Assembly: GCF_002924445.1 (NCBI RefSeq)
Contig: NZ_PIGG01000010.1
Location: 1 to 64,000, forward strand
DNA length: 64,000 nucleotides
From: Minwuia thermotolerans
GTDB lineage: Bacteria; Pseudomonadota; Alphaproteobacteria; Minwuiales; Minwuiaceae
Direction: 5' to 3'
Positions 1 to 64,000 of this stretch are shown piece by piece (within the stretch, counting starts at the first letter, position 1; every line of letters begins with the position of its first letter). The notes under the pieces were generated by a model. The model did not search any database. It was not told the DNA's origin and saw only the letters and a list, made by a program, of their open reading frames with translations. A program made the position numbers and the translations under genes.

Positions 1-915
1 CAGCAGAAGCTGGATGCCAGCGCCCGGTTCCACATCGCGTCATCTGCCCCATCAGATACCCACCTCTTCAGGAAACGCTTCGTCGATGGCGCCGGTCGCC
101 CTCTTCACGCCACGAAAACCAGCAAGAACGGCAGGCACTACTTCTATTACACATCACGAGGCCTCATGGTTCCCGGCGGCGAGAAGGAACGGGGCTGGCG
201 GGTTCCGGCCGGGCAGCTCGATACCCTGATCATCCGGCAGCTGGCCAAAGCGCTGGGCGATCCCATCGAACTCGCCCGGCTGCTTGACCCAGAAGACATG
301 CTGGGCCTGGAGCCAGCCGTCATCGCTGATCGATCGACCTGCATTCGTGACGTCTTGAGCAGGCCGAACGACGCCCCTGCACGGAACCTGCTGGCGTTGC
401 TGGTCAGGCGCATCCGCCTGCTGGATGACGGTATCGAGATTGAACTCTGCCGCGACCAGCTTTGCTCAGGCGCGGGCGAGGCAGAGCGCTCACAACGTGG
501 CGAAGCGTGGTCAGACCGCCAGGGCTCGGCAGAACAATCCCCCACAGTTCTCCTCCGCCTTCCGGTCCGGCTGGGCCGCCGTTCGTCCGGCGCGCGCCTG
601 CTGGTTGATGCATCGCCCGAGCGGCAAGCGTGCCCGGACCAGGCGCTGATCGAACTGGTTGCCCGGGCCCACCGCTGGAACCGGATGCTCGGGACCGTTG
701 AGGCCGCATCGATCCGGGATATCGCCGCCCGCGAACATGTCGAGGAAAGCGAGATCAGTCGCGTCATCGCCCTCTCCTGCCTCGCGCCTGACATCATCGA
801 TGCCATTCTGGACGGCCTTCATCCGCCGGACCTTACCGCGAACAGGCTGAAGCGGATGAGCAGGCTGCCGCTGGACTGGTCAGCGCAGAGGCGGCTTCTC
901 GGCTTCGAGACCTGA
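1..915 (+). CDS. Large serine recombinase, C-terminal part (5' end outside window)
   Basis: The reading frame is open from the first base to a TGA at 913-915, so this is the C-terminal ~304 residues of a longer protein. The segment encoded at about 85-220 reads FVDGAGRPLHATKTSKNG, then HYFYYTSRGL, then GWRVPAGQLD. This matches the zinc-ribbon/coiled-coil region of large serine recombinases just after the recombinase domain. The C-terminus (VARAHRWNRML, SIRDIAAREHVEESEISRVI, LPLDWSAQRRLLGF) matches the helix-turn-helix tail of the same proteins in alphaproteobacteria. The catalytic N-terminal serine domain is not in the window, so activity cannot be judged. The nearest downstream feature is a tRNA about 200 bp away, consistent with the boundary of an integrated element. 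Confidence 0.8.
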   Translation, partial: QQKLDASARFHIASSAPSDTHLFRKRFVDGAGRPLHATKTSKNGRHYFYYTSRGLMVPGGEKERGWRVPAGQLDTLIIRQLAKALGDPIELARLLDPEDMLGLEPAVIADRSTCIRDVLSRPNDAPARNLLALLVRRIRLLDDGIEIELCRDQLCSGAGEAERSQRGEAWSDRQGSAEQSPTVLLRLPVRLGRRSSGARLLVDASPERQACPDQALIELVARAHRWNRMLGTVEAASIRDIAAREHVEESEISRVIALSCLAPDIIDAILDGLHPPDLTANRLKRMSRLPLDWSAQRRLLGFET

Positions 916-1114
916 GAGCTTCCCCCAGGGTTCCAATTAATGATGGTTTGGACGCCCAATTCGCGCCGGAGAGACCCGTGACCTTTTAGTGGCTCTACGG
1001 ACCACGAGGATCGTCTCTGGCACCAATTCGTTCAGCGAGAGAACCCCGCAAAGGCCCGGAATTGGGGCGCCTTCGCGGCTCTGCAGTCTGGACGCGAGGG
1101 TGCGTGAGAAGAAA

Positions 1115-1191
1115 TGGTGGGCCCGGCAGGACTCGAACCTGCAACCAGACCGTTATGAGCGGCCGGCTCTAACCAGTTGAGCTACAGGCCC
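1115..1191 (-). tRNA. tRNA with anticodon CAT, probably tRNA-Ile2 (lysidine type), otherwise elongator tRNA-Met
   Basis: The minus strand folds as a full cloverleaf. The acceptor stem is GGGCCTG paired with CGGGCCC, the D-arm is GCTC/GAGC, and the anticodon stem GGCCG/CGGTC carries loop CTCATAA with anticodon CAT. The T-arm loop is GTTCGAGTCC-like, and the 3' CCA is encoded (1115-1117). Total length is 77 nt. The body resembles alphaproteobacterial tRNA-Ile with a CAT anticodon, where C34 is converted to lysidine by TilS. Separating it from elongator Met by eye is not certain. Confidence 0.93.
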
Positions 1192-1234
1192 GTTGGGGAA
1201 CGTGCGAGCGGTTCAGTTACACCAGCGTCTTCCG

Positions 1235-1271
1235 GATCGTCAATCGGCGCGACAGATCGTCAATTGGCGCG
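1235..1271. repeat. Two 17-bp direct repeats, 20-bp period, upstream of the tRNA
   Basis: GATCGTCAATCGGCGCG (1235-1251) and GATCGTCAATTGGCGCG (1255-1271) differ at one base and start 20 bp apart. On the minus strand each copy contains TTGACG, a good sigma-70 -35 hexamer. The copy at 1235-1251 lies about 50 bp before the tRNA 5' end, at a workable promoter distance. They could be a duplicated promoter element for the tRNA or a two-site operator. Confidence 0.5.
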
Positions 1272-1380
1272 GCCGGTGACCGTCCCCACCTGAGCAACAA
1301 CGTCACCAACAAAAACAATACGAGTGACCATGTACAAGAACCGGATATCCGACACCGCCGCCCTGCGCGACGGAGGGCGC

Positions 1381-3129
1381 ATGACGCCCTTGCGGCTGGC
1401 CTCCGCCGGCCTGCTCGTCCTGACCGCGGCGGCGCTTGCCGCCGGCCAGGCCCAGGGTCAGCACCGGCCGCCACCCGGCATGGAGATCACCGCCGCGCCG
1501 GCCGTCGAGGACAAGATGCTCGGCGCCCCGCCCTCCGAGCCGATCCGCAGAGAAATCGAGGATCTTGTCACTGCCGAAGGCGTCGAAGCGCGTCTGGAGG
1601 GCGAAGTCGGCCATGGCGCGATGACCGCCATTCGTCAGGCCTATGCGCGGCATGTCTTCGAACCGATCTGGACACGCAAGGGCGCCTTCGACTTCTACGA
1701 CGCCGTCGCCAGCAATTTCGACCGCGGTCTGGTCGTGGAGGCAGTCACCCTGCAGGCGCTGGACGGAATGATCCGCGCGCGCTTCGGCGACGGGCCGGAA
1801 CGGGCCGCCGAAGCCGACGTCGAACTGACCACCGCATTCGTGCGGCTGGCCGCGCTGGTCAGCGGCGGACTGAGCGACGAGGGCAAAGCGGTCCGGCCGC
1901 GCCGGCACGGACCCAACCGCGCCCTGCTGACCGAACTCATCATGCGCGCCGGCGCCGGCGACGCCGATGCGGCCCTTGGCGAGGTGGAACCCGGGCACAG
2001 TCAGTACGACCGGCTGAAAGATGCGATGAAGCACTACCGTGAAATCGCCGCGGCCGGCGGCTGGCCGGCCATCCCGCAGGGCGAACTCGTCTACCGAGGG
2101 CAGCGCGACCCGCGCATCCCGGCCCTGCGTGAACGTCTGGCGGCCGAGGGCTTCCATGCCCTTGGCCAAACCCCCGGGCACCGTCTGGATCGGCTCGACT
2201 GGCAACTTGCGGTCGACCTGAAGGAGTTCCAGCGCCGCCACGGACTGAAGCCGGACGGCGTGGTGGGTCCGAACACGCTCGAGGCGCTGAACGAAAGCGT
2301 TGAATCCAAGCTCGACCGCATCGCGGACGCCATGCACCGCTGGCGGCTGCAGGGCGACATGGGCCGCCGTCACCTCTGGGTGAATGTGCCCTCCTTCACT
2401 GCCGAAGGCTGGAACGACGGCCACCGCGAAATCAGCATGAAGACGATCGTCGGGCGACCCGACCGCCGGACGCCAGTCTTCAGCGACCAGGTCGAGTATG
2501 TCGTGACCAATCCCGAGTGGAACGTGCCCGTGAGCATCGCCCGCAAGGACAAGCTGCCCAGGCTGCAGCGCGATCCGGGCTATGCCCGACGCGGCAATTA
2601 CAAGGTCTTCGACCGCGAAACAGGTGATCAGGTCAGCCCCTACAACGTGAACTGGCACGATCCGGAATCCGCCGAGCGCTACAAGATCGTCCAGGGACCG
2701 GGCGACGCCAACGCCCTCGGCCGGCTGAAGATCATCTTTCCCAACCAGTACTCGGTCTACATGCACGACACGCCCGACAAGCACCTGTTCGAGGAGGCGC
2801 AGCGCGCCTTCAGTTCGGGCTGCGTGCGGCTGCAACGGCCGGTCGCCATGGCGCGCTGGATTGCCGGCATCGACCCCCAGCTCTCCGATGAGGAGATTGA
2901 GGAGAAACTGGCGAGCCGTGAGAACGACTGGATGCCGGTCAAGGAGCCCGTTCCGGTGCACATCACCTACATCACCGTGACCGTGGACGACCAGGGCCGG
3001 GCCCATTTCTGGCGCGACATCTATGATCGGCAGGACGGAATCCGGGCAGCGACGCGCATGGCGCCGCTTCACGCCCCCCATTCCCGCAATATCTCCGAAG
3101 CCCCCGGAGACTTCCGAAACAACGGATAG
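1381..3129 (+). CDS. L,D-transpeptidase (YkuD domain, YcbB/LdtD-like) with peptidoglycan-binding domain
   Basis: Exported enzyme that would form 3-3 cross-links in peptidoglycan or attach proteins to it. The ATG at 1381 is chosen because GGAGGG lies 5 nt upstream and a signal peptide (MTPLRLASAGLLVLTAAALA) follows directly; an upstream in-frame ATG at 1324 would put 19 polar residues before it. A peptidoglycan-binding helical domain lies at about residues 278-304 (FQRRHGLKPDGVVGPNTLEAL). The YkuD catalytic region follows, with H462 in YMHDTP and nucleophile C481 in SSGCVRL. At 582 residues the length fits the YcbB family. The next gene starts 4 nt after the stop, so both are probably co-transcribed. 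Confidence 0.9.
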   Translation: MTPLRLASAGLLVLTAAALAAGQAQGQHRPPPGMEITAAPAVEDKMLGAPPSEPIRREIEDLVTAEGVEARLEGEVGHGAMTAIRQAYARHVFEPIWTRKGAFDFYDAVASNFDRGLVVEAVTLQALDGMIRARFGDGPERAAEADVELTTAFVRLAALVSGGLSDEGKAVRPRRHGPNRALLTELIMRAGAGDADAALGEVEPGHSQYDRLKDAMKHYREIAAAGGWPAIPQGELVYRGQRDPRIPALRERLAAEGFHALGQTPGHRLDRLDWQLAVDLKEFQRRHGLKPDGVVGPNTLEALNESVESKLDRIADAMHRWRLQGDMGRRHLWVNVPSFTAEGWNDGHREISMKTIVGRPDRRTPVFSDQVEYVVTNPEWNVPVSIARKDKLPRLQRDPGYARRGNYKVFDRETGDQVSPYNVNWHDPESAERYKIVQGPGDANALGRLKIIFPNQYSVYMHDTPDKHLFEEAQRAFSSGCVRLQRPVAMARWIAGIDPQLSDEEIEEKLASRENDWMPVKEPVPVHITYITVTVDDQGRAHFWRDIYDRQDGIRAATRMAPLHAPHSRNISEAPGDFRNNG

Positions 3130-3132
3130 GGC

Positions 3133-4074
3133 ATGAAATTCAGGCTGATAACAACAACATTGGCGGTGTTGCTTCTGGCGGGCGGCATAGCTGCGGTCGC
3201 ACAGAAGCAGCCCCCCTTTCTGTCATCGGGGAAGACAGTCGAAGCCGGCACGGCTGTCCGGGTTCAGGGGGCCATCCTGCCCCACGACCTCTGGTTCGCG
3301 ACGACGATGCCCGGTGACGAAGTGGCCTTTCACCTCCCGCCCGGCTTCGCCATGCGCATAGACGGCCATTTCGTTCCCCGGGAGGGCCGGGTGACCGAAT
3401 GGCTGGCGCCGCAGAAGGCCGGCGTCGCCTCCGTGGTCATCGAGCAGCCGAACGGCCGGACGGCCCAAGAGATCACGCTTTTCGTCCTGGAGCCGGCAGA
3501 CAGGATCCGCAAGGGGCGGCTGAACGGCTACCGGATCGGCAGTTTCCCGGCCAACAGGCCGGAAGGCTTCATCGCGCTCGACGGACCGGGCGACATGGAT
3601 GTCCCCGTTTCGCCGCACTTCACCATCGGGCAGTTTCTCTGCAAGCAGCAGCCGGACCACTGGCCGAAATACCTGCTGTTGACGCCGGACCTGATCACAC
3701 GTCTGGAGACGGTGCTGGCCGGCTTGCATGAGACCGGGCGAACCGAGGCGGAAACGCTGTTCGTGATGTCGGGCTTCCGCACGCCGTTCTACAACACGGC
3801 CATCAACGGAGCCAAACGCTCGCGCCACATGTACGGCGACGCCGCCGACGTCTACATCGATCACGATCCGACGGACGGCATGATGGACGATCTCTCCGGC
3901 GACGGGCGGGTGACGAAGCAGGACGCCAACTGGCTCTACGACTTCTCCGCCAGCGCCATTTCCGACCGACCGGAACAGCCCAGCGGCGGACTCGGCGCCT
4001 ACCGCGCCAATGCCGTGCATGGCCCGTTCGTCCATATCGACGGCCGCGGACAGGCAGCGCGCTGGGGCCGCTGA
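3133..4074 (+). CDS. Secreted M15-type (D-Ala-D-Ala carboxypeptidase-like) zinc peptidase
   Basis: The N-terminus MKFRLITTTLAVLLLAGGIAAVAQ is a signal peptide, so the protein acts in the periplasm. The C-terminal third carries the M15 zinc site: H232 and D239 in SRHMYGDAADVYID and H301 in FVHIDGRG. The preceding SGFRTPFYN is the substrate-side loop usual in this family. About 130 N-terminal residues after the signal are beta-rich and unassigned. The gene starts 4 nt after the L,D-transpeptidase stop, suggesting a peptidoglycan-remodelling pair. Family membership is secure; the exact bond cleaved is inferred. Confidence 0.85.
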   Translation: MKFRLITTTLAVLLLAGGIAAVAQKQPPFLSSGKTVEAGTAVRVQGAILPHDLWFATTMPGDEVAFHLPPGFAMRIDGHFVPREGRVTEWLAPQKAGVASVVIEQPNGRTAQEITLFVLEPADRIRKGRLNGYRIGSFPANRPEGFIALDGPGDMDVPVSPHFTIGQFLCKQQPDHWPKYLLLTPDLITRLETVLAGLHETGRTEAETLFVMSGFRTPFYNTAINGAKRSRHMYGDAADVYIDHDPTDGMMDDLSGDGRVTKQDANWLYDFSASAISDRPEQPSGGLGAYRANAVHGPFVHIDGRGQAARWGR

Positions 4075-4093
4075 GGGCGGAGCACCTACGGAT

Positions 4094-4123
4094 AAAGGGC
4101 GGAGCCTCGCGGCCCCGCCCTTT
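4094..4123. terminator. Bidirectional intrinsic terminator
   Basis: AAAGGGCGG (4094-4102) and CCGCCCTTT (4115-4123) form a perfect 9-bp stem, with A-rich and T-rich flanks suited to both strands. It lies between the convergent M15 peptidase and thiolase genes. Confidence 0.75.
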
Positions 4124-4150
4124 CCCGAACCCCGCAAAGGGGACTGCTGA

Positions 4151-5323
4151 CTACTGCAGCGATTCGACGATGGTGACGTTCGCCAGGCCGCCGCCCTCGC
4201 ACATGGTCTGCAGGCCGTACTTCGCCTTGCGGCCCTTCATGGCGTTGAGCAGCGTCGCCATCAGCTTGGTGCCGGAGGCGCCCAGCGGGTGGCCCAGCGC
4301 GATGGCGCCGCCATTGACGTTCAGCTTCTCGTGGTCCGCGCCGATCACCTTCATCCAGGCCAGAGGCACCGGCGCGAAGGCCTCGTTGACCTCGTAGAGA
4401 TCGATATCCTCGATCTTCATGCCGGCCCGCTCCAGCGCGCGCTTCGTCGCGCCGATCGGCTCCTCCAGCATGATGACCGGGTCGCCGCCGGTGACCGTCA
4501 GGTTGTGGATGCGCGCGATCGGCGTCAGATTGTGGCGCTTCAGCGCCTCCTCCGAGACGATCAGCGCACCCGACGAGCCATCGCAGATCTGGCTGGCGTT
4601 GGCGGCGGTGATGCGCCCGCCCTCCTTCAGCAGCTTGACCGAGCCGATCGATTCCATCGACGCGTCGTAGCGGATGCCCTCGTCCCTGTCGTGGACCTCG
4701 CGGCCATCCTCGGTCTCGATCTCCAGCGGCACGATCTCGTTGCGGAAGTCGCCCGCGTCGGTCGCCCGCATGGCGCGCCTGTGACTCTCCAGCGCGAAGG
4801 TGTCGAGCTGTTCGCGGGTGAACTGGTACTTTTCGGCCATCATCTCGGCGCCCATGAACTGGCTGAAGTTGATGCCCGGATAGCGCTCTTCCATCTTTGG
4901 GCTCTTCGGCCCGCCGAGACCGGCCTCCATGGCCAGCTTCGTCGGACTGCCCATCGGCACGCGCGTCATGCTCTCGACGCCCGCGGCGATGACCACGTCC
5001 ATGGTCCCCGACATCACCGCCTGGGCGGCGAAGTGCAGCGACTGCTGCGAGGAGCCGCACTGGCGGTCGATCGAGACCGCCGGCACGCTCTCGGGCAGCT
5101 TGGAGGCCAGCACGCAGTTGCGGCCGATGTGGAAGCTCTGCTCGCCGGCCTGGCCGACGCAACCCATGATCACGTCCTCGATCGCGGCCGGGTCGATGCC
5201 GGAGCGGTCGACCAGGGCGTCGAGGACGGCGCCGCCCAGATCCGCGGGGTGCCAGCCGGCAAGCCGGCCGCCGCGGCGGCCGCCCGCGGTGCGAACGGCG
5301 TCTACGATATAGGCGGTAGCCAT
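4151..5323 (-). CDS. Acetyl-CoA C-acyltransferase (thiolase)
   Basis: Type II/I thiolase that condenses or cleaves acyl-CoA with acetyl-CoA. The start is ATG at 5323 (MATAYIVDAVRTAGG) with AGGAGAG upstream. The ORF runs further upstream but that part lacks homology. The 390-residue length is standard. Catalytic residues are visible: C89 in IDRQCGSSQQ, H345 in GHPLGASG and C375 in TMCEGGG. It stands alone, divergent from an MFS transporter, so degradation (FadA-like) and synthesis (PhaA-like) cannot be told apart from context. Confidence 0.93.
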   Translation of the reverse strand: MATAYIVDAVRTAGGRRGGRLAGWHPADLGGAVLDALVDRSGIDPAAIEDVIMGCVGQAGEQSFHIGRNCVLASKLPESVPAVSIDRQCGSSQQSLHFAAQAVMSGTMDVVIAAGVESMTRVPMGSPTKLAMEAGLGGPKSPKMEERYPGINFSQFMGAEMMAEKYQFTREQLDTFALESHRRAMRATDAGDFRNEIVPLEIETEDGREVHDRDEGIRYDASMESIGSVKLLKEGGRITAANASQICDGSSGALIVSEEALKRHNLTPIARIHNLTVTGGDPVIMLEEPIGATKRALERAGMKIEDIDLYEVNEAFAPVPLAWMKVIGADHEKLNVNGGAIALGHPLGASGTKLMATLLNAMKGRKAKYGLQTMCEGGGLANVTIVESLQ

Positions 5324-5476
5324 AGTCTCTCTCCTTGTCCGCTCTATCTGTCTGCTGGCCCGACTTAAACACCAAGTCACGGGCGAGCGCCACATCGCCT
5401 GACGCTTGGGACATGCGAGTTTGCTTGCGGTCGCGCGCATCCTGACGTAACGGGCTTCGGGGGAGGATCAAGGGTC

Positions 5477-6748
5477 ATGGCGAGGGGATTGGTTCTGGAA
5501 GGCGCGGACAGGGCCGACAGCCCGTACGCATGGTGGCGGCTGGCGCTGTCGATGACCTTCGCCACCATCGGCGGCGTCGGCCTCTGGTCGGTGGTCATCG
5601 CCCTGCCGACGGTCGAGGCAGCCTTCGGCGTCGACCGGGGCGGCGCCTCCCTGCCCTACATGGCGACCATGGCCGGCTTCGCCGTGGGCGGCGTGCTGAT
5701 GGGCCGGATCGCCGACCGCCACGGCATCCAGCGCCCGCTGATGATCGCCGGCATCATGCTGGGCATCGGCTACTTCGCCGCCTCCCAGGCCCAGTCGATC
5801 TGGCAGTTCATCGCCGCCCAGGCGCTGATCATCGGCATGCTGGGCAGTTCCGCCACCTTCGGCCCGCTGGTCGCCGACATCACCTTCTGGTTCCGCCGCC
5901 GGCGCGGCCTGGCCGTCGCCATCGTGGCCAGCGGCAACTATCTGGCCGGGACGGTCTGGCCGCCGGTGCTGAGCTGGGCCATGGCCGAGTTCGGCTGGCG
6001 GGAAGCGCACATGATGGTCGGCGCCGTCTGCCTCGTTACCATGCTGCCGCTCAGCCTGCTGATGCGCCGCCGCGCGCCGCTCGACGCCGACGACCTGCAG
6101 GCCAACGCCGCGAAAGGCGGAGCCGGCCCCGTGGCCCGGCCCGAGCAGGCCGGTCTCAGTCCCCGCGCGCTGCAGATCCTGCTGGTCGCGGCGGGGCTGA
6201 GCTGCTGCATCGCCATGTCCATGCCCCAGGTCCACATCGTCGCCTATTGCGCCGACCTCGGCTACGGCGCGGCGCGCGGCGCGGAGATGCTGTCGCTGAT
6301 GCTGGGCTTCGGCGTCGTCAGCCGGCTGATCTCCGGGCTCATCGCCGACCGCATCGGCGGTCTCGGCACGCTCCTGCTCGGCTCGACGCTGCAGTGCCTG
6401 GCGCTGATGTTCTACCTGCCCTTCGACGGTCTGGCCTCGCTCTACCTCGTCTCGGCGCTGTTCGGCCTTAGCCAGGGCGGCATCGTGCCCAGCTACGCGC
6501 TGATCGTGCGTGACTATTTCCGGCCCTCGGAAGCGGGCACCCGGGTCAGCCTGGTGCTGATGGCGACCGTCGTCGGCATGGCCATCGGCGGCTGGATGTC
6601 GGGCGAGATCCACGACCTCACCGGCTCCTACCAGGTCGCGTTCCTGAACGGCATCCTGTTCAATCTGGTCAACATGTCGCTGGCGCTCTGGCTGCTGCTC
6701 AACCGCCGCCGCTCCGGGCCGGTGACCGCGGAGTCGCCGGCGGGCTGA
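5477..6748 (+). CDS. Major facilitator superfamily transporter (monocarboxylate/oxalate-antiporter-like)
   Basis: 423-residue protein with about 12 hydrophobic segments. The MFS loop 2-3 signature is GRIADRHGIQRPLMIAG and a second copy is SGLIADRIGGLG, after a central charged linker near residue 205-225. The N-terminal pattern resembles the monocarboxylate/oxalate-formate antiporter branch. The ATG at 5477 has GGAGG 10-14 nt upstream. Its divergent neighbour is a thiolase, which may hint at a carboxylate substrate, but the substrate is unknown. Confidence 0.88.
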   Translation: MARGLVLEGADRADSPYAWWRLALSMTFATIGGVGLWSVVIALPTVEAAFGVDRGGASLPYMATMAGFAVGGVLMGRIADRHGIQRPLMIAGIMLGIGYFAASQAQSIWQFIAAQALIIGMLGSSATFGPLVADITFWFRRRRGLAVAIVASGNYLAGTVWPPVLSWAMAEFGWREAHMMVGAVCLVTMLPLSLLMRRRAPLDADDLQANAAKGGAGPVARPEQAGLSPRALQILLVAAGLSCCIAMSMPQVHIVAYCADLGYGAARGAEMLSLMLGFGVVSRLISGLIADRIGGLGTLLLGSTLQCLALMFYLPFDGLASLYLVSALFGLSQGGIVPSYALIVRDYFRPSEAGTRVSLVLMATVVGMAIGGWMSGEIHDLTGSYQVAFLNGILFNLVNMSLALWLLLNRRRSGPVTAESPAG

Positions 6749-6800
6749 CAGGAACAGACAGTCCGCTATGCTCTCCCGGAAGCATCAGGGAGGCAGCATC

Positions 6801-7100
6801 ATGATCGTCGTCAGCGGCACCTTCGAACTGGGCCATGCAAGCGTCGAGACCGCCAGGGCCGCCATGGCCGAAATGGCCGAGGACACCCGCGGCGAGAAGG
6901 GCTGCATCACCTATGCGTTCTTCCAGTCGATCGAGAGCCCCACGACATTCCGCGTCTTCGAGGAATGGGAAAGCGACGGCGCGCTGAAGGCCCACTTCGA
7001 CGCGCCGCACATGAAGGAATTCCGCGCCAAGCTCGGCAGCCTCGAAATCCTCAGCCGCGACGTGAAACGCTACGTCGTCAGCGAGACGACGGGACTTTGA
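6801..7100 (+). CDS. ABM-domain (antibiotic biosynthesis monooxygenase/YgiN-like) protein
   Basis: A 99-residue dimeric alpha-beta barrel type protein. The pattern MIVVSGTFEL, GCITYAFFQSIESPTTFRVFEEW, ALKAHFDAPHMKEF is characteristic of the ABM family. The start is ATG 6801 with AGGGAGG 7 nt upstream rather than the ATG at 6768, which lacks a site. Members include cofactor-free quinol monooxygenases and proteins of unknown role; no specific substrate can be named. It ends 18 bp before the convergent PncC-like gene. Confidence 0.85.
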   Translation: MIVVSGTFELGHASVETARAAMAEMAEDTRGEKGCITYAFFQSIESPTTFRVFEEWESDGALKAHFDAPHMKEFRAKLGSLEILSRDVKRYVVSETTGL

Positions 7101-7118
7101 CCGGGCACGCCCGTCTCG

Positions 7119-7631
7119 TCACGTAACCACGGGCTTCTCGAGCTGGCCGGACAGCAGATTCAGGGCGTTGATCGCGAATCGGATCATGTTCTCGCCGCGG
7201 TCCTCCTTGCCGGTGCGGAGCGTGGTGACGATCGGGTTCGGACCCGCCACGGCCTGGCAGCTGTGGCCGGCCGGATCGCCATAGCCATTGCCGGGCCCTG
7301 CGGCGCCGGTCTCGCCCAGGCCCCAGACGGTCTCGTGAGTTTCCCGGATGCGTTCCGAAAGCAGCTGCGCGAAGGGTTCGGAGCTGGAGCGGATACCCTG
7401 TTCCTTCCACAGCTTCTTCATGTCCACGCCGGCGACCTCGCGGATCGAGGTGCGGGTGTAGATCACCGCGCCGCCCTCGTAGTAGCTGGAAGCGCCGGGC
7501 ACGCGCAGCAGCGCCGCCGAAATCAGCCCGCCGGCCGAGCTTTCCACCACGGCGACCTTCTCGCCGCGCTGCTTCAGCAGTTCCCCGGCACGCTCCCCTG
7601 CGCGCCAGAGCTCGTCCATCAGTTCGCTCAC
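7119..7631 (-). CDS. pncC: CinA C-terminal-domain protein, PncC-like nicotinamide-nucleotide amidase
   Basis: 170 residues matching the stand-alone CinA C-terminal domain, which hydrolyses NMN to NaMN and ammonia in the pyridine nucleotide cycle. The signature segment is VAVVESSAGGLISAALLRVPGASSYYEGG. The usual ESCTGG motif is ESSAGG here: the catalytic serine position is kept, but the following C-T is S-A. A diverged substrate is therefore possible. The start codon overlaps the stop of the upstream secreted-protein gene by 4 bp (ATGA), so they form one transcription unit. Confidence 0.8.
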   Translation of the reverse strand: MSELMDELWRAGERAGELLKQRGEKVAVVESSAGGLISAALLRVPGASSYYEGGAVIYTRTSIREVAGVDMKKLWKEQGIRSSSEPFAQLLSERIRETHETVWGLGETGAAGPGNGYGDPAGHSCQAVAGPNPIVTTLRTGKEDRGENMIRFAINALNLLSGQLEKPVVT

Positions 7632-8230
7632 TCTTCGCTCTCCATCAATCCGGGCCGGCCCTGGTCCGGCTTCGTCGTGTCGAATGCGGTCGTCTTCACC
7701 GCCTTCCCCATCCTCTCGATCAGACGCTCGGCCAGGATACGCACGATACGCTCCCGGTCCCGATCCGCCGAGACCGCCACGATCTTGGCCTTCCAGACCG
7801 GTCCTTCCGCATCGCTGAGCAGGCAGCCCACGGTGTAGGTTTCCTCGCCCTCGCCTGCTGACGGGCGGGTCAGCAGAATGCTGAGTCCCAGCGAAGTGTC
7901 GGAACTGCTGCCGCCTTTCGCCTCCGGCTGGAAGCGCGACTTGAAGCCGCCGCCCTCCAGCCGGCCATCCCAGCGCACCAGAAGTTCGTAGTCCGAGGCG
8001 GCGTCGATGCGATAGCCGAGGCGAACGAGAACATCGTGGAAGATCGCCCGCACCGTCTCGGCGCCATCGACCTGACGGTCCAGCCGGACATGGAGCCGCT
8101 CGGGCAGCGCCGCCTCGCGCACCACTTCGGCCTTCATCTCACCCGCGAGACGCTGCGCCACAGCAGAGCCCTGGGGAATGGCCAATGCCAGCAGCGACAG
8201 CGCCATGGCAGTTCGGCAGCCAAACATCAT
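7628..8230 (-). CDS. Secreted protein of unknown function
   Basis: The start is ATG 8230, with GGGGAGG about 9 nt upstream. A signal peptide follows (MMFGCRTAMALSLLALAIPQGSAVAQ). The mature ~175-residue protein has alternating strands (LHVRLDRQ, YELLVRWDGRL, EETYTVGCLL, WKAKIVAV) and a C-terminal helix. I do not recognise a family. It is coupled to the PncC-like gene by a 4-bp overlap. Confidence 0.75.
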   Translation of the reverse strand: MMFGCRTAMALSLLALAIPQGSAVAQRLAGEMKAEVVREAALPERLHVRLDRQVDGAETVRAIFHDVLVRLGYRIDAASDYELLVRWDGRLEGGGFKSRFQPEAKGGSSSDTSLGLSILLTRPSAGEGEETYTVGCLLSDAEGPVWKAKIVAVSADRDRERIVRILAERLIERMGKAVKTTAFDTTKPDQGRPGLMESEE

Positions 8231-8371
8231 CCTGTGAATCCTCCCCGGCGTTCGGCGCAACCTAGAGCAATCCCCGGCCGGATTGAACCAATGCCGTCGG
8301 TTTGCGAACCGCGTGATCCTACCCATATGCCGCTCAGGGTCTGTTCAACGGCAAAGAAGAAGGGAAACCCC

Positions 8372-8650
8372 ATGGCCACGCGAAGCAGTGAGAACAACGA
8401 AGTCACCGTCGACGATCTGAAAGCCGACCTGGATCAGATGCGCGCCGACATGGCCGCGCTCACCGGCCAGATGAAGGATCAGGCGCGAAGTTCCGCGCAG
8501 CGCACCTATGCCGACGCCCGCCGCTACAGCGAACAGAAGGTCCATGAGGGCCATGACTGGGTCAACGGCCAGGTGCAGGAGAAACCGCTGATGTCGCTCG
8601 GCATCGCCTTCGGCGTCGGCATGGTGCTGGGCCGGATGCTCAGCCGCTGA
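8372..8650 (+). CDS. DUF883 (ElaB/YqjD-type) membrane-anchored protein
   Basis: A 92-residue protein. An acidic, helical N-terminal half (VTVDDLKADLDQMRADMAALTGQMKDQ) is followed by EKPLMSLGIAFGVGMVLGRMLSR, the glycine-rich single membrane anchor of the ElaB/YqjD family. E. coli homologues are inner-membrane, stationary-phase proteins that bind ribosomes. The start is ATG 8372 with GAAGAAGGGA upstream. It is followed after 7 nt by a YqjE-like gene, as yqjD-yqjE are paired in enterobacteria. Confidence 0.85.
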   Translation: MATRSSENNEVTVDDLKADLDQMRADMAALTGQMKDQARSSAQRTYADARRYSEQKVHEGHDWVNGQVQEKPLMSLGIAFGVGMVLGRMLSR

Positions 8651-8657
8651 TCTCCCG

Positions 8658-9116
8658 ATGCTGAGCCAGTTCCTGCCGCCCGAACTGCTGGGCGATCTCC
8701 AGAAGCTGCTGGAGGCCGAGGGCAACCGGGTCCAGGTCAGGGCGCGCGGCGCGGCCATCCGCTCCGGCGTCGGGCTGTTCGCCGCGCTGCTCGGCTTCGC
8801 GGCGCTGATGTTCCTCGGCGTGGGCCTGTATGTCCATCTCACCGCCCATGTGTCACCGCTTTCGGCTGCCTCCATCGTGGCGGCGGGACTGGCCGGCGTC
8901 GCCTGCCTGTCGCTGGGGCTGGCCATGTATTTCGTGAACCGCCGAAAGGCGCTGCAGGCGAAGGCCCGGGCCGAAGCCGCCCGCGCCACCGTCAATGCCG
9001 ACCTGCTGAAGCTGGTGGGCGGGATCCAGGCCACCGGCGTGCCGCCGCTGGCCCTGCTGGCCGGCGCGCTCGCCGTCGGCGTGGTCAGCGGCATGACCTC
9101 AAAGGACGATCAATAG
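8658..9116 (+). CDS. YqjE-like / phage holin family (DUF1469-like) membrane protein
   Basis: 152 residues. An amphipathic N-terminus precedes two long hydrophobic segments (about residues 38-62 and 70-94), then a positively charged helix rich in Lys, Arg and Ala and a final hydrophobic stretch. The arrangement and its pairing with a YqjD-like gene identify the YqjE/holin-superfamily III group; the role is unknown. Its 3' end overlaps the convergent DUF4112 gene by 7 bp. Confidence 0.75.
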   Translation: MLSQFLPPELLGDLQKLLEAEGNRVQVRARGAAIRSGVGLFAALLGFAALMFLGVGLYVHLTAHVSPLSAASIVAAGLAGVACLSLGLAMYFVNRRKALQAKARAEAARATVNADLLKLVGGIQATGVPPLALLAGALAVGVVSGMTSKDDQ

Positions 9117-9493
9117 CGCCGGCGCTGCAGATCGCGGCGCAGCAGATCGACATTGCGGCGGTTGCACTTGAAGCCGAAGTCGAAGATGTCGCCGACGAAC
9201 GGAATCAGTCCGACCAGCCAGTCCAGCACGACATTGAACAGCATCCGCAGGATGGTCGCGAAGGACGCGCCGAGCCGCCGCGCCTCGGCCACCAGATAGA
9301 GCGCCATCAGCAGCGTCGCCGTGTCGCCCACGCCGGGCAGCAGGCCGAGCAGACCGTCCAGGCCGAACCGCAGGCCCGTGCCCGGCACGCGGAACTCCGA
9401 ATCCAGCAGACGCGCCAGGCGCTCGACCCGCGCCATGTCCGCATCGCGCGACGCCCTTGCGGACCGGCGCGCAGGTTCCGACCTGTCGGTCAT
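9110..9493 (-). CDS. DUF4112 membrane protein
   Basis: 127 residues. The pattern LARLLDSEFRVPGTGLRFGLDGLLGLLPGVGDTATLL, then LRMLFNVVLDWLVGLIPFVGDIFDFGFKCNRRNVDLLRRDL, is the DUF4112 signature: two hydrophobic hairpins each ending in PGVGD or PFVGD. Function is unknown. It overlaps the YqjE-like gene tail-to-tail, which may couple their expression negatively. Confidence 0.85.
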   Translation of the reverse strand: MTDRSEPARRSARASRDADMARVERLARLLDSEFRVPGTGLRFGLDGLLGLLPGVGDTATLLMALYLVAEARRLGASFATILRMLFNVVLDWLVGLIPFVGDIFDFGFKCNRRNVDLLRRDLQRRRY

Positions 9494-9532
9494 CGACGAT
9501 CACTCCAAACGCTGACAGTGAGGTACATGGCG

Positions 9533-9706
9533 ATGAGCGACGGTGAATCCAGACGCGACGAGGCTCGGGAGGCCAACCGGAAGATCCGCGAAAAACAACG
9601 GGGCGAGAAGGACTCACCGGCCGAGGAAGGCGCCGACAAGGCGATCCATCGGACGCCCGTGCCGAATTCGGAACGCCGCCGGGAGGGTAATCCCCGGGTA
9701 GATTGA
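9533..9706 (+). CDS. Small highly charged hypothetical protein
   Basis: About 57 residues, mostly Glu, Arg, Lys and Asp (DEAREANRKIREKQRGEKD), predicted disordered or helical, with no recognised family. Candidate starts are ATG 9533 (GTGAGG 9 nt upstream), ATG 9527 and GTG 9518. It is followed by a strong hairpin at 9790-9810, supporting a transcribed unit here, but coding is not certain. Confidence 0.45.
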   Translation: MSDGESRRDEAREANRKIREKQRGEKDSPAEEGADKAIHRTPVPNSERRREGNPRVD

Positions 9707-9789
9707 ATTCGTTGAAGTCTTCGGGCCTGGCGAGGCTGTCCCGGCCGTCCCGGGGAGGACCAGTGTTGAGGCGTCGACGGGTGCACCGG

Positions 9790-9810
9790 CCCTCGGATCG
9801 AGTCCGAGGG
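9790..9810. terminator. Hairpin between convergent genes, likely terminator
   Basis: CCCTCGGA (9790-9797), a 5-nt loop and TCCGAGGG (9803-9810) make a perfect 8-bp stem. There is no clear T-run. It separates the small charged ORF from the convergent membrane-protein gene ending at 9843. Confidence 0.5.
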
Positions 9811-9842
9811 CAACGGGCGGTTCAAACAGGCACTGGAACGAT

Positions 9843-10103
9843 CTAGCGTTCCTTGATCTCGGAGCCGGGCCGCCGAATGGTTATCCCGCCATCCCGGGTC
9901 CGCGGCCCTTCGCCCCGGCCGCCTGGCTTCGCAACCTTGGGCCAGTCCTTCGAGGCGGCGAGAATCCAGAGCATCAGCAGGCCGAGCGGCGGAAACAGCG
10001 CCGTCAGGCCCCAGAAGCCCGAATAGCCGGCCTTGGCGGCGATGCGCCAGCCGAACCAGGCGAGCAGGAAGACCAGCGGAGAGCCGGGCCAGAGATGTTC
10101 CAT
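9843..10103 (-). CDS. Small membrane protein of unknown function
   Basis: 86 residues with two hydrophobic segments (about 8-24 and 30-48, with WGLTALFPPLGLLMLWILA) and a charged cytoplasmic-type tail. The start at 10103 shares one base with the stop of the preceding gene (TGATG), so translation is probably coupled. The two neighbours are similar in build, suggesting related subunits. No family is recognised. Confidence 0.65.
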   Translation of the reverse strand: MEHLWPGSPLVFLLAWFGWRIAAKAGYSGFWGLTALFPPLGLLMLWILAASKDWPKVAKPGGRGEGPRTRDGGITIRRPGSEIKER

Positions 10104-10339
10104 CAGCGCTCACCCTGCAGGCGTTCGAATTCCTTGAATGGGCCGCGCACCCGGCCCTCGCCGCTGGGCCAGGACTTGAACGCGAGCATGCCGAGCGCGA
10201 TCGGCAGCCCGGCCACCGGAATCAGCGCGAACAGCGAGATTGCCGGATTCAGCCCCACCCGCTCGCAGATGCGCCAGATCGGCAGCACGAAAAGGATGCC
10301 GGCAACAACGGCCCAGCCGAAAAAGCCGATTTCAAGCAA
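10103..10339 (-). CDS. Small membrane protein of unknown function
   Basis: 78 residues from a TTG start at 10339 with GGAG 7 nt upstream. Longer in-frame versions without a ribosome site begin with non-membrane sequence. Two hydrophobic segments (IGFFGWAVVAGILFVLPIW and ISLFALIPVAGLPIALGMLAF) flank a short loop. It is translationally coupled to the next gene and resembles it in size and topology. Confidence 0.6.
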   Translation of the reverse strand: MLEIGFFGWAVVAGILFVLPIWRICERVGLNPAISLFALIPVAGLPIALGMLAFKSWPSGEGRVRGPFKEFERLQGER

Positions 10340-10420
10340 CGGGATACTCCGTGGTCGATTGTCGCAGGGATCAGATATGGGGACTGCCGCCGGCCTTGCC
10401 AGCCCCGGCGCCAATGGAAT

Positions 10421-11488
10421 TCAGGCGGCCTTGTCCAGCCCGGCCGAGCGATAGCGGTAAACGCCGTCGTCGCCCATCCGCCGCTCCATCCGGCCGCGAC
10501 CGATCAGCATGTGGATGTGGCTGATGGCCTCGGAGAAGGCGAGCGGCATGTCGTCGGGCCCGAGCTCGCGCCGGAACAGCGACGGCAGCAGTTCGCGGAT
10601 CGAGGTCCATTCCGGCGCCGCGTGCCACAGCGCCTTCAGCCGGGCCCGGTGATGATCCTGCAGATAGTTGATGCGGGCGTGCAGGTTGCGGAACGGATCG
10701 CCGTGCGCCGGCAGGACGAGCACGTCGTCCGGCAGCGGCCGGAAGTTGTCCAGCGTCTCCAGGTAGAGCGCCAGCGGATTGGCGTCCGGTTCTGCCGGAT
10801 AGACGCCGATATGCGGCGTGATCGCCGGCAGGATCTGGTCGCCCGATATCAGCACGTTCAGGTTCTCGCAGAACAGCGCCACATGCTCCGGCGAATGGCC
10901 CCGGCCGACGATGACGCGCCAGGTATGGGGGCCGATCTTGAAGCGCTGGTCGTGGGTCAGCCGGCGGAAGGCGCGCGGGATCGGCGTCATCATCTTGGAG
11001 ACGCGATGGAACCCGCGCTCGCGCAGCGCTTCCAGCATTTCTTCCGAATAGCCGATGCGGCGATAGTGTTCGACCACGTCGTCAGGCACGCGTTCGGCAA
11101 CATCCAGCGCCATGGTCCGTCCAAAGGCCCACTCGCCGAGCGACATCCACAGCATGCAGTTCCAGCGTTCGGTCAGCCAGCCCGCCTGCCCCACATGATC
11201 TGTGTGGAAGTGGGTGCAGATCACCCGCTTCACCGGCTTGCCGGCCAGCCTGGTCTCGAAGATCTCCTCCCACCAGGCTGCGATCTCGCGGCTCTTGAGC
11301 CCGGTGTCGACGATGGTCCAGCCATCGCCGTCCTGCAGCAGCCAGAGATTGATGTAGTCCAGCCCCGGGATCGGGATCGCCATGCGGATCCAGTGCACGC
11401 CCGGCGCGACCTCCATGGTTGCGGCGCCTTCGGGACGGGCGTCGCCGAAGACATAGTCGAGCTCGGGTTTGACGGGAAAACTGTTCAA
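10421..11488 (-). CDS. Metallo-beta-lactamase-fold hydrolase (glyoxalase II-like)
   Basis: Zinc hydrolase of the MBL superfamily. The metal motif THFHTDHVGQAGWL is followed by the third ligand in GRGHSPEHVALF, then SGDQILP, and a last His in LPAHGDPF. The C-terminal helical extension is like that of MBL hydrolases often labelled thiolesterases. Family members start near SFPVKPELDYVFG; the in-frame TTG at 11488, with GGAG 7 nt upstream, gives 355 residues. ATG 11596 would add unsupported sequence, so the start is the main uncertainty. Substrate unknown. It is divergent from pqqB. Confidence 0.85.
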   Translation of the reverse strand: MNSFPVKPELDYVFGDARPEGAATMEVAPGVHWIRMAIPIPGLDYINLWLLQDGDGWTIVDTGLKSREIAAWWEEIFETRLAGKPVKRVICTHFHTDHVGQAGWLTERWNCMLWMSLGEWAFGRTMALDVAERVPDDVVEHYRRIGYSEEMLEALRERGFHRVSKMMTPIPRAFRRLTHDQRFKIGPHTWRVIVGRGHSPEHVALFCENLNVLISGDQILPAITPHIGVYPAEPDANPLALYLETLDNFRPLPDDVLVLPAHGDPFRNLHARINYLQDHHRARLKALWHAAPEWTSIRELLPSLFRRELGPDDMPLAFSEAISHIHMLIGRGRMERRMGDDGVYRYRSAGLDKAA

Positions 11489-11658
11489 CAGGACGCTCCG
11501 CTCAGGATTTTCCGCAATGCAGCGAATCTCGGGCACGGTCGGGCAAAGGTCAATCGCGGATGCCGCGTGGCCCTCATGCCCCCTTGCCCGCAGCACCGCT
11601 TCACGTGATGTTGGGCGGCGTGCCAGAAGAGCGGCGGCAGAGGGATCGACGGGGCGGC

Positions 11659-12585
11659 ATGGAGATACTCGTACTCGGCGCGGCGGCCGGCGGCGGCTTT
11701 CCGCAGTGGAACTGCAACTGCCGCAACTGCCGCGGATTCTGGGGGGGCGAGCCGGGGCTCGTCGCGCAGACCCAATCGTCCATCGCCGTCTCCGCCGACG
11801 GACGGCGCTTCTGTCTGTTCAACGCCTCGCCCGACCTGCGCCAGCAGATTGAGCGCAACCCTACGCTGCATCCACGGGATGGCCTGCGCGACAGCCCGAT
11901 CCGCGCGGCTGTGCTCACCAATGGCGATGTCGACCATGTCGCTGGCCTGCTGAACCTGCGCGAGAGCCAGCCGCTGGCGCTCTACGCCACGGGCCGCATC
12001 CACGAGGTGCTGCGCGCCAACACCGTCTTCAACGTGCTCAACCCCGATTTCGTCGACCGGCGCGCCTTCCGCCTGGGCGAGGCCGTGGATCTGGCTGAAA
12101 GGGACGGCACGCCGCTGGGCCTGCGCCTCACGGTCTTTCCCGTGCCGGGCAAGGTGGCGCTCTGGCTTGAGGACAGTGCGGCAGGCGAGAACTTCGGCAC
12201 CGTGGACGAGGACACCGTCGGACTGGAGATCGCCGATGGCGACGGCCGGCGGGTCTACTACATTCCCGGCTGCGCGCGGATGACCGACGACCTGGCGCAC
12301 CGTCTCGACGGCGCCGACGCGGTCTTCTTCGACGGCACGCTCTGGACCGACGACGAGATGATCCGGCAGGGCGTCGGCGTGAAGACGGGCCGGCGCATGG
12401 GCCACATGTCGATTTCCGGACCCGAGGGCACGATGGCCGCCTTCCGGGACCTGAACATCGGCCGCCGGATCTTCATCCATCTCAACAACACCAATCCCGT
12501 CCTCCGCGCCGACGCGCCGGAGCGCCGCGAGATCGAGGCCGCGGGCTGGGAGGTGGCTCATGACGGCATGACGGTCCGCCCATGA
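11659..12585 (+). CDS. pqqB: PqqB, pyrroloquinoline quinone biosynthesis protein
   Basis: 308 residues, the normal PqqB length. The N-terminus MEILVLGAAAGGGFPQWNCNCRNCRG is diagnostic and includes the zinc-binding cysteines. Further PqqB landmarks are NASPDLRQQI, LTNGDVDHVAGLL, ENFGTVDEDTVGLEI, FFDGTLWTDDEM and HLNNTNPVL. PqqB is an MBL-fold enzyme thought to hydroxylate the tyrosine-derived part of the PQQ precursor. No pqqA, pqqC, pqqD or pqqE lies in the window. It overlaps zapE by 4 bp (ATGA). Confidence 0.93.
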   Translation: MEILVLGAAAGGGFPQWNCNCRNCRGFWGGEPGLVAQTQSSIAVSADGRRFCLFNASPDLRQQIERNPTLHPRDGLRDSPIRAAVLTNGDVDHVAGLLNLRESQPLALYATGRIHEVLRANTVFNVLNPDFVDRRAFRLGEAVDLAERDGTPLGLRLTVFPVPGKVALWLEDSAAGENFGTVDEDTVGLEIADGDGRRVYYIPGCARMTDDLAHRLDGADAVFFDGTLWTDDEMIRQGVGVKTGRRMGHMSISGPEGTMAAFRDLNIGRRIFIHLNNTNPVLRADAPERREIEAAGWEVAHDGMTVRP

Positions 12586-13730
12586 GGGAGCATCTGTCGC
12601 CCGAGGGCCCGATCCACAGCTACCGCAACCTGGTCCGGGCCGGGGAAATCAACCATGACACGGCGCAGGAACTGGCGGCGGAAAAGCTGCAGGCCCTGCA
12701 TCACCGGCTGAAGACCTATGATCCCAGGGCCGACACGGGACTGCGCAAGCTGTTCCAGTTCGGCGCGAAGAAGAAGCGCGGCGAGGTGCCGTCCGGGCTG
12801 TACATGTATGGCGGCGTGGGCCGCGGCAAGTCGATGCTGATGGACCTGTTCTACGACACCGCGCCCGTCGATCGGAAACGCCGCATCCACTTTCACCAGT
12901 TCATGCTGGAGGTGCATGCCGACGCCCACGCCTTCCGCCAGAAGACGAAGGGCGAGAAGGAAGCGACCGACCCCATTCCACCCATTGCCGACCGGGTGGC
13001 GGGCCAGGCCACGCTGCTCTGCTTCGACGAGTTCCAGGTCAGCGACGTGGCCGACGCCATGATCCTGGGGCGGCTGTTCACGGCGCTGTTCGAACGCGGC
13101 GTGGTGGTGGTCTCGACCTCCAACCGGCCGCCCGACGATCTCTACAAGGACGGGCTCAACCGCCAGCTCTTTCTGCCGTTCATCGAGTTGCTGAAGCAGA
13201 AGCTGGACGTGCTGCACCTCGACAGCCAGACCGACTACCGCATGGACCGGCTGAACCAGATGCCGGTCTACGTCACGCCGCTGGGGCCGGAAGCGGATGC
13301 GGCGCTGGAAAAGGACTTCCAGGCCCTGACCGAGGGCGAGGAGCCGGCGCCGGCGACGATCGAGGTGCAGGGACGTCGCACGACCGTTCCGCGGGCGGCC
13401 AAGGGCGTCGCCTTCATCGGCTTCCCGGATTTCTGCGGCCGGCCGCTGGGCGCCGCCGACTACCTGGCGCTGGCGGCCGAATTCCACACGGTGATCCTGG
13501 CCGACGTGCCGAAGATGACGCGCGAGAAGCGCAACGAGGCCAAGCGTTTCGTCACCCTGATCGACGCGCTCTACGAACATCGCACCAAGCTGATCTGCTC
13601 AGCCGGCGCGACCCCGGACGAGCTGTATCCGTCAGGCGACGGCAGCTTCGAGTTCCACCGCACGGCAAGCCGGCTGATGGAAATGCAGAGCCAGGAATAT
13701 CTCCACGAACCTCACGCCCTGAGGGCGTAG
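12582..13730 (+). CDS. zapE: Cell division protein ZapE (AFG1-like ATPase)
   Basis: 382-residue AAA-type ATPase of the AFG1/ZapE family; in E. coli ZapE acts at the Z-ring under stress. Walker A is YGGVGRGKSMLMD, Walker B is LLCFDEFQVSDVADA, sensor region VVSTSNRPPDDLY, and the family-specific HFHQFMLEVH and GFPDFCGRPLGAADY are present. Start codon overlap with pqqB makes coupled translation likely, though no functional link is known. The gene ends in a small perfect hairpin (13714-13728). Confidence 0.93.
   Translation: MREHLSPEGPIHSYRNLVRAGEINHDTAQELAAEKLQALHHRLKTYDPRADTGLRKLFQFGAKKKRGEVPSGLYMYGGVGRGKSMLMDLFYDTAPVDRKRRIHFHQFMLEVHADAHAFRQKTKGEKEATDPIPPIADRVAGQATLLCFDEFQVSDVADAMILGRLFTALFERGVVVVSTSNRPPDDLYKDGLNRQLFLPFIELLKQKLDVLHLDSQTDYRMDRLNQMPVYVTPLGPEADAALEKDFQALTEGEEPAPATIEVQGRRTTVPRAAKGVAFIGFPDFCGRPLGAADYLALAAEFHTVILADVPKMTREKRNEAKRFVTLIDALYEHRTKLICSAGATPDELYPSGDGSFEFHRTASRLMEMQSQEYLHEPHALRA
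13714..13728. terminator. Short perfect hairpin at the zapE stop codon
   Basis: ACGCCC (13714-13719), TGA and GGGCGT (13723-13728) form a 6-bp stem ending on the first base of the zapE stop. It sits between convergent zapE and the CBS gene. No T-run follows, so terminator function is tentative. Confidence 0.35.
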
Positions 13731-13744
13731 CCAGGCAACCAGCC

Positions 13745-14176
13745 TCAGCCGGTCTGGATGTACTCCTGCATGGCCTGCGTCTCGTGCTCCAGCTCGTCGA
13801 CGCGGTACTTGACCACGTCGCCGATGGAGACGAGACCGATCATCCGGCCCTGATTGACGACCGGCAGATGCCGGACGCGGTTCTCGGTCATCATCCGCAT
13901 CAGATCGCCGATGTTGTCGCCCGGATCGCAGGTCACCACGTCGCCGGTCATGATCTCGGTCACACCCCGCTGCAAAGCGGCCGCGCCCTGGGCGGCAATG
14001 GCGCGGACGACGTCGCGTTCCGAGACGATGCCCTGAATCTTCTCGCCGTCCTCGCTGACGATCAGCGCACCGACCCTGAGTTCCTTCAGCCTGGCGCAGA
14101 CCGCCATCACGTCGACATCCGGTCTGATGGTGCCGATCGTATTGCCCTTGGCCCGAAGCATCGAAGCAACAAGCAT
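13745..14176 (-). CDS. CBS-domain-pair protein
   Basis: 143-residue protein made of two CBS motifs: TIGTIRPDVDVMAVCARLKELRVGALIVSEDGEKIQGIVSERDVVRAI and TCDPGDNIGDLMRMMTENRVRHLPVVNQGRMIGLVSIGDVVKY. Such pairs bind adenine nucleotides or NADH and act as energy sensors, often with a partner. The start is ATG 14176 with GGAGG 8 nt upstream; the longer ORF has no supporting sequence. There is no effector domain, so the partner is unknown. Confidence 0.92.
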   Translation of the reverse strand: MLVASMLRAKGNTIGTIRPDVDVMAVCARLKELRVGALIVSEDGEKIQGIVSERDVVRAIAAQGAAALQRGVTEIMTGDVVTCDPGDNIGDLMRMMTENRVRHLPVVNQGRMIGLVSIGDVVKYRVDELEHETQAMQEYIQTG

Positions 14177-14387
14177 GGCGCTATCCTCCATCCAACTGGG
14201 GGACACGCGGATGCCCGGCCATCCGCCGGAAGCGCCTTGGTTCCTGTGTCGCCACGCGCTTCCCGCGCGGACCGGTCGGGGCGTCCGTCGCGCCCCGTTC
14301 TTCTTGGCTTTTCCCGTCCAGTATGACAGTTGCCCCGGCGTCAGGCGACCGAAAAGCGCTCCACCCGCTGCAACACAGGGTTGCGCC

Positions 14388-14771
14388 TCAGATCCCGGTA
14401 TTCGGCCCGAAAGTGGTGGGACGGCCATCATCGTCGATGGCCACGAAGACGAAGTCGCCTTCGGTGACCTTCACGGATTCGGCGCCGAACTTGCGCTGCA
14501 CGATGGTGTCAATATGCACGGTCACCGACGTACGGCCGGCACGGCTCACCCGGGTGTAGAGGGAGACCACATCGCCGACCCGGATCGGGGCCTCGAAGGT
14601 CATGGCCTCGATGGCGCGCGTCACGCAGCGCTTCTGCATGAAACGCGATGCGGCAATACCACCGGCGATGTCCATCTGCGCCAGCACCCAGCCGCCGAAG
14701 ATGTCGCCATTGGCATTGCAGTCGGACGGCATCGGCGCCGCCCGCAAGGTGGGTTCGTTTCTGTCGGCCAT
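14388..14771 (-). CDS. yciA: Acyl-CoA thioesterase YciA
   Basis: 127-residue single hotdog-fold thioesterase. PSDCNANGDIFGGWVLAQMDIAGG holds the conserved catalytic region (Asn and Asp of the YciA clade), and VGDVVSLYTRVSRAGRTSVTVHI is the second conserved strand. YciA hydrolyses a broad range of acyl-CoAs in the cytoplasm. A start at 14771 gives the standard length. Confidence 0.9.
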   Translation of the reverse strand: MADRNEPTLRAAPMPSDCNANGDIFGGWVLAQMDIAGGIAASRFMQKRCVTRAIEAMTFEAPIRVGDVVSLYTRVSRAGRTSVTVHIDTIVQRKFGAESVKVTEGDFVFVAIDDDGRPTTFGPNTGI

Positions 14772-14895
14772 GATTCTTCCCGCTTTCCCTCGCCCCGTGC
14801 GGATAGAACTACCCGCGGGCCGCGCAAAGCGAAAGCCGGGAACAGGCGGCGCCGGGACGCCGCCTGGAGCCGCCGGGCAGGCAAACGCGCGGCAT

Positions 14896-15408
14896 TCAGC
14901 CGGCCGTGCCGCGGATCGGATAGCCCTTCGCCTGAATGAAGGCGATGCCGTTCAGCAGGTTGTCGATATCCGGGCGGGCGAACGGTGCGTTCGAGATGTC
15001 GACCACCTGGACATTGCCGTCCGGATTGATGACGAAAAGCCCGGGTTCGGGGAAATCGTGATCGGTCTCATTGGGCCGCGGCGACGAGATGTAGAGGCCG
15101 AGTTGTTTCATCTGCGCCGCGTTCAGGCCATAGCCCACGGGGACGTCCAGGCCGACCTCCGCCGCGAAGTCCGTGGCCTGTTCCGCCGTATCGGCGGAAA
15201 GCGCCACCACCTCGATGCCGGCATCCCTGATCTTTTCCTTCAGGGCGTCCAGACCGCCCAGGTACTTCTTGCAGAGCGGGCAGTGCTTGCCGCGATAGAC
15301 GATGGCCATCTGCCACCGTCCGTCGCCGCCGATCTTCACATTGCCGCCGCCGACCTTCGGCAGGTCGATTTCGGGAAACCTGGCGCCGGCCGCAATCTTC
15401 GCACTCAT
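14896..15408 (-). CDS. Peroxiredoxin-like (AhpC/TSA redoxin) protein
   Basis: 170 residues with a thioredoxin fold. GARFPEIDLPK leads into AIVYRGKHCPLCKKYLGGLD, where a Cys-x-x-Cys pair occupies the peroxidatic position. GIEVVALSADTAEQATDFA and PGLFVINPDGNVQ complete the AhpC/TSA pattern. The start is ATG 15408 with GGGGAGA upstream; ATG 15441 lacks a site. Peroxidase or thiol reductase activity is likely but the reductant is unknown. It follows rpoH on the same strand after about 60 bp. Confidence 0.85.
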   Translation of the reverse strand: MSAKIAAGARFPEIDLPKVGGGNVKIGGDGRWQMAIVYRGKHCPLCKKYLGGLDALKEKIRDAGIEVVALSADTAEQATDFAAEVGLDVPVGYGLNAAQMKQLGLYISSPRPNETDHDFPEPGLFVINPDGNVQVVDISNAPFARPDIDNLLNGIAFIQAKGYPIRGTAG

Positions 15409-15466
15409 GACATTCTCCCCGTTGGTCGTCGCAGTCGGCACGAAACTGGTCCGTGCGGCAGCCGGA

Positions 15467-16372
15467 TCAAGCGGCCAGTTCGCCGCCCGCCTTGCCGGCG
15501 CCGCCGCCGGCGGCCTCCCGTGCGCGGCGCAACACCCCGTCGCTCAGCTTCTGCAGCGCCTTGTGCTCGATCTGGCGCACCCGCTCCTTGGTCACGCCGA
15601 GTTGTTCGCCCAGTTCCTCCAGGGTCACTTTTTCCTCATTGAGCTTGCGCTCGGTAACGATCAGGCGCTCGCGGTCCGTCAGGTCGTCCAGCGCGGCCTT
15701 CAGCCAGCGGCCGCGCGTGCCGCCGTCCAGAAAGCGCATCGAGACCTCTTCGGGGCTCGGCCGGTCGTCGACCAGGAAATCGCCCCATTCGTCGGTGCTT
15801 TCCTCGCCGGCCGGCGCGTTCAGCGACTGGTCGCGCGACGACAGCCGGTCGGACATGGCCGTCACCTCGCGCACCGAGACCTTGAGGCGCTGGGAGATCG
15901 TCTCACGTGCTTCCTCGGAGAGCACCGTGGCGCCCGCGCCGTCGATCTGGGCGCGCAGCCGGCGCAGATTGAAGAACAACGCCTTCTGCGCCGCGCTGGT
16001 GCCGGAGCGGACAATGGACCAGTTGCGCAGCACGTATTCCTGCATCGAGGAGCGGATCCACCAGGTGGCGTAGGTGGAGAAGCGCACGCCCCGTTCCGGC
16101 TCGAACCGGGCGGCCGCCTGCATCAGGCCGACGCAGCCCTCCTGCACCATGTCGGCGCGGGGCAGACCGTAGGCTCGGAACTTCGACGCTATGGAGACGA
16201 CAAGGCGCATATAGGCCTGCACCAGCTCGTGCAGCGCCCGCTCGTCGCCATTGTCGCGCCAGCGGAAGGCAAGATCCTGTTCATGTTCGTGTGACAGAAG
16301 AGGCGTCGACATCGCGGTCGAGATGAACCGCTGCTCCTGCCGTGCGGAATGGATCGAATCATCATGAATCAT
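15467..16372 (-). CDS. rpoH: RNA polymerase sigma-32-type factor RpoH
   Basis: 301-residue sigma-70 family factor. Region 2 is LVVSIASKFRAYGLPRADMVQEGCVGLMQAAARFEPERGVRFSTYATWWIRSSMQEY. The RpoH box is QKALFFNLRRLRA, which marks the sigma-32 subgroup, and region 4 is GVTKERVRQIEHKALQKL. The short acidic N-terminus lacks region 1.1. Alphaproteobacteria often carry two RpoH copies; whether this is the heat-shock or oxidative-stress type cannot be decided here. The upstream peptide start (16372) has GGGAA 7-11 nt before it. Confidence 0.93.
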   Translation of the reverse strand: MIHDDSIHSARQEQRFISTAMSTPLLSHEHEQDLAFRWRDNGDERALHELVQAYMRLVVSIASKFRAYGLPRADMVQEGCVGLMQAAARFEPERGVRFSTYATWWIRSSMQEYVLRNWSIVRSGTSAAQKALFFNLRRLRAQIDGAGATVLSEEARETISQRLKVSVREVTAMSDRLSSRDQSLNAPAGEESTDEWGDFLVDDRPSPEEVSMRFLDGGTRGRWLKAALDDLTDRERLIVTERKLNEEKVTLEELGEQLGVTKERVRQIEHKALQKLSDGVLRRAREAAGGGAGKAGGELAA

Positions 16373-16431
16373 GGCGCTTTCCCGTTCCCTTTACCGCCCC
16401 GCCGACCCATGTCTGCGGACTTCGGGGCAGC

Positions 16432-16455
16432 GTCCAGACGCCGACGGCGCTGGAC
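16432..16455. promoter_or_regulatory. Inverted repeat in the rpoH-marR divergent region
   Basis: GTCCAG (16432-16437) and CTGGAC (16450-16455) are perfect arms around a further GCC/GGC dyad. It lies about 30 bp before the MarR start and 60 bp before rpoH. It could be an operator for the MarR protein or a leader hairpin. Confidence 0.35.
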
Positions 16456-16483
16456 ATTTGGTTTCGCCTCGATACGTTAACGG

Positions 16484-17125
16484 GTGATGACAGGCTCACA
16501 AGTGAAAAATTTCGAGTCGAAACCATACGAAAACTTGACCGACCCGATGCCGGCGGTTGGCGCCGGGCCGCGTGTGGCCGAACTCATCGATCGTCTCAGC
16601 CGTCTGACGCGGGAACTGCAGTATGTGGACGGCCTCAACCCCGCCCAGTGGGAAGCGCTGCGTTTCCTCAGCCGGGCGAACAGGTATTCGCGGACGCCGG
16701 GCGCCGTGGCCCAGTTCCTCGGCTGCACCAAGGGCACCATTTCCCAGACCATCACGGCGCTCGAGAACAAGGGCCTGCTGGAGCGCCGCCCCAGCAACCG
16801 CGACAAGCGCGTCTGCCTGATCGACCTGACGGAGAAGGGCAAGGCCCTGATCGCCCGCGATCCGGTGCGCCGGATCGAGCAGGCCGTCGGCGCCATGGAC
16901 GGCCCCACCGGCGCCGCCATGGTCCAGGGACTCAGCCGTCTGCTGGCCGCCGTACAGGCCGACGCCGACGCGCCGCTGTTCGGCGTCTGCGTCGCATGCT
17001 GCCGCCATCTGAGCCCCAACGAAGGCTGCGGCAAGGGCGAGGTCGGCCGCTGCGGCGTCACCGGCGAAGCGCTGGACAGCGACGACGCCGCGCGCATCTG
17101 CGTCAACTACAAGAATCCTGAATAA
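16484..17125 (+). CDS. MarR-family regulator with cysteine-rich C-terminus
   Basis: About 213 residues. The winged helix is at roughly 50-120 (LNPAQWEALRFLSRANRYSRTPGAVAQFLGCTKGTISQTITALENKGLLERRPSNRDKR). The C-terminus is unusual, with eight cysteines in the last 60 residues (GVCVACCRH, GCGKGEVGRCGVTGEAL, ICVNYK). This could bind metal or act as a redox switch. Start may be GTG 16484 or ATG 16487; neither has a strong ribosome site. It is divergent from rpoH, with an inverted repeat between them. Confidence 0.85.
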   Translation: MMTGSQVKNFESKPYENLTDPMPAVGAGPRVAELIDRLSRLTRELQYVDGLNPAQWEALRFLSRANRYSRTPGAVAQFLGCTKGTISQTITALENKGLLERRPSNRDKRVCLIDLTEKGKALIARDPVRRIEQAVGAMDGPTGAAMVQGLSRLLAAVQADADAPLFGVCVACCRHLSPNEGCGKGEVGRCGVTGEALDSDDAARICVNYKNPE

Positions 17126-17166
17126 AATAGGAACATCGAGGCGCGGAATTGGGTAGGGTGCGCCAT

Positions 17167-19599
17167 GTGAGCGTATCGACCGGATTGAGCGACACCGACC
17201 TTCTGCCCCCGCGTTTCGGGGACTGGTTCGCCGCGCGCGGCTGGCGCCCCCGGCCGCATCAGTTGCGCCTGCTGGCGCTTTCGCGGGCGCGGGAGAACGC
17301 GCTGCTGATCGCGCCCACCGGCGGCGGCAAGACCCTGGCCGGCTTCCTGCCAAGCCTGGTCGATCTGGCGGAGCGGCCGAAGCAGGGCCTGCACACGCTC
17401 TACATCTCGCCGCTGAAGGCGCTGACCTACGACATCCAGCGCAATCTGGAGATGCCGGTGAACGAGATGGGCCTCGGCCTGACGCTGGAGACCCGGACCG
17501 GCGACACGCCGCAGTCCAAGCGCGCCCGCCAGCGGCGCAACCCGCCCAACCTGCTGCTGACGACGCCGGAACAGCTCGCGCTGATGCTGGCCTCCCGGGA
17601 GACGCTGGAGATCTTCCGCCATCTGCGTGCCGTCATCGTCGACGAACTGCACGCCTTCGCCGATTCCAAACGCGGCGACCTGCTGGCGCTGGGGCTGGCG
17701 CGGCTGGCCGCCCTGGCGCCGGACCATCGCCGCGTCGGGCTGTCGGCAACCATCGCCGACCCGGACCGCCTCGCCCGCTTCATCGGCCTCGAAGGCGCGG
17801 AGGCGACGGTGGTCAGGGGACCGCCCGGCCCGAAGCCGGACGTCGGCATCCTGCGCGCGGAGGGCCGCATTCCCTGGGCCGGCCACAGCGCCCGCCACGC
17901 CATCCCCGACATCTACCGCGCCATCCAGGCGGCGCGCACGGTGCTGATCTTCGTCAACACCCGCAGCCAGGCTGAGCTCGTCTTCCAGGAACTCTGGCGC
18001 GCCAACGAGGCGGCGCTGCCCATCGCGCTGCACCATGGCAGCCTGGACGTGGAGCGCCGGCGCAAGGTGGAGACCGCCATGGCGCGCGGCCAGCTCCGCG
18101 CCGTGGTCTGCACCTCGACGCTCGACCTCGGCATCGACTGGGGCGATGTCGATCTGGTCATCCAGATCGGCGCGCCCAAGGGCGCGGCGCGCACCCTGCA
18201 GCGGATCGGCCGCGCCAATCACCGCCTCGACGACCCCAGCCGGGCCCTGTTCGCGCCGGCCAACCGTTTCGAGGAGATGGAATGTCTCGCGGCGCTGGAG
18301 GCGCTGGCCAGCGGCGAGGTTGACGGGCCGGACGGCCGCGAGGGCGGGCTCGACGTGCTGGCCCAGCACGTGCTCGGTGTGGCCTGCGGGGCGCCTTTCC
18401 ACCCCGACGAGCTCTACGCCGAGGTGATCCGCACCGAACCCTATGCCAGCCTCGACCGCGCCACCTTCGACCGCGTGGTCGATTTCGTCGCCACCGGCGG
18501 CTACGCGCTGAAGCGATACGAACGTTACAACCGCCTGCGCGAGACCGGCGACGGGCGGCTGCGCGTCGCCCACCCCCGCATCGCCCAGCAGTACAGGCTG
18601 AACGTCGGCACCATCGTCGAGGCGCCGATGCTGAAGGTGCGGCTGCGCGGCGGCCGGCAACTGGGCGAGATCGAGGAATATTTCATCGAACAGCTCGCCC
18701 AGGGCGACACCTTCATCTTCGCCGGCGAGGTGCTGCGCTTCGAGGCCGTGCGCGAAACCACGGCCATCGTCACCCGCGCGCCGGGCGCGGAGGCGAGCGT
18801 GCCAAGCTACATGGGCGGCAAGTTCCCGCTGTCGACCTTCCTGGCCGAGAAGGTGCGCCGCATCCTGGCCGATCCGGGCGCGCATCCCGGCCTTTCCGAC
18901 CAGACGCTGCAGTGGCTCCGCATCCAGAACTGGCGTTCGGTCCTGCCCCGGCCCGACGAATTGCTGGTCGAGATCTTCCCGCGGGCGGACAAGTTCTACC
19001 TCGTCGCCTACCCGTTCGAGGGCCGGCTGGCGCATCAGACGCTGGGCATGCTGCTGACCCGGCGTATGGAGCGGATGCGGCTGAGGCCGATGGGCTTCGT
19101 CGCCTCCGACTACGCGCTGGCGGTGTGGTCGCTCCGGCCCGTGAAGGACGTGGACGCGCTGTTCGACCGCGACATGCTCGGCGACGACCTGGAAAGCTGG
19201 CTGAATGAATCGGTGCTGCTGAAGCGGACCTTCCGCAACGTCGCGACCATCGCAGGTCTGATCGAGCGGCGCTTCCCCGGCAAGGAGAAGTCGGGGCGGC
19301 AGATGACAGTCTCCTCCGACCTGATCTATGACGTCCTGCGCGAGCACGAGCCCGACCACGTGCTGCTCCGCGCCACCTGGGCCGACGCGGCGACGGGCCT
19401 GCTGGACATCCGGCGTCTGGGCGACATGCTGGTCCGCGTCGCCGGTCATATCCGGGTGAAACGCCTGGAGCGGATCTCGCCGCTCGCCGTCCCGGTGATG
19501 CTGGAAATCGGCAAGGAACCGGTCTATGGCGAGGCGATGGAAGACCTCGTGCGCGAGGCCGCCGACGACCTGATGGCCGAGGCGAGCCTGCTGATCTGA
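17167..19599 (+). CDS. Lhr-like DEXH-box helicase, ligase-associated DNA damage response type
   Basis: Superfamily 2 helicase of about 810 residues. Motif I is APTGGGKT (about residue 49), motif II is VIVDELHAF (about 156), motif III GLSATIAD, motif V STLDLGIDWG and motif VI LQRIGRANHRLDDPSR. The Lhr-core C-terminal domain follows (GEIEEYFIEQLAQGDTFIFAGEVLRFE). GTG 17167 is preferred because GGGTAGGG lies 8 nt upstream; TTG 17149 is the far limit. The next gene, 18 bp on, is PdeM, as in ligase-associated DNA repair operons, but ligase and exonuclease partners are absent here. Confidence 0.92.
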   Translation: MSVSTGLSDTDLLPPRFGDWFAARGWRPRPHQLRLLALSRARENALLIAPTGGGKTLAGFLPSLVDLAERPKQGLHTLYISPLKALTYDIQRNLEMPVNEMGLGLTLETRTGDTPQSKRARQRRNPPNLLLTTPEQLALMLASRETLEIFRHLRAVIVDELHAFADSKRGDLLALGLARLAALAPDHRRVGLSATIADPDRLARFIGLEGAEATVVRGPPGPKPDVGILRAEGRIPWAGHSARHAIPDIYRAIQAARTVLIFVNTRSQAELVFQELWRANEAALPIALHHGSLDVERRRKVETAMARGQLRAVVCTSTLDLGIDWGDVDLVIQIGAPKGAARTLQRIGRANHRLDDPSRALFAPANRFEEMECLAALEALASGEVDGPDGREGGLDVLAQHVLGVACGAPFHPDELYAEVIRTEPYASLDRATFDRVVDFVATGGYALKRYERYNRLRETGDGRLRVAHPRIAQQYRLNVGTIVEAPMLKVRLRGGRQLGEIEEYFIEQLAQGDTFIFAGEVLRFEAVRETTAIVTRAPGAEASVPSYMGGKFPLSTFLAEKVRRILADPGAHPGLSDQTLQWLRIQNWRSVLPRPDELLVEIFPRADKFYLVAYPFEGRLAHQTLGMLLTRRMERMRLRPMGFVASDYALAVWSLRPVKDVDALFDRDMLGDDLESWLNESVLLKRTFRNVATIAGLIERRFPGKEKSGRQMTVSSDLIYDVLREHEPDHVLLRATWADAATGLLDIRRLGDMLVRVAGHIRVKRLERISPLAVPVMLEIGKEPVYGEAMEDLVREAADDLMAEASLLI

Positions 19600-19616
19600 T
19601 GGGGGTAGCGTAGACT

Positions 19617-20360
19617 ATGCTGGTGAACGGCGCACATCTGCAGGCGGACCCTTCCGGGGCGCTCTACTGGCCGGCGGAACGGCTGCTGGCTATCTCGGAC
19701 CTGCACTTCGAGAAGGGCTCGGCCATGGCGGCCCGCGGCCACGGCCTGCTGCCGCCCTACGACACCGCCGAGACGGTCCGGCGGATCGAGTTGCTGGTGC
19801 AGCGCTACGCGCCGGCGACGCTGATCTGCCTGGGCGATTCCTTCCACGATCAGGGGGCCTGGTCCAGGCTCTCCCCCGCCGAGCGGGAACGCATCGCGAA
19901 GCTGAGCCGGGCGCAGGCGACGATCTGGATCGCCGGCAATCACGACCCCGAGCCGCCGGCGGAACTGGCGGGGACGGTCTGCGAGGAGATCGCCATCGGG
20001 CCGCTGGTATTCCGTCACGAACCGCGTCCGGGGCCCGCGCCGGGCGAGGTCGCCGGTCACCTGCACCCGAAGGCGCGCATCCGCCGCCGCGGCCGGAGCG
20101 TGACCGCGCGCTGCTTCGCGACCGACATGAGCCGGGTGGTCATGCCGGCCTTCGGCGCCTACACCGGCGGCCTGGACGTCACCGACCCGGCCTACCGGCC
20201 GCTGTTCCGGCGCGCCTTCCATGCCTGGATGCTGCTGCCCGAAAAGGTCTACGCCGTGCCGTCCGCCCGGCTGGCGCGGCGCGGCCCGGACCTACCGGAC
20301 CGAGGTGTTGTTCTGCACGAAGGTGAGAAAGGGCAACCGCCCGACATACCAGGCGCATAG
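19617..20360 (+). CDS. pdeM: PdeM, ligase-associated DNA damage response metallophosphoesterase
   Basis: Calcineurin-like phosphoesterase with visible metal motifs: ISDLHFEKG, CLGDSFHD, IAGNHDPE and AGHLHPKARI. Together with the preceding Lhr-type helicase this is the PdeM nuclease of the LPD DNA-repair set. At 247 residues it carries about 25 residues beyond the usual end, and this tail overlaps the 3' end of pelG on the opposite strand by 69 bp. The start ATG 19617 has GGGGGTAG upstream. Confidence 0.9.
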   Translation: MLVNGAHLQADPSGALYWPAERLLAISDLHFEKGSAMAARGHGLLPPYDTAETVRRIELLVQRYAPATLICLGDSFHDQGAWSRLSPAERERIAKLSRAQATIWIAGNHDPEPPAELAGTVCEEIAIGPLVFRHEPRPGPAPGEVAGHLHPKARIRRRGRSVTARCFATDMSRVVMPAFGAYTGGLDVTDPAYRPLFRRAFHAWMLLPEKVYAVPSARLARRGPDLPDRGVVLHEGEKGQPPDIPGA

Positions 20361-21671
20361 GCCGTAGCCGAGGACGAAGGTCACCAGCGAGGCCATGAAA
20401 TAGCCGTACCCATACCAGGCGAAGCCCATCTCCATGGTGGCCCAGGTAAACAGGCCGTTGGTCAGCAGGAAGACCACCTGCACCAGCAGCATCACCCGCC
20501 TCAGGTCGAAATAGGCCAGGACGATCCCGACGAACATCAGCAGGACGTGAAACAGCGATCCCAGCACGCCGAAACGGAAGATGCCGAGCTGCAGGGGCGG
20601 TATCGACAGCACGTCGAACAGGCGGCCGGCCACCAGGATCACGGTGACGCAGATGCAGAACTGCAGGATCACCACATTGCGCGAAGCCATCAGCAGCGCT
20701 TGGATGATGTTGCGGTGGTTGCTGTCGATGCGGTGGTAGTTCGCGTGGTGCTCGATGTCCCGGTAGAAGCGCTGGTAGTGCTCGAAGAAGCGGGTTTCGA
20801 TGTTGACGATGAAGATCGCCATGGCCGGCACGATGGTGAGATAGGCCAGGAACATGGCGCCGTCATATGCCGGATAGGTGACGAAGCCGGCTGCAGTGAT
20901 CTCGCGTTCCGGCGCGCACCACATCACCCATTTGTCGACCCAGATCGCGAGATTGTAGATCAGTCCCGCCAGCGCCAGATCCCAGTACTTGCGGAAGTAG
21001 CGCATGAACCGCCAGGGCCGCATGATGCGGTAGGGATATTCGGCGAAGACCCGCGCGATCAGCCCGAAGAAGATGATGCCGAGGCCGATGTTGAAGCCGA
21101 TGGTGATGCCCAGCGCGCCGATCACCCCGGCGAGCCAGAGGCTGGCGCCGCCTGCGGTGATCATGCCTACAAGAAACGCCAGCGTCACCGAACGGTAGTC
21201 CTTCAGCGCGGTCAGGAAGACGTTCACCAGCCAGATCGCGGCGACGAGGAAATAGTTGACGATGCCGGCGGCCGCGAGGTCGGGCGGCAGGTCGACCACG
21301 AACAGGTAGAACGGGACGACGATCATCGCCTGACTGCCCAGCAGCAGCACCATCGCCGCCAGCAGCATGCCCGGCGCCTCCTCCACCTCCTTGCGGAAGA
21401 TCATGTCGGCCAGATAGCGCGTCGCCACCAGCAGCACGGGTCCGGAAAAGGCGAGGCTGAAGGCGAAGTTGTAGATCAGGATGACCCGGAAGGTGATCAA
21501 CTCCGCGACTGTCGTCAGGTAGATGCCGAACAGGTTGATCGACCCCACCGCCAGAATGGTGAACAGCCACGGACCCGACGAAACGACGGCGGAATGGGTG
21601 TAGCCCTGGACAATGCCCAGCAGGTCGTCGCGGCTGGTCAGCCGCCGGAGCGCGAAGCCGATGCCCGCCAT
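20292..21671 (-). CDS. pelG: PelG, Pel polysaccharide inner-membrane exporter
   Basis: 459-residue polytopic protein with about 12 membrane segments, starting MAGIGFALRRLTSRDDLLGIVQGY, which is characteristic of PelG (MOP/Wzx-like flippase superfamily). It would move the nascent Pel chain across the inner membrane with PelD, PelE and PelF. The start shares a base with the pelF stop (TGATG). Last gene of the pel operon; its 3' end overlaps pdeM. Confidence 0.92.
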   Translation of the reverse strand: MAGIGFALRRLTSRDDLLGIVQGYTHSAVVSSGPWLFTILAVGSINLFGIYLTTVAELITFRVILIYNFAFSLAFSGPVLLVATRYLADMIFRKEVEEAPGMLLAAMVLLLGSQAMIVVPFYLFVVDLPPDLAAAGIVNYFLVAAIWLVNVFLTALKDYRSVTLAFLVGMITAGGASLWLAGVIGALGITIGFNIGLGIIFFGLIARVFAEYPYRIMRPWRFMRYFRKYWDLALAGLIYNLAIWVDKWVMWCAPEREITAAGFVTYPAYDGAMFLAYLTIVPAMAIFIVNIETRFFEHYQRFYRDIEHHANYHRIDSNHRNIIQALLMASRNVVILQFCICVTVILVAGRLFDVLSIPPLQLGIFRFGVLGSLFHVLLMFVGIVLAYFDLRRVMLLVQVVFLLTNGLFTWATMEMGFAWYGYGYFMASLVTFVLGYGLCAWYVGRLPFLTFVQNNTSVR

Positions 21672-23236
21672 CAGGCCGCCTCCATCTCGCTCCCGCCGCC
21701 GCTTTCTCCCCCGGCAGGCGCAGGGAGCCTGTCCGCTTCCGGCCGATCGGGCAGCGCCATGTGCGTTTCGTAGAGGTCGCGGTAGATGCGGTCGATCTCG
21801 ACCTTGTTGTAGTACAGCCGCACCCGTTCCCGGATCGCCTCGCGGGCCCGCGCCATCGTCTCCGGGTCCTTGAGCAGGGCGGCGAGTTGCCGGCCCGTTT
21901 CGGTCGGATTGGCCAGCGGCGTGATGGCCCCCCCGCGGCCGAGCGGCGGATCCTCAGTCGGCATGCCGAGCAGCATGTCGCGGCAGGAGCCCACATCGGT
22001 GGCGACCGTCGGGATGCCGGCGGCCCCGCCCTCCAGGATGACCAGGGGCTGCGCCTCCGAGATCGAGGTCAGCACCATGACGTCGACCCGGCCCAGCCAT
22101 TCGTCCAGCTTGACCCGGCCCGTGAACTCGAAATTGTCCTGCAGTTCCAGATGTTCGACCATCTGGACGCATTCGCGGTAGTAGTCCTCGTCCTCCTCCG
22201 TCGGGCCCATCATCCAGGCCAGCACGTCGGGCACCTCCTGCTTCAGCACAGCGACCGAGCGGATGAAGGTCTTGATGTCCTTGATCGGCACCACGCGGCC
22301 GATCAGCGCCACCGTCGGCCGGTCGTGCGGCTCCCGCGGAATCTTCGAGAACCGCTCATAGTCGACGCCGTTGGGAATGATGCGCAGCTTGCCCGGATCG
22401 GCGCCGTCGCGGCGCTGCAGGTCCTGGTTGCCCGTGTAGAGCGTGATGATCTCGTCACAGGCCTGATAGCAGCAGCGGCTGTAGGCGACGAAGGTGTCGA
22501 TCCACAGATCCTTGAGATCCCGCTTCGGCTTGTCGAGACCCAGGCTGCCCGAGGGGCCCTCGTAGAGCCAGTCCGCCATCGCGATCTCGATGCGGCGTTC
22601 ATTGGTGTAGATGCCGTGCTCGGTCAGCAGCACCGGCCGGCCGGTCTCCAGCTTGGCGCGGGCAGCGAACAGGCCGGCATAGCCGGTCGATATGGTGTGG
22701 AAGACCTTCGCCTGTGGCATGGGCGAAAGCATGACGCTGAACAGGCCGCCGAGCAGAGACCTCCAGGTCCAGAAATAGTCCAGGAACGAGCCCTCCGGCA
22801 TGTCCTTGCCATACATCCGCAGCAGCATCTCCCACGCCGGCCGGGAGTTCATGAGCAGCCGCCGGCCGTAGCGCCCTTCCCCCTTCGCCAGTTCGTCCAT
22901 CAGCCGCTTCAGATCGAAGATGTCGCCCTCGGACTGGATCGCCCGCAGCGCCTCCTCCATCCCGGCCAGGCGCTTGCGAAGATCGATCATCCAGCGCGCG
23001 CCGGGCGGAAGCTGCTGCAGGAAGACGTGATTGAGACCGCGCACGTTGTCGGGCATCTCGTAGCGCCGCTCCGGCGGCTCGGTGCCGGGCAGCAGGCTGA
23101 CGATGTGGAAGGTCAGTTCGCTCTGCGCATTGATCAGATCATGGACCCACGTCGAGACGCCGCCGGCGACGTAGGGATAGGTTCCTTCCAGCACCAGGCA
23201 GACGTCGACCGGCTCCAGGTTGCCGACCCTACGCAT
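21671..23236 (-). CDS. pelF: PelF, family GT4 glycosyltransferase
   Basis: Cytoplasmic glycosyltransferase of about 521 residues that polymerises the Pel chain. The N-terminus VDVCLVLEGTYPYVAGGVSTWVH is the PelF hallmark. The C-terminal half has the GT-B donor site: ALIGRVVPIKDIKTFI, then E..PLVILEGGAAGIPTVATDVGSCRDM. ATG 23236 (MRRVGNLEP) is chosen because GGGAG lies 6 nt upstream; ATG 23254 and 23266 have no usable site. It then overlaps pelE by 8 bp. Confidence 0.93.
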   Translation of the reverse strand: MRRVGNLEPVDVCLVLEGTYPYVAGGVSTWVHDLINAQSELTFHIVSLLPGTEPPERRYEMPDNVRGLNHVFLQQLPPGARWMIDLRKRLAGMEEALRAIQSEGDIFDLKRLMDELAKGEGRYGRRLLMNSRPAWEMLLRMYGKDMPEGSFLDYFWTWRSLLGGLFSVMLSPMPQAKVFHTISTGYAGLFAARAKLETGRPVLLTEHGIYTNERRIEIAMADWLYEGPSGSLGLDKPKRDLKDLWIDTFVAYSRCCYQACDEIITLYTGNQDLQRRDGADPGKLRIIPNGVDYERFSKIPREPHDRPTVALIGRVVPIKDIKTFIRSVAVLKQEVPDVLAWMMGPTEEDEDYYRECVQMVEHLELQDNFEFTGRVKLDEWLGRVDVMVLTSISEAQPLVILEGGAAGIPTVATDVGSCRDMLLGMPTEDPPLGRGGAITPLANPTETGRQLAALLKDPETMARAREAIRERVRLYYNKVEIDRIYRDLYETHMALPDRPEADRLPAPAGGESGGGSEMEAA

Positions 23237-24374
23237 GCGCGGCTCCCGCGTCATTCTCCGCACCATGCCCCTGCCAGACGCGGATCACGTCGCGCATGCG
23301 GTCGCTGGCGCCGGGCCCGGCCAGGATGTCGTCGCCGAAGGCGGCGACGGCGTAGCGCAGCTTGTCGAAATCGCCCAGACGGTAGGCCGCCTCCATGTAC
23401 CAGGACAGCTCGCTCGGCCCCAGCACGCCACGCCGGAATCCTTCCTCGAACCAGCTCTCCGCTTCCTCCAGCCGGTCGCCCCGGACCAGCAGACGTCCGA
23501 CGCCCAGCGTCGCGTCATGGCGGGCTGGATCGAGTTCCAGCGCCTTGCGGTAGTAGGTCTGGGCCTTGTCCCTGTTCTCCCGCTGCCGGTCCTCGTCCAG
23601 AATGCCGCTGTAGGCGTAGTCGTCGAAGTGCCGCGCGGCGCGAACCTGCGCCTCTGCATCGCCGGGGTGACGCCGCGCGCGGGTTTCCAGCTCGATGGCG
23701 CGCTCCAGGAAATCGCCTTCGATATTGGCCGCCGCGGTCGCCGCCTGCACACGGACCGCCGGATTCGGATCGGACAGCGCCGACAGCAGCGCCGGGGCGA
23801 ACTCCGGCCGGAAGTCGCGCGAAAGCAGAGAGATCACCGCCCGCTTCTGCTCGATCGAGCCATATTGCAGTACGTCGGTGAACGACGTGACGTTCTCCTG
23901 GCCGGCGGCGTCGGCGAGCCCTCGCGTCAGCATCTCGAACAGCCGCCGGGAAGGCATGTCCACCTCCTCCGGAAACAGGGACGCGTACCATTCCTCGAAA
24001 GGCGTCGCCCGCCGCCGGAACAGGGCGTGCAGGCCGAGCGCCAGCAGCGTGCCGAGCGGCCCGAATGGGCCGAGAAAGAAGGTCGACAGCGCCAGCAGCG
24101 TCAGCAGCCGGGAGGGCGAACCGGTGGGCCGGAAGCGCCACGCGGCGGCGGCGACAACGGCGACCGTCGCCAGGTGAATCGCGCCAGGAGTCCAGCGCGG
24201 CCGGTACTCGATCCACAGGAACCAGGACATGGCCGCCTCGCCGGCCATCGCGACAAGGCAGAAGGCCAGGATCATCAGCGTCGGGATCGGTCCCTGGCGC
24301 TCGGTCTGGCGATGGCGGCGCGCGTCGCTTTCGATGCGCTCCAGTTCCGCCTGGACTTCCCTCGGCGCGGTCAT
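23229..24374 (-). CDS. pelE: PelE, membrane/TPR protein of the Pel complex
   Basis: 381 residues. Two hydrophobic segments near 33-50 and 65-85 plus one near 90-115 are followed by HEAT/TPR-like repeats (LSALSDPNPAVRVQAATAAANIEGDF; AQTYYRKALELDPARHDATLGVGRLLVRGDRLEEAESWFEEGF). Position between pelD and pelF and this architecture identify PelE, which holds PelD and PelF together at the inner membrane. It overlaps pelD by 4 bp (ATGA). Somewhat longer than the Pseudomonas protein. Confidence 0.85.
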   Translation of the reverse strand: MTAPREVQAELERIESDARRHRQTERQGPIPTLMILAFCLVAMAGEAAMSWFLWIEYRPRWTPGAIHLATVAVVAAAAWRFRPTGSPSRLLTLLALSTFFLGPFGPLGTLLALGLHALFRRRATPFEEWYASLFPEEVDMPSRRLFEMLTRGLADAAGQENVTSFTDVLQYGSIEQKRAVISLLSRDFRPEFAPALLSALSDPNPAVRVQAATAAANIEGDFLERAIELETRARRHPGDAEAQVRAARHFDDYAYSGILDEDRQRENRDKAQTYYRKALELDPARHDATLGVGRLLVRGDRLEEAESWFEEGFRRGVLGPSELSWYMEAAYRLGDFDKLRYAVAAFGDDILAGPGASDRMRDVIRVWQGHGAENDAGAAHA

Positions 24375-25882
24375 GCGCCCTCGGCCCGGCGGTTCTCGTC
24401 CGCAGCCTCGCGCGGCACGCGGTACAGGGGCATGACCTTTGCGGCCACCCGCACATCGTCCAATCCCGCGACCCGGAGATAGTGCTGGACGGCGCGAACG
24501 ATCCCGGCGGACGCCTCATCGCCCATGGTCTCGGGATCGACGCCGGGCAGGATCAGTGCGAATTCACGGCCGTTCTGGCGATACTCGTAGGCCTGGACGA
24601 CAGGCGACATGTGATGTTCGACCACGTCGTGGACGGCCTTCACCAGCCCGGCGCGGCGTTCGGGATGCAGGACGTCCAGCCCCTCGGCCTTGAGCGTCAC
24701 TGCGGTCATGTCGATGCCGAAGCGCTCGCCGAACTGCCGCATCAGCTTGCTGTGACTCTTGAAGACCACATCGGTGAACATGTTGCGTTCCTCGTTGAAC
24801 AACATGTTGGACTGGGCCTTGCGGAATCGCCGGGCGTTGGCGAAGGCCGTGCCCACCCAGTCGCTGAGGATGCGGAAATTCTCCAGCGACGAGATGTGCA
24901 GGTCCAGAAAGCCCAGCTTCTCGATCTTCAGCATCCCGACCACCTCGCCGGTATCGACCGATGTCAGCGGCCCGGCCATGATCCCCTCGCCCGCCAGCAG
25001 CTTCTCCTCATCGGTATTGACCGCGCTGAGGCAGCGCCGCCGCCCCACGACCTGCTGGAACACCGGCGAGCCGGAATCGAAGACGCGGGCATAGGCGTCG
25101 TCATCCTCCCAGCCGTCGTTGATCACGGCTTCCAGTACATTGCCGTTGAGCAGGTAGAGCGAGAACTTGGTCGGCTGCATGACCGCGCGCACCAGGTCGG
25201 CAATGCCGATCAGCACCTCGCCGGGGCCCAGCTTCTCGATCGCCTTGGCGGCCTGGTAGAGGGTGAACACCGTGCGGAGCTGGCCGGCCACGCGAATCTC
25301 GAGCTGCTCCTTGGTATCGAGCAGCTGGTTGTAGGCGGACGAGAGAACCTCCTCGCGATGGCTGGTCTGAGCCAGGTCGTGAGCCAGTTCCTGATTGCGC
25401 TGGCGCAGCCGCTCCCGGAGCAGGCCGATGAACAGGGCCGCAAGCACCCAAAGGATCGGCTGGGCGGCGTAGGTCCACGCGACGAAATAGTCCTCGTCGC
25501 TGAAGGTCGCGAAGCCGCCGCCGACGGACTGTTCCATGGCGGCCGCCGGCCCCTGTTCCAGAGCAATCCGGTAGAACTCCGGATCGACGCCGCTGAGCAG
25601 GGAGACCGCCGTGCACACCACGGCCGCGATCAGCCCCTCGAACACGCCGTACTGCACGGCCAGCAGGATGATCGGTATCCAGTAGGGGTTGGGATTGACC
25701 TCGGCGAAGCCGTCCACCGGCAGGAACAGGAAATCCAGCCCCACGAGCAGCGCCACCAGCAGCACGAGCTCCACATAGGCGATGCTGCGCCGGCCGCCGC
25801 GATAGGCGGTGGCCACTTCCGCCGGCGCAATGTCGCGGTCGGTGTGCTCCAGCACCTGCCGGGCGGGACCCTCCGGCGCCAT
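24371..25882 (-). CDS. pelD: PelD, c-di-GMP-receptor-like membrane protein (I-site apparently absent)
   Basis: 503 residues. About four membrane segments fall between residues 35 and 150, followed by a short coiled coil (LRQRNQELAHDLAQ), a GAF domain and a degenerate GGDEF domain. The signature region reads YRQNGREFALILP in place of R.GGDEF. In Pseudomonas PelD an RxxD I-site just before that motif binds c-di-GMP and switches Pel synthesis on. Here the aligned residues are V-V-Q-A, so classical binding looks lost. Abuts the barrel protein gene (shared base) and overlaps pelE. Confidence 0.88.
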   Translation of the reverse strand: MAPEGPARQVLEHTDRDIAPAEVATAYRGGRRSIAYVELVLLVALLVGLDFLFLPVDGFAEVNPNPYWIPIILLAVQYGVFEGLIAAVVCTAVSLLSGVDPEFYRIALEQGPAAAMEQSVGGGFATFSDEDYFVAWTYAAQPILWVLAALFIGLLRERLRQRNQELAHDLAQTSHREEVLSSAYNQLLDTKEQLEIRVAGQLRTVFTLYQAAKAIEKLGPGEVLIGIADLVRAVMQPTKFSLYLLNGNVLEAVINDGWEDDDAYARVFDSGSPVFQQVVGRRRCLSAVNTDEEKLLAGEGIMAGPLTSVDTGEVVGMLKIEKLGFLDLHISSLENFRILSDWVGTAFANARRFRKAQSNMLFNEERNMFTDVVFKSHSKLMRQFGERFGIDMTAVTLKAEGLDVLHPERRAGLVKAVHDVVEHHMSPVVQAYEYRQNGREFALILPGVDPETMGDEASAGIVRAVQHYLRVAGLDDVRVAAKVMPLYRVPREAADENRRAEGA

Positions 25883-28017
25883 CAGAAACGCACCAGCAAG
25901 TGACCGCCCACGGTGGTGAAGACGGCGTCGTCGCCCCGGCCTGACACCCGGGAATGGCCGGCGCGGAGACCGAGTTGCATGTCCTCGTCCGCGTCCCAGA
26001 CCAGCTCGCCGCCGAGGCTCGGCCCAAAGCCGCCGAACCGGTCGACGGTCAGGCTGAGAAAGGCGTTGTAGCGCCAGTCCCCGCCGAGGGCCTGCCCGAG
26101 CGAAAGATCGAGCGAATGGAACTCGGTGTCGTTGAGCGGCAGCGGCTCGAAGACGTTGCCGTTCTGGTCGCGCCTGCGGGCCTGGGCGGCGACATACTGC
26201 CCGTCGAAGGAGTAGCCGACGGTGAGGTCGGCCGCTTCCCAGGGCACCAGATAGCGGATCGCGAACGCCGCATCCCAGGTCGTCGCCGCCGTGTCGATGC
26301 CGGCGATGCCAAAGCGGTTGAGTCCGATCTCGCCCTGGGCGCTCCAGCGGCGGTCGAGCTGGCGCTCGTAGCGCACGGCCAGGCGGTCCTGCACCGCGTC
26401 GTCGACAATGCCTTCCACCAGTTCCCAGTAGGCCCGGTGCCAGGTGCCCGACACCGTCGTCAGCGAAGCAGGCGTACGATGGCTGTAGCGCAGCGAACCG
26501 CCGGGCGTCCCGGCGCCGAACAACAACGCCCCCTCGACGCGGTGGCCGGGCGCAGGGCTGCCGCCCGCATAGACCTCGCCGCGCTGGAAATGCGCCGAGA
26601 CGGAATCCAGGACGCCGTTTGCGCGCAGCACCTCGTCGTCGTCCAGGAAGCGGTTCTCCAGGCTGAAGCCGGCGTCGATCTCTTCGGCCGGCAGTACCCG
26701 GCCGCTCAGCACCGCGATGACCTGCGTATCGCCGTCCCGGACCTGCTGATAGTCGGTGTCGAGGCGAACATAGGGGCCGAACTCCCGTTCCAGCGCCCGA
26801 CGCGCCGCGGCGATATCGCGCCGTTCGGGGTCAAGACCCACGGCGCGGTCGTAGAGATTGCCGGCCCGCCGCCAGGCGCCGACGCTCTGTTCCAGATTGG
26901 CGAGCTCGACCAGCACGTCGGGATTTTCGGGGTTCTCGGTCTGGAGTTCCTGCAGGGCCTCCCGGGCCTCACCGGTCTCGCCGGTGCGCGCCTTCAGCCG
27001 CGCCCGCAGCACATCCAGCCGCACATCGGCGGCGTCCCGCTCCTCCGCGGAGGCGTCGGCCGCTGCCAGGGTCACACGGGTTCGCCCTCCTTTGGTAAGT
27101 GCATCGAAGTCGACGGGACGCGCGGCAACGAAGAGCAGGCTGTCATAACCCGCGCTGGCGCTTTCCAGCCAGGCCGGCAGTCTCTCGGCCAGCCCCTCCA
27201 CCATGTCGGGCGCCACCGGCCGGTCCAGCCTGAGCAGCAGCTCGCGCCCGGCCGCGCGGGCGTCCACACGAACCGGCCCGGCCCAGTCGATGACGATCTC
27301 CGCGCCCTCTTCGCCTCCCGTCGCGGTCACCTGCGGCGGGGCCGAGAGCTGTGCGACCCGGCTTTCCCGCTCGCTCCAGCTGCGGTTCACGGTTTCGGCG
27401 AACGGGTCGGAAGTGCGCCGCAGCCGGGACGCCGACGGCGACGCCGAAGGCTCCGCCGCCTGCGCTTCTTCCGGCCTCGCCGGCGGCGGCGGCGGCGGCG
27501 CAGGGCGTGCGGTCTTTCCGGCGACGGGACCGGGCGCAGCCGGAGCCCGGCCCCGAGGGCCAGGCGGCGTCAGGACAGGCGCAGCGCGCGCGGCCGGCGC
27601 GGCCGGTTCGGCGGCAGGTGCGGTCCCGGGCGCGATGGTCATCTCCACCGTCAGCTGGCGCAGGGATCTGTAGACGTCGAAATAGACATTCTCGGCGGCG
27701 GTCAGGGTTATCCGGTCGGCGCGCTTGTCGACGCCCGTGATCCAGTGTCCCAGACGCATGCGAAGCGCGCCCAGGTCGGGCGCGTTGAATGGCCGGTCGA
27801 AGACAAGGACGAGGCGCCGGGCCGAGGTGTCCGCCGAAACCTCGAACGGCACCGGCCAGTCGAGTTCGATCCGGGCCATGGCGCCGAGGTCGGCGGAAAG
27901 AACGCGGACGACAGGGGCCTGCAGCGGCGCCGACTGGGACAGCACGGGGAGCGGTGAGAGGAACAGCAGGACGCCGGCCAGCAGCCGCCGCAATTGACAG
28001 GACCACTCCCCATTCAT
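25882..28017 (-). CDS. pelB: Outer-membrane barrel protein, equivalent to the C-terminal half of PelB
   Basis: About 711 residues, ending in Phe as outer-membrane barrels do. After a signal segment (RRLLAGVLLFLSPLPVLS) comes an AMIN-like beta domain, then a Pro/Ala-rich linker with seven prolines. One or two TPRs follow (ENPDVLVELANLEQSVGAWRRAGNLYDRAVGLDP). Last is a roughly 280-residue run of alternating strands (FGPYVRLDTDYQQV to GGHLLVRF), like the export pore of PelB. ATG 28017 is the best start but its ribosome site is weak; GTG 28140 is possible. It leads the barrel-pelD-pelE-pelF-pelG unit. Confidence 0.75.
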   Translation of the reverse strand: MNGEWSCQLRRLLAGVLLFLSPLPVLSQSAPLQAPVVRVLSADLGAMARIELDWPVPFEVSADTSARRLVLVFDRPFNAPDLGALRMRLGHWITGVDKRADRITLTAAENVYFDVYRSLRQLTVEMTIAPGTAPAAEPAAPAARAAPVLTPPGPRGRAPAAPGPVAGKTARPAPPPPPPARPEEAQAAEPSASPSASRLRRTSDPFAETVNRSWSERESRVAQLSAPPQVTATGGEEGAEIVIDWAGPVRVDARAAGRELLLRLDRPVAPDMVEGLAERLPAWLESASAGYDSLLFVAARPVDFDALTKGGRTRVTLAAADASAEERDAADVRLDVLRARLKARTGETGEAREALQELQTENPENPDVLVELANLEQSVGAWRRAGNLYDRAVGLDPERRDIAAARRALEREFGPYVRLDTDYQQVRDGDTQVIAVLSGRVLPAEEIDAGFSLENRFLDDDEVLRANGVLDSVSAHFQRGEVYAGGSPAPGHRVEGALLFGAGTPGGSLRYSHRTPASLTTVSGTWHRAYWELVEGIVDDAVQDRLAVRYERQLDRRWSAQGEIGLNRFGIAGIDTAATTWDAAFAIRYLVPWEAADLTVGYSFDGQYVAAQARRRDQNGNVFEPLPLNDTEFHSLDLSLGQALGGDWRYNAFLSLTVDRFGGFGPSLGGELVWDADEDMQLGLRAGHSRVSGRGDDAVFTTVGGHLLVRF
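27481..27500. repeat. CGG trinucleotide tract inside the barrel gene
   Basis: Six and two-thirds uninterrupted CGG units encode the polyproline stretch of the linker between the N-terminal beta domain and the TPR/barrel part. Changes in unit number would keep the frame. Confidence 0.7.
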
Positions 28018-28126
28018 CACATGTCGATCAGACGAAGACACTGATGGACCGCAAAACCGTTGCCCCCACGCCCGGACCGCAGCCGGACAGACCGGCCAAC
28101 GGCCCATGAACTCGTACCAGCTATGC

Positions 28127-28156
28127 AATATGCTGGCCACGTTTGTAAGGCGTCAA
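28127..28156 (-). promoter_or_regulatory. Predicted sigma-70 promoter for the barrel-pelDEFG operon
   Basis: On the minus strand TTGACG (28156-28151), an 18-nt spacer and CATATT (28132-28127) lie in a markedly A+T-rich gap between metA and the barrel gene. Transcription would start about 100 bp before the ATG at 28017, or about the GTG at 28140 if that is not the start. Confidence 0.45.
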
Positions 28157-28192
28157 GATAAACGAAAAGTCAAACGAAGGGGTGCAACCCAC

Positions 28193-29119
28193 TCATTTTT
28201 CGGAATTTTTGTTCCGAGCGATGATCGCCAGCCAGTTCTGGTACATCCGCCTTCCGGCCTCTACCCAATCGGCGACGGGCGCTTGCGCCGGATCATCGTT
28301 CGGGAAATAGCCCACAGGCGGATCGATCGGCTGCCCCGCCTCCACATCGCGCTGATATTCGCGCGCCAGCGTGTCGGCATCGTATTCGAAGTGATTGAAC
28401 ATGTAGTGATGGCGCAGCCGCCGGTCCTCCAGCAGTCCGAGACCGGAGCCCTCGGAATCCGCGATGACGACAAGGTCGGGGGACTCTGGCAGATCCTCGC
28501 GATGGATCTCCGAATGCCGGGAGACAGGGATGCGGAAGCCTTCCCCGAAGCCGGCCAGTAGTTCGCTGTCGCTCTCGATACGGTGCTCGTAGACACCGAA
28601 CTTCTTCCGCTCGAGAACATATTTCGGAACCTGATGGAAATGCCGGAGCGCCGCCTGCGCGGCCCAGCAGATGTTGAAGACGCCGGTCGAACGCGCCTCG
28701 GCCCAGGCGAAGACTTCCAGCAGTTCCTCCCAGTAGGGCACCGCCTCGAAGGGTTCCTTCTCCACCGGCGCGCCGGTGATGATGAGGCCGTCGATCTCCA
28801 GGTCCCGGACTTCCGAGAAACTTCGGTAGAAGGTCCGCAGATGCTCGACGGGCGTGTTGGCGGAGCTGTAGGCGGGGTCGCGCACCCGCGCCATGTAGCT
28901 GTCGGTGGCGAACAGTACGATCTCGACGCGGCGCGGCCCGCCCGCCAGCATGCGGATGAGTTGAAGCTCCGTGGCCAGCTTGTCGGGCATCAGGTTCAGG
29001 ATCGCGACGACGATATCGGGATCGCGCGCACGGCCGGACGGCTCGAAGGTCTCGATGTCGAGGCCTTCCCGCGACAGGGCCTCGGCGGCCGGCAGGCCTT
29101 TCGGCAACAGTGCGCTCAT
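28193..29119 (-). CDS. metAA: Homoserine O-acetyltransferase (MetA family)
   Basis: 308 residues, MetA family, which acylates homoserine in methionine synthesis. The nucleophile cysteine is in FNICWAAQAAL and the His/Glu pair is in SRHSEIHREDL. The specificity position after ITGAPV is Glu; in this family Glu at that site selects acetyl-CoA while Gly selects succinyl-CoA, so an acetyltransferase is predicted despite the MetA fold. The start is ATG 29119, 8 bp after the ATPase stop with GAGG upstream; the longer ORF is noise. It lies inside the pel gene cluster. Confidence 0.92.
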   Translation of the reverse strand: MSALLPKGLPAAEALSREGLDIETFEPSGRARDPDIVVAILNLMPDKLATELQLIRMLAGGPRRVEIVLFATDSYMARVRDPAYSSANTPVEHLRTFYRSFSEVRDLEIDGLIITGAPVEKEPFEAVPYWEELLEVFAWAEARSTGVFNICWAAQAALRHFHQVPKYVLERKKFGVYEHRIESDSELLAGFGEGFRIPVSRHSEIHREDLPESPDLVVIADSEGSGLGLLEDRRLRHHYMFNHFEYDADTLAREYQRDVEAGQPIDPPVGYFPNDDPAQAPVADWVEAGRRMYQNWLAIIARNKNSEK

Positions 29120-29127
29120 CGTCAGCC

Positions 29128-30036
29128 TCAGGCCGCTTCGCGATTGCGGCGGTCGATGGCGCGGGCGACGAGATCCACGAAACCGGCCTCGTCCTGCACC
29201 TCGGCGACCTCGCCGGCCTCGACGACGTAGCCGTGGCGATCCACGATCGCCTGGTAGCGCGGAATGCGGTGCCGCCAGAGGCGCGGAAACACCCATTTCA
29301 CGAAATCGTCGGGATCGATGTCGTCCACCTGGTCCACGTCGGCCGCCGGCAGCCCCGCATCCCGGCGGTACTCCGGAATGGCGTGGCGCAGGAAATCATC
29401 CCTGTAGAACAATGGTTTGGGATTCCGCATCGCTGCCGTTTCGACCCGCTTGTAGTCCGCTTCGCCTGCGCGGATATAGAGCAGCAACGTGCCCGCGGAC
29501 AGGGCGGCCAGGACAGGGTCGTCATCCGCGCCAAAGGGATTGACGATCTCGCAGATACTGCCCGAGGCGTCGTTGATGAAGTTCGGGTAGCCGTAGATGT
29601 CCATCGCCTTGTTCTTGAACCGCTCCACGTCGAACATCGAGTTGATCTCGCCCTGTTCGTGGAGGTCCTGGCGGCGGCGGAACTCCGCATAGCTCAATCC
29701 GCCCTCCTCGCCGGCGGGAGAGGCCGGGTTGCCGATCTTGCCGAGAAAGGTCGAAATCGGGTCGAGGTTGTTCACGGTGATGTTGGAGCAGATGTAGATC
29801 GAGTCGCTCAGCAGCAGGTTGCGCAGGAACGGCACCTGCATCGCCTTGCGCTTGATGTTGTCGAGAATGTCTTCTTCCAGATACTTCGTGCCGATGCGGT
29901 AGTCGGCCGAGTAGTGGAACCATTCCAGCTTGGGCAGCTTGTTGGCCAGCATGGTCTTGCCAACGCCCGACATGCCGAGCAGCGTGATGGACTTGTGCGG
30001 ATCCTGGCGGAACGCCTCGCCGGATTCGTAGAACAT
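29128..30036 (-). CDS. P-loop ATPase/kinase-like protein of unknown role
   Basis: 302 residues with Walker A in ITLLGMSGVGKTMLANKLP (about residues 17-35), then WFHYSADYRIGTKYLEEDILDNIKRKAMQVPFLRNLL. The fold suggests a nucleoside/shikimate-kinase-like P-loop protein. I recall similar conserved proteins in other alphaproteobacteria, some near metA, but no function. Start ATG 30036 has GGGGG 5 nt upstream. It is 8 bp from metA and probably co-transcribed with it. Confidence 0.75.
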   Translation of the reverse strand: MFYESGEAFRQDPHKSITLLGMSGVGKTMLANKLPKLEWFHYSADYRIGTKYLEEDILDNIKRKAMQVPFLRNLLLSDSIYICSNITVNNLDPISTFLGKIGNPASPAGEEGGLSYAEFRRRQDLHEQGEINSMFDVERFKNKAMDIYGYPNFINDASGSICEIVNPFGADDDPVLAALSAGTLLLYIRAGEADYKRVETAAMRNPKPLFYRDDFLRHAIPEYRRDAGLPAADVDQVDDIDPDDFVKWVFPRLWRHRIPRYQAIVDRHGYVVEAGEVAEVQDEAGFVDLVARAIDRRNREAA

Positions 30037-30046
30037 TCGGACCCCC

Positions 30047-30081
30047 GGTTTCCCCGCGTCTCAGTCAGCGGCGTGGGAACC
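30047..30081 (-). promoter_or_regulatory. Imperfect hairpin in the leader of the ATPase-metA unit
   Basis: GGTTTCCCCGCG (30047-30058) and GCGTGGGAACC (30071-30081) pair with one bulge and one mismatch. It lies in the 98-bp gap between the PelB TPR gene and the ATPase start. It could end the pelA-pelB message or be a leader structure for the metA unit. I could not match it to a known SAM riboswitch. Confidence 0.35.
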
Positions 30082-30134
30082 TAGATCAACTCCGTGCCAG
30101 ATGGAACACGGTTCCGCCCTGCCGGTCCGGGCGC

Positions 30135-33100
30135 TCAGTTCTCCCGCAGCAGACGATCGGCGCGTTCATAGGCGCCGGTCTCGATCAGCAGCGAGACGAA
30201 GTCGGCCAGCAGGGACCGGTCGCGCGGCCGCTCGGCGCGAAGCTGCTCGTAGAGCGCGATCGCGTCTTCCGTACGGCCCAGGGCCTCCAGGCCCGTGGCC
30301 CGCATGCGGCGGGACTCGAAGTCATTGGCGTCGCCGGCCTCGATGCGCGACAGCATTTCACGGTAAGCGCCGCGCGCCGCCTCCTGGCGATCCATCAGCG
30401 AGAGGGACTGGGCGTAGTAGTACCAGGGGCGGTGATCGGTCCGTCCCTTCGCGTCGGCGACGGCGAAATAGCGCTCCAGCGTCTGCACCGCCTTTTCCGC
30501 CCGGCCCTGGAAAGTAAAGGCCCTGCCGGCCCGGAGGAGCGCCGCCGGATCGTCGCCGATCATGCCCAGCGCACGGTCGTAGGCGGCCACCGCGACGCGG
30601 CCCTGGTCGGCCTGCTCCGCCCAGTCCGCGAGCCTGAGCAGCGTCTTCCCGTCGTCGGCGCGGGCGACGAGCGGCGAGAGAATTTGGCCGACGCGATCGA
30701 ACCGCCGTTCCGTCACCAGGGCCCGGATCAGCGGCGCCAGCGTGGGATCATCCGGACGGCCGGGCGGCGGATCGGCGGCGATGGCGACAACGCGGCCCGG
30801 TGCGCCGGCATTGTTCAGAAACTGCAGCCATTCCGCCCGGTCATCGCCGGCGGCGGCCCTGGCGCGCTGCTCCAGCCAATCGACACCTGCCTCCGGCGGC
30901 CGCGGACCCCAGAGGTAGAGAAGCTGCTGCACGTCCGGGGAGGAAGGCGGTCGATCCTCCGCCAGCCGGCGGAACGAGGCCACCGCTTCGGGCTTCGCCT
31001 CCAGGTCGAGCAGCCTGAACGCGGCCTCCCGGCGCTGCTGCCGCGGCAGTTCGGGCAGACGGGCGCGGCGTTCCAGCCATTCCACCAGCTCGGGGCGGCG
31101 GCCCAGATCCGACAGCGCCGCCTCATAGGTGGAGGGCCATGTGCCCAAGGGATCGCCCGCGGCCGCCGTCTTCAGATAGGGCAACGCCTTCGCCGGTCCG
31201 CCGACCTCCAGCAGTTCGAACAGCAGCGGATCGCGCTGCGCCGGGGGAGGATCGCCGTCCAGCTTCGACATCAGCACCCGGGCGCGTTCCTCGTCGGACT
31301 GCGTCTGACGCAAGGCGTCCAGGTAGGCGGCTTCCCACTGCTTCGGATCCCCCTCCGCCAGGTCGCGCAGGATCGGCAGGGCGAAATCGGCCGCGCCGCC
31401 CTCGAGCAATGCGAACAGCAGCGCCGAGCGCACTTCCGGATCGAGATCGGGATCGTCGAGAGCAGTGCGTGCGAAGGCCTTCAGAGCCTCGGCATTGCCG
31501 CCCCGCCCGAGGGCCGCGACATAGGCCGACCGCACCTCCCTGTCGCCCGGCAGCAACGGACGGAGCACGGTCACGGCTTCTCCGGCCTGGCCGGCATCGG
31601 TCAGCGCCCGCCCCCAGATCAGCCGCGCCTCGTCGCCCGGATAGGCCTCGAACAGCCGTTCGGCGGCGGTGAAGGCCGTTGTCGCCGCGCCGCGCTCCTG
31701 CGCCAGATAATAGATATCGGCCAGCGCCTGGCGGCTGACGGTATCGGCGCCGCGCAACCAGTCCAGAACCCGCGCCGGCTCTCCCGCACGGGCCTCCAGC
31801 CTGGCCCAGCCTTCCAGCACCTGCGGCTCCCGGCGGCGCTCGATCAGGCGTCGGAACACCGGCAGACCCTGCTTCGCCTTGCCCAGTTCAAGGTACTGCG
31901 CCGCGAGGTCGGCGATGGCAAAGGCGGGTGTCGCCGAATCCTCCGCAAGGCTTTCCAGCAGGGCGAGGGAGCGCTCGTTCTCGCCCAGCAGCGACCACAC
32001 CCGCGCCAGGTCGAGCCGGTCCGCATTGCGCAGATCGGGACGGGCCGCTGCCTTTTCCGCCCATTCCCGTGCGGCCGTTTCGTCGCCGCGGGCCAGCTCG
32101 ACGCGCGCCGCCATCACCGGCCGCGCCGCCATGAACTGCGCCCCCACCTCGGCGACGATCTCGTCGACCAGGGCGAAATCGCCATCCACGGCGGCGTTCT
32201 CGGCCAGCGAGGCGATGGTGTCGTCATCGAACTTTCGCAGGTCCTGACGCCGGGCCTCGGCATAGGCGAGCTTCGGCTGGTCCAGCTCGATCGCCAGCGC
32301 CATGTAGTCGTCGGCGATCAGAACCGGCAGAGTGTCCTCCTCGGCTCGGGACCGCAGCCAGGCAAGGGCTTCGATCTTCCGGTCGGCCGCAACCAGCGCG
32401 GCGACATAACTCCCGGCGTCCTCCGCCGTGCCCGGCAGCAGTTCCTCCAGCACCGGCACGGCTTCGGCCGCGCGGCCATTGGCGATCAGCGCGTCGCCGT
32501 AGAGGCGGTGGGCCTCGCGGTCGGGGTGCTCCCTGTATAACCGCTCGGCCGCGGCCAGCGCCGATCTGGGCGCCAGTCCGGGCTGCGAGAGGAACACGAT
32601 GTCGGCCAGCAGATCGCGATCCGCGATCGTGTTGGCTTGCAGCCAGTCGAGCAGCACGCTGTCCTGCCCTTCGCGCGCAGCCATACGGGCCCAGCCGGCC
32701 TCCGCCGCAGGCGACGGCCGTTCCCGGCGAAGACGTTCGAATGCGCGCAGCCCTGCCCGGGTCCGCTCGGTCGAAAGATAGAGTCCGGCGAGCGCGCGGA
32801 CCGAGTCCTCGTCCAGGTCGCGGGCCGTCGCGATCCGTTCCAGCGTCCGTGCGGCTGCCTCGTCCTCTCCGAGCCGGAACTCCGCCCGGGCGAGGCGGAT
32901 GAGCTGGCGGGCACGGAGATCGTCCGTCGCCCGCGCCCGCGCCACTTCCGCCCGCACTGCCTCCGGCATGCCGATGCCGAGCAGGACTTCCGCCATCAGC
33001 GCCGGATATCCGCGCCGGAAACTCTCGGAGGCCTGGGCATGGATCTGCTCCAGCAAAGCGTTGCGCCGCCAGGCCACGGCCGCGTCGCCGATCGCCGCAA

Positions 33101-34091
33101 GCCGGAAGTCGACGATGCCGGTCAGGTCGCGGTCCTTCAGCAGGCGTTCCAGAAGGTCAATGTCCTCGGCCAGCAGCGCCAGATCCAGCAGGACGGGCAC
33201 GGCCAGGGAGGGCAGTTCGCCCCGCCTTTCCAGTTCCAGCAGCTTCTGCAGCGCCACCTGCTCCCGGTCGAGCGCCCGCTGCATGTCGGCCCAGGCGACC
33301 AGCAGCGGCGGCGTCAGATGCAGGTTCTCCTCGAAGCTCTCGAGCAGGCGGAGCCCGAAGGCCGCCTGACCCCGGTCCGCGATGCCGCGGATCACCGGCA
33401 CAATGGCGGCGGGGCCATTGGTCTGGGCCATGCGCGCGACCACTTCCTGCGCCCGCGCCGTCTCGCCCGCCGCCGCGGCGGCCAGGACGTAGAGCCGGAC
33501 CGACCGCGCCTCCAGCGAAGCCGGGTGAACGCGCCACATCGCCTCGAGTATCGCAAGCGCCTGGTCGAGGCTGCCGGACGAGGCGGCGAGCTCGGCGGCT
33601 TCCATGTAGTCGGCCGGTTTCGCCAGACCGCGGTCAACCAGCTCCGTCAGAGCGGGCAGCAGCCGCTCGTAGTCGCCGCGCGCCCGGTACAGGTCGACGA
33701 GTTGCCGGCGCTCCTGCGGCGTGCCCGCGCGGGCCACGATCTCTGCCAGCGCGGCGAGGAACTCGTCCCGGCGCTGATCGAACCGGTAGTATTCGGCCAG
33801 TCGCCGACGGGCCGCCACGTCGTTCGGATTGCGCGCCAGATAGTCCTCCAGCAGCGTGATCGCGTCATCGATCTCACCCAGGTTGAGGGCCAGATCGGCA
33901 AGCGGGGCGATGACCTGAACCGACCTGTCGCCTTCGCGGTAGCGCTGCAGCAGGGTCTCGCGGCCGGCGAGATCCGTGTCCTGACTGCTGAGCTGCAGCA
34001 GGGCCACGTCCTTTTCGCGCGGGATCAGCAGGAAGCTCAGACCGATTCCGAGCAGCACGACGACGGCCAGCAGGATCAGGTTGATGCGCAT
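30135..34091 (-). CDS. pelB: Large TPR protein, equivalent to the periplasmic half of PelB
   Basis: 1318 residues. One N-terminal membrane anchor (residues 1-24, MRINLILLAVVVLLGIGLSFLLIP) is followed by tetratricopeptide-like helical repeats over the whole remainder, for example IDDAITLLEDYLARNPNDVAARRRLAEYYRFDQ and PVLEELLPGTAEDAGSYVAALVAADRK. There is no beta-barrel at the end. Pseudomonas PelB (about 1190 residues) has anchor, TPRs and a 16-strand barrel in one chain; here the TPR part alone exceeds that length. It starts 9 bp after the pelA stop, consistent with the PelA-PelB interaction. Confidence 0.85.
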   Translation of the reverse strand: MRINLILLAVVVLLGIGLSFLLIPREKDVALLQLSSQDTDLAGRETLLQRYREGDRSVQVIAPLADLALNLGEIDDAITLLEDYLARNPNDVAARRRLAEYYRFDQRRDEFLAALAEIVARAGTPQERRQLVDLYRARGDYERLLPALTELVDRGLAKPADYMEAAELAASSGSLDQALAILEAMWRVHPASLEARSVRLYVLAAAAAGETARAQEVVARMAQTNGPAAIVPVIRGIADRGQAAFGLRLLESFEENLHLTPPLLVAWADMQRALDREQVALQKLLELERRGELPSLAVPVLLDLALLAEDIDLLERLLKDRDLTGIVDFRLAAIGDAAVAWRRNALLEQIHAQASESFRRGYPALMAEVLLGIGMPEAVRAEVARARATDDLRARQLIRLARAEFRLGEDEAAARTLERIATARDLDEDSVRALAGLYLSTERTRAGLRAFERLRRERPSPAAEAGWARMAAREGQDSVLLDWLQANTIADRDLLADIVFLSQPGLAPRSALAAAERLYREHPDREAHRLYGDALIANGRAAEAVPVLEELLPGTAEDAGSYVAALVAADRKIEALAWLRSRAEEDTLPVLIADDYMALAIELDQPKLAYAEARRQDLRKFDDDTIASLAENAAVDGDFALVDEIVAEVGAQFMAARPVMAARVELARGDETAAREWAEKAAARPDLRNADRLDLARVWSLLGENERSLALLESLAEDSATPAFAIADLAAQYLELGKAKQGLPVFRRLIERRREPQVLEGWARLEARAGEPARVLDWLRGADTVSRQALADIYYLAQERGAATTAFTAAERLFEAYPGDEARLIWGRALTDAGQAGEAVTVLRPLLPGDREVRSAYVAALGRGGNAEALKAFARTALDDPDLDPEVRSALLFALLEGGAADFALPILRDLAEGDPKQWEAAYLDALRQTQSDEERARVLMSKLDGDPPPAQRDPLLFELLEVGGPAKALPYLKTAAAGDPLGTWPSTYEAALSDLGRRPELVEWLERRARLPELPRQQRREAAFRLLDLEAKPEAVASFRRLAEDRPPSSPDVQQLLYLWGPRPPEAGVDWLEQRARAAAGDDRAEWLQFLNNAGAPGRVVAIAADPPPGRPDDPTLAPLIRALVTERRFDRVGQILSPLVARADDGKTLLRLADWAEQADQGRVAVAAYDRALGMIGDDPAALLRAGRAFTFQGRAEKAVQTLERYFAVADAKGRTDHRPWYYYAQSLSLMDRQEAARGAYREMLSRIEAGDANDFESRRMRATGLEALGRTEDAIALYEQLRAERPRDRSLLADFVSLLIETGAYERADRLLREN

Positions 34092-34100
34092 GGCCCGGAA

Positions 34101-36326
34101 TCAGTTCCCGCCGAGACGCGAGAGGGTCACCGGCACCGGCTCGTAGACCTGGACCGGCAGAGTCACGTTCAGGACGCCATTTCGGCCGACGACGGCATCC
34201 GCGCGCACCGTCTCGCCGTCGGGCAGCACGGCCTCGGCGCGCCATCGCCCGGGCGCCATCCCGCCCCAGCGCATCTCGGCCGGACCGAAGCCTTCGCCGG
34301 TGAAGGCCAGCCGGTCAGCTGCCCGTTCCAGGCCGCGGATGCGCCAGCGGGCATCGATCAGCCATGGTGCGCCGGGGGCCGGCCCTGCGTCGGCCAGGGC
34401 GATCAACGGCTGCGCCACCTCGCCGTCCAGGGCGACGTAGAGGCTGCCCTGGTGACGGTTGAAGCCCAGCACCCCCTCGGAGCGGGAAAGATCGACGGCG
34501 ATCGCGTCCGCCTTGTCGAAGCGCACGGTTTCCAGCGCCCCGCGGTCCAGCACCCGCCAGCGGCGCCCGCCCAGCGGCTCGAAACGCGTGGTGTAGAAAC
34601 CTTCCGCCATCCGCGTGTAGTGAGAGGCGGTGACCGGCGCGATGCGCTGGCTGCGGGCGTATTCGATATTGGCGAGCAGTGCGTTCAGCGCCGCGTCCCG
34701 CTCACCGGAATACATGTGATAGTAGACGTTGATCGGCTTAAGCCGGCGCGGGTTCTCGGTGTTCTTCAGCGTGTGAACCAGGTCGCGGAAGCCGAAATAG
34801 CGGCCCGACCAGAGGTCCGTATAGGTGTTCTCATTGCTGTTGGCGGCGTAGATCTGGCGCTCGCCGCCGATCTCGAAACCGACGGGCGGCACATAACCCA
34901 CCGAGGGATATTCGGGATCGAAGCGCGCATCGCCGCCATTGAGGTTGAGCAGACCGGCCTCGCGCGAGGCCCGGATCATCCGCGCGGACGGCGAGGTATC
35001 GCCCGACCATAGCACCAGCGCGACCTCCTTGCCCGGCGGGGTGAAACGGTTCACGACTTCGGAGGCGCCCTCGAACTCGAGGTCGATATCGAAGGGGACG
35101 TGCCCGAAGCCCCGCGGCTGGTCGTAGGCTTCCTTCAGGCTCACCACTCGGTTGGACGCTGTCTTCACCACCTCGGCGCCCCAGGCCTCGATGTCCGGAT
35201 TGGGATAGAGACGGACGAAGGGCGCCTCCTTCTCCGGCGTATAGTCCTCGAAGAACCGCCATTCGAAGGGATGGCTGAAGGTGTGGTGTGCGCTTTCGAC
35301 TTGCGGCAGGCGGAAGATTTCGCGGGCGATCTCCTGCGCCTTCTCGTCGCCCGACCATTCGGGATCCAGATCGGCGGCGATCGGCCCGACAGTGATCGGC
35401 AGATCGGGAAAGGGCTCGATCACCTTTTCCATCACCACCTGCGCCGAATAGGCTTCCTTGTCCCGGAAGGCGCGCACCAGACTGACATTTCGCCAGCCGT
35501 CCCCGTCAATATGGCTGAAATACATCCGCCGGCCCGACAATGTGGTCACGTCCGGCTTTGGCAAGGCGTCGGTGTCGAACACCTCGGCGAACAGGCGGAA
35601 CGGATTGACGTACCACTGGGTGCGGAACAGGACCGGGTCCTTGTAGTACTCCCAGCCGCCCTCCACGAAGGCCCCGGCCGGCGAGATCATGAACAACGCG
35701 CTTTCGTCGCCGGACTGGCGGTTGCGCACCTTCAGAAGGACGCGGGTCTCGTCGGATACCGGCTCGTAGAGTTCGTAGGACGGCAGCCGCCCGCCCATGC
35801 GCCGTTCGAAATCGTAGAAGTCGGAGTCGCGGTGAACGATCTCGGTATCGAAGGTGACATCGATCCAGTCGCCGCCGAGCCGGAAGCCCAGGCGCCCGAG
35901 AAAGGCGTTGACCAGGCCCCGGTCGGTCTGGCGGCCCTGCTCGTTGGCGAGAAACCCGAGATCCCCCAGAAACACGAACTTCTTGCCCGCGTCGGCCATC
36001 CGGATGGCCCAGTCCAGAAACAGTTCCGGCTGGTTCATGCTGCCCTGCTCGAACCAGCTCACGACGCCGGCGACCGCCGGGTCGTCGACGGCGTCCTGCG
36101 GCAGCGGGTCCTCGAGTTCGTGATACTCGACGCGCAGCCCGAGCCAGTTGAGGGGCATCTCTGCCAGGCGGTGCAGGTTGTGCCGTTTCAGCGTGTCGTC
36201 ATGCGGATGATGCAGGGCAATCACCTTGCGCGGCGCCTCCGCGGCAAGCGACGGCAATGCGCCCGCGGTCAACAGGACCACCGGCACGACGAGCAGACGC
36301 AGAAGGGATTTCACAAAACCGGTCAT
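34101..36326 (-). CDS. pelA: PelA, periplasmic polysaccharide deacetylase without the hydrolase domain
   Basis: 741 residues with a signal peptide (to about 29). After a flavodoxin/reductase-like domain comes the CE18-type deacetylase: D274 and D276 in YFSHIDGDGW and H348/H352 in HHTFSHPFEW. These match the spacing of the Asp/His metal and catalytic residues in Pseudomonas PelA. A C-terminal beta domain follows. The N-terminal glycoside hydrolase domain (about 250 residues) of Pseudomonas PelA is missing, which accounts for the shorter length. The start has only a weak ribosome site. First gene of the pel cluster; divergent from an MFS gene. Confidence 0.9.
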   Translation of the reverse strand: MTGFVKSLLRLLVVPVVLLTAGALPSLAAEAPRKVIALHHPHDDTLKRHNLHRLAEMPLNWLGLRVEYHELEDPLPQDAVDDPAVAGVVSWFEQGSMNQPELFLDWAIRMADAGKKFVFLGDLGFLANEQGRQTDRGLVNAFLGRLGFRLGGDWIDVTFDTEIVHRDSDFYDFERRMGGRLPSYELYEPVSDETRVLLKVRNRQSGDESALFMISPAGAFVEGGWEYYKDPVLFRTQWYVNPFRLFAEVFDTDALPKPDVTTLSGRRMYFSHIDGDGWRNVSLVRAFRDKEAYSAQVVMEKVIEPFPDLPITVGPIAADLDPEWSGDEKAQEIAREIFRLPQVESAHHTFSHPFEWRFFEDYTPEKEAPFVRLYPNPDIEAWGAEVVKTASNRVVSLKEAYDQPRGFGHVPFDIDLEFEGASEVVNRFTPPGKEVALVLWSGDTSPSARMIRASREAGLLNLNGGDARFDPEYPSVGYVPPVGFEIGGERQIYAANSNENTYTDLWSGRYFGFRDLVHTLKNTENPRRLKPINVYYHMYSGERDAALNALLANIEYARSQRIAPVTASHYTRMAEGFYTTRFEPLGGRRWRVLDRGALETVRFDKADAIAVDLSRSEGVLGFNRHQGSLYVALDGEVAQPLIALADAGPAPGAPWLIDARWRIRGLERAADRLAFTGEGFGPAEMRWGGMAPGRWRAEAVLPDGETVRADAVVGRNGVLNVTLPVQVYEPVPVTLSRLGGN

Positions 36327-36370
36327 GGATGTCTATTGTCCAAGCAACTCTCCTGCCAAAGGGGAGTGTC

Positions 36371-36394
36371 ATGATCCGCCGCCCGCAACAATAG
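36371..36394 (+). other. Possible 7-codon leader ORF upstream of the MFS gene
   Basis: ATG 36371 has AAGGGGAG 4 nt upstream, a much better ribosome site than the MFS start, and reads M-I-R-R-P-Q-Q then TAG. It ends 20 bp before the MFS ATG. It could be a translational leader; chance is also possible. Confidence 0.25.
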
Positions 36395-36413
36395 CGATAA
36401 CAGGGTTTCCGTC

Positions 36414-37733
36414 ATGATCGCCGCCCTTGCGCCCGTCGCAGCGCTTCTGCTCAGCGTCGCCATGCTGCTGGTGGGCAATGGCCTGCAATCCACCCTGCTG
36501 CCGCTGCGCGCCGGAATCGAACAGTTCAGCTCGGTGCAGATCGGCGTCCTGGGCTCGGCCTATTTCGTCGGCTTCGCACTCGGCTGCTGGCGCGGTGCGA
36601 CCGTCGTGCGTCGGGCAGGTCATATCCGCGCCTTCGCCGCCGTTGTCGCCATCGCCTCGACCTCGGCGCTCGTCCACTCTCTGATCCAGGAACCGGTGCT
36701 GTGGTGGTTCATCCGCTTCCTCACCGGCGCCTGCGTTGCGATCCTGTTCATGATCATCGAGAGTTGGCTGAACGAGAAGGCGACCAACGAGACCCGCGGC
36801 ACGGTCTTCTCGGTCTACTCCGCGATCAACCTGGCGATGATCGCAGCCGGCCAGATGCTGCTGGCGACCGGCGATCCGGGCGGCTTCCCGCTTTTCCTCA
36901 TGGCCTCCATCCTGGTTTCCCTCGCGGCGGTGCCGGTGGCGCTTTCCCGGTCAGAGAGCCCGGCGCCGATCGATCATGTCGAACTCCGCATCGGCAGGCT
37001 GTTCCAGCTCTCTCCGGTTGGCTTCTTCGGCTGTCTCGCCGTCGGCATGACGAACGGCGCCTTCTGGGCGCTGGCACCGCTGTTCGCGCAACAGAGCGGC
37101 GTCGACGTGGGCACCGGATTCATCGCGCTCTTCATCGGCATTTCCGTTGCGGCCGGCGCGCTGGGTCAGTGGCCGCTCGGCCTGCTCTCGGACCGCATCG
37201 ACCGGCGCAAGGTGATCGTCGCCGCCGCCGCACTGGCCAGCCTGTCCGGCCTGGCGCTGGCCCTGTTCGGGGACATCTCGCCTACGGTGATGCTGCTGGC
37301 GGTTTTCGGCTTCGGCATGTTCGCGTTCCCGCTCTACGCCCTCTGCGTGGCCCACGCCAACGACTTCGTCGGCGCCGACAGCTTCGTCGAGGCGGCGAGC
37401 GGCCTGCTGCTGACCTGGGCGGCGGGCGCGGTGATCGGCCCCGTCATCGCCTCGGCGCTGATCGCGGGCGCGGGACAGGCGGGCCTGTTCTATTTCACGG
37501 CGGCGACGCATCTGATGCTTGTCGTCTTCGTGCTGATGAGAATGCGCCGGCGCAGCGCGCAGCCGGTCGAGGACAAGGGCAACTTCGTCGACGCCATCAA
37601 CGCCAGCACCACGCTCGCGCCGGTGGATGTCACCACGACTGCGTCGCCGAACCCGGCAGACGCCGCGCCGGAAGCGACGCCCGAAGCACCCGCGGAGGAC
37701 GCCGGGGCGAAGCCCGAGGATCAGCGCCCGTAG
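36414..37733 (+). CDS. Major facilitator superfamily transporter (YcaD-like)
   Basis: 439 residues with about 12 membrane segments. The N-terminus LVGNGLQSTLLPLRAGIEQFSSVQIGVLGSAYFVGFALGCW and FMIIESWLNEKATNETRGTVFSVYSAINL match the YcaD subgroup of MFS proteins, whose substrate is unknown. A 60-residue Pro/Ala/Thr-rich cytoplasmic tail follows the last segment. Divergent from pelA with an 87-bp gap; its 3' end overlaps the fumarylacetoacetase-like gene by 13 bp. Confidence 0.9.
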   Translation: MIAALAPVAALLLSVAMLLVGNGLQSTLLPLRAGIEQFSSVQIGVLGSAYFVGFALGCWRGATVVRRAGHIRAFAAVVAIASTSALVHSLIQEPVLWWFIRFLTGACVAILFMIIESWLNEKATNETRGTVFSVYSAINLAMIAAGQMLLATGDPGGFPLFLMASILVSLAAVPVALSRSESPAPIDHVELRIGRLFQLSPVGFFGCLAVGMTNGAFWALAPLFAQQSGVDVGTGFIALFIGISVAAGALGQWPLGLLSDRIDRRKVIVAAAALASLSGLALALFGDISPTVMLLAVFGFGMFAFPLYALCVAHANDFVGADSFVEAASGLLLTWAAGAVIGPVIASALIAGAGQAGLFYFTAATHLMLVVFVLMRMRRRSAQPVEDKGNFVDAINASTTLAPVDVTTTASPNPADAAPEATPEAPAEDAGAKPEDQRP

Positions 37734-38737
37734 CGGACGACCTTCTGGTCGATGGCGCCGAAGATGGAATGGCCGTCTTCATCCTGCATGTCGATGCGGA
37801 TACGGTCGCCGAATTTCATGAACGGAGTAGAGGGCTTGCCCTGGGCGATCGTCTCGATGGTGCGGATCTCGGCGATGCAGGAATAGCCAGACCCGCCCTC
37901 GCTCACCGGCCTGCCCGGCCCGCCATCGGCGCCGCGGTTGGAGACGGTGCCCGAGCCGACGATCGTGCCGGCCGAGAGCAGCCGGGTCTTCGCCGCGTGC
38001 GCCACCAGCTCGGGAAACGAGAAGGTCATGTCAACGCCGGCTTCGGGGCGGCCGAACGGCTTCTCGTTGAGCCATGACAGCAGCGGGCGATGAACCTTGC
38101 CGTCCACCCAGGCCCCGCCCAGCTCGTCCGGGGTCACCGCCACGGGGCTGAAGGCGCTGGACGGCTTGCCGTGGAAGAAGCCGAAGCCCTTGGCCAGTTC
38201 GGCCGGGATCAGACCGCGAAGGGAAACATCGTTCACCAGCATCAGGAGCTGGATGTGCTCCGCCGCCGCTTCCGTCACCGTCGCCATGGGCACATCGTCG
38301 GTGATCACCGCGATCTCGGCCTCGAAGTCGATGCCATGATCCTCGGAAATCGCCGGGATATCGTCGGTCGGGCCGAGAAAGCTGTCGGAGCCGCCCTGAT
38401 ACATCAGCGGATCGGTCCAGAAACTCTCCGGCATCTCAGCGCCGCGGGCCTGCCGGACCAGCTCGACGTGGTTCACATAGGCCGATCCGTCCGCCCATTG
38501 GTAGGCGCGCGGCAGCGGCGAGGCGCACCGGGCGGGATCGAAATCGAAGATCTCCCGTCCGCCGCCGACATTGAGCGAATGATACATGGCGTCCAGCAGC
38601 GGCCGGCAGTGGCCCCAGTCATCCAGCGCCGCCTGCAGCGTGGGCGCGACATCGGTGGCCGGCGCGGCCTTCGTCAGGTCCTTCGAGACGACGACCAGCC
38701 GGCCGTCGCGCCCGTCCTTCAGCGATGCGAGTTTCAT
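37721..38737 (-). CDS. fahA: Fumarylacetoacetate hydrolase family protein
   Basis: 338 residues. DFEAEIAVI with downstream FHGKPSSAFSP and GSGTVSNRG are the FAH metal/catalytic motifs. Located immediately after hmgA (4-bp overlap), it would hydrolyse fumarylacetoacetate or maleylacetoacetate to fumarate/malate plus acetoacetate, the last step of tyrosine breakdown. No maleylacetoacetate isomerase gene is in the window. Confidence 0.9.
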   Translation of the reverse strand: MKLASLKDGRDGRLVVVSKDLTKAAPATDVAPTLQAALDDWGHCRPLLDAMYHSLNVGGGREIFDFDPARCASPLPRAYQWADGSAYVNHVELVRQARGAEMPESFWTDPLMYQGGSDSFLGPTDDIPAISEDHGIDFEAEIAVITDDVPMATVTEAAAEHIQLLMLVNDVSLRGLIPAELAKGFGFFHGKPSSAFSPVAVTPDELGGAWVDGKVHRPLLSWLNEKPFGRPEAGVDMTFSFPELVAHAAKTRLLSAGTIVGSGTVSNRGADGGPGRPVSEGGSGYSCIAEIRTIETIAQGKPSTPFMKFGDRIRIDMQDEDGHSIFGAIDQKVVRYGR

Positions 38738-39900
38738 CGGCCGGTCTGATCCGCTGCATCGCGGGCGGCGCGGTTGGCCATGCCCCAGCTCTTCACGTAG
38801 TCGGGGTTCTCGGTGGCCTCCGCCGCCTCGGCGACCTGCAGCGGATCGCGGGTGTCGATCATCACCGCGACCTCGTCGGTGGCCGCCTTCTTCGGCGTGA
38901 AGGCGTGTTTCAGCGCACCCGGCTGCGGCCCGTGGGGGAAGCCGCAGGGGTGCAGGGTAATCATGCCGGCATCGATATTGTCGCGGCTGAAGAAGTCGCC
39001 CGCGTGATAGAACAGCACCTCGTCATAGTCGTTGTTCGAATGGAAGAAGGGCACCTTCAGGGCTCCGGGATCGCTCTCGAAGGGCCGCGGGCAGAAGGTG
39101 CAGACGACGAAGCGTCCCGCCAGAAAGGTGGTGTGGGCGCTGGGCGGCACGTGGTAGCGCGCGCTCATCAGCGGGCGGATATCGCGCCAGTTGACCTTCA
39201 CCGGGCAGAGGTCGCCCTTCCAGCCGGCGGCGTCCAGCGGGTTGAAGGGATAGGTCACCGTGGAGACGCCGCCGCGTGCCTTGATCTCCATGCGCCATTC
39301 GCCGTCGCCCTGCTGCGCGCGGAAGGCCTCGTCCAGCTTCGGCGTCTCCAGCATGGCCGGATCGAAGATGGCGTGGTTACCGACCAGGCCCTTGTCGGGG
39401 AGGACATAGGACTCGTTGGTCGCCTCCATCAGCAGCGCCTCGACGGGCTCCGAGGGCTCGATCCGCCAGGTCGTCGCCCGGGGCAGCATGATGTAGTCGC
39501 CGTCGCGGAAGCTCATGTGGCCGAAATCGCAGAACAGCTCGCCCGCGCCCTTGTGGACGAAGATCAGATCGTCGCCGTCGCCGTTCCGCGCCAGGGACTT
39601 CATGGCGGTGTCCTGACGCCAGAAACGCACCTTCACGGAGGCATTGTGGAGCAGCAGGTCCGCGTCCCAGGGGCCTTCATGGCCGCCATTGAGCTTCTGG
39701 GTGTCGAAGGCACGGGGCTTCAGCGGACCCTCCCAGTCGACCCAGCCCGTCGGCGGGTTGCGGTGATAGATATGGCTCGCGGGGCCGAAGAAGCCCTCCT
39801 TGCCGAACTCGCGCTCAAAGGTGCCCTCGGGCAGGTCGGCATGGGCCTGGCGGCTCACCTCGCCTTCCATCCTGGGGAACTGGATCCAGTTCTTCGCCAT
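38734..39900 (-). CDS. hmgA: Homogentisate 1,2-dioxygenase
   Basis: 388 residues, short for the family (about 430) but with its iron-binding part intact: FHSNNDYDEVLFYHAGDFFSR carries the His and Glu ligands and HPCGFPHGPQPG the second His. It opens the homogentisate ring to maleylacetoacetate. Preceded by hppD and overlapping fahA, it belongs to the tyrosine degradation operon. Confidence 0.93.
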   Translation of the reverse strand: MAKNWIQFPRMEGEVSRQAHADLPEGTFEREFGKEGFFGPASHIYHRNPPTGWVDWEGPLKPRAFDTQKLNGGHEGPWDADLLLHNASVKVRFWRQDTAMKSLARNGDGDDLIFVHKGAGELFCDFGHMSFRDGDYIMLPRATTWRIEPSEPVEALLMEATNESYVLPDKGLVGNHAIFDPAMLETPKLDEAFRAQQGDGEWRMEIKARGGVSTVTYPFNPLDAAGWKGDLCPVKVNWRDIRPLMSARYHVPPSAHTTFLAGRFVVCTFCPRPFESDPGALKVPFFHSNNDYDEVLFYHAGDFFSRDNIDAGMITLHPCGFPHGPQPGALKHAFTPKKAATDEVAVMIDTRDPLQVAEAAEATENPDYVKSWGMANRAARDAADQTGR

Positions 39901-39922
39901 TCTCCGCTTCCTCCCATTCTGT

Positions 39923-39945
39923 CATTCCCGCGCAAGGCGGGGATG
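39923..39945. repeat. Intergenic palindromic repeat between hppD and hmgA
   Basis: CATTCCCGC (39923-39931) and GCGGGGATG (39937-39945) pair except for one G-T. The GTCATTCCCGCG...GCGGG form is a common dispersed proteobacterial intergenic repeat. It may act as an attenuating or processing hairpin within the operon. Confidence 0.6.
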
Positions 39946-39968
39946 TCATCTCCGTCATTGCCCGGACG

Positions 39969-41048
39969 CTACTGCTTCTCCGCGCCGTCCTTGATGTAGC
40001 CGCGGCGGATCTGGTCGAGCTCGATACTCTCGAACAGCGCCTTGAAGTTGCCTTCGCCGAACCCCTCGTTGCCCTTGCGCTGGATGAGTTCGAAGAAGAT
40101 CGGGCCGATCACCGTCTGGGTGAAGATCTGCAGCAGCAGGCCGCCGCCCTGGTCCGGGCCGCCGTCGATCAGGATCGAGTTCCGCTTCAGCCGCGCCAGA
40201 TCCTCGCCATGATCGGGCACGCGGGCGTCGACGCCCTCGTAATAGGTCTCTGGCGTCTCCTGGAAGGGCATGCCGAGCGTCCTGAGATGTTCGACGGTCG
40301 CGTAGATGTCGTCGGTTCCCAGCGCCACGTGCTGGATGCCCTCGCCGCGGTACTGTTCCAGATATTCGTGGATCTGGGACTTGTCGTCGGAACTCTCGTT
40401 GATCGGGATGCGGATCTTGCCGCAGGGGCTGGTCATGGCCTTGGATTTCAGCCCCGTCACCTTGCCTTCGATGTCAAAGAAGCGGACCTCGCGAAAATTG
40501 AACAACCGCTCGTAGAAGTCCGCCCATTCGGCCATGCGGCCGCGGTGCACGTTATGGGTCAGGTGATCGATATAGGTCAGCCCCGCGCCCTTGGGCTTGC
40601 GCTCGGCGCCGGGAATGGGCTCGAAATCCACCTCGTAGATCGAACCCTTCTCGCCATAGCGGTCGACAAGATAGATCAGGCTGTCGCCGATGCCCTTGAT
40701 CGCAGGAATGGAAAGCTCCATCGGCCCGACCTTCGTCTCGACGCCCCAGGCGCCGTTGTCGAGGGCGCGCCGATAGGCCTTCGCCGCATCCTTCACGCGG
40801 AAGGCGATGGCGCAGGCGCTGGGGCCGTGCAGGCGCGAGAAGGAGCGCGGGAAGCCAGTCTCCTCGGCGTTCAGGATCAGGTTGATGTCGCCCTGGCGGT
40901 ACAGGGTCACGTTCTTGGAACGGTGGCGGCCGACGGCAGTGAAGCCCAGCTTCTCGAACAGGTCGCCCAGCGGTTCCGGCTCGGGCGCGGTGAATTCGAT
41001 GAACTCGAAACCGTCGGTGCCCATCGGATTGTCCCAGAGATCGGGCAT
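39969..41048 (-). CDS. hppD: 4-hydroxyphenylpyruvate dioxygenase
   Basis: 359 residues, standard length. Iron ligands are visible: His in [10 protein letters not shown], His in [12 protein letters not shown] and Glu in [13 protein letters not shown]. It converts 4-hydroxyphenylpyruvate to homogentisate. The start ATG 41048 ([19 protein letters not shown]) has AAGGA about 9 nt upstream; the ORF extension crosses the operator and is not coding. First gene of hppD-hmgA-fahA. Confidence 0.95.
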
Positions 41049-41087
41049 GGGGGAGATCCTTCCCTGGCTGGAGATTTTCCTTGCCCC

Positions 41088-41115
41088 GATAATAGTTTCA
41101 ATTGAAACTATTATC
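41088..41115. promoter_or_regulatory. Perfect 28-bp palindrome, operator of the MarR-hppD divergent promoter
   Basis: GATAATAGTTTCAA (41088-41101) is followed directly by its exact reverse complement (41102-41115). The dyad is A+T-rich in a GC-rich genome, ends 3 bp before the MarR start codon and 39 bp before hppD. This is the expected size and symmetry for a MarR dimer site, and it would block both genes. Confidence 0.85.
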
Positions 41116-41118
41116 AAG

Positions 41119-41553
41119 ATGAATGAACCGACCCTCGACCTGCCCGCCTTCCTCCCCTACCAGCTTTCGGTTGCCGCAAACCGCGTGAGTAACCGTCTCG
41201 CCCGCATCTATGCCGACCGTTTCGATCTGACCATTCCCGAATGGCGGGTCATGGCGGTGCTGGGCCGTTTCCCCGGTCTCTCGGCGGTCGAAGTCGCCGA
41301 GCGCACGGCGATGGACAAGGTGCGTGTCAGCCGCGCCGTCTCGCGGCTGCTCAGCGCCGGGCGGCTGGAGCGGCGAACCGATCCGGAGGACCGGCGGCGG
41401 ACGGAACTGAGGCTTTCGGAGGCAGGCCGGGCGATCTATGCGGAGATCGTGCCGCTGGCGCGGCGGTTCGAGCGCAGCGTGATGGCGGAGCTGGCGCCGG
41501 AGGAACTGGCGGCGCTGCGCCGCGCCCTCGGGAAACTGCTCGCGGACGGCTGA
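41119..41553 (+). CDS. MarR-family repressor, probable regulator of tyrosine degradation
   Basis: 144 residues with winged helix [63 protein letters not shown] 41119 follows the operator by 3 bp and has no real ribosome site, so translation is probably weak or leaderless. The position suggests autorepression and control of hppD-hmgA-fahA; the ligand could be a pathway intermediate such as 4-hydroxyphenylpyruvate or homogentisate (inference). Confidence 0.9.
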
Positions 41554-41559
41554 GTGCCC

Positions 41560-42030
41560 TCAGCGCTCCATCCGGCGGGCGCGGGCCTCGATGGCGGCGC
41601 TGGCGGAGATGACGAATTCCATCGCGATGAGAAATCTGACGGGCTGGCCGTCCTGGTCGACCAGCGGCGCGACGGTCGCCTCGATCGCCTCGTAGACGGC
41701 ATTGTCGCCGAAATTGGGAATGCGGGTCTCGAGGCAATCGCACGTGTTCCCAGCGCGCCGCAGGAACGCCACCAGGTCGCGATAGCGTCCGCGCTCGCTG
41801 TCGCCGTCGAATGTCCTGCGCATGGCGATGTGACCGAGGCAGCGTTCGGCCGACGTGCCGATCAGCCTGAAACGGAAGTATCTCCCGCCTTCGAGGCTCT
41901 CCACCAAGGCAAGATCGGGCAACAGCCCCCGGATTTCACCGGGATCGATATCCTGGCGTTTCGGCAGCGCCCCTTCGCGCTGTTTCGAAAGCCAGTAGGC
42001 CCGCAGCATGGCGCCCACTCCGGATGACAT
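41560..42030 (-). CDS. PAS-domain protein (PAS_5 type)
   Basis: 156 residues resembling the stand-alone alphaproteobacterial PAS_5 family: ...REGALPKRQDIDPGEIRGLLPDLALVESLEGGRYFRFRLIGTSAE, then VYEAIEATVAPLVDQDGQPVRFLIAMEF. Start is ATG 42030 with GGGAG 7 nt upstream. No output domain. Function unknown; a sensory or regulatory partner role is usual. Confidence 0.75.
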   Translation of the reverse strand: MSSGVGAMLRAYWLSKQREGALPKRQDIDPGEIRGLLPDLALVESLEGGRYFRFRLIGTSAERCLGHIAMRRTFDGDSERGRYRDLVAFLRRAGNTCDCLETRIPNFGDNAVYEAIEATVAPLVDQDGQPVRFLIAMEFVISASAAIEARARRMER

Positions 42031-42132
42031 TGTCCCACTCCCTATCTGGATTTCCAGATGGAGCCTGTCTCGCAACGGGCGAGCCAGAGCGGGCCGGATT
42101 CACGCCACGGTCATGATTTTTGCAATTTCGGT

Positions 42133-42516
42133 TCAGTTTTCCAGCTTTGCGAGCCAGTCGTGTACGCGCCGGCGGTTGACCCCGAAATCCCGGTATCCCA
42201 GGCGCGAGCGGCTGTAGACCGCGATGGTCGACCGGCCCTCCGGCATTTCAATGGCCAGGACATCGACATGGTCGGGAAAGCGGAAGACCTTGGATTTCTG
42301 AACAAACACCATCTGTCCCCGCCTGCGCTCGTCTTCCAGCACCCGCACCCGCGGCTCCGCCAGCGCCACCGTGCGGAAGCGGTTGATCAGCATATCGGCG
42401 GGCAAGTCGAAGCTCGGCGCGCGCTCATGCGGTGTCGCATTCTGACACAGACCATCCGGCGCCAGGAGGAACTGGTTCGGCTTCCGGTTGAGTTCGAAGG
42501 TCGCGAAATCGATCAC
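42133..42516 (-). CDS. DUF1499 family protein
   Basis: About 127 residues. RRGQMVFVQKSKVFRFPDHVDVLAIEMPEGRSTIAVYSRSRLGYRDFGVNRRRVHDWLAKL is the DUF1499 signature. A GTG start at 42516 gives MIDFATFELNRKPNQF, which fits the family, though the ribosome site is poor; earlier in-frame starts fall inside the HIT gene. Function unknown. Confidence 0.75.
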   Translation of the reverse strand: MIDFATFELNRKPNQFLLAPDGLCQNATPHERAPSFDLPADMLINRFRTVALAEPRVRVLEDERRRGQMVFVQKSKVFRFPDHVDVLAIEMPEGRSTIAVYSRSRLGYRDFGVNRRRVHDWLAKLEN

Positions 42517-42532
42517 GATTCGTGCTGCACTC

Positions 42533-42958
42533 TCAAAAGGTGAATCGGATATCAACCATATCGCGCAGCCGCTCCACCAGCTCGTGCGCGGCCTCGGGCT
42601 CCATGGGTTCCGGCTCGCCGGCGCCCCAGATCGGGCCGGGCCAGGCGGCGTCACCCTTCAGCCGTCCGATGACATGTACATGCATCTGCGGCACCTGGTT
42701 GCCCAGCGTGGCGACGTTGGTCTTGTCGGCTCCGATCAGTTCCCGGACCGCGCGCGCGGCCTCGGCCGCCTCCTCGATCAGCGCCGCCCGGTCCGCCTGA
42801 GACAGGTCGAACAGTTCCACCGCTCCCTCGCGGCGCGGAATCAGCAGCAGCCAAGGCCAGCGGCCATCGTCGACCAGCCGCACGTGACACAGCGGCCAGT
42901 CGCCGACCGCCAGGCTCATGTCGGCCAGCCGCGGATCGATCCGGAATCCCGCGGCCAT
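42533..42958 (-). CDS. HIT-family nucleotide-binding hydrolase
   Basis: 141 residues. The histidine-triad region is QVPQMHVHVIGRLKGDAAWPGPIWG; the third His of the classical HxHxH motif is Ile, as in the HIT subgroup with the WPGPVWG tail. Predicted nucleoside phosphoramidase or nucleotide hydrolase. The start at 42958 lies directly after the stop of the upstream aldolase gene, suggesting co-transcription. Confidence 0.88.
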   Translation of the reverse strand: MAAGFRIDPRLADMSLAVGDWPLCHVRLVDDGRWPWLLLIPRREGAVELFDLSQADRAALIEEAAEAARAVRELIGADKTNVATLGNQVPQMHVHVIGRLKGDAAWPGPIWGAGEPEPMEPEAAHELVERLRDMVDIRFTF

Positions 42959-43717
42959 CTACTTGCGCGCCAGCGCGATCTCGGCCGTCGCGGCCTTGCG
43001 CATCAGGGAGACGTCGTTGGCGATGGTGCAGAGGCGGAAGCCCTGCTCGAAGCAGCGCTTCGCGTGATCGCCGCCGGCGGTGTGGATGCAGGGCACCACC
43101 CCGGCGTCGACGGCCGTGCGGCGGACATGCTCGATCGCCTCCAGTACTTCCCTTTCGGTCGGATCCGGCGCCGGCGGATGGCCGATGCCGAGCGCCAGGT
43201 CGGACGGACCGATGTAGATGGCGTCCAGACCTTCGACCGAAACGATCTCGGCAATGTTGTCGAGTGCGGTCCTGGTCTCGATCATGGCGAAGGCGATGAC
43301 CGTATCGTTGGCGTTCTTCGCGTAGTCCGGCCCCATGTAGAGCGGGCCGCGCACGCTGGCGAAGGAGCGGAAGCCGTGCGGCGGGTAGCGCATGGCCTGC
43401 ACCAGGTGCTCGGCCTCGGCGGCGGTGTTGACCATCGGACAGATCAGCCCCAGCGCGCCGGCGTCGAGCACCTTCATGATCCAGACCGGGTCGTTCCAGG
43501 GGATGCGCGCCAGCGGCGTCGCCGGCTGTACCGATATGGCCTGCAGGATCGGCAGGGCCTGGTCGAAATCGATCATGCCGTGCTGCAGGTCCACGCCCAC
43601 CGAATCGAAATCCAGCGAGGCCATGATCTCGGCCGAATAGCTGCTGGAACTGGCCAGCCAGCCGTTCACGACATTGCCGCCCGCGTTCCAGATCTCACGG
43701 ACCCTGTTGGTTCTCAT
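42959..43717 (-). CDS. HpcH/HpaI-family aldolase
   Basis: 252 residues, class II pyruvate-type aldolase. FDSVGVDLQHGMIDFDQAL holds the catalytic His, AFAMIETRTALDNIAEI the metal Glu and IYIGPSDLALGIG the metal Asp. It would cleave a 2-oxo-4-hydroxy acid to pyruvate (or oxaloacetate) plus an aldehyde. Start ATG 43717 has AAGGGAAG upstream. Overlaps the Ldh2-type dehydrogenase by 4 bp, forming part of an uncharacterised catabolic cluster. Confidence 0.92.
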   Translation of the reverse strand: MRTNRVREIWNAGGNVVNGWLASSSSYSAEIMASLDFDSVGVDLQHGMIDFDQALPILQAISVQPATPLARIPWNDPVWIMKVLDAGALGLICPMVNTAAEAEHLVQAMRYPPHGFRSFASVRGPLYMGPDYAKNANDTVIAFAMIETRTALDNIAEIVSVEGLDAIYIGPSDLALGIGHPPAPDPTEREVLEAIEHVRRTAVDAGVVPCIHTAGGDHAKRCFEQGFRLCTIANDVSLMRKAATAEIALARK

Positions 43718-44781
43718 GTTTCGCTTCCCTTCCCTCGGATCGGATTCGGTGCTGGCACACGCAGGCGCTCCGCCCATTCGGCAAGCCGCGGCATGATGTC
43801 GGGATAGAGCTCGACACCCCGCTTTTCCTGCTCGCGCTTCAGTTTCAGCGCCCGTTCGCCCGGCAGGCGCACCGCCGGCGCGCCCTTCGGCCGGCGTGCG
43901 GCGCGGCAGGCATCGGCCAGGAAGCCGGTCTCGGCGGCGAAGGACTCCAGGCCGCCGGAGGCCTCCGGATCGATCAGCATGACCATCACCGAGGCGCCGT
44001 GCTGGCCAGGCTTCTCGCGCCGGCCGAAGCCGGCGAGGCCGGATGTCATCGCCTCCACCATCAGGCCGAGGCCGAAACCCTTGTGGCCACTGTCCAGCCC
44101 GCCCAGCGGAAGCAGCGCGCCGCCATCGCCGAAGACCGCCGGATCGTCGCTCGCCTGGCCGTCCGCGTCGACCAGCCACTTGCCGGCCAGCCTTTCGCCA
44201 TCGGCGCCCGCGCGTCCGGTCAGGCCCATCGTGGTGATCGAGGCCGATATGTCGATCAGCACCGGGTCGCCCGGGGTCGGAATGCCGACGCCGATGGGGT
44301 TGGGCGTGTAGACCGGCTCCGTGGCGCCATGGGGTGCCACACCCCGGTTGGCGGGATCGGAGGAGAACAGCAGCATCATGAAGCCGCGCGCCGTCGCCAC
44401 GGGCAGGAAGCTGGCCAGGCAGGCGATGTGGCCGGAGCGGCGGATGGAGAGCGCGCAGAGGCCGTACTCCCGCGCCCGCGCCATGGCCGTGTCCATGGCG
44501 TGCCGGACCAGCCAGACACCGGAGAGGTAGTTGCCGTCCCACAGCACCGCCGGGCCGGTATCGGAGAGCACCTTCGGCTCGCCGGTGCGCGGCATCTCCC
44601 GGCTGGCCAGCGCCTCGAGATATTGCGGCGCGAGGTTCAGGCCGTGGGTGTCGTGGCCCATCAGATCGGCGTCGACGAGCATCTCGGCCACGACCCCGGC
44701 GCGGTCGGCGGGCATGCCGGCCTTGCGGAGCAGATCCGCGGCGAAGCGTTTGAGCCGGGCGGCGTCGTAGCGTTCGCTCAT
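43714..44781 (-). CDS. Ldh2/malate dehydrogenase-family NAD(P)H oxidoreductase
   Basis: 355 residues of the YlbC/DlgD/Ldh2 type. DLMGHDTHGLNLAPQYLEAL, RRSGHIACLASF, NPIGVGIPT and SGHKGFGLGLMVEAM are the family signature regions with the catalytic His. These enzymes reduce or oxidise 2-oxo/2-hydroxy or delta-1-piperideine-type substrates. The neighbouring aldolase suggests that the 2-oxo acid is the shared intermediate; the true substrate is unknown. Confidence 0.9.
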   Translation of the reverse strand: MSERYDAARLKRFAADLLRKAGMPADRAGVVAEMLVDADLMGHDTHGLNLAPQYLEALASREMPRTGEPKVLSDTGPAVLWDGNYLSGVWLVRHAMDTAMARAREYGLCALSIRRSGHIACLASFLPVATARGFMMLLFSSDPANRGVAPHGATEPVYTPNPIGVGIPTPGDPVLIDISASITTMGLTGRAGADGERLAGKWLVDADGQASDDPAVFGDGGALLPLGGLDSGHKGFGLGLMVEAMTSGLAGFGRREKPGQHGASVMVMLIDPEASGGLESFAAETGFLADACRAARRPKGAPAVRLPGERALKLKREQEKRGVELYPDIMPRLAEWAERLRVPAPNPIRGKGSET

Positions 44782-44795
44782 CGCCGCCCGTCCCC

Positions 44796-45257
44796 TCAGA
44801 GTACCTGGTGGACGCTGTAACGCGGCCCCTTGGCGCGCGCCTCGCCCATGCCGACGGCGACGATGTTGTTCATCCAGTAATATCGCTCGTCGCCGGTCTC
44901 GAAGCTCGGTGCGATGCGCATGTAGTATTCCGACGGGTCCACCTTCTCGCCCGCATCGAGGCGCTTCAGCACCTCGCGGGGTCCGTGGCGGAAGCCGTGA
45001 TACTTCATCAGGATCAGCGCGCCGTCATCGCTCTCGATCGTGATCCGGACGTCGAGAACGGACACCCCGCCCTTGCGGACGACGATCCAGTCGCCCGACG
45101 CCCCGGTCAGCACCGTGCCCTTCAGCCGGGGCCCTTCCACCGTGCCGCCGCCGACGTCGGCGATCAGCCGGTGGCCGTTGAAGGTCTGACCGATCAGGGT
45201 CAGCCCGGCGACGTCGATGGAGAGATCGAACAGGTGCTCGAACTGCAGTTCGCCCAT
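44796..45257 (-). CDS. DUF3237 protein, paralogue 1
   Basis: 153 residues, beta-rich. Landmarks are FEHLFDLSIDV, GTVEGPRLKG, VRITIESDDGALILMKYHGFRHGP and YYMRIAPSFETGDERYYWMNNIVAVGMG, as in DUF3237. It is the first of two adjacent copies of equal length (10 bp apart), roughly a third identical by eye. Function unknown; the context is the aldolase/dehydrogenase catabolic cluster. Confidence 0.85.
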   Translation of the reverse strand: MGELQFEHLFDLSIDVAGLTLIGQTFNGHRLIADVGGGTVEGPRLKGTVLTGASGDWIVVRKGGVSVLDVRITIESDDGALILMKYHGFRHGPREVLKRLDAGEKVDPSEYYMRIAPSFETGDERYYWMNNIVAVGMGEARAKGPRYSVHQVL

Positions 45258-45267
45258 GCCCGCCTCC

Positions 45268-45729
45268 TCAGAGTATCTTGTGAATCTGGTACACGGGCCC
45301 GCCCGGCGTGCGGTGCCCGGTGCCGATGTAGATATTGCGGTTCAGGAAATCGTACTTCTCCGCCGCCGTCTCGAAGCGCGGCGCGATGCGGAAATAGTAG
45401 AGCGAGGGGTCGACCTCCTCGCCCGCCGCCAGACGCTCCATCACCTCCTTAGGACCGTGCCGGCGGCCGCCATAGGTCATGTAGATCAGGCAGTCGTCGT
45501 CGGTCTTCAGCGTCACCCGCACATCGAGATGCGTCGAGCCGTCGTCGGTGAAGAGCAGCCAGTCGCCGCCGGGACTGGGCAGCGCCTCGCCCTTCATCGC
45601 CGGTCCCTCGAATCGCCCGCCGGTCACCGTCGCAATGCGCCGTCCGCCGAAGGGCCCGCGGCCCAGATCGCGGATCTGCGGTACGTCGAAGCGTACGGTG
45701 AACAGCGGTTCCGTCTTGATCTCGGACAT
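45268..45729 (-). CDS. DUF3237 protein, paralogue 2
   Basis: 153 residues. The pattern matches the neighbouring copy: GGRFEGPAMKGEALPSPGGDWLLF, VRVTLKTDDDCLIYMTYGGRRHGP, YYFRIAPRFETAAEKYDFLNRNIYIGTG. ATG 45729 is chosen over 45762 because a G-rich ribosome site is positioned for it. Tandem duplication suggests a hetero-oligomer or substrate diversification. Confidence 0.85.
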   Translation of the reverse strand: MSEIKTEPLFTVRFDVPQIRDLGRGPFGGRRIATVTGGRFEGPAMKGEALPSPGGDWLLFTDDGSTHLDVRVTLKTDDDCLIYMTYGGRRHGPKEVMERLAAGEEVDPSLYYFRIAPRFETAAEKYDFLNRNIYIGTGHRTPGGPVYQIHKIL

Positions 45730-45805
45730 TTTTCTGCCCCCTCCCCGCTTGTGTGCCGCCATTATAGGGACCGATCAGCGACGGGAAACAGGGGAGTGCC
45801 GACCG

Positions 45806-46177
45806 ATGATCAAGATCACCTTCTGTCTGCGCCGCAAGCCGGGCATGAGCCTGGAGGAATTCCACGACTACTGGCTGAACCAGCACGGCCCGCTGGTGCG
45901 GAAACACCAGAAGGCGCTGCGCATGGTGCGCTACGTCCAGGTGCACACCATCCAGACGAAACTGTCCGCCGGTATGCAGGGCGCGCGCAAGGCGACCGAG
46001 GGTTTCGACGGGGTGGCCGAACTGTGGTGGGAATCGATCGGGGAACTGGAAAAGTCCCTCGACGATCCGGCTGCACGCGAGGCCGGCCGGATCCTGCTGG
46101 AGGACGAGGCGAAATTCATCGACCTGCCCAACTCGCCGCTCTGGTTCGGCGAGGAACACGTGGTGGTGGGGGAATGA
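45806..46177 (+). CDS. EthD-domain protein
   Basis: 123 residues with the ferredoxin-like EthD/dimeric alpha-beta barrel pattern: MIKITFCLRRKPGMSLEEFHDYWLNQHGPLVRKH, then FDGVAELWWESIGELEKSLDDPAAREAGRILLEDEAKFID. AGGGGAG lies 8 nt before the ATG. The family includes ring-cleavage and ether-degradation helpers. It is divergent from the DUF3237 genes, suggesting joint control. Confidence 0.88.
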   Translation: MIKITFCLRRKPGMSLEEFHDYWLNQHGPLVRKHQKALRMVRYVQVHTIQTKLSAGMQGARKATEGFDGVAELWWESIGELEKSLDDPAAREAGRILLEDEAKFIDLPNSPLWFGEEHVVVGE

Positions 46178-46188
46178 AGCCAGCTTGA

Positions 46189-46213
46189 GGCCCCGGGACT
46201 TGATCCCGGGGCC
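46189..46213. terminator. Palindromic GC-rich hairpin, copy 1
   Basis: GGCCCCGGGA (46189-46198), loop CTTGA and TCCCGGGGCC (46204-46213) give a perfect 10-bp stem just after the EthD gene. The same element recurs inverted at 46278-46296. Probably terminator/repeat element between convergent genes. Confidence 0.65.
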
Positions 46214-46277
46214 CAGTCGGGCGTGTCCACCCTACCTACCGGCAGCCCCAATACGCCTACTCCGCCGCCGGCTGGAT

Positions 46278-46296
46278 CCCGGGGTCAAGCCCCGGG
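46278..46296. terminator. Palindromic GC-rich hairpin, copy 2 (inverted)
   Basis: CCCGGGG, loop TCAAG and CCCCGGG; the loop is the reverse complement of copy 1's loop. Together the pair is a small cluster of a dispersed intergenic palindrome. Confidence 0.6.
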
Positions 46297-46383
46297 CAGT
46301 ACAGGAAGGCAGCGGCCGCGCAAGACCCGAGATTCAGAAGGCGCGCGAGCCGGCCGATCCAGCCCTCGCGCGCCAACCTGAAT

Positions 46384-47361
46384 CTACCGCACGTTGACGA
46401 TCACCTTGCCGGTGGCCTTGCGCGCGGCCAGCGCCTTCAGCGCGTCCGGCGATTTCTCCAGCGGGAAGCGCATGGAGACATGGGGGTTGAGCTTGCCCTG
46501 GGCGCACCAGTTGAGCAGCGTGTCGAACTGCTCGCGGCAGCGGTCGGGATAGCGCTCGGTCCAAGCGCCCCAGAAGACGCCGACGATCTGGCACTGCTTC
46601 AGCAGCACCAGATTGGCCTTGGCTTCCGGAATGCGGCCCGAGGCGAAACCGATGACCAGCAGCCGCCCGTCCCAGTTGATGCAGCGGAGCGATTCGTCGA
46701 AGGCATCGCCGCCGACGGGGTCGTAGATGACGTCCGCGCCCTTGCCGCCGGTCAGTTCCTTGACCGTGTCGCGGATCGACTGTTTCGAATAGTTGAAGAC
46801 ATGATCCGCGCCGTACTGGCGGACGATGTCCATCTTCTCGTCGGAGCCGACCGTGCCGATAACGGTCGCGCCCATCAGCTTGCCGAGTTCGACCGCGTTG
46901 AGGCCGACGCCGCCCGAGGCGCCATGCACCAGCAGCACCTCGCCGGGCTTGAGCTGCCCCCGGTCCTTCAGCGCGTGATAGGTGGTGCCGTAGGTGACCG
47001 GAAAGCCGGCCGCCTGCTCGAAGCTCACGCCGTCGGGCAGCTTGAAGGTCTTCTTGGCCGGGGCCGAGACCTTCTCCGCGAAACCGCCGTCGCCGCAGGC
47101 CGCCATGACCCGGTCGCCCACCGCCACGTCGGTCACGCCCTGGCCGATCTCGGCCACCACGCCGCCGACTTCCATGCCGGGCGAGAAGGGAAAATCGGGC
47201 TTGAACTGGTACTTGCCGCCGATCAGCAGGATGTCGGGGAAGTTCACCCCGCAGGCGTGCACGTCGATCACCACCTCGCCCGGTCCGGCTTTCGGGTCCG
47301 CCGTCTCCTCGAACACCAGGTCGTCCGGCCCGCCCCAGGCCTTGCAGAGCATTGCTTTCAC
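46384..47361 (-). CDS. NADPH:quinone oxidoreductase family protein (zinc-independent MDR)
   Basis: 325 residues. ACGVNFPDILLIGGKYQFKPDFPFSPGMEVGGVV and the nucleotide-binding GASGGVGLNAVELGKLMGA are the QOR signature; there are no zinc-binding cysteines. The start is GTG 47361 (MKAMLCKAWGGPDDL) with GGAGAGA upstream; the ORF extends further without homology. Cytoplasmic oxidoreductase; substrate unknown. Lies 55 bp downstream of asparaginase. Confidence 0.9.
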   Translation of the reverse strand: MKAMLCKAWGGPDDLVFEETADPKAGPGEVVIDVHACGVNFPDILLIGGKYQFKPDFPFSPGMEVGGVVAEIGQGVTDVAVGDRVMAACGDGGFAEKVSAPAKKTFKLPDGVSFEQAAGFPVTYGTTYHALKDRGQLKPGEVLLVHGASGGVGLNAVELGKLMGATVIGTVGSDEKMDIVRQYGADHVFNYSKQSIRDTVKELTGGKGADVIYDPVGGDAFDESLRCINWDGRLLVIGFASGRIPEAKANLVLLKQCQIVGVFWGAWTERYPDRCREQFDTLLNWCAQGKLNPHVSMRFPLEKSPDALKALAARKATGKVIVNVR

Positions 47362-47416
47362 GATCTCTCTCCCCTTCGCGTGAACTGCGCTTCGATAGCG
47401 CGCGGCCCGTGGCCGG

Positions 47417-48430
47417 TCAAACCTCGCTCGCCTCGGCGACCCGGCCGGTAACCAGGCCGTCCCAGTTGCGTATCTCGGGCCGGCAGTGGCGGCGCAGCGC
47501 CGCTTCCGCCTCGCCATCCAGCAGACCGAGTTCGGCCAAGATGTTCCAGACCGCCGCCGCCGACGCGCGCGGCGCGCCATCCTCCGCCTTCAGCACGGCG
47601 CCGAGACGCTTTTCCGTCATGTAGATGAAATAGACCCCTTCGGCCCCGGTCTTGCTGAACACCCGGCCCGCGAAAGCGCGGATCAGATCGGTGTCGACGC
47701 GGTCGGTGCCGCCGACCATCTCCGGCGCATCGGCCATCGCCGCCTGAAGCCGCCGGCAGGCGGCGGCGCGGACATCGCCCAGCCGCGCCGGATCGGCTTC
47801 GGCGAAGCGCGCCGCGGCGACCGCCATGACGCCCAGCGGCAGCGCCGGATTGGGCGCCGAACAGCCATCGATCCCCACCGGGGCGCCGGAAAGGTCCATG
47901 CCCGTCATGGCGCTCACGGCGTCGAAGACGCGGCGCTGCACCGGATGCTCGCGCCCGGCATAGCCCTCGATCGGCTCCCCCATGTGAAGCGCGGTAGCCA
48001 GCATGCCCGCATGCTTGCCGGAGCAGTTGTTGTGCACACGGCCCGGCTGACGGCCCTCGCGGATCATTCGCGCCATATCGGCCTCCCGCCTGGGCCATTG
48101 CGGGCCGCAGGCCAGCGCCGACGGATCGAGACCCATCCGCGCGAGCCAGGCGCTCACCGCGTCCGCGTGCATGTCCTCGCCCTCGTGGGAGGCGCAGGCC
48201 AGCGCCAGCTCGGCCGGCGAGCACGCGAAACGGTCGGCGGCGCCCGTCTCCACGAAGGGCAGCGCCTGCAGCGCCTTCAGCGATGAGCGCGGGAAGGCGA
48301 CCAGACCGGCCTCGCCGTGGACGGAGACCAGGTCGCCGTCCGGCCCCGCCACCACCGCATGCACGCGGTGCCGGCTTTCGACGGCGCCGCCGCGGGTCGC
48401 GACGATCTCGATGGGGCCGCTGCTTGTCAT
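47417..48430 (-). CDS. Asparaginase (Rhizobium etli type II-like/AsnA-II family)
   Basis: 337 residues. FPRSSLKALQALPF carries the Ser-x-x-Lys motif, and NNCSGKHAGML and GIDGCSAPNPALPL are the conserved regions of this plant/rhizobial thermolabile family, distinct from E. coli asparaginases. It hydrolyses asparagine to aspartate and ammonia. The start at 48430 has GGAG 7 nt upstream. It is divergent from the SpoU gene with only 37 bp between starts. Confidence 0.9.
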   Translation of the reverse strand: MTSSGPIEIVATRGGAVESRHRVHAVVAGPDGDLVSVHGEAGLVAFPRSSLKALQALPFVETGAADRFACSPAELALACASHEGEDMHADAVSAWLARMGLDPSALACGPQWPRREADMARMIREGRQPGRVHNNCSGKHAGMLATALHMGEPIEGYAGREHPVQRRVFDAVSAMTGMDLSGAPVGIDGCSAPNPALPLGVMAVAAARFAEADPARLGDVRAAACRRLQAAMADAPEMVGGTDRVDTDLIRAFAGRVFSKTGAEGVYFIYMTEKRLGAVLKAEDGAPRASAAAVWNILAELGLLDGEAEAALRRHCRPEIRNWDGLVTGRVAEASEV

Positions 48431-48467
48431 TCCGCTACTCCCGGTCCATAGGTCTGGGGCGGCATAT

Positions 48468-49019
48468 ATGGAGCAAGATTTCGTGCGTGGCTATTTCGGT
48501 ATCGGCGTCTGGCGGTTTTCCAAGCCGATGAACGCGGGCAACCTGTTCCGCACGGCGCACGCCTTCGGCGCCAGCTTCGTGTTCACCATCCAGGCGGATT
48601 ACGACGTCCGCCGCGCCCGTTCCGACACCTCCGTCGCGCCCCGTAACATCCCCTGGTACGACTACGAAAGCCCGGAGGCCTTCCAGACGCCGAAGGGCTG
48701 CCGGCTGATCGGCATCGAACTGACCGACGAGGCCATCGACCTGCCGCGTTTCCATCATCCGGTCTCGGCGGCCTATATCCTGGGGCCGGAGCGCGGCTCC
48801 CTGACCGAACCGCTGCTGTCGCGCTGCGACCATGTGGTGCGCATCCCGACCAAGTTCTGCGTCAACGTCGCCACCGCGGGCGCCATTGTGATGTACGACC
48901 GCGTCCTGGTCCACGGGCAGTTCGGTCAGCGCGCCCTGACCAACGCCAGCGCCCCGCCCGAGCGCGAAGCCCATGTCCATGGCGGACCGGTGCAGCGGCC
49001 AAGGCGGGCGGAAAGCTGA
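48468..49019 (+). CDS. SpoU/TrmH-family RNA methyltransferase
   Basis: 183 residues. The three SPOUT motifs are NAGNLFRTAHAFGASFVFTI, AYILGPERGSLTEPLL and VVRIPTKFCVNVATAGAIVMYDR, which form the knotted SAM site. It would 2'-O-methylate a tRNA or rRNA nucleotide. There is no N-terminal RNA-binding extension. Start ATG 48468 is preceded by GGGGCGG. Target unknown. Confidence 0.9.
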   Translation: MEQDFVRGYFGIGVWRFSKPMNAGNLFRTAHAFGASFVFTIQADYDVRRARSDTSVAPRNIPWYDYESPEAFQTPKGCRLIGIELTDEAIDLPRFHHPVSAAYILGPERGSLTEPLLSRCDHVVRIPTKFCVNVATAGAIVMYDRVLVHGQFGQRALTNASAPPEREAHVHGGPVQRPRRAES

Positions 49020-49094
49020 GATCGTTGCGAGGTCACAGGTATTGACGCGCTCGCAGGACGCCGTACTCGGCCCGGTCCGGGATTCCTTCCGACC

Positions 49095-49736
49095 TCAGCC
49101 GATGCGGAAGACGCCGTAGATCACGCCGATCCTGTCGGCGAAATCCTCGTGCAGCGCGAGATAGGGAAGCGGCCTGGTGACCTCGATCTTCGCCCACTGC
49201 CCTTCCCGCTCCAGTCCTTCCATCAGCCCCGGATAGCCGCGCGGCTCGAAGAAGTCCTCCCGGCAGGTGAAGACCACGACCCCGCCCGGCCGGACCACGC
49301 GGGTCCATTCGCGGAACAGCGGCTCGGCCTCGACATAGGACAACACGCCGACGCAGAGCACGCCGTCGAAGCTGTTGGCCCCGAACGGCAGCGCCTTGTT
49401 CAGATCGACTTCCTGCGTGGCGTCATAGACGTCCTTCGACGCCGCCAGTTCCAGGCTGTGGGTGGAGACGTCGACGCCGGTCAGCGCCCCCTTCGCGCCC
49501 GCCGCGCGCAGCGCCTGACCGGTCATGCCCGTGCCGCAGCCGCAGTCGAGAATGCGCGCGCCGGCGAAGTCCTCGAGCTCCGCAGCCAGAAAGCCGGCCG
49601 CGCGTTCGGGCGCCTCGTAGCCCCATTCGCGGAGCTGGCGGTCGTAGTCGTCCGCCAGGGCATCATAGTGCTCGGCGTTCTCCGGCCCCTTCATGGAAAC
49701 GGCCCCGTCGCCGCGGATGACCTTGTCGCTGGACAT
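49095..49736 (-). CDS. Class I SAM-dependent methyltransferase
   Basis: 213 residues. Motif I ARILDCGCGTGMTGQALRAAGA, then GVDVSTHSLELAASK, and FDGVLCVGVLSYVEAEPLFREWTRVVRPGGVVVFTCRE give a clear Rossmann SAM fold. ATG 49736 has GGGGAGG 6 nt upstream, better than ATG 49754. The substrate is not deducible. Confidence 0.9.
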   Translation of the reverse strand: MSSDKVIRGDGAVSMKGPENAEHYDALADDYDRQLREWGYEAPERAAGFLAAELEDFAGARILDCGCGTGMTGQALRAAGAKGALTGVDVSTHSLELAASKDVYDATQEVDLNKALPFGANSFDGVLCVGVLSYVEAEPLFREWTRVVRPGGVVVFTCREDFFEPRGYPGLMEGLEREGQWAKIEVTRPLPYLALHEDFADRIGVIYGVFRIG

Positions 49737-49806
49737 GTACTGCCTCCCCTTCACGCGAAAGGGACAAGCCTAGCGATCCGAGCCGGTTTGTCGAACCAGC
49801 GGCCCC

Positions 49807-51390
49807 TCAGGCGGCGTTGCGGGCCAGCGCGCCTTCGATCAGGTCGACGCTTTCCTTGATGCCGTAGAGCGCCACGAAGCTGCCGAAACGCGGCCCCTGG
49901 GACTGGCCGAACAGGACCTCGTAGAGGGCGCGGAACCAGTCGCGCAGGTTCTCGAAGCCGTGATCCTTGCCGACCTCGTAGACCTCGTTCTGGATCTCCT
50001 CGCCGGTGAGGCCGGGCCTCATGTTGCGAAGCCGCCCGGCAAGGTCGGCCATCGCCGCCCGCTCCTGATCGGTCGGGTCGCGATATGCCTTCTCCGGCTT
50101 CACGAAGTCGCGGTAATAGGCCAGCGCATAGCCGACGAGCCGGTCCAGCGTCGGATTGCTCTCCGGCGTGGCGTCGGGCGCGTAGCGGGTGATGAAACCC
50201 CACAGCACCGACTTGTCCTCGGTGTTGCAGACGCTGGCCAGGTTCAGCAGCATCCCGTAGCTGACCGGCATGTCGTGGGCCGGCACCTCCTCGTTGCCGT
50301 GGATGTGCCAGGCCGGATTCTGCAGTCGTTTCGCGGCGTCTTCCTCGGCGTATTTCGCACAGAAGGCCAGATACTCGTCGACGGCCTTGGGGATGACGTC
50401 GAAATAGAGCCGCTTTGCCCGGCGGGGCTGCTGGAACATGAACAATGCCAGGCTCTCCGGGCTGGCGTAGGTCAGCCAGTCCTCGATCGACAGGCCGTTG
50501 CCCCTGGTCTTGGAAATCTTCTCGCCGTTCTGGTCCAGGAACAGCTCGTAGGTGAAACCCTGCGGCGGCTGGCCGCCCAGAATGCGGCAGATCTGACCGG
50601 ACAGGCGGACCGAATCGATCAGGTCCTTGCCCGACATTTCATAGTCCACGCCGAGGGCGACCCAGCGCATGGCCCAGTCGGCCTTCCACTGCATCTTCAC
50701 CCGGCCGCCGGTGACCGGGGTCTCGATCTTCTTTCCGTCCTCGCGCTGATAGACGATCGTGCCCGCATCCACGTCGCGCTCGATCACGGGCGCCATCAGC
50801 ACGCGGCCCGTCTCCGGGCAGACCGGCAGGAACGGGCTGTAGGTCGCGCGCCGTTCCGGGCCCAGCGTCGGCAGGATGACGTTCACGACCTTGTCGTAGT
50901 GAACCAGGAAAAGCTTCAGGACCTCGTCGAACTCGCCGGCGCGGTAGCAGTCGGTGGCCGAGCGGAATTCGTAGTCGAAGCCGAAGCGGTCGAGGAAGGC
51001 GCGCAGCCGGGCATTGTTGTGGCGGCCGAAGCTGTCATGGGTGCCGAAGGGATCCGGCACCTCGGTCAGCGGCTTGCCCAGATGCGGCTCCAGCAGTTCC
51101 GGGTTCGGGATGTTGCCCGGCACCTTGCGCAGGCCGTCCATGTCGTCGGAGAAGGCGATCAGCCGGGTCGGCACGTCGGGTGCGAGGATCTCGAAGGCGC
51201 GGCGCACCATGGTGGTCCGCGCCACTTCGCCGAAGGTGCCGATGTGCGGCAGACCCGACGGCCCGTAGCCGGTCTCGAACAGCACATGGCCCTTGTCGTT
51301 CGTCACCGTCTCGAGCCGTTTCAGCAGGTCGCGCGCCTCCTTGAACGGCCAGGCGTTCGATTCCAGGGCGAGGTCGCGCAGTTCGGACAT
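49807..51390 (-). CDS. lysK: Class I lysyl-tRNA synthetase
   Basis: 527 residues, the archaeal-type LysRS found in many alphaproteobacteria in place of class II LysS. HIGH-like motif is [17 protein letters not shown]-like motif is [10 protein letters not shown], and [12 protein letters not shown] and [15 protein letters not shown]-like metal/anticodon regions are present. Charges tRNA-Lys in the cytoplasm. Standard length and a complete C-terminus. Confidence 0.96.
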
Positions 51391-51467
51391 GGTCAGACTT
51401 CTCTGTACAGGCGGGAAAACCGGCCCTTTCGGGGCGCGGCGGAAACTAGGCTCCGGTGACGTTCAGG

Positions 51468-52322
51468 TCAATCGACGCGCCCCAGATTGCCGTGCGCCAT
51501 GGTGCGGAACGGCTGGCCCTGCTGCTGGCTTACCCGGATGCGGTAGTAGCCCGCGTTGTGCAGCTCGCAGAGAAACCGTTCGCCGCGCGCCGAATTGATG
51601 AAATAGGTGACGTAGAGGTCGTTGCGCTCCGGAATCGGATCGCCCTCGAAGCTCTGCCCCTTCAGCGGCGGCATGTTGTTCAGGATGTATATGCACTGCT
51701 CGTAGCCGGGCCGGGCACGTTCCGCCTCCGCCCCCGACAGGCGCTCGAAGTTCGCGTCGCGCAGATCGATGACCTGCTGACGGAAGCCGCCGCGCGGCAG
51801 GACGGCGAGAATGGCGATGAAGTCGCCTTCCGATACGAGGCCCGGCCTTGCGGCGGTGAAGAGTTCCATCAGTTGCTCGACATGACCGGGCATGTAGATC
51901 TCGCCGAGGCGCCGCACCGCCTGTCGGGCGGCCTCCCGGTCCGCATGCGCCGGTGCATCGTCACCGCGGGCGTTGCGGCGCTCGTTGTCCAGCCAGGTGA
52001 ACTTGACACGCTTGACCAGACCCTCGAAGCCGACGGGCTCGTAGATCGTCACCCGCGCCGTGCGGTGTTCGCCGATCAGGCAGTGCCGCCGCCGGTCGTC
52101 GAATTCCGTGGCGCCGCGTTCGACCACGCTCTCGCATTCGAAGGAGTCCTCGATACGCGCGCTCTCCGCACCGAATTCGGCGAAACCCTGCCCCGGCGTG
52201 ACATTCGCAGCATCGTCCGAGCCGAACAGCCTTTCCCAGAGGCTCATCGCCTCGACCGGCGCGGCGGCGGCCGATCCGAGCAACAGCACCGCCAGCAGGA
52301 TGCGCGGGAGGCGAAGACTCAT
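51468..52322 (-). CDS. Secreted protein of unknown function
   Basis: 284 residues with signal peptide MSLRLPRILLAVLLLGSAAAAPVEA. The mature part has two cysteines in ECESVV...RRRHC, a strand-rich middle and a C-terminal GERFLCELHNAGYYRIRV. I recognise no family. GGAG lies 6 nt before ATG 52322, which overlaps the DUF6285-like gene by 4 bp. Confidence 0.75.
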   Translation of the reverse strand: MSLRLPRILLAVLLLGSAAAAPVEAMSLWERLFGSDDAANVTPGQGFAEFGAESARIEDSFECESVVERGATEFDDRRRHCLIGEHRTARVTIYEPVGFEGLVKRVKFTWLDNERRNARGDDAPAHADREAARQAVRRLGEIYMPGHVEQLMELFTAARPGLVSEGDFIAILAVLPRGGFRQQVIDLRDANFERLSGAEAERARPGYEQCIYILNNMPPLKGQSFEGDPIPERNDLYVTYFINSARGERFLCELHNAGYYRIRVSQQQGQPFRTMAHGNLGRVD

Positions 52323-52681
52323 CCGCCGCTCCGCTCGAGATATTTCGGGTTGGCCACCTGCAGCTTCTCGCGAACGGTGCGGCGCAGATGCTCCAGCACG
52401 CGGCCGTCCTCGCCGTCGAAATCGCCGGCGGCGATGGCCCCGGCCAGCGCGGCGTTCAGGTCCGCGCGGCCGCCGGCCTGGCCCAGGATGTCCCTGAGCC
52501 TCGCCGTCTCCGCTTCCGCCAGCACCGCGTCCCCGGCCAGTTCCCGGCGCACGATGGCGATCGCGTTGGCGGCGACGCGGGCATGGAACCGCGGCTGCCC
52601 TTCCAGGCGCATGGCGGCATCGTCGCGCAGAAAGCCCTCCACCGCGTCCAGCAGTTCATCGACCGTGGGCCGGTCCTGCAT
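52319..52681 (-). CDS. DUF6285-like small helical protein
   Basis: 120 residues. RPTVDELLDAVEGFLRDDA, RFHARVAANAIAIVRRELAGD and the C-terminal VREKLQVANPKYL resemble DUF6285 proteins, which usually accompany acyl-CoA dehydrogenase or phosphotransferase genes. Here the neighbours are different. Start ATG 52681 has AGGGAG 7 nt upstream. The longer ORF read into the upstream TAXI gene is noise. Confidence 0.75.
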   Translation of the reverse strand: MQDRPTVDELLDAVEGFLRDDAAMRLEGQPRFHARVAANAIAIVRRELAGDAVLAEAETARLRDILGQAGGRADLNAALAGAIAAGDFDGEDGRVLEHLRRTVREKLQVANPKYLERSGG

Positions 52682-52701
52682 CGTGCTTCTCCCTGGTCGT
52701 C

Positions 52702-53636
52702 TCAGCGCCAGCCCTGCTCCCGATAATAGCGCAGCGCGCCGGGGTGCAGGGGGGCCGTGTATCCGCGCGTCGCCATGTCCTCGGCACGCAGATGATAGAG
52801 CGTCGGGTGCAGTCGGTGGAAGCGGGCGAAATCGCCGAAGACGGAGCGGACCAGCGCGTGAACGGTCTCCTCCGGCATGGCGGCCGAGGCCATCAGCACG
52901 GCGCCCGGCCCCATGCTGGCGGCGTAGGCGGGATTTCCCGGATAGAGGCCGCCCGGAACCTCGGCCCTCCGGTAATAGGGATATTCCGCCAGAACCTGAT
53001 CCACCGACCGTCCCGTCACCGGCAGGACGCGAAGGTCGCAGCGGAATGCCTGCTGCACTGCGGCCGAAGGGTGGGCGGCGGTGAAGGCCAGGGCGCTGAC
53101 CCGCCCGTCGCAGAGCGGCCCCGCGCCGGTGTCCACGTCGTCCACCGCGGTCCAGCCGAACGCCGCCAGCACCGCCTGCGTCGACAGCCTCGCGCTGGAC
53201 AGCGGATCGGCCAGGGCGATGCGGCGGTAGCGGAGGTCGGCGAAGCGGCGCACGGCCGAATCGGCGCGCACCAGAACGGTAAGCGGCTCGGAATGGAGCG
53301 CGAAGACCGCACGAAGCTCGGTGAAAGGGCTCTGGGCCTCGAAGCGCACCGCGCCGTTCTGCGCCTCGAAGGATCGGTCGGAACGAACGATACCGAAATC
53401 CAGTTCGCCGCTCCGGATGGTGTTGAGGTTGTAGACGGAGCCGCCGGTCGGCTCGACGGCGCAGCGCAGGCCGTGGCTCTCCCGGGCGCGGTTGACCATG
53501 CGGCAGACAGCGCCGCCGGCGGCGTAGTAGCTGCTGGTCACGCTGTCGGTGCCGATGGTGATGAAGCGCTGCTCGACGTCCGCAGCCCTTCCCGGCCAGG
53601 CGGCCAGCGCCAGCGCACAGGCGAGCAGCAGCCCTC

Positions 53637-53640
<4 letters not shown>
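52702..53640 (-). CDS. TAXI-family TRAP transporter solute-binding protein
   Basis: 312 residues with a signal peptide (MRGLLLACALALAAWPGRAA). ITIGTDSVTSSYYAAGGAVCRMVN and GGSVYNLNTIRSGELDFGIVRSD are the TAXI hallmark. It binds a carboxylate or amino-acid-like solute in the periplasm. Start is GTG 53640 (GGAG 7 nt upstream), overlapping the aminotransferase by 4 bp. No TRAP permease lies in the window, so it is an orphan here. Confidence 0.9.
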
Positions 53641-54974
<1,334 letters not shown>

Positions 54975-54984
54975 TCCCGTTCCC

Positions 54985-56100
54985 TCAGAAGACGGCGCCG
55001 CGGGCGGTCACCGGCCAGATATCGGTCACGAAGCCATCGCGCGCACCGACGATCCAGTCATGCAGGTTCACCGTCGGGTCGCAATGGCCGGGTATCAGCC
55101 GGACATGATCGCCCGGGCGGAGAGCCGCGCCGCCGGGATCGACAACGCCGTGTTCATCGGACGCGCCGAGATAGGCCGCGCCTTCCGGGCCGGCGACCAG
55201 CGGCAGGCCGGAATCCACCGCCAGCGCCTTCAGCCCGGCGTCGACGACCACCCGTCCACTGGGCGCCGTGCTGAGCACGCCGGCCAGCACGAAGAGGCTG
55301 TGGCCGAACGTCGTCTCCGGCGTCCCTTCGGGTCCGAGATTGCGGGCGTAGTCAGCGTCCATGAAGATATAGGAGCCTGCCTGCAGCTCGTGCCAGAGGC
55401 CGCTCCCCGCTTCGAACTCGAAGCTGCCGGTCCCGGCGCCGGTCACCCGGACGCCGCCAAGGCCCGCCTGCTCCAGATCCGCCAGCACAACGCGTACCGC
55501 CTCGCCCGCGCGGGCGATCGCCGCGCCCCGTTCCCGGTGATCGCGTATGTGCTGCGCCCGGCCGTTATAGGCCTGCAGTCCGGCGAAGCGGACGCCCTCT
55601 TCGGCGGCGGCGGCACGGCACAACGCCCCCGCCTTCTCGGGCGCCACGCCGCAGCGGCCCATGCCGACCTCGACCTCGACATAGATGTCCAGTTCGGCCC
55701 CCGAATGCCGCGCCGCCGCCGCGATCTCGGCGAGGTTGTCGGTATCGTCGACGCAGACCCCCAGCCGGACATGCCGCGCGAGCCGCGACAGCCTGCCGAT
55801 CTTGCGCGCACCGACGATCTGGTTCGTGACCAGGATGTCATCTACCCCGCCCGTGGCCATCAGTTCGGCCTCGGAAATCTTCTGGCAGCAGATCCCGACG
55901 GCGCCGCACGCCATCTGCCGCCGGGCGATGTCGGCCGACTTGTGACTCTTCGCATGGGGCCGCAGCGCCACCCCACGGGCGTCGGCGATATCCTGCATCG
56001 CAGCGATGTTGCGATCGAGGACCTCCAGGTCGATGACCAGCGCTGGCGTGTCCACCGATTCGAGAGGATCGCCGACCCGCGCCGGCGGCGGCAGTGACAT
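54985..56100 (-). CDS. DSD1-type PLP enzyme (D-threonine aldolase / D-serine dehydratase-like)
   Basis: 371 residues, alanine-racemase-type fold. The PLP lysine region is RPHAKSHKSADIARRQ; the C-terminal metal site is GHCDPTVNLHDW (His and Cys ligands). The family covers D-threonine aldolase, 3-hydroxyaspartate aldolase and D-serine dehydratase; all act on beta-hydroxy D-amino acids or related substrates. ATG 56100 has GGGAGGG about 9 nt upstream. First gene of the three-gene amino-acid operon. Confidence 0.9.
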   Translation of the reverse strand: MSLPPPARVGDPLESVDTPALVIDLEVLDRNIAAMQDIADARGVALRPHAKSHKSADIARRQMACGAVGICCQKISEAELMATGGVDDILVTNQIVGARKIGRLSRLARHVRLGVCVDDTDNLAEIAAAARHSGAELDIYVEVEVGMGRCGVAPEKAGALCRAAAAEEGVRFAGLQAYNGRAQHIRDHRERGAAIARAGEAVRVVLADLEQAGLGGVRVTGAGTGSFEFEAGSGLWHELQAGSYIFMDADYARNLGPEGTPETTFGHSLFVLAGVLSTAPSGRVVVDAGLKALAVDSGLPLVAGPEGAAYLGASDEHGVVDPGGAALRPGDHVRLIPGHCDPTVNLHDWIVGARDGFVTDIWPVTARGAVF

Positions 56101-56197
56101 GATGCGGAACCCTCCCTTCGATGTCGCCGGTTCGTGAACGATGGCGCATGGTATGCGCATCGGCGAGCGGATACGATGTGTCGGTGGAGACTATCCG

Positions 56198-57193
56198 ATG
56201 ACCTGCAAGGCGTATGTTGCGATCGTCATGGTGCTGCTGGCCCTGGCGCCGGCGGACCGGGTGGCCGCCCAGTCCGAACGCGACCCGGAGCGCGTGTTCG
56301 ACGCGGTGACCGCCGTGACGGCCGAGATCCCGGCCGACGCCCGCACCGCGGAAGCGCTGGGCACCGCGCGCGCGGGTACTGGCGTCGTGATCGACGATTC
56401 GGGTCTGGTGCTGACGATCGGCTACCTCATCCTGGAAGCCATGGCCGTTACCCTGAGCGATCTCGACGGCCACCCGGTCGCCGCCGAGATTGTCGCCTAT
56501 GACCACGACACCGGCCTCGGGCTGCTCCGGGCCGTGACGCCGCTGCGGCGGCCATCGATTCGTCTGGGCGATTCCGGGACGCTGTCGCCGGGCGATTCCG
56601 TGCTGGTGGTGGCCAGCCCCGGACGATCGGCGGCCCTGCCGGCGACGATCGCCGATATCCGGCGCTTCACCGGCTATTGGGAGTACCTGCTGGAGAGTGC
56701 GGTTTTCGCCTATCCGCCGCATCCGGACTGGCAGGGCGCGGCCCTGGTCGGCCCGGACGGCCGTTTGCTGGGAATCGGATCCCTGTTCGCCAACGACGCC
56801 CAGCGCCGCCCCCGACGGCGCCAGGGCAACATGTTCGTGCCTGTGAACGCGCTGAAGGCTGTACTGGCCGATCTGCTCACAGCCGGCCGGGCGCCGGCCT
56901 CCGACCGGCCATGGCTGGGCGTCTTCTCCGCGGATCATAGCGGCTATGTCGTGGTGACATACGTCTCCCCTGACGGGCCGGCGGCGACCGCCGGCCTGCG
57001 GCGCGGCGACATCATCCTGGAGGTCGACGACCAGCCCGTGCGGTCCATGGCCGAGTTCTATCGGGCCGTGTGGAAACGAGGGAAACCGGGGGTGACCGTG
57101 CCGCTGACCCTCGGTCGCGAAGACCACGTTACCCGGGTGCGGATCGTCTCGGGCGACCGTTACCGCTACCTCAAGCTGGAGAAGACGTACTGA
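56198..57193 (+). CDS. HtrA-like (S1C) protein lacking the catalytic triad, with PDZ domain
   Basis: 331 residues. Signal peptide MTCKAYVAIVMVLLALAPADRVAA, then a trypsin-like fold of the HtrA type. The His site reads GLVLTIGYLILEA (Tyr for His), the Asp site YDHDTGLGLLR (Gly for Asp) and the Ser site DWQGAALVG (no Gly-Asn-Ser-Gly). The C-terminal PDZ domain is intact: GYVVVTYVSPDGPAATAGLRRGDIILEVDDQPVRS. It is therefore a pseudoprotease, possibly a binding or chaperone protein in the periplasm. ATG 56198 has GGTGGAG 8 nt upstream. Confidence 0.88.
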   Translation: MTCKAYVAIVMVLLALAPADRVAAQSERDPERVFDAVTAVTAEIPADARTAEALGTARAGTGVVIDDSGLVLTIGYLILEAMAVTLSDLDGHPVAAEIVAYDHDTGLGLLRAVTPLRRPSIRLGDSGTLSPGDSVLVVASPGRSAALPATIADIRRFTGYWEYLLESAVFAYPPHPDWQGAALVGPDGRLLGIGSLFANDAQRRPRRRQGNMFVPVNALKAVLADLLTAGRAPASDRPWLGVFSADHSGYVVVTYVSPDGPAATAGLRRGDIILEVDDQPVRSMAEFYRAVWKRGKPGVTVPLTLGREDHVTRVRIVSGDRYRYLKLEKTY

Positions 57194-57361
57194 GCCGCGC
57201 CGGGCCGAAAGGTTAAGTCCTTTTTTACTCCCTGAGCCTAAGAGTGGCAGGACGAAACGGGCCACTCCCGCTCGCCGCATGGGGACGAAGAATTGTCCCG
57301 CACCCCCAATCACCGCAGAAACGCGGGCAGAGTCACGGGGCACACGGATTTGAGACCTGGC

Positions 57362-59158
57362 ATGATCAAGGGCCGATTCCAGGTTCTGACGATCGCGAAG
57401 GGCGCCAGCGTGCTGGACAATGTCGCACCGCGCCTGAGCATTTCCGGCGCGCGCGTCGTCACGGAGCGCGTGACCTCGGCCGAAGAAGCGGCCATCGCTC
57501 TGGACGTCGGCGACTATGATTGCATCCTGTTCGACGTCGGCAGTGACCCGGCGCCGGCCAAGGAGCTGCAGGCCAGCCTGCTGGACAGCAAGAAGAAGGT
57601 GCCGCTGCTGGTGATTTCGGACCGGCTCGCCTCCAACGACATGGTGGATCTGCTCCGCTCCGATATCGCCGACTGCATCAATTCCGACGAACTCAAGATC
57701 GACCGCCTGGTGCGCGCAATCTGGAACGCGACGCGAGCGAGCCGCACCGAGCGCGCGCTCGACATGGCCGAGTCCCAGCGCTCCTTCAATGCGCTGCACG
57801 ACGGCCTGACGGGTCTGCCCAACCGCTCGCTCTTCTTCGACCGGCTGGATCAGGCCATAACCTTCGCCGAGCGCCAGCGGGAACCGGTCGCCCTGCTGAC
57901 GCTGAACATCAACGGCTTCAACCGCATCAACGGCGAGATGGGGCACAAGATCGGCGACATCCTGCTGCAGCAGCTCGCCGACCGGATGAAGACGGCGCTG
58001 CGCCGCTCCGACACCCTGGCCCGGATCGGCGATGACGAGTTCGCCGGCATACTGCCCACGGGCGCCACAAACAAAGGCGCCGAGAAGGCCGCCAGAAAGC
58101 TGATCAACGCCCTCGAAGTGCCCTTCGAGATCAACGACCACAGCTTCACCATCGGCGTGCGCATCGGCCTCGCCTTCTATCCGCAGCACGCGACCTGCGC
58201 CTCCGACCTGATGATCCGCGCGGAGAACGCCATGCGCGATGGCCGGCGCACCAACAGCCGCTTCGCGATCAACATCGCCGGCGATGGCGCGCACGAGGCC
58301 AGCAACCGCCCTCTGGTGGAGGATCTGCGCCGGGCGCTGAACGACGGCGACCGCCAACTCTTCGTCACCTTCCAGCCCAAGATCGACCTGCGCAAGGGCC
58401 GCGTCGACGGTGTAGAGGCGCTGGTCCGCTGGCGCCATCCGGCGCGTGGCCTGGTGTTCCCCGACGCCTTCATCCCGCTGGCCGAGGACGCCGGGCTGAT
58501 CGACCGGCTGACGCTGCACGTGCTGAACCATTCGCTGGCACAGCAGGCCGCCTGGCGCGCGGAAGGCATCGACCTGTCGATCGCGGTCAACGTCTCGGCC
58601 AAGACGCTCCAGAACCCGCGCCTGCCGCTGCACGCCAAGAACATGATCGAGGCCTGGTCGGCCGATCCCTCGCGGGTGATCTTCGAGATCACCGAGAGCG
58701 CCATCATCCTGGACGTCGAACGCGCCACTGCGACGCTGCAGGGTCTCGACCGTCTCGGCGTCGGCATCTCCATCGACGACTTCGGCACAGGCTATACCTG
58801 CCTGTCCTACATCCGCCGTCTGCCGGTGGAGGAGATCAAGGTGGACAAGTCCTTCGTCATGGGCATGTCGAAATCGCCCGACGACTGGGTGATTGTCTCC
58901 TCGCTGATCGAGCTGGGACACAATCTGGGCCTGTCGGTGGTCGCCGAGGGCGTCGAGGACGCCCGCACCCTGGCGGCGCTGACCGAACTCGGCTGCGACG
59001 TGGCTCAGGGGTACCACATGTCCCGCCCCCTGCCCGCCGACGACCTGGTAGGCTGGCTGGTCAACTCGCCCTGGGGTCCGGAAAGCGCGCTCAGGCTCCG
59101 CCCCTCGGCGAAAGAGAGCGACAATGTTCACCAGTTGCACCTGACCGCCGGTTCGTGA
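57362..59158 (+). CDS. Receiver-like, GGDEF and EAL protein, probable c-di-GMP phosphodiesterase
   Basis: 598 residues. An N-terminal CheY-like domain lacks the usual phosphorylation pocket. The GGDEF motif is degenerate (G-D-D-E-F at 223-227), so cyclase activity is doubtful. The EAL domain looks complete: E352 in VEALVRWRHP, SIAVNVSAKTL, IFEITES, IDDFGTGYTCLSYI, KVDKSFV and VVAEGVED. It would cleave c-di-GMP and could lower matrix production, possibly including Pel. Start ATG 57362 is chosen to fit the receiver domain; TTG 57293 with a GGGGA site is an alternative. Confidence 0.9.
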   Translation: MIKGRFQVLTIAKGASVLDNVAPRLSISGARVVTERVTSAEEAAIALDVGDYDCILFDVGSDPAPAKELQASLLDSKKKVPLLVISDRLASNDMVDLLRSDIADCINSDELKIDRLVRAIWNATRASRTERALDMAESQRSFNALHDGLTGLPNRSLFFDRLDQAITFAERQREPVALLTLNINGFNRINGEMGHKIGDILLQQLADRMKTALRRSDTLARIGDDEFAGILPTGATNKGAEKAARKLINALEVPFEINDHSFTIGVRIGLAFYPQHATCASDLMIRAENAMRDGRRTNSRFAINIAGDGAHEASNRPLVEDLRRALNDGDRQLFVTFQPKIDLRKGRVDGVEALVRWRHPARGLVFPDAFIPLAEDAGLIDRLTLHVLNHSLAQQAAWRAEGIDLSIAVNVSAKTLQNPRLPLHAKNMIEAWSADPSRVIFEITESAIILDVERATATLQGLDRLGVGISIDDFGTGYTCLSYIRRLPVEEIKVDKSFVMGMSKSPDDWVIVSSLIELGHNLGLSVVAEGVEDARTLAALTELGCDVAQGYHMSRPLPADDLVGWLVNSPWGPESALRLRPSAKESDNVHQLHLTAGS

Positions 59159-59188
59159 CATCTATGCCCTCCTTCGATGGAGGGCCGA

Positions 59189-60055
59189 ATGAACCGGGGA
59201 AAGCAGCGCTTCCTCGTCACACCGCAGAACGTTCTCAACCGTCTCCGGACCGCCGTTCCGGCCGCTTTCGCACTGATCGCCGCATTCGCCGTCCAGGCCG
59301 AGGAGCCGGGCCGGGAAGCCTTCGTGGCCGGCGACTATGCGAAGGCGCTCGAGATTTGGCAGCCCATGGCCGAGGAGGGGGACGCGCGCGCGCAGTTCAA
59401 CGTCGGCCTGATCTATGACGAGGGCCTGGGCGTCGACCGCGACCGCGAAAAGGCGCGCGAATGGTGGTCCCTGGCGGCCGAGCAGGGGCTGCTGACGGCG
59501 GGCTACAACCTGGCGCTGCTGGAAATCGAACAGTCCACCGCAGACACCGGCGGCGGCGACATCGAACAGGCGCTGGCCGACCTGCGGAAGACCGCCGAGG
59601 CCGGCCATCTGCCCGCGCGCTACACACTCGGCAAGATCTATCAGTACGGCGTCGGCGTGGCAGAGGATCCTGCCGCGGCCGTCGAGCATATCCGGGCGGC
59701 GGCCGAAGGCGGCCTCGCCAAGGCTCAGTACAGCCTGGGCAAGGCCTATCGTGATGGCAGCGGCGTCGAACAGGACGCCGCGCAGGCCGCGAAATGGTTC
59801 GGACAGGCCGCGCTGCGCGGTCATGCCGGCGCGCAGGACCACTATGCCCGCCGTCTCGCCAACGGCGAGGGCCTGGAAAAGGATCCGGTTCGCGCCATGA
59901 CTTTCGCCGTGCTGGCGATGCGCGCCGGCGTCGAGGATGCGGCGGCGCTGGCGGAGGAAATCCGGAAGGAACTGACGATCGAGGAGCTCGACGCCGCCTT
60001 CCGGGCCGCGGACGGATTCGAAGCGCGCGCCGAATCCCCGGCGGGCGAGGAATAG
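59189..60055 (+). CDS. Sel1-repeat (SLR) periplasmic protein
   Basis: 288 residues with a hydrophobic N-terminal segment (about 24-40), then five to six Sel1-like repeats (DARAQFNVGLIYDEGLGVDRDREKAREWWSLAAEQG; AKAQYSLGKAYRDGSGVEQDAAQAAKWFGQAALRG). SLR proteins mediate protein-protein contacts, often in the envelope. ATG 59189 has GGAGGG about 5 nt upstream, better than ATG 59177. Ligand unknown. Confidence 0.88.
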   Translation: MNRGKQRFLVTPQNVLNRLRTAVPAAFALIAAFAVQAEEPGREAFVAGDYAKALEIWQPMAEEGDARAQFNVGLIYDEGLGVDRDREKAREWWSLAAEQGLLTAGYNLALLEIEQSTADTGGGDIEQALADLRKTAEAGHLPARYTLGKIYQYGVGVAEDPAAAVEHIRAAAEGGLAKAQYSLGKAYRDGSGVEQDAAQAAKWFGQAALRGHAGAQDHYARRLANGEGLEKDPVRAMTFAVLAMRAGVEDAAALAEEIRKELTIEELDAAFRAADGFEARAESPAGEE

Positions 60056-60086
60056 CCAAGCGCCGCGCCGGGCGGTTCCGCTTGGC
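60055..60086. terminator. Hairpin at the end of the Sel1 gene
   Basis: GCCAAGCG (60055-60062) and CGCTTGGC (60079-60086) form a perfect 8-bp stem starting at the stop codon. No T-run, so Rho-independent function is only likely. Confidence 0.45.
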
Positions 60087-60146
60087 AAGCCGGCGCGCCG
60101 CATGCCACGCTGCCGCCCGCAACGAACATGAAACCGGGGGAGATTC

Positions 60147-60740
60147 ATGCCGATCTACGGGCCCGACGTCACGCTCGACAACCCAGCCTATATCGACGAG
60201 ACCGTGCGCATTTTCGGCAAGGTCACGATCGGCGATGGCGCCTCCGTCTGGCCCAATGTCGTCATGCGCGCCGAGCAGCACGAGATCGTCGTCGGCCGGC
60301 GCACCAACATCCAGGACTTCACCATGGTCCATGTCGGCTCGGCCAGCGGTTCGATCATCGGCCAGGACTGCTCCATCACCCATCACTGCACGATCCACGG
60401 CTGCACCATCGGCGACGCCTGCCTGATCGGCATCAACGCGGTGATCATGGACGGCGCGGTGATCGGCGAGAACTCGATCGTCGGCCAGAACGCCTTCGTG
60501 CGCGAGAATCAGGAGATCCCGCCGAACTCCATCGTCGTCGGCGTGCCTGCCGCGGTGAAGGCGGAGCGCAACAGCCGCATCCCCAACAGCATGAACGCAT
60601 TTCTCTATTACGAGAACGCCATCGCCTATTCGAACGGCTACTACCGGCGCTGGAGTGACGACAGCTTCTGGCAGCTCGCCGCCGACGAGATGGACCGCCT
60701 GAAGGCGGAAATGGCCCGGGAGGCGGAAGCAGGAAAATGA
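60147..60740 (+). CDS. Gamma-carbonic-anhydrase-like hexapeptide-repeat protein
   Basis: 197 residues with a left-handed beta-helix: VRIFGKVTIGDGASVWPNVVMRAEQHEIVVGRRTNIQDF, then MVHV and ITHHCTIHGCTIGDACLIGINAVIMDGAVIG. The histidines in those loops match the zinc ligands of gamma carbonic anhydrases and PaaY. Whether it is a true anhydrase, an acetyltransferase or a thioesterase is open. It overlaps dgcN by 4 bp (ATGA), so it belongs to that operon. Confidence 0.88.
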   Translation: MPIYGPDVTLDNPAYIDETVRIFGKVTIGDGASVWPNVVMRAEQHEIVVGRRTNIQDFTMVHVGSASGSIIGQDCSITHHCTIHGCTIGDACLIGINAVIMDGAVIGENSIVGQNAFVRENQEIPPNSIVVGVPAAVKAERNSRIPNSMNAFLYYENAIAYSNGYYRRWSDDSFWQLAADEMDRLKAEMAREAEAGK

Positions 60741-61744
60741 CCGACGCCATCGAGATCGCCGCGCCCTATCTGATGTTCCTGGGCGACGTGCACGACCAGC
60801 TTGCCGCCAAGACGGCGACCGGCGTGGTGCACTGGCGGCGCGCCGACTGCATCGGCCAGGTGCGCTTCGATGGCTGCCAGGCCAATCTGGGCCTGCCGGA
60901 CATGACCGTCGCCGACGGCGCGGCCTCCGGCGCGCGCACGCTGGTGATCGGCGCGGTGAACCCCGGCGGGGTGCTGCCCCAGCACTGGGAGAGTGCGGTC
61001 CTGGAGGCGCTCGACGCCGGCATGGACGTGGCCTCGGGCCTGCACATGCGGCTCACCGACAATCCGGTCATCGCCGGCCGCGCCGCCGAGAGGGGCCGCC
61101 AGCTCTTCGACGTACGTCATCCGCGCGGCGCCTTCCCGACCGGCAAGGGCGAGAAGCGGCCCGGCAAAAGGCTGCTCACCGTCGGCACCGACTGTTCGGT
61201 CGGCAAGATGTACACCTCGCTGGCGATCACCGAGGAGATGCGGCAGCGCGGCTGGAAGGCGGACTTCCGCGCCACCGGCCAGACGGGCATCCTGATCGCC
61301 GGTTCCGGCGTCTCGGTCGACGCCGTGGTTTCCGACTTCATCTCGGGCGCGACCGAGACGCTCTGCCCGGCGAACGACCCCGACCACTGGGACGTCATGG
61401 AGGGCCAGGGCTCATTGTTCCATCCCTCCTTCGCCGGCGTCACCATCGGGCTGATCCACGGCAGCCAGCCCGACGCCCTGGTCATGTGCCACGAACCGAC
61501 GCGGACGCGGATGCGCAATGTCCAGCATCCCATCCCGCCTCTGGCGAAGTGCATCGACTGGCATGTCGAGGCGGCGACGCTGACCAATCCCGACTGCCGC
61601 TGCATCGGCATCGCCGTGAACACCAGCGCGCTCGACGACGCCGCGTCGGCCGATTGCCTGAAGCGAATCGAGGACGAGGCCGGACTGCCCGCGGTCGACC
61701 CCGTGCGCACCGGTGTGGCGCGCCTGGTGGACGCATTGTCTTGA
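60737..61744 (+). CDS. dgcN: DgcN-like DUF1611 protein, D-glutamate N-acyltransferase
   Basis: 335 residues. LLTVGTDCSVGKMYTSLAI is a P-loop-like region of DUF1611, with FRATGQTGILIAGSGVSVDAVVSDFISGATE and DWHVEAATLTNPDCRCIGIAVNT as further signatures. From recall, DgcN N-acylates D-glutamate and DgcA then racemises the product so that L-glutamate can be released. The adjacent dgcA supports that reading. The stop overlaps the TTG start of dgcA. Confidence 0.85.
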   Translation: MTDAIEIAAPYLMFLGDVHDQLAAKTATGVVHWRRADCIGQVRFDGCQANLGLPDMTVADGAASGARTLVIGAVNPGGVLPQHWESAVLEALDAGMDVASGLHMRLTDNPVIAGRAAERGRQLFDVRHPRGAFPTGKGEKRPGKRLLTVGTDCSVGKMYTSLAITEEMRQRGWKADFRATGQTGILIAGSGVSVDAVVSDFISGATETLCPANDPDHWDVMEGQGSLFHPSFAGVTIGLIHGSQPDALVMCHEPTRTRMRNVQHPIPPLAKCIDWHVEAATLTNPDCRCIGIAVNTSALDDAASADCLKRIEDEAGLPAVDPVRTGVARLVDALS

Positions 61745-62724
61745 GGCGGCTCGCCGTCGCGCGGGAGGAATGGCCCATTCGCGGGGCCTTCCGGATATCG
61801 CGGGGAACCAAGACGAAGGCCGAGGTGCTGGTCGCCACCGTCGAGGCCGGCGGCGCGGCCGGGCGCGGCGAATGCGTGCCCTATCGCCGCTATGGCGAGA
61901 CCTTCGAGAAGGTCGAGGAGCAGATCGCCGGCGCAAAGGCCGCGATCGAGGACGGCGCCGGCCGCGAGGACCTGCTGTCGCTGCTGCCCGCCGGGGCGGC
62001 GCGCAACGCCGTCGACTGCGCGCTCTGGGATCTGGAATCGAAACAGGCAGGCCGGCCCGTGCACGAACTTGCGGGCCTGCCCGCGCCGGGACCGGTGACC
62101 ACCGCCTACACCATCACCCTGGACGACCCGGCGAAGATGGCCGAGGTGGCGCGGGCCGAAGCGCACCGGCCGCTGCTGAAACTGAAGCTGGGCGAGACGG
62201 CGGGCGACATCGAGCGCGCCCGGACCGTGCGGGAGGCCGCGCCCGAGGCGACGCTGATCGTCGACGCCAACGAGGGCTGGAAGCCCGAACAGCTGGACGA
62301 GCTGTTCGCCGCCTTCGCCGAACTCGAGGTCCGCATGATCGAACAGCCGCTGACCGCCGGGCGCGACGAGGCATTGGAACGGGTCTCCCGCGCCGTGCCG
62401 ATCTGCGCCGACGAGAGCTGTCACGACAGCGCCAGCCTCGCCGGGCTGAAGGGCCGATACGACATCGTCAACATCAAGCTCGACAAGACCGGCGGTCTGA
62501 CGGAGGCCCTGCGCCTGCGCACAGCCGCGCGGGAGGCCGGGTTCCAGGTGATGGTCGGCTGCATGGTGGCGACCAGTCTGGCGATGGCGCCGGCCCTGCT
62601 GGTGGCGCAGGGCGCGGATTTCGTGGATGTCGACGGGCCGCTGATGCTGAAGCGGGACCGTGTGCCCGGTCTCGTCTTCGACGGCTCCACCGTGCGGTCC
62701 GCCGGCCGCGACCTCTGGGGCTGA
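61741..62724 (+). CDS. dgcA: DgcA-like N-acyl-D-glutamate racemase (dipeptide epimerase-like)
   Basis: 327-residue enolase-superfamily enzyme. LLKLKLGETAGD gives the Lys-x-Lys pair, TLIVDANEGW, RMIEQPL and PICADESCHD the metal acids, and YDIVNIKLDKTGG the second lysine; lysines on both faces mean racemisation. Start is TTG 61741, overlapping the dgcN stop, and matches the family N-terminus (RRLAVAREEWPIRGAF). Function in D-glutamate catabolism rests on pairing with dgcN; dipeptide epimerase is the alternative. Confidence 0.88.
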   Translation: MRRLAVAREEWPIRGAFRISRGTKTKAEVLVATVEAGGAAGRGECVPYRRYGETFEKVEEQIAGAKAAIEDGAGREDLLSLLPAGAARNAVDCALWDLESKQAGRPVHELAGLPAPGPVTTAYTITLDDPAKMAEVARAEAHRPLLKLKLGETAGDIERARTVREAAPEATLIVDANEGWKPEQLDELFAAFAELEVRMIEQPLTAGRDEALERVSRAVPICADESCHDSASLAGLKGRYDIVNIKLDKTGGLTEALRLRTAAREAGFQVMVGCMVATSLAMAPALLVAQGADFVDVDGPLMLKRDRVPGLVFDGSTVRSAGRDLWG

Positions 62725-62736
62725 CGGACCGAGATC

Positions 62737-63618
62737 ATGCCGACGCCCGTCATCGTCGCCTTCTGGATGTTCTTCGGCGCGGTCGGCTTCGCCGCGATCC
62801 TGGTGATCGTGCGCGAGCTGTCCCAGGACCTGCACGTCTTCGTCCTCAACTTCTGGCGCAACATCTTCGCCGTGGCGATCTTCCTGCCCTGGGTCTTCCG
62901 CGTCGGGACCGCGGGCCTCAGAACGAAGCGGATGCCGCTCTTCGCGCTCCGCTCCCTGATCATGGTCACGTCATCGATCATGCTGTTCTACTCGGCGGTG
63001 CTGATGCCGATCGGGGAGGCGACGGCGATCACCTTCACCGCGCCGCTGTTCACCACCCTTCTGGCGGCGCTGCTGCTCAAGGAGCACGTCGGCTGGCGGC
63101 GGGCGATGGCGCTGGCGGTCGGTTTCTGCGGCGTCCTGATCATGCTCCGGCCCGGCGTGGAGGCCGTCGGTCTCGGCGCGGCCATGGCGATCGGCGCCTC
63201 GGTGGTCTTCGCCTTCGTCGTCATCATGGGCAAGCAGCTGGCGGCCAGCGAAAGCCCGGAACTGGTGATCCTGATGCTGGCGATCTGGAACATCCCGGTT
63301 TCGGCGGTGCCGGCGTCCTTCGTCTGGGACATGCCGTCGGGCCGCGAGTGGTGGCTTCTCGCCGCCCTCGGCGTCGCCGCCAACATGAACATGTACGGCA
63401 TCCAGCGCGCCATCTCCGCCGGCGACGCCAGTCTCAGCCAGGTCTTCGACTTCATGCGCCTGCCGCTGGCCGTCATCGGCGCCTGGTGGGCGTTCTCCGA
63501 AGTGCCCGATCCGTGGATGTGGGCCGGTGCGGCGGTAATCTTCACGGCGACGGTCTACACGACCCGCCGGGAGTCGCGGCTGGCGAGAGCGCGTCCGCCC
63601 GCCAATCCGCAGCCCTGA
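62737..63618 (+). CDS. EamA-domain (DMT superfamily) transporter
   Basis: 293 residues with ten hydrophobic segments in two EamA halves, for example SLIMVTSSIMLFYSAVLMPIGEATAITFTAPLFTTLLAALLLKEHVGW. A drug/metabolite-type exporter. It lies 12 bp after dgcA and is probably part of the same operon, so a glutamate-related or amino-acid substrate is possible. Confidence 0.88.
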   Translation: MPTPVIVAFWMFFGAVGFAAILVIVRELSQDLHVFVLNFWRNIFAVAIFLPWVFRVGTAGLRTKRMPLFALRSLIMVTSSIMLFYSAVLMPIGEATAITFTAPLFTTLLAALLLKEHVGWRRAMALAVGFCGVLIMLRPGVEAVGLGAAMAIGASVVFAFVVIMGKQLAASESPELVILMLAIWNIPVSAVPASFVWDMPSGREWWLLAALGVAANMNMYGIQRAISAGDASLSQVFDFMRLPLAVIGAWWAFSEVPDPWMWAGAAVIFTATVYTTRRESRLARARPPANPQP

Positions 63619-63694
63619 AGCGGCGCCAGATGTCTTGCGGCCCGCGATTTCGCTGGCAGACTGTCTCGCACGCTTTTCCTGGGGGACGAAAGCC

Positions 63695-64000
63695 ATGATT
63701 CCGGACGACAGGCTGATCGAGGATTTCCGCCGCGATGGCGCCGCGGCGCTGCGCGGGGTGGCCGACGCCGGCTGGCTCGAGCGCCTGCGCGGCGCGCTGG
63801 AGGCGAACATCGCCGACCCCGGCCCGTTCGGGAAGATCTACACGCAACCGGGCGAGAGCGGCTTCTACTTCGGCGACTACTGCAACTGGAACCGCTTCTC
63901 CGGCTATCTCGACTTCGCGGTCGAAAGCGGCATCGCCGAAGCGGTGGCGGCTCTGATGGGCTCGTCGAAGGTCAACCTGTTCCACGAGCATGTACTGGTG
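63695..64000 (+). CDS. Phytanoyl-CoA dioxygenase-family protein, N-terminal part (3' end outside window)
   Basis: 102 codons from ATG 63695 (GGGGGA 8 nt upstream) and no stop before the window edge. FRRDGAAALRGVADAGWLERLRGALEANIADPG and FYFGDYCNWNRFSGY resemble PhyH-family Fe(II)/2-oxoglutarate oxygenases. The catalytic His-x-Asp has not yet been reached; NLFHEHVLV at the end is the strand just before it. Assignment is moderate because only a third is visible. Confidence 0.7.
   Translation, partial: MIPDDRLIEDFRRDGAAALRGVADAGWLERLRGALEANIADPGPFGKIYTQPGESGFYFGDYCNWNRFSGYLDFAVESGIAEAVAALMGSSKVNLFHEHVLV

Follow-up and report, generated by a model that had tools for sequence, protein, structure and literature searches.

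The pel locus of Minwuia thermotolerans (Alphaproteobacteria) encodes PelB as two ORFs, one for a TPR protein without a barrel and one for a secreted barrel protein, instead of the one chain in which Pseudomonas PelB holds its TPR scaffold and barrel together. Each protein is homologous to its part of fused PelBs, and the two genes recur side by side in related genomes and unlinked in sister genomes. As the earlier note had proposed, the pair matches single-chain PelB in fold, in head-to-tail alignment to fused PelBs and in locus context. We consider it likely that the locus specifies a Pel exporter with a two-protein PelB, the two parts meeting non-covalently.

The pel locus and its genes

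Within the window, the whole 64,000-nucleotide stretch of DNA analysed, the gene order is pelA, TPR gene, kinase gene, metA-like gene, barrel gene, pelD, pelE, pelF and pelG. The ORFs of both PelB halves are present on the minus strand where they had been placed beforehand, and PelA, PelD, PelF and PelG were all matched, so that the split PelB lies in a pel context. The features are the following.

34101..36326, minus strand: PelA, with mixed alpha/beta and deacetylase regions and without the N-terminal hydrolase domain (9cgy_A PelA, E 2.6e-63; query residue 25 starts at chain position 250)
30135..34091, minus strand: PelB N-terminal half, a TPR superhelix of 1318 aa whose N-terminal membrane anchor looks uncleaved (ATG start; TPR matches, helical model)
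34026..34082, minus strand: TPR-half membrane anchor, approximately residues 4-22 (read directly off the sequence; the pattern recurs in other split TPR halves)
29128..30036, minus strand: P-loop kinase-like protein between the PelB genes (homoserine kinase model NF040667 at E 0.002 only, far below its cut-off)
28193..29296, minus strand: MetA-like homoserine O-acyltransferase between the PelB genes (PF04204, 293 bits)
25882..28017, minus strand: PelB C-terminal half, a 711-aa secreted barrel protein (ORF, model, fold matches)
27628..27858, minus strand: beta4-alpha-beta4 domain, copy 1, residues 54-130 of the barrel half (matched by the copy-2 profile)
27394..27624, minus strand: Pro/Ala-rich linker, residues 132-208 of the barrel half (pLDDT <50)
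27055..27285, minus strand: beta-domain copy 2, residues 245-321 of the barrel half (profile matches)
26779..27030, minus strand: barrel-proximal TPRs and stalk, residues 330-413 of the barrel half, equivalent to PelB 803 onwards (TPR matches, model)
25888..26772, minus strand: 16-stranded outer-membrane barrel, residues 416-710 of the barrel half (model, fold match)
24371..25882, minus strand: PelD, GAF (PF13492, E 1.6e-8; locus position and relatives)
23229..24374, minus strand: PelE, TPR (weak TPR matches; locus position and relatives)
21671..23266, minus strand: PelF glycosyltransferase (NF038011, 459 bits)
20292..21671, minus strand: PelG (PF16933, 413 bits)

The kinase and MetA-like pair are probably passengers; the kinase adjoins metA also in two genomes that have no PelG match. 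A promoter scan of 27800-36600 gave two sites against 0.8 expected and hence carries no weight; one of them precedes the barrel gene (28156-28127, minus strand).

Relation of the two halves to single-chain PelB

The N-terminal half has the long TPR scaffold and the membrane anchor of PelB. TPR matches run along the whole protein (PF14559, E 1.5e-20; PF13428, E 5e-13), the AlphaFold model of residues 124-1318 is helical, and the N-terminal anchor, together with an LLIP pattern, is common to other split TPR halves and several fused PelBs. This bears out the description of an anchored TPR protein without a barrel, as does its length, which at 1318 aa exceeds that of the entire Pseudomonas PelB (about 1190 aa).

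The description of the C-terminal half as a barrel protein with its own signal and few TPRs was also borne out. Its 711 residues are counted from an ATG at the head of a signal-like stretch (a GTG start at 28140 gives a longer frame), and its TPR matches are confined to residues 336-408. In the AlphaFold model 16 beta-strands occupy residues 416-710, with pLDDT mostly >90 in that region, and a short helix separates strands 7 and 8, at the position where PelB has Plug-I (PMC12141448). Foldseek matched PelB (9h80_M, E 5.3e-16), and structure comparison placed model residues 330-711 on 9h80 PelB 803-1191 with Z 30.1 and rmsd 3.4 over 356 residues. A fold search was required because sequence searches of the PDB reached only the TPR part: the protein itself matched TPR-type chains only, and the 60 of 190 matches listed for its alignment all lay on that part. 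When genome contigs were scanned with only the barrel protein as query, no relative emerged, and a PelF alignment was used to gather relatives instead.

Twelve fused PelBs of other pel loci provided the comparison with single chains. The TPR half matched 11 of them and the barrel half all 12 (E 3e-16 to 2e-51); in 10/11 the barrel match starts 10-39 residues past the end of the TPR match, and in one (L094) the two matches overlap. The join in the fused proteins thus falls where the split lies. Two of the 12 (L104 and L109) are cut at a contig end and were nevertheless taken as fused, their frames already being >900 aa. With a canonical single-chain PelB (L143) the barrel half gave a weak hhalign match (E 0.0011, probability 20%), its profile did not find this protein at E 1e-3, and the TPR half gave a TPR match of the kind that any TPR protein could give.

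The barrel half also bears two copies of a beta-domain, of which copy 1 matches the copy-2 profile at E 5e-12 in a one-protein search; this extension is present in both other Minwuia rows of the alignment. The profile matches 54 of 55 split barrel ORFs, a set that includes many rows of the profile itself and four duplicate records (L034, L037, L041 and L045, without L040), and 7/12 fused PelBs, none of which belong to the profile. The label "AMIN-like" given to this domain in the earlier note found no backing in sequence: 12 beta-domain sequences gave no Pfam match to AMIN models up to E 10 (PF11741), and their profile gave no convincing match in the PDB. The beta4-alpha-beta4 order in the model is no more than suggestive of AMIN.

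Spread of the split and its arrangement in Minwuia

The split is not special to this locus, because it is widespread and has a precedent in print. Related genomes keep the two genes separate: split PelB was found in every one of the 17 genomes of a class sample that could be read, mostly as neighbouring genes (four more PelG-bearing genomes were unreadable and stand outside the 17), and both a TPR and a barrel match were found in 7/7 Minwuia genomes, the TPR match in one (G387) covering only 81 residues. The two members of the Minwuia family that lack PelG had neither match. Fused PelB was present in three named alphaproteobacterial records. Beyond the window, 52 loci in total show the split. 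Outside Minwuia, an ORF, mostly a long TPR frame, lies within 60 nt upstream of the barrel gene in 32/45 split loci; in 30 of the 45 this ORF and the barrel gene overlap, by exactly 4 nt in 14. Before counting, duplicates were removed (L034, L037, L040, L041 and L045, the same records as L133, L054, L067, L064 and L092). Left out were L055 and L072 (barrel matches <200 residues), L069 and L096 (barrel frames truncated at a contig end) and L075 (match under the cut-off), and L036 was placed in the split class by hand owing to its interrupted barrel frame.

What is unusual in Minwuia is the kinase/metA pair between the halves, the unlinked pelA-TPR genes, the second beta-domain copy and the failure to detect PelC. 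The genes had been called far apart; in the window they are separated by only 2117 nt and two genes, and the phrase holds instead for four sister genomes, probably five, of the seven Minwuia genomes. In the four, pelA and the TPR gene stay together, and in one single-contig genome they lie 2.9 Mb away from the barrel gene. A profile of four PelCs, which does recover PDB PelC, matched none of the seven Minwuia genomes (one of which is 89% complete). PelC is a hallmark of Gram-negative Pel systems, according to PMC12141448, and the PelB part that corresponds to residues 330-413 of the barrel half sits within the PelC ring in Pseudomonas. As PelC went undetected and PelA is without the hydrolase domain, the polymer might differ from P. 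aeruginosa-type Pel.

A proposed two-part exporter and its comparison with known systems

In the proposed mechanism, PelF, PelG, PelD and PelE would synthesise Pel and move it over the inner membrane. The N-terminal helix of the TPR half would hold the inner membrane and its long helical column would span the periplasm, where PelA, encoded beside it, may deacetylate the polymer along the column. The barrel half, secreted by its own signal peptide, would form a 16-stranded PelB barrel once inserted in the outer membrane, and would bear a short TPR/stalk collar and one copy of the beta-domain, or two in Minwuia. The end of the column would then meet this collar without a covalent bond, at the place where the chain of fused PelB runs on unbroken. 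In Minwuia, where the genes are unlinked and PelC was not detected, it is conceivable, though less likely than not, that the bridge between the membranes is even exchangeable and that the doubled beta-domain takes over the docking role of the PelC ring in Pseudomonas.

A two-protein PelB has to be weighed against other readings of the same genes. The barrel half might be a self-sufficient short exporter, made of collar and barrel, with the TPR protein serving as a separate scaffold for PelA and no contact needed; the unlinked genes, with pelA beside the TPR gene, and the barrel half's own TPRs and beta-domains agree with this, but the close coupling of the two genes in most split loci outside Minwuia and the single chain formed in 12 loci, joined where the split lies, make it unlikely. 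That a barrel of another outer-membrane family, AlgE-like or PgaA/BcsC-like, was swapped in for that of PelB is less probable by far. PgaA (Z 24.5) and BcsC (Z 23.9) are the next-best folds of the barrel half, and PF24604 (B-barrel_PelB_C) does not match it at E 0.01, nor does any other Pfam barrel model; in the barrel-half alignment, which has 33 members including the window protein, PF24604 matches 11, the window protein not being one of them, and a Pfam barrel match is missing also in the five fused PelBs scanned. Against this, PelB leads the fold matches by 5.6 Z units, its match extending across TPR, stalk and barrel, AlgE appears only from Foldseek rank 35 and is absent among the 50 matches listed in the Z-score comparison, and a homologous barrel is part of fused PelBs in other pel loci. 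Nor did a hidden barrel emerge in the TPR protein, whose model contains no strand in 1195 residues.

A frameshift, an assembly error or a decaying pelB is scarcely conceivable as the source of the split. The interrupted barrel frame of L036 lies elsewhere and nothing of the kind occurs in the window, both halves start with a hydrophobic export signal or anchor of their own, and the 52 further split loci, together with both Minwuia arrangements in single-contig genomes (G386 and G197), speak against such an origin. A separate question, which touches the history of the halves and not the two-part mechanism, is whether they arose by repeated fission of a single pelB at differing points and not from an ancestral two-gene state, and here the evidence is evenly balanced. 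In one split locus (L042), which falls in a starred clade together with five fused PelBs, the TPR ORF retains the beta-domain at its end (residues 1000-1057, E 1e-5) and none was detected in the barrel ORF, and the tree requires at least eight state changes, three of them forced by starred branches. However, most split loci have a single breakpoint in common, and in this quick, unrooted tree with several long branches the counts do not distinguish fission from fusion.

For the two-protein PelB, the position of the halves on separate genes, far apart in the genomes of close relatives, suggests that the halves are able to work unjoined and that covalent joining is perhaps dispensable. Split and even unlinked halves offer a ready test of the need for scaffold-barrel joining, in harmless soil bacteria such as Azospirillum; scaffold and pore could be purified apart and then mixed, and the split reveals a natural joint. 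Loci free of PelC provide a route to testing why Pseudomonas requires the PelC ring.

P. aeruginosa PelB (PelBC, PDB 9h80), as described in PMC12141448, likewise has an N-terminal anchor, an extended TPR scaffold, a pair of barrel-proximal TPRs with a stalk, a 16-stranded barrel whose strands 7 and 8 are separated by a helix, and a pel locus. It differs in being a single chain with a PelC ring, and the beta-domain is not in the matched resolved part of 9h80. A paper of 2020 speaks of "pelB fission" in aquatic thermophilic species (PMC7112194, Fig 5 iii legend), where pelB is likewise broken into separate loci of the pel operon; these are other lineages, and the text consulted gives no architecture, breakpoint or unlinked genes. 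The titles and abstract openings listed, drawn from a library with few subscription papers, contained no report of split PelB in Alphaproteobacteria, and the 2020 legend was the one precedent that turned up.

The likeness to AlgK and AlgE of the alginate system drawn in the earlier note holds in that TPR and barrel are separate proteins there too, and goes no further than analogy. AlgE has 18 strands, against 16 in the model of the barrel half, and is not among its nearest folds; AlgK is a lipoprotein, whereas the TPR half, read from its sequence, has no cysteine in its N-terminal segment and thus no lipobox. PgaA and BcsC are, like the pair described here, TPR exporters with 16-stranded barrels (18 or 16 strands are given for AlgE, PgaA and BcsC in PMC12141448), but they are single chains of other polysaccharide systems and are less similar to the barrel half than is PelB.

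Two window proteins as the probable halves of PelB

The two reading frames that the earlier note took together as a divided PelB, here the TPR half and the barrel half, are present as it described them, in the following pel locus.

20292-21671, minus strand: pelG (PF16933, 413 bits; firm)
21671-23266, minus strand: pelF (NF038011, 459 bits; firm)
23229-24374, minus strand: pelE
24371-25882, minus strand: pelD
25882-28017, minus strand: barrel half, reading frame of 711 residues
28193-29296, minus strand: metA-like gene, between kinase-like gene and barrel half
29128-30036, minus strand: P-loop kinase-like gene
30135-34091, minus strand: TPR half, reading frame of 1318 residues
34101-36326, minus strand: pelA (PDB 9cgy match, E 2.6e-63; firm)
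36414-37733, divergent: MFS transporter gene, adjoining pelA

The alignment of the window PelA to 9cgy starts only at chain position 250, so this protein is without the N-terminal glycoside hydrolase domain; PelA frames at other loci of the class run to about 730-920 residues counted from the first start.

The AlphaFold model of the barrel half, built on a 33-row alignment, has a mean pLDDT of 82, with the final 380 residues mostly above 90. It contains two copies (36-128 and 229-319) of an unnamed beta4-alpha-beta4 domain, the beta-domain, with identical strand-helix order and set apart by a disordered proline-rich linker, followed by five helices (324-413) and 16 strands (416-710), with a helix between strands 7 and 8. 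The top PDB match in Foldseek was PelB of PelBC (9h80_M, E 5.3e-16), and VIA-align placed model residues 330-711 on PelB 803-1191 (Z 30.1, 356 residues), ahead of PgaA (Z 24.5) and BcsC (Z 23.9). The nearest fold is therefore PelB itself, and not that of another outer-membrane family, which the earlier note had weighed. According to the available excerpts of PMC12141448, two TPRs, stalk and barrel are resolved in PelB from residue 803, and PelC did not co-purify with PelB devoid of the TPR/stalk part. The PelB barrel model PF24604 matches 11 of the 33 aligned proteins, although not the window barrel half, itself one of those scanned, and none of five fused (single-chain) PelBs scanned.

The TPR half was modelled over residues 124-1318 (mean pLDDT 83, pTM 0.40) as helices only; there is no strand in this region, and hence no unrecognised barrel, in agreement with the barrel-free protein originally proposed. 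Its N-terminus, outside the modelled residues, reads as a hydrophobic anchor with LLIP after it; other split TPR halves show this pattern at their N-termini too, and several fused PelBs show it in looser form.

Fused PelB was found in 12 pel loci of the sample (929-1548 residues stop to stop, two of them ending at a contig end). All 12 were matched in their C-terminal part by the barrel half (E 3e-16 to 2e-51), and all but L073 were matched by the TPR half as well. Among these 11, ten have a barrel match that starts 10-39 residues past the end of the last TPR match, as in L104 (825 and 863), and in L094 the two overlap. Together, the fold match and this head-to-tail match support the proposal that the two proteins jointly match the single-chain architecture, and their reading as opposite ends of a single PelB is well supported. 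The beta-domain lies immediately past the split point; its profile matches 7/12 fused PelBs, none of them in the profile, and 54/55 split barrel ORFs, partly by construction since many of these are in the profile and four records are duplicates. In L042, the sole exception, the TPR ORF ends with the domain (E 1e-5), so that the breakpoint of this locus differs. Two Nitrospinota loci (L080, L088) have two TPR genes ahead of the barrel gene, with the beta-domain near the start of the second, and L046 is rearranged (pelA, D, E, TPR, barrel, C, F, G).

Gene arrangement in Minwuia and at other split loci

Outside Minwuia, an upstream ORF of at least 250 residues directly precedes the barrel gene in 45 of 47 split loci. 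The end of this ORF and the barrel start are at most 60 nt apart in 32; with start sites picked by a crude rule, the ORF overlaps the barrel gene in 30, by exactly 4 nt in 14, which suggests coupled translation. No such ORF was found in L091, at a contig end, or in L117 (Magnetococcales), where no TPR gene was found directly upstream of the barrel gene before position 4178; L117 is possibly a second lineage with unlinked halves.

In Minwuia, by contrast, the barrel gene has the kinase-metA pair immediately upstream in 7/7 genomes. The pelA-TPR pair comes just ahead of the kinase-metA pair in the window genome and G386, and lies elsewhere, with the MFS gene alongside, in G197, G082, G290 and G388. 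In G197, a single contig of 4,291,441 bases, the TPR half (1.204-1.209 Mb) and barrel half (4.140-4.142 Mb) are 2.93 Mb apart along the contig. In the fragmented assembly G387, the 2.1 kb preceding the kinase gene contains no TPR match; the only one found is 81 residues long and lies on another contig. The MFS gene (36414-37733 in the window; L134-L137) adjoins pelA in both arrangements. Two Minwuia species have an open frame of 1321 codons for the TPR half, and four have one of about 1624.

Because two genomes lacking a PelG match (G022 and G040; L138, L139) also have the kinase and metA-like genes as neighbours, the simplest view of the pair is as a passenger that came between the halves, and we infer that the pelA-TPR block moved away later. 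This pairing without PelG, together with the weak homoserine kinase match of the kinase-like protein, suggests that both genes may act in one amino-acid pathway.

Distribution of the split

The split is common in Alphaproteobacteria. PelG was found in 21 genomes of an even class sample of 385, and the barrel gene was readable in 17 of them, the window's included, the other four having cut or partial barrel genes. All 17 are split, so that related genomes do keep the two genes separate. They include L036, whose interrupted barrel gene (9317-10961, two frames) is either broken or a sequencing error.

Among named loci, the best 80 of 576 matches, fetched with PelF alignment, comprised 38 split and 12 fused loci, plus 30 that lacked a usable barrel frame; these fractions are not frequencies, since the query was led by the window PelF. 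Split loci came from Azospirillum (11 records), Telmatospirillum, Thalassospira, Paracraurococcus, Magnetococcales, Nitrospinota and some Gammaproteobacteria, and fused ones included five Acidobacteriota, Caldimonas, a Chlamydiae MAG, L094 (titled Alphaproteobacteria) and L104 and L106 (titled Rickettsiales); these last three argue against any simple class-wide rule. A quick tree built from the PelF of 65 loci needs at least 8 changes of the split/fused label, in one direction or the other, and starred branches force 3 of these; 1 to 2 of 500 label shuffles did as well. In contrast, a phylum sample gave PF24604 in 16/398 genomes, 15 above cut-off, with barrel frames of 1107-1417 residues in 13, 658 in one and 259, at a contig end, in one; this survey covers the canonical type only, since the model misses the window's own barrel. 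The 658-residue frame (L142, genome G717) has few TPR-type matches, and five other matching members of its family have frames of 1302-1417 residues.

Seven Methylobacterium and Hyphomicrobium-type loci (L119-L121, L123, L125-L127) have pelA, D, E, F and G and no match to the barrel profile, possibly reflecting a divergent or reduced exporter; L119 and L126 show short frames with TPR-type matches between pelA and pelD.

PelC and a probable two-part PelB

A profile built from four candidate PelCs recovered the PDB PelCs (5t11, E 1.3e-15; 9h80_C, E 3e-14) and matched 0/7 Minwuia genomes. Among 15 other pel genomes it matched nine, four by construction, and found no match in six; the match is partial in G217 and, in G044, weak and within an 812-residue frame on another contig. 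PelC lies within the locus in 24/52 split and 0/12 fused loci. Since the canonical fused locus L143 has PelC, a split PelB and PelC can each occur with or without the other. Three gammaproteobacterial loci (L079, L083, L089) have two PelC matches in a row.

The earlier observation is right, and its reading as a split PelB is well supported. Most likely, the halves form a two-part PelB joined by putative non-covalent binding: one part would be an inner-membrane-anchored TPR column, the other a barrel that brings its own collar, the two meeting at the point where fused PelB is continuous. In the excerpts of PMC12141448, the length of the fused scaffold is described as sufficient to cross the periplasm, and PelA is placed on PelB residues 332-436. 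In the literature found, available in part, no description of unlinked genes, undetected PelC or the extra beta-domain was seen; split PelB is itself already in print for other lineages, as 'pelB fission' in aquatic thermophilic species (excerpts of PMC7112194).
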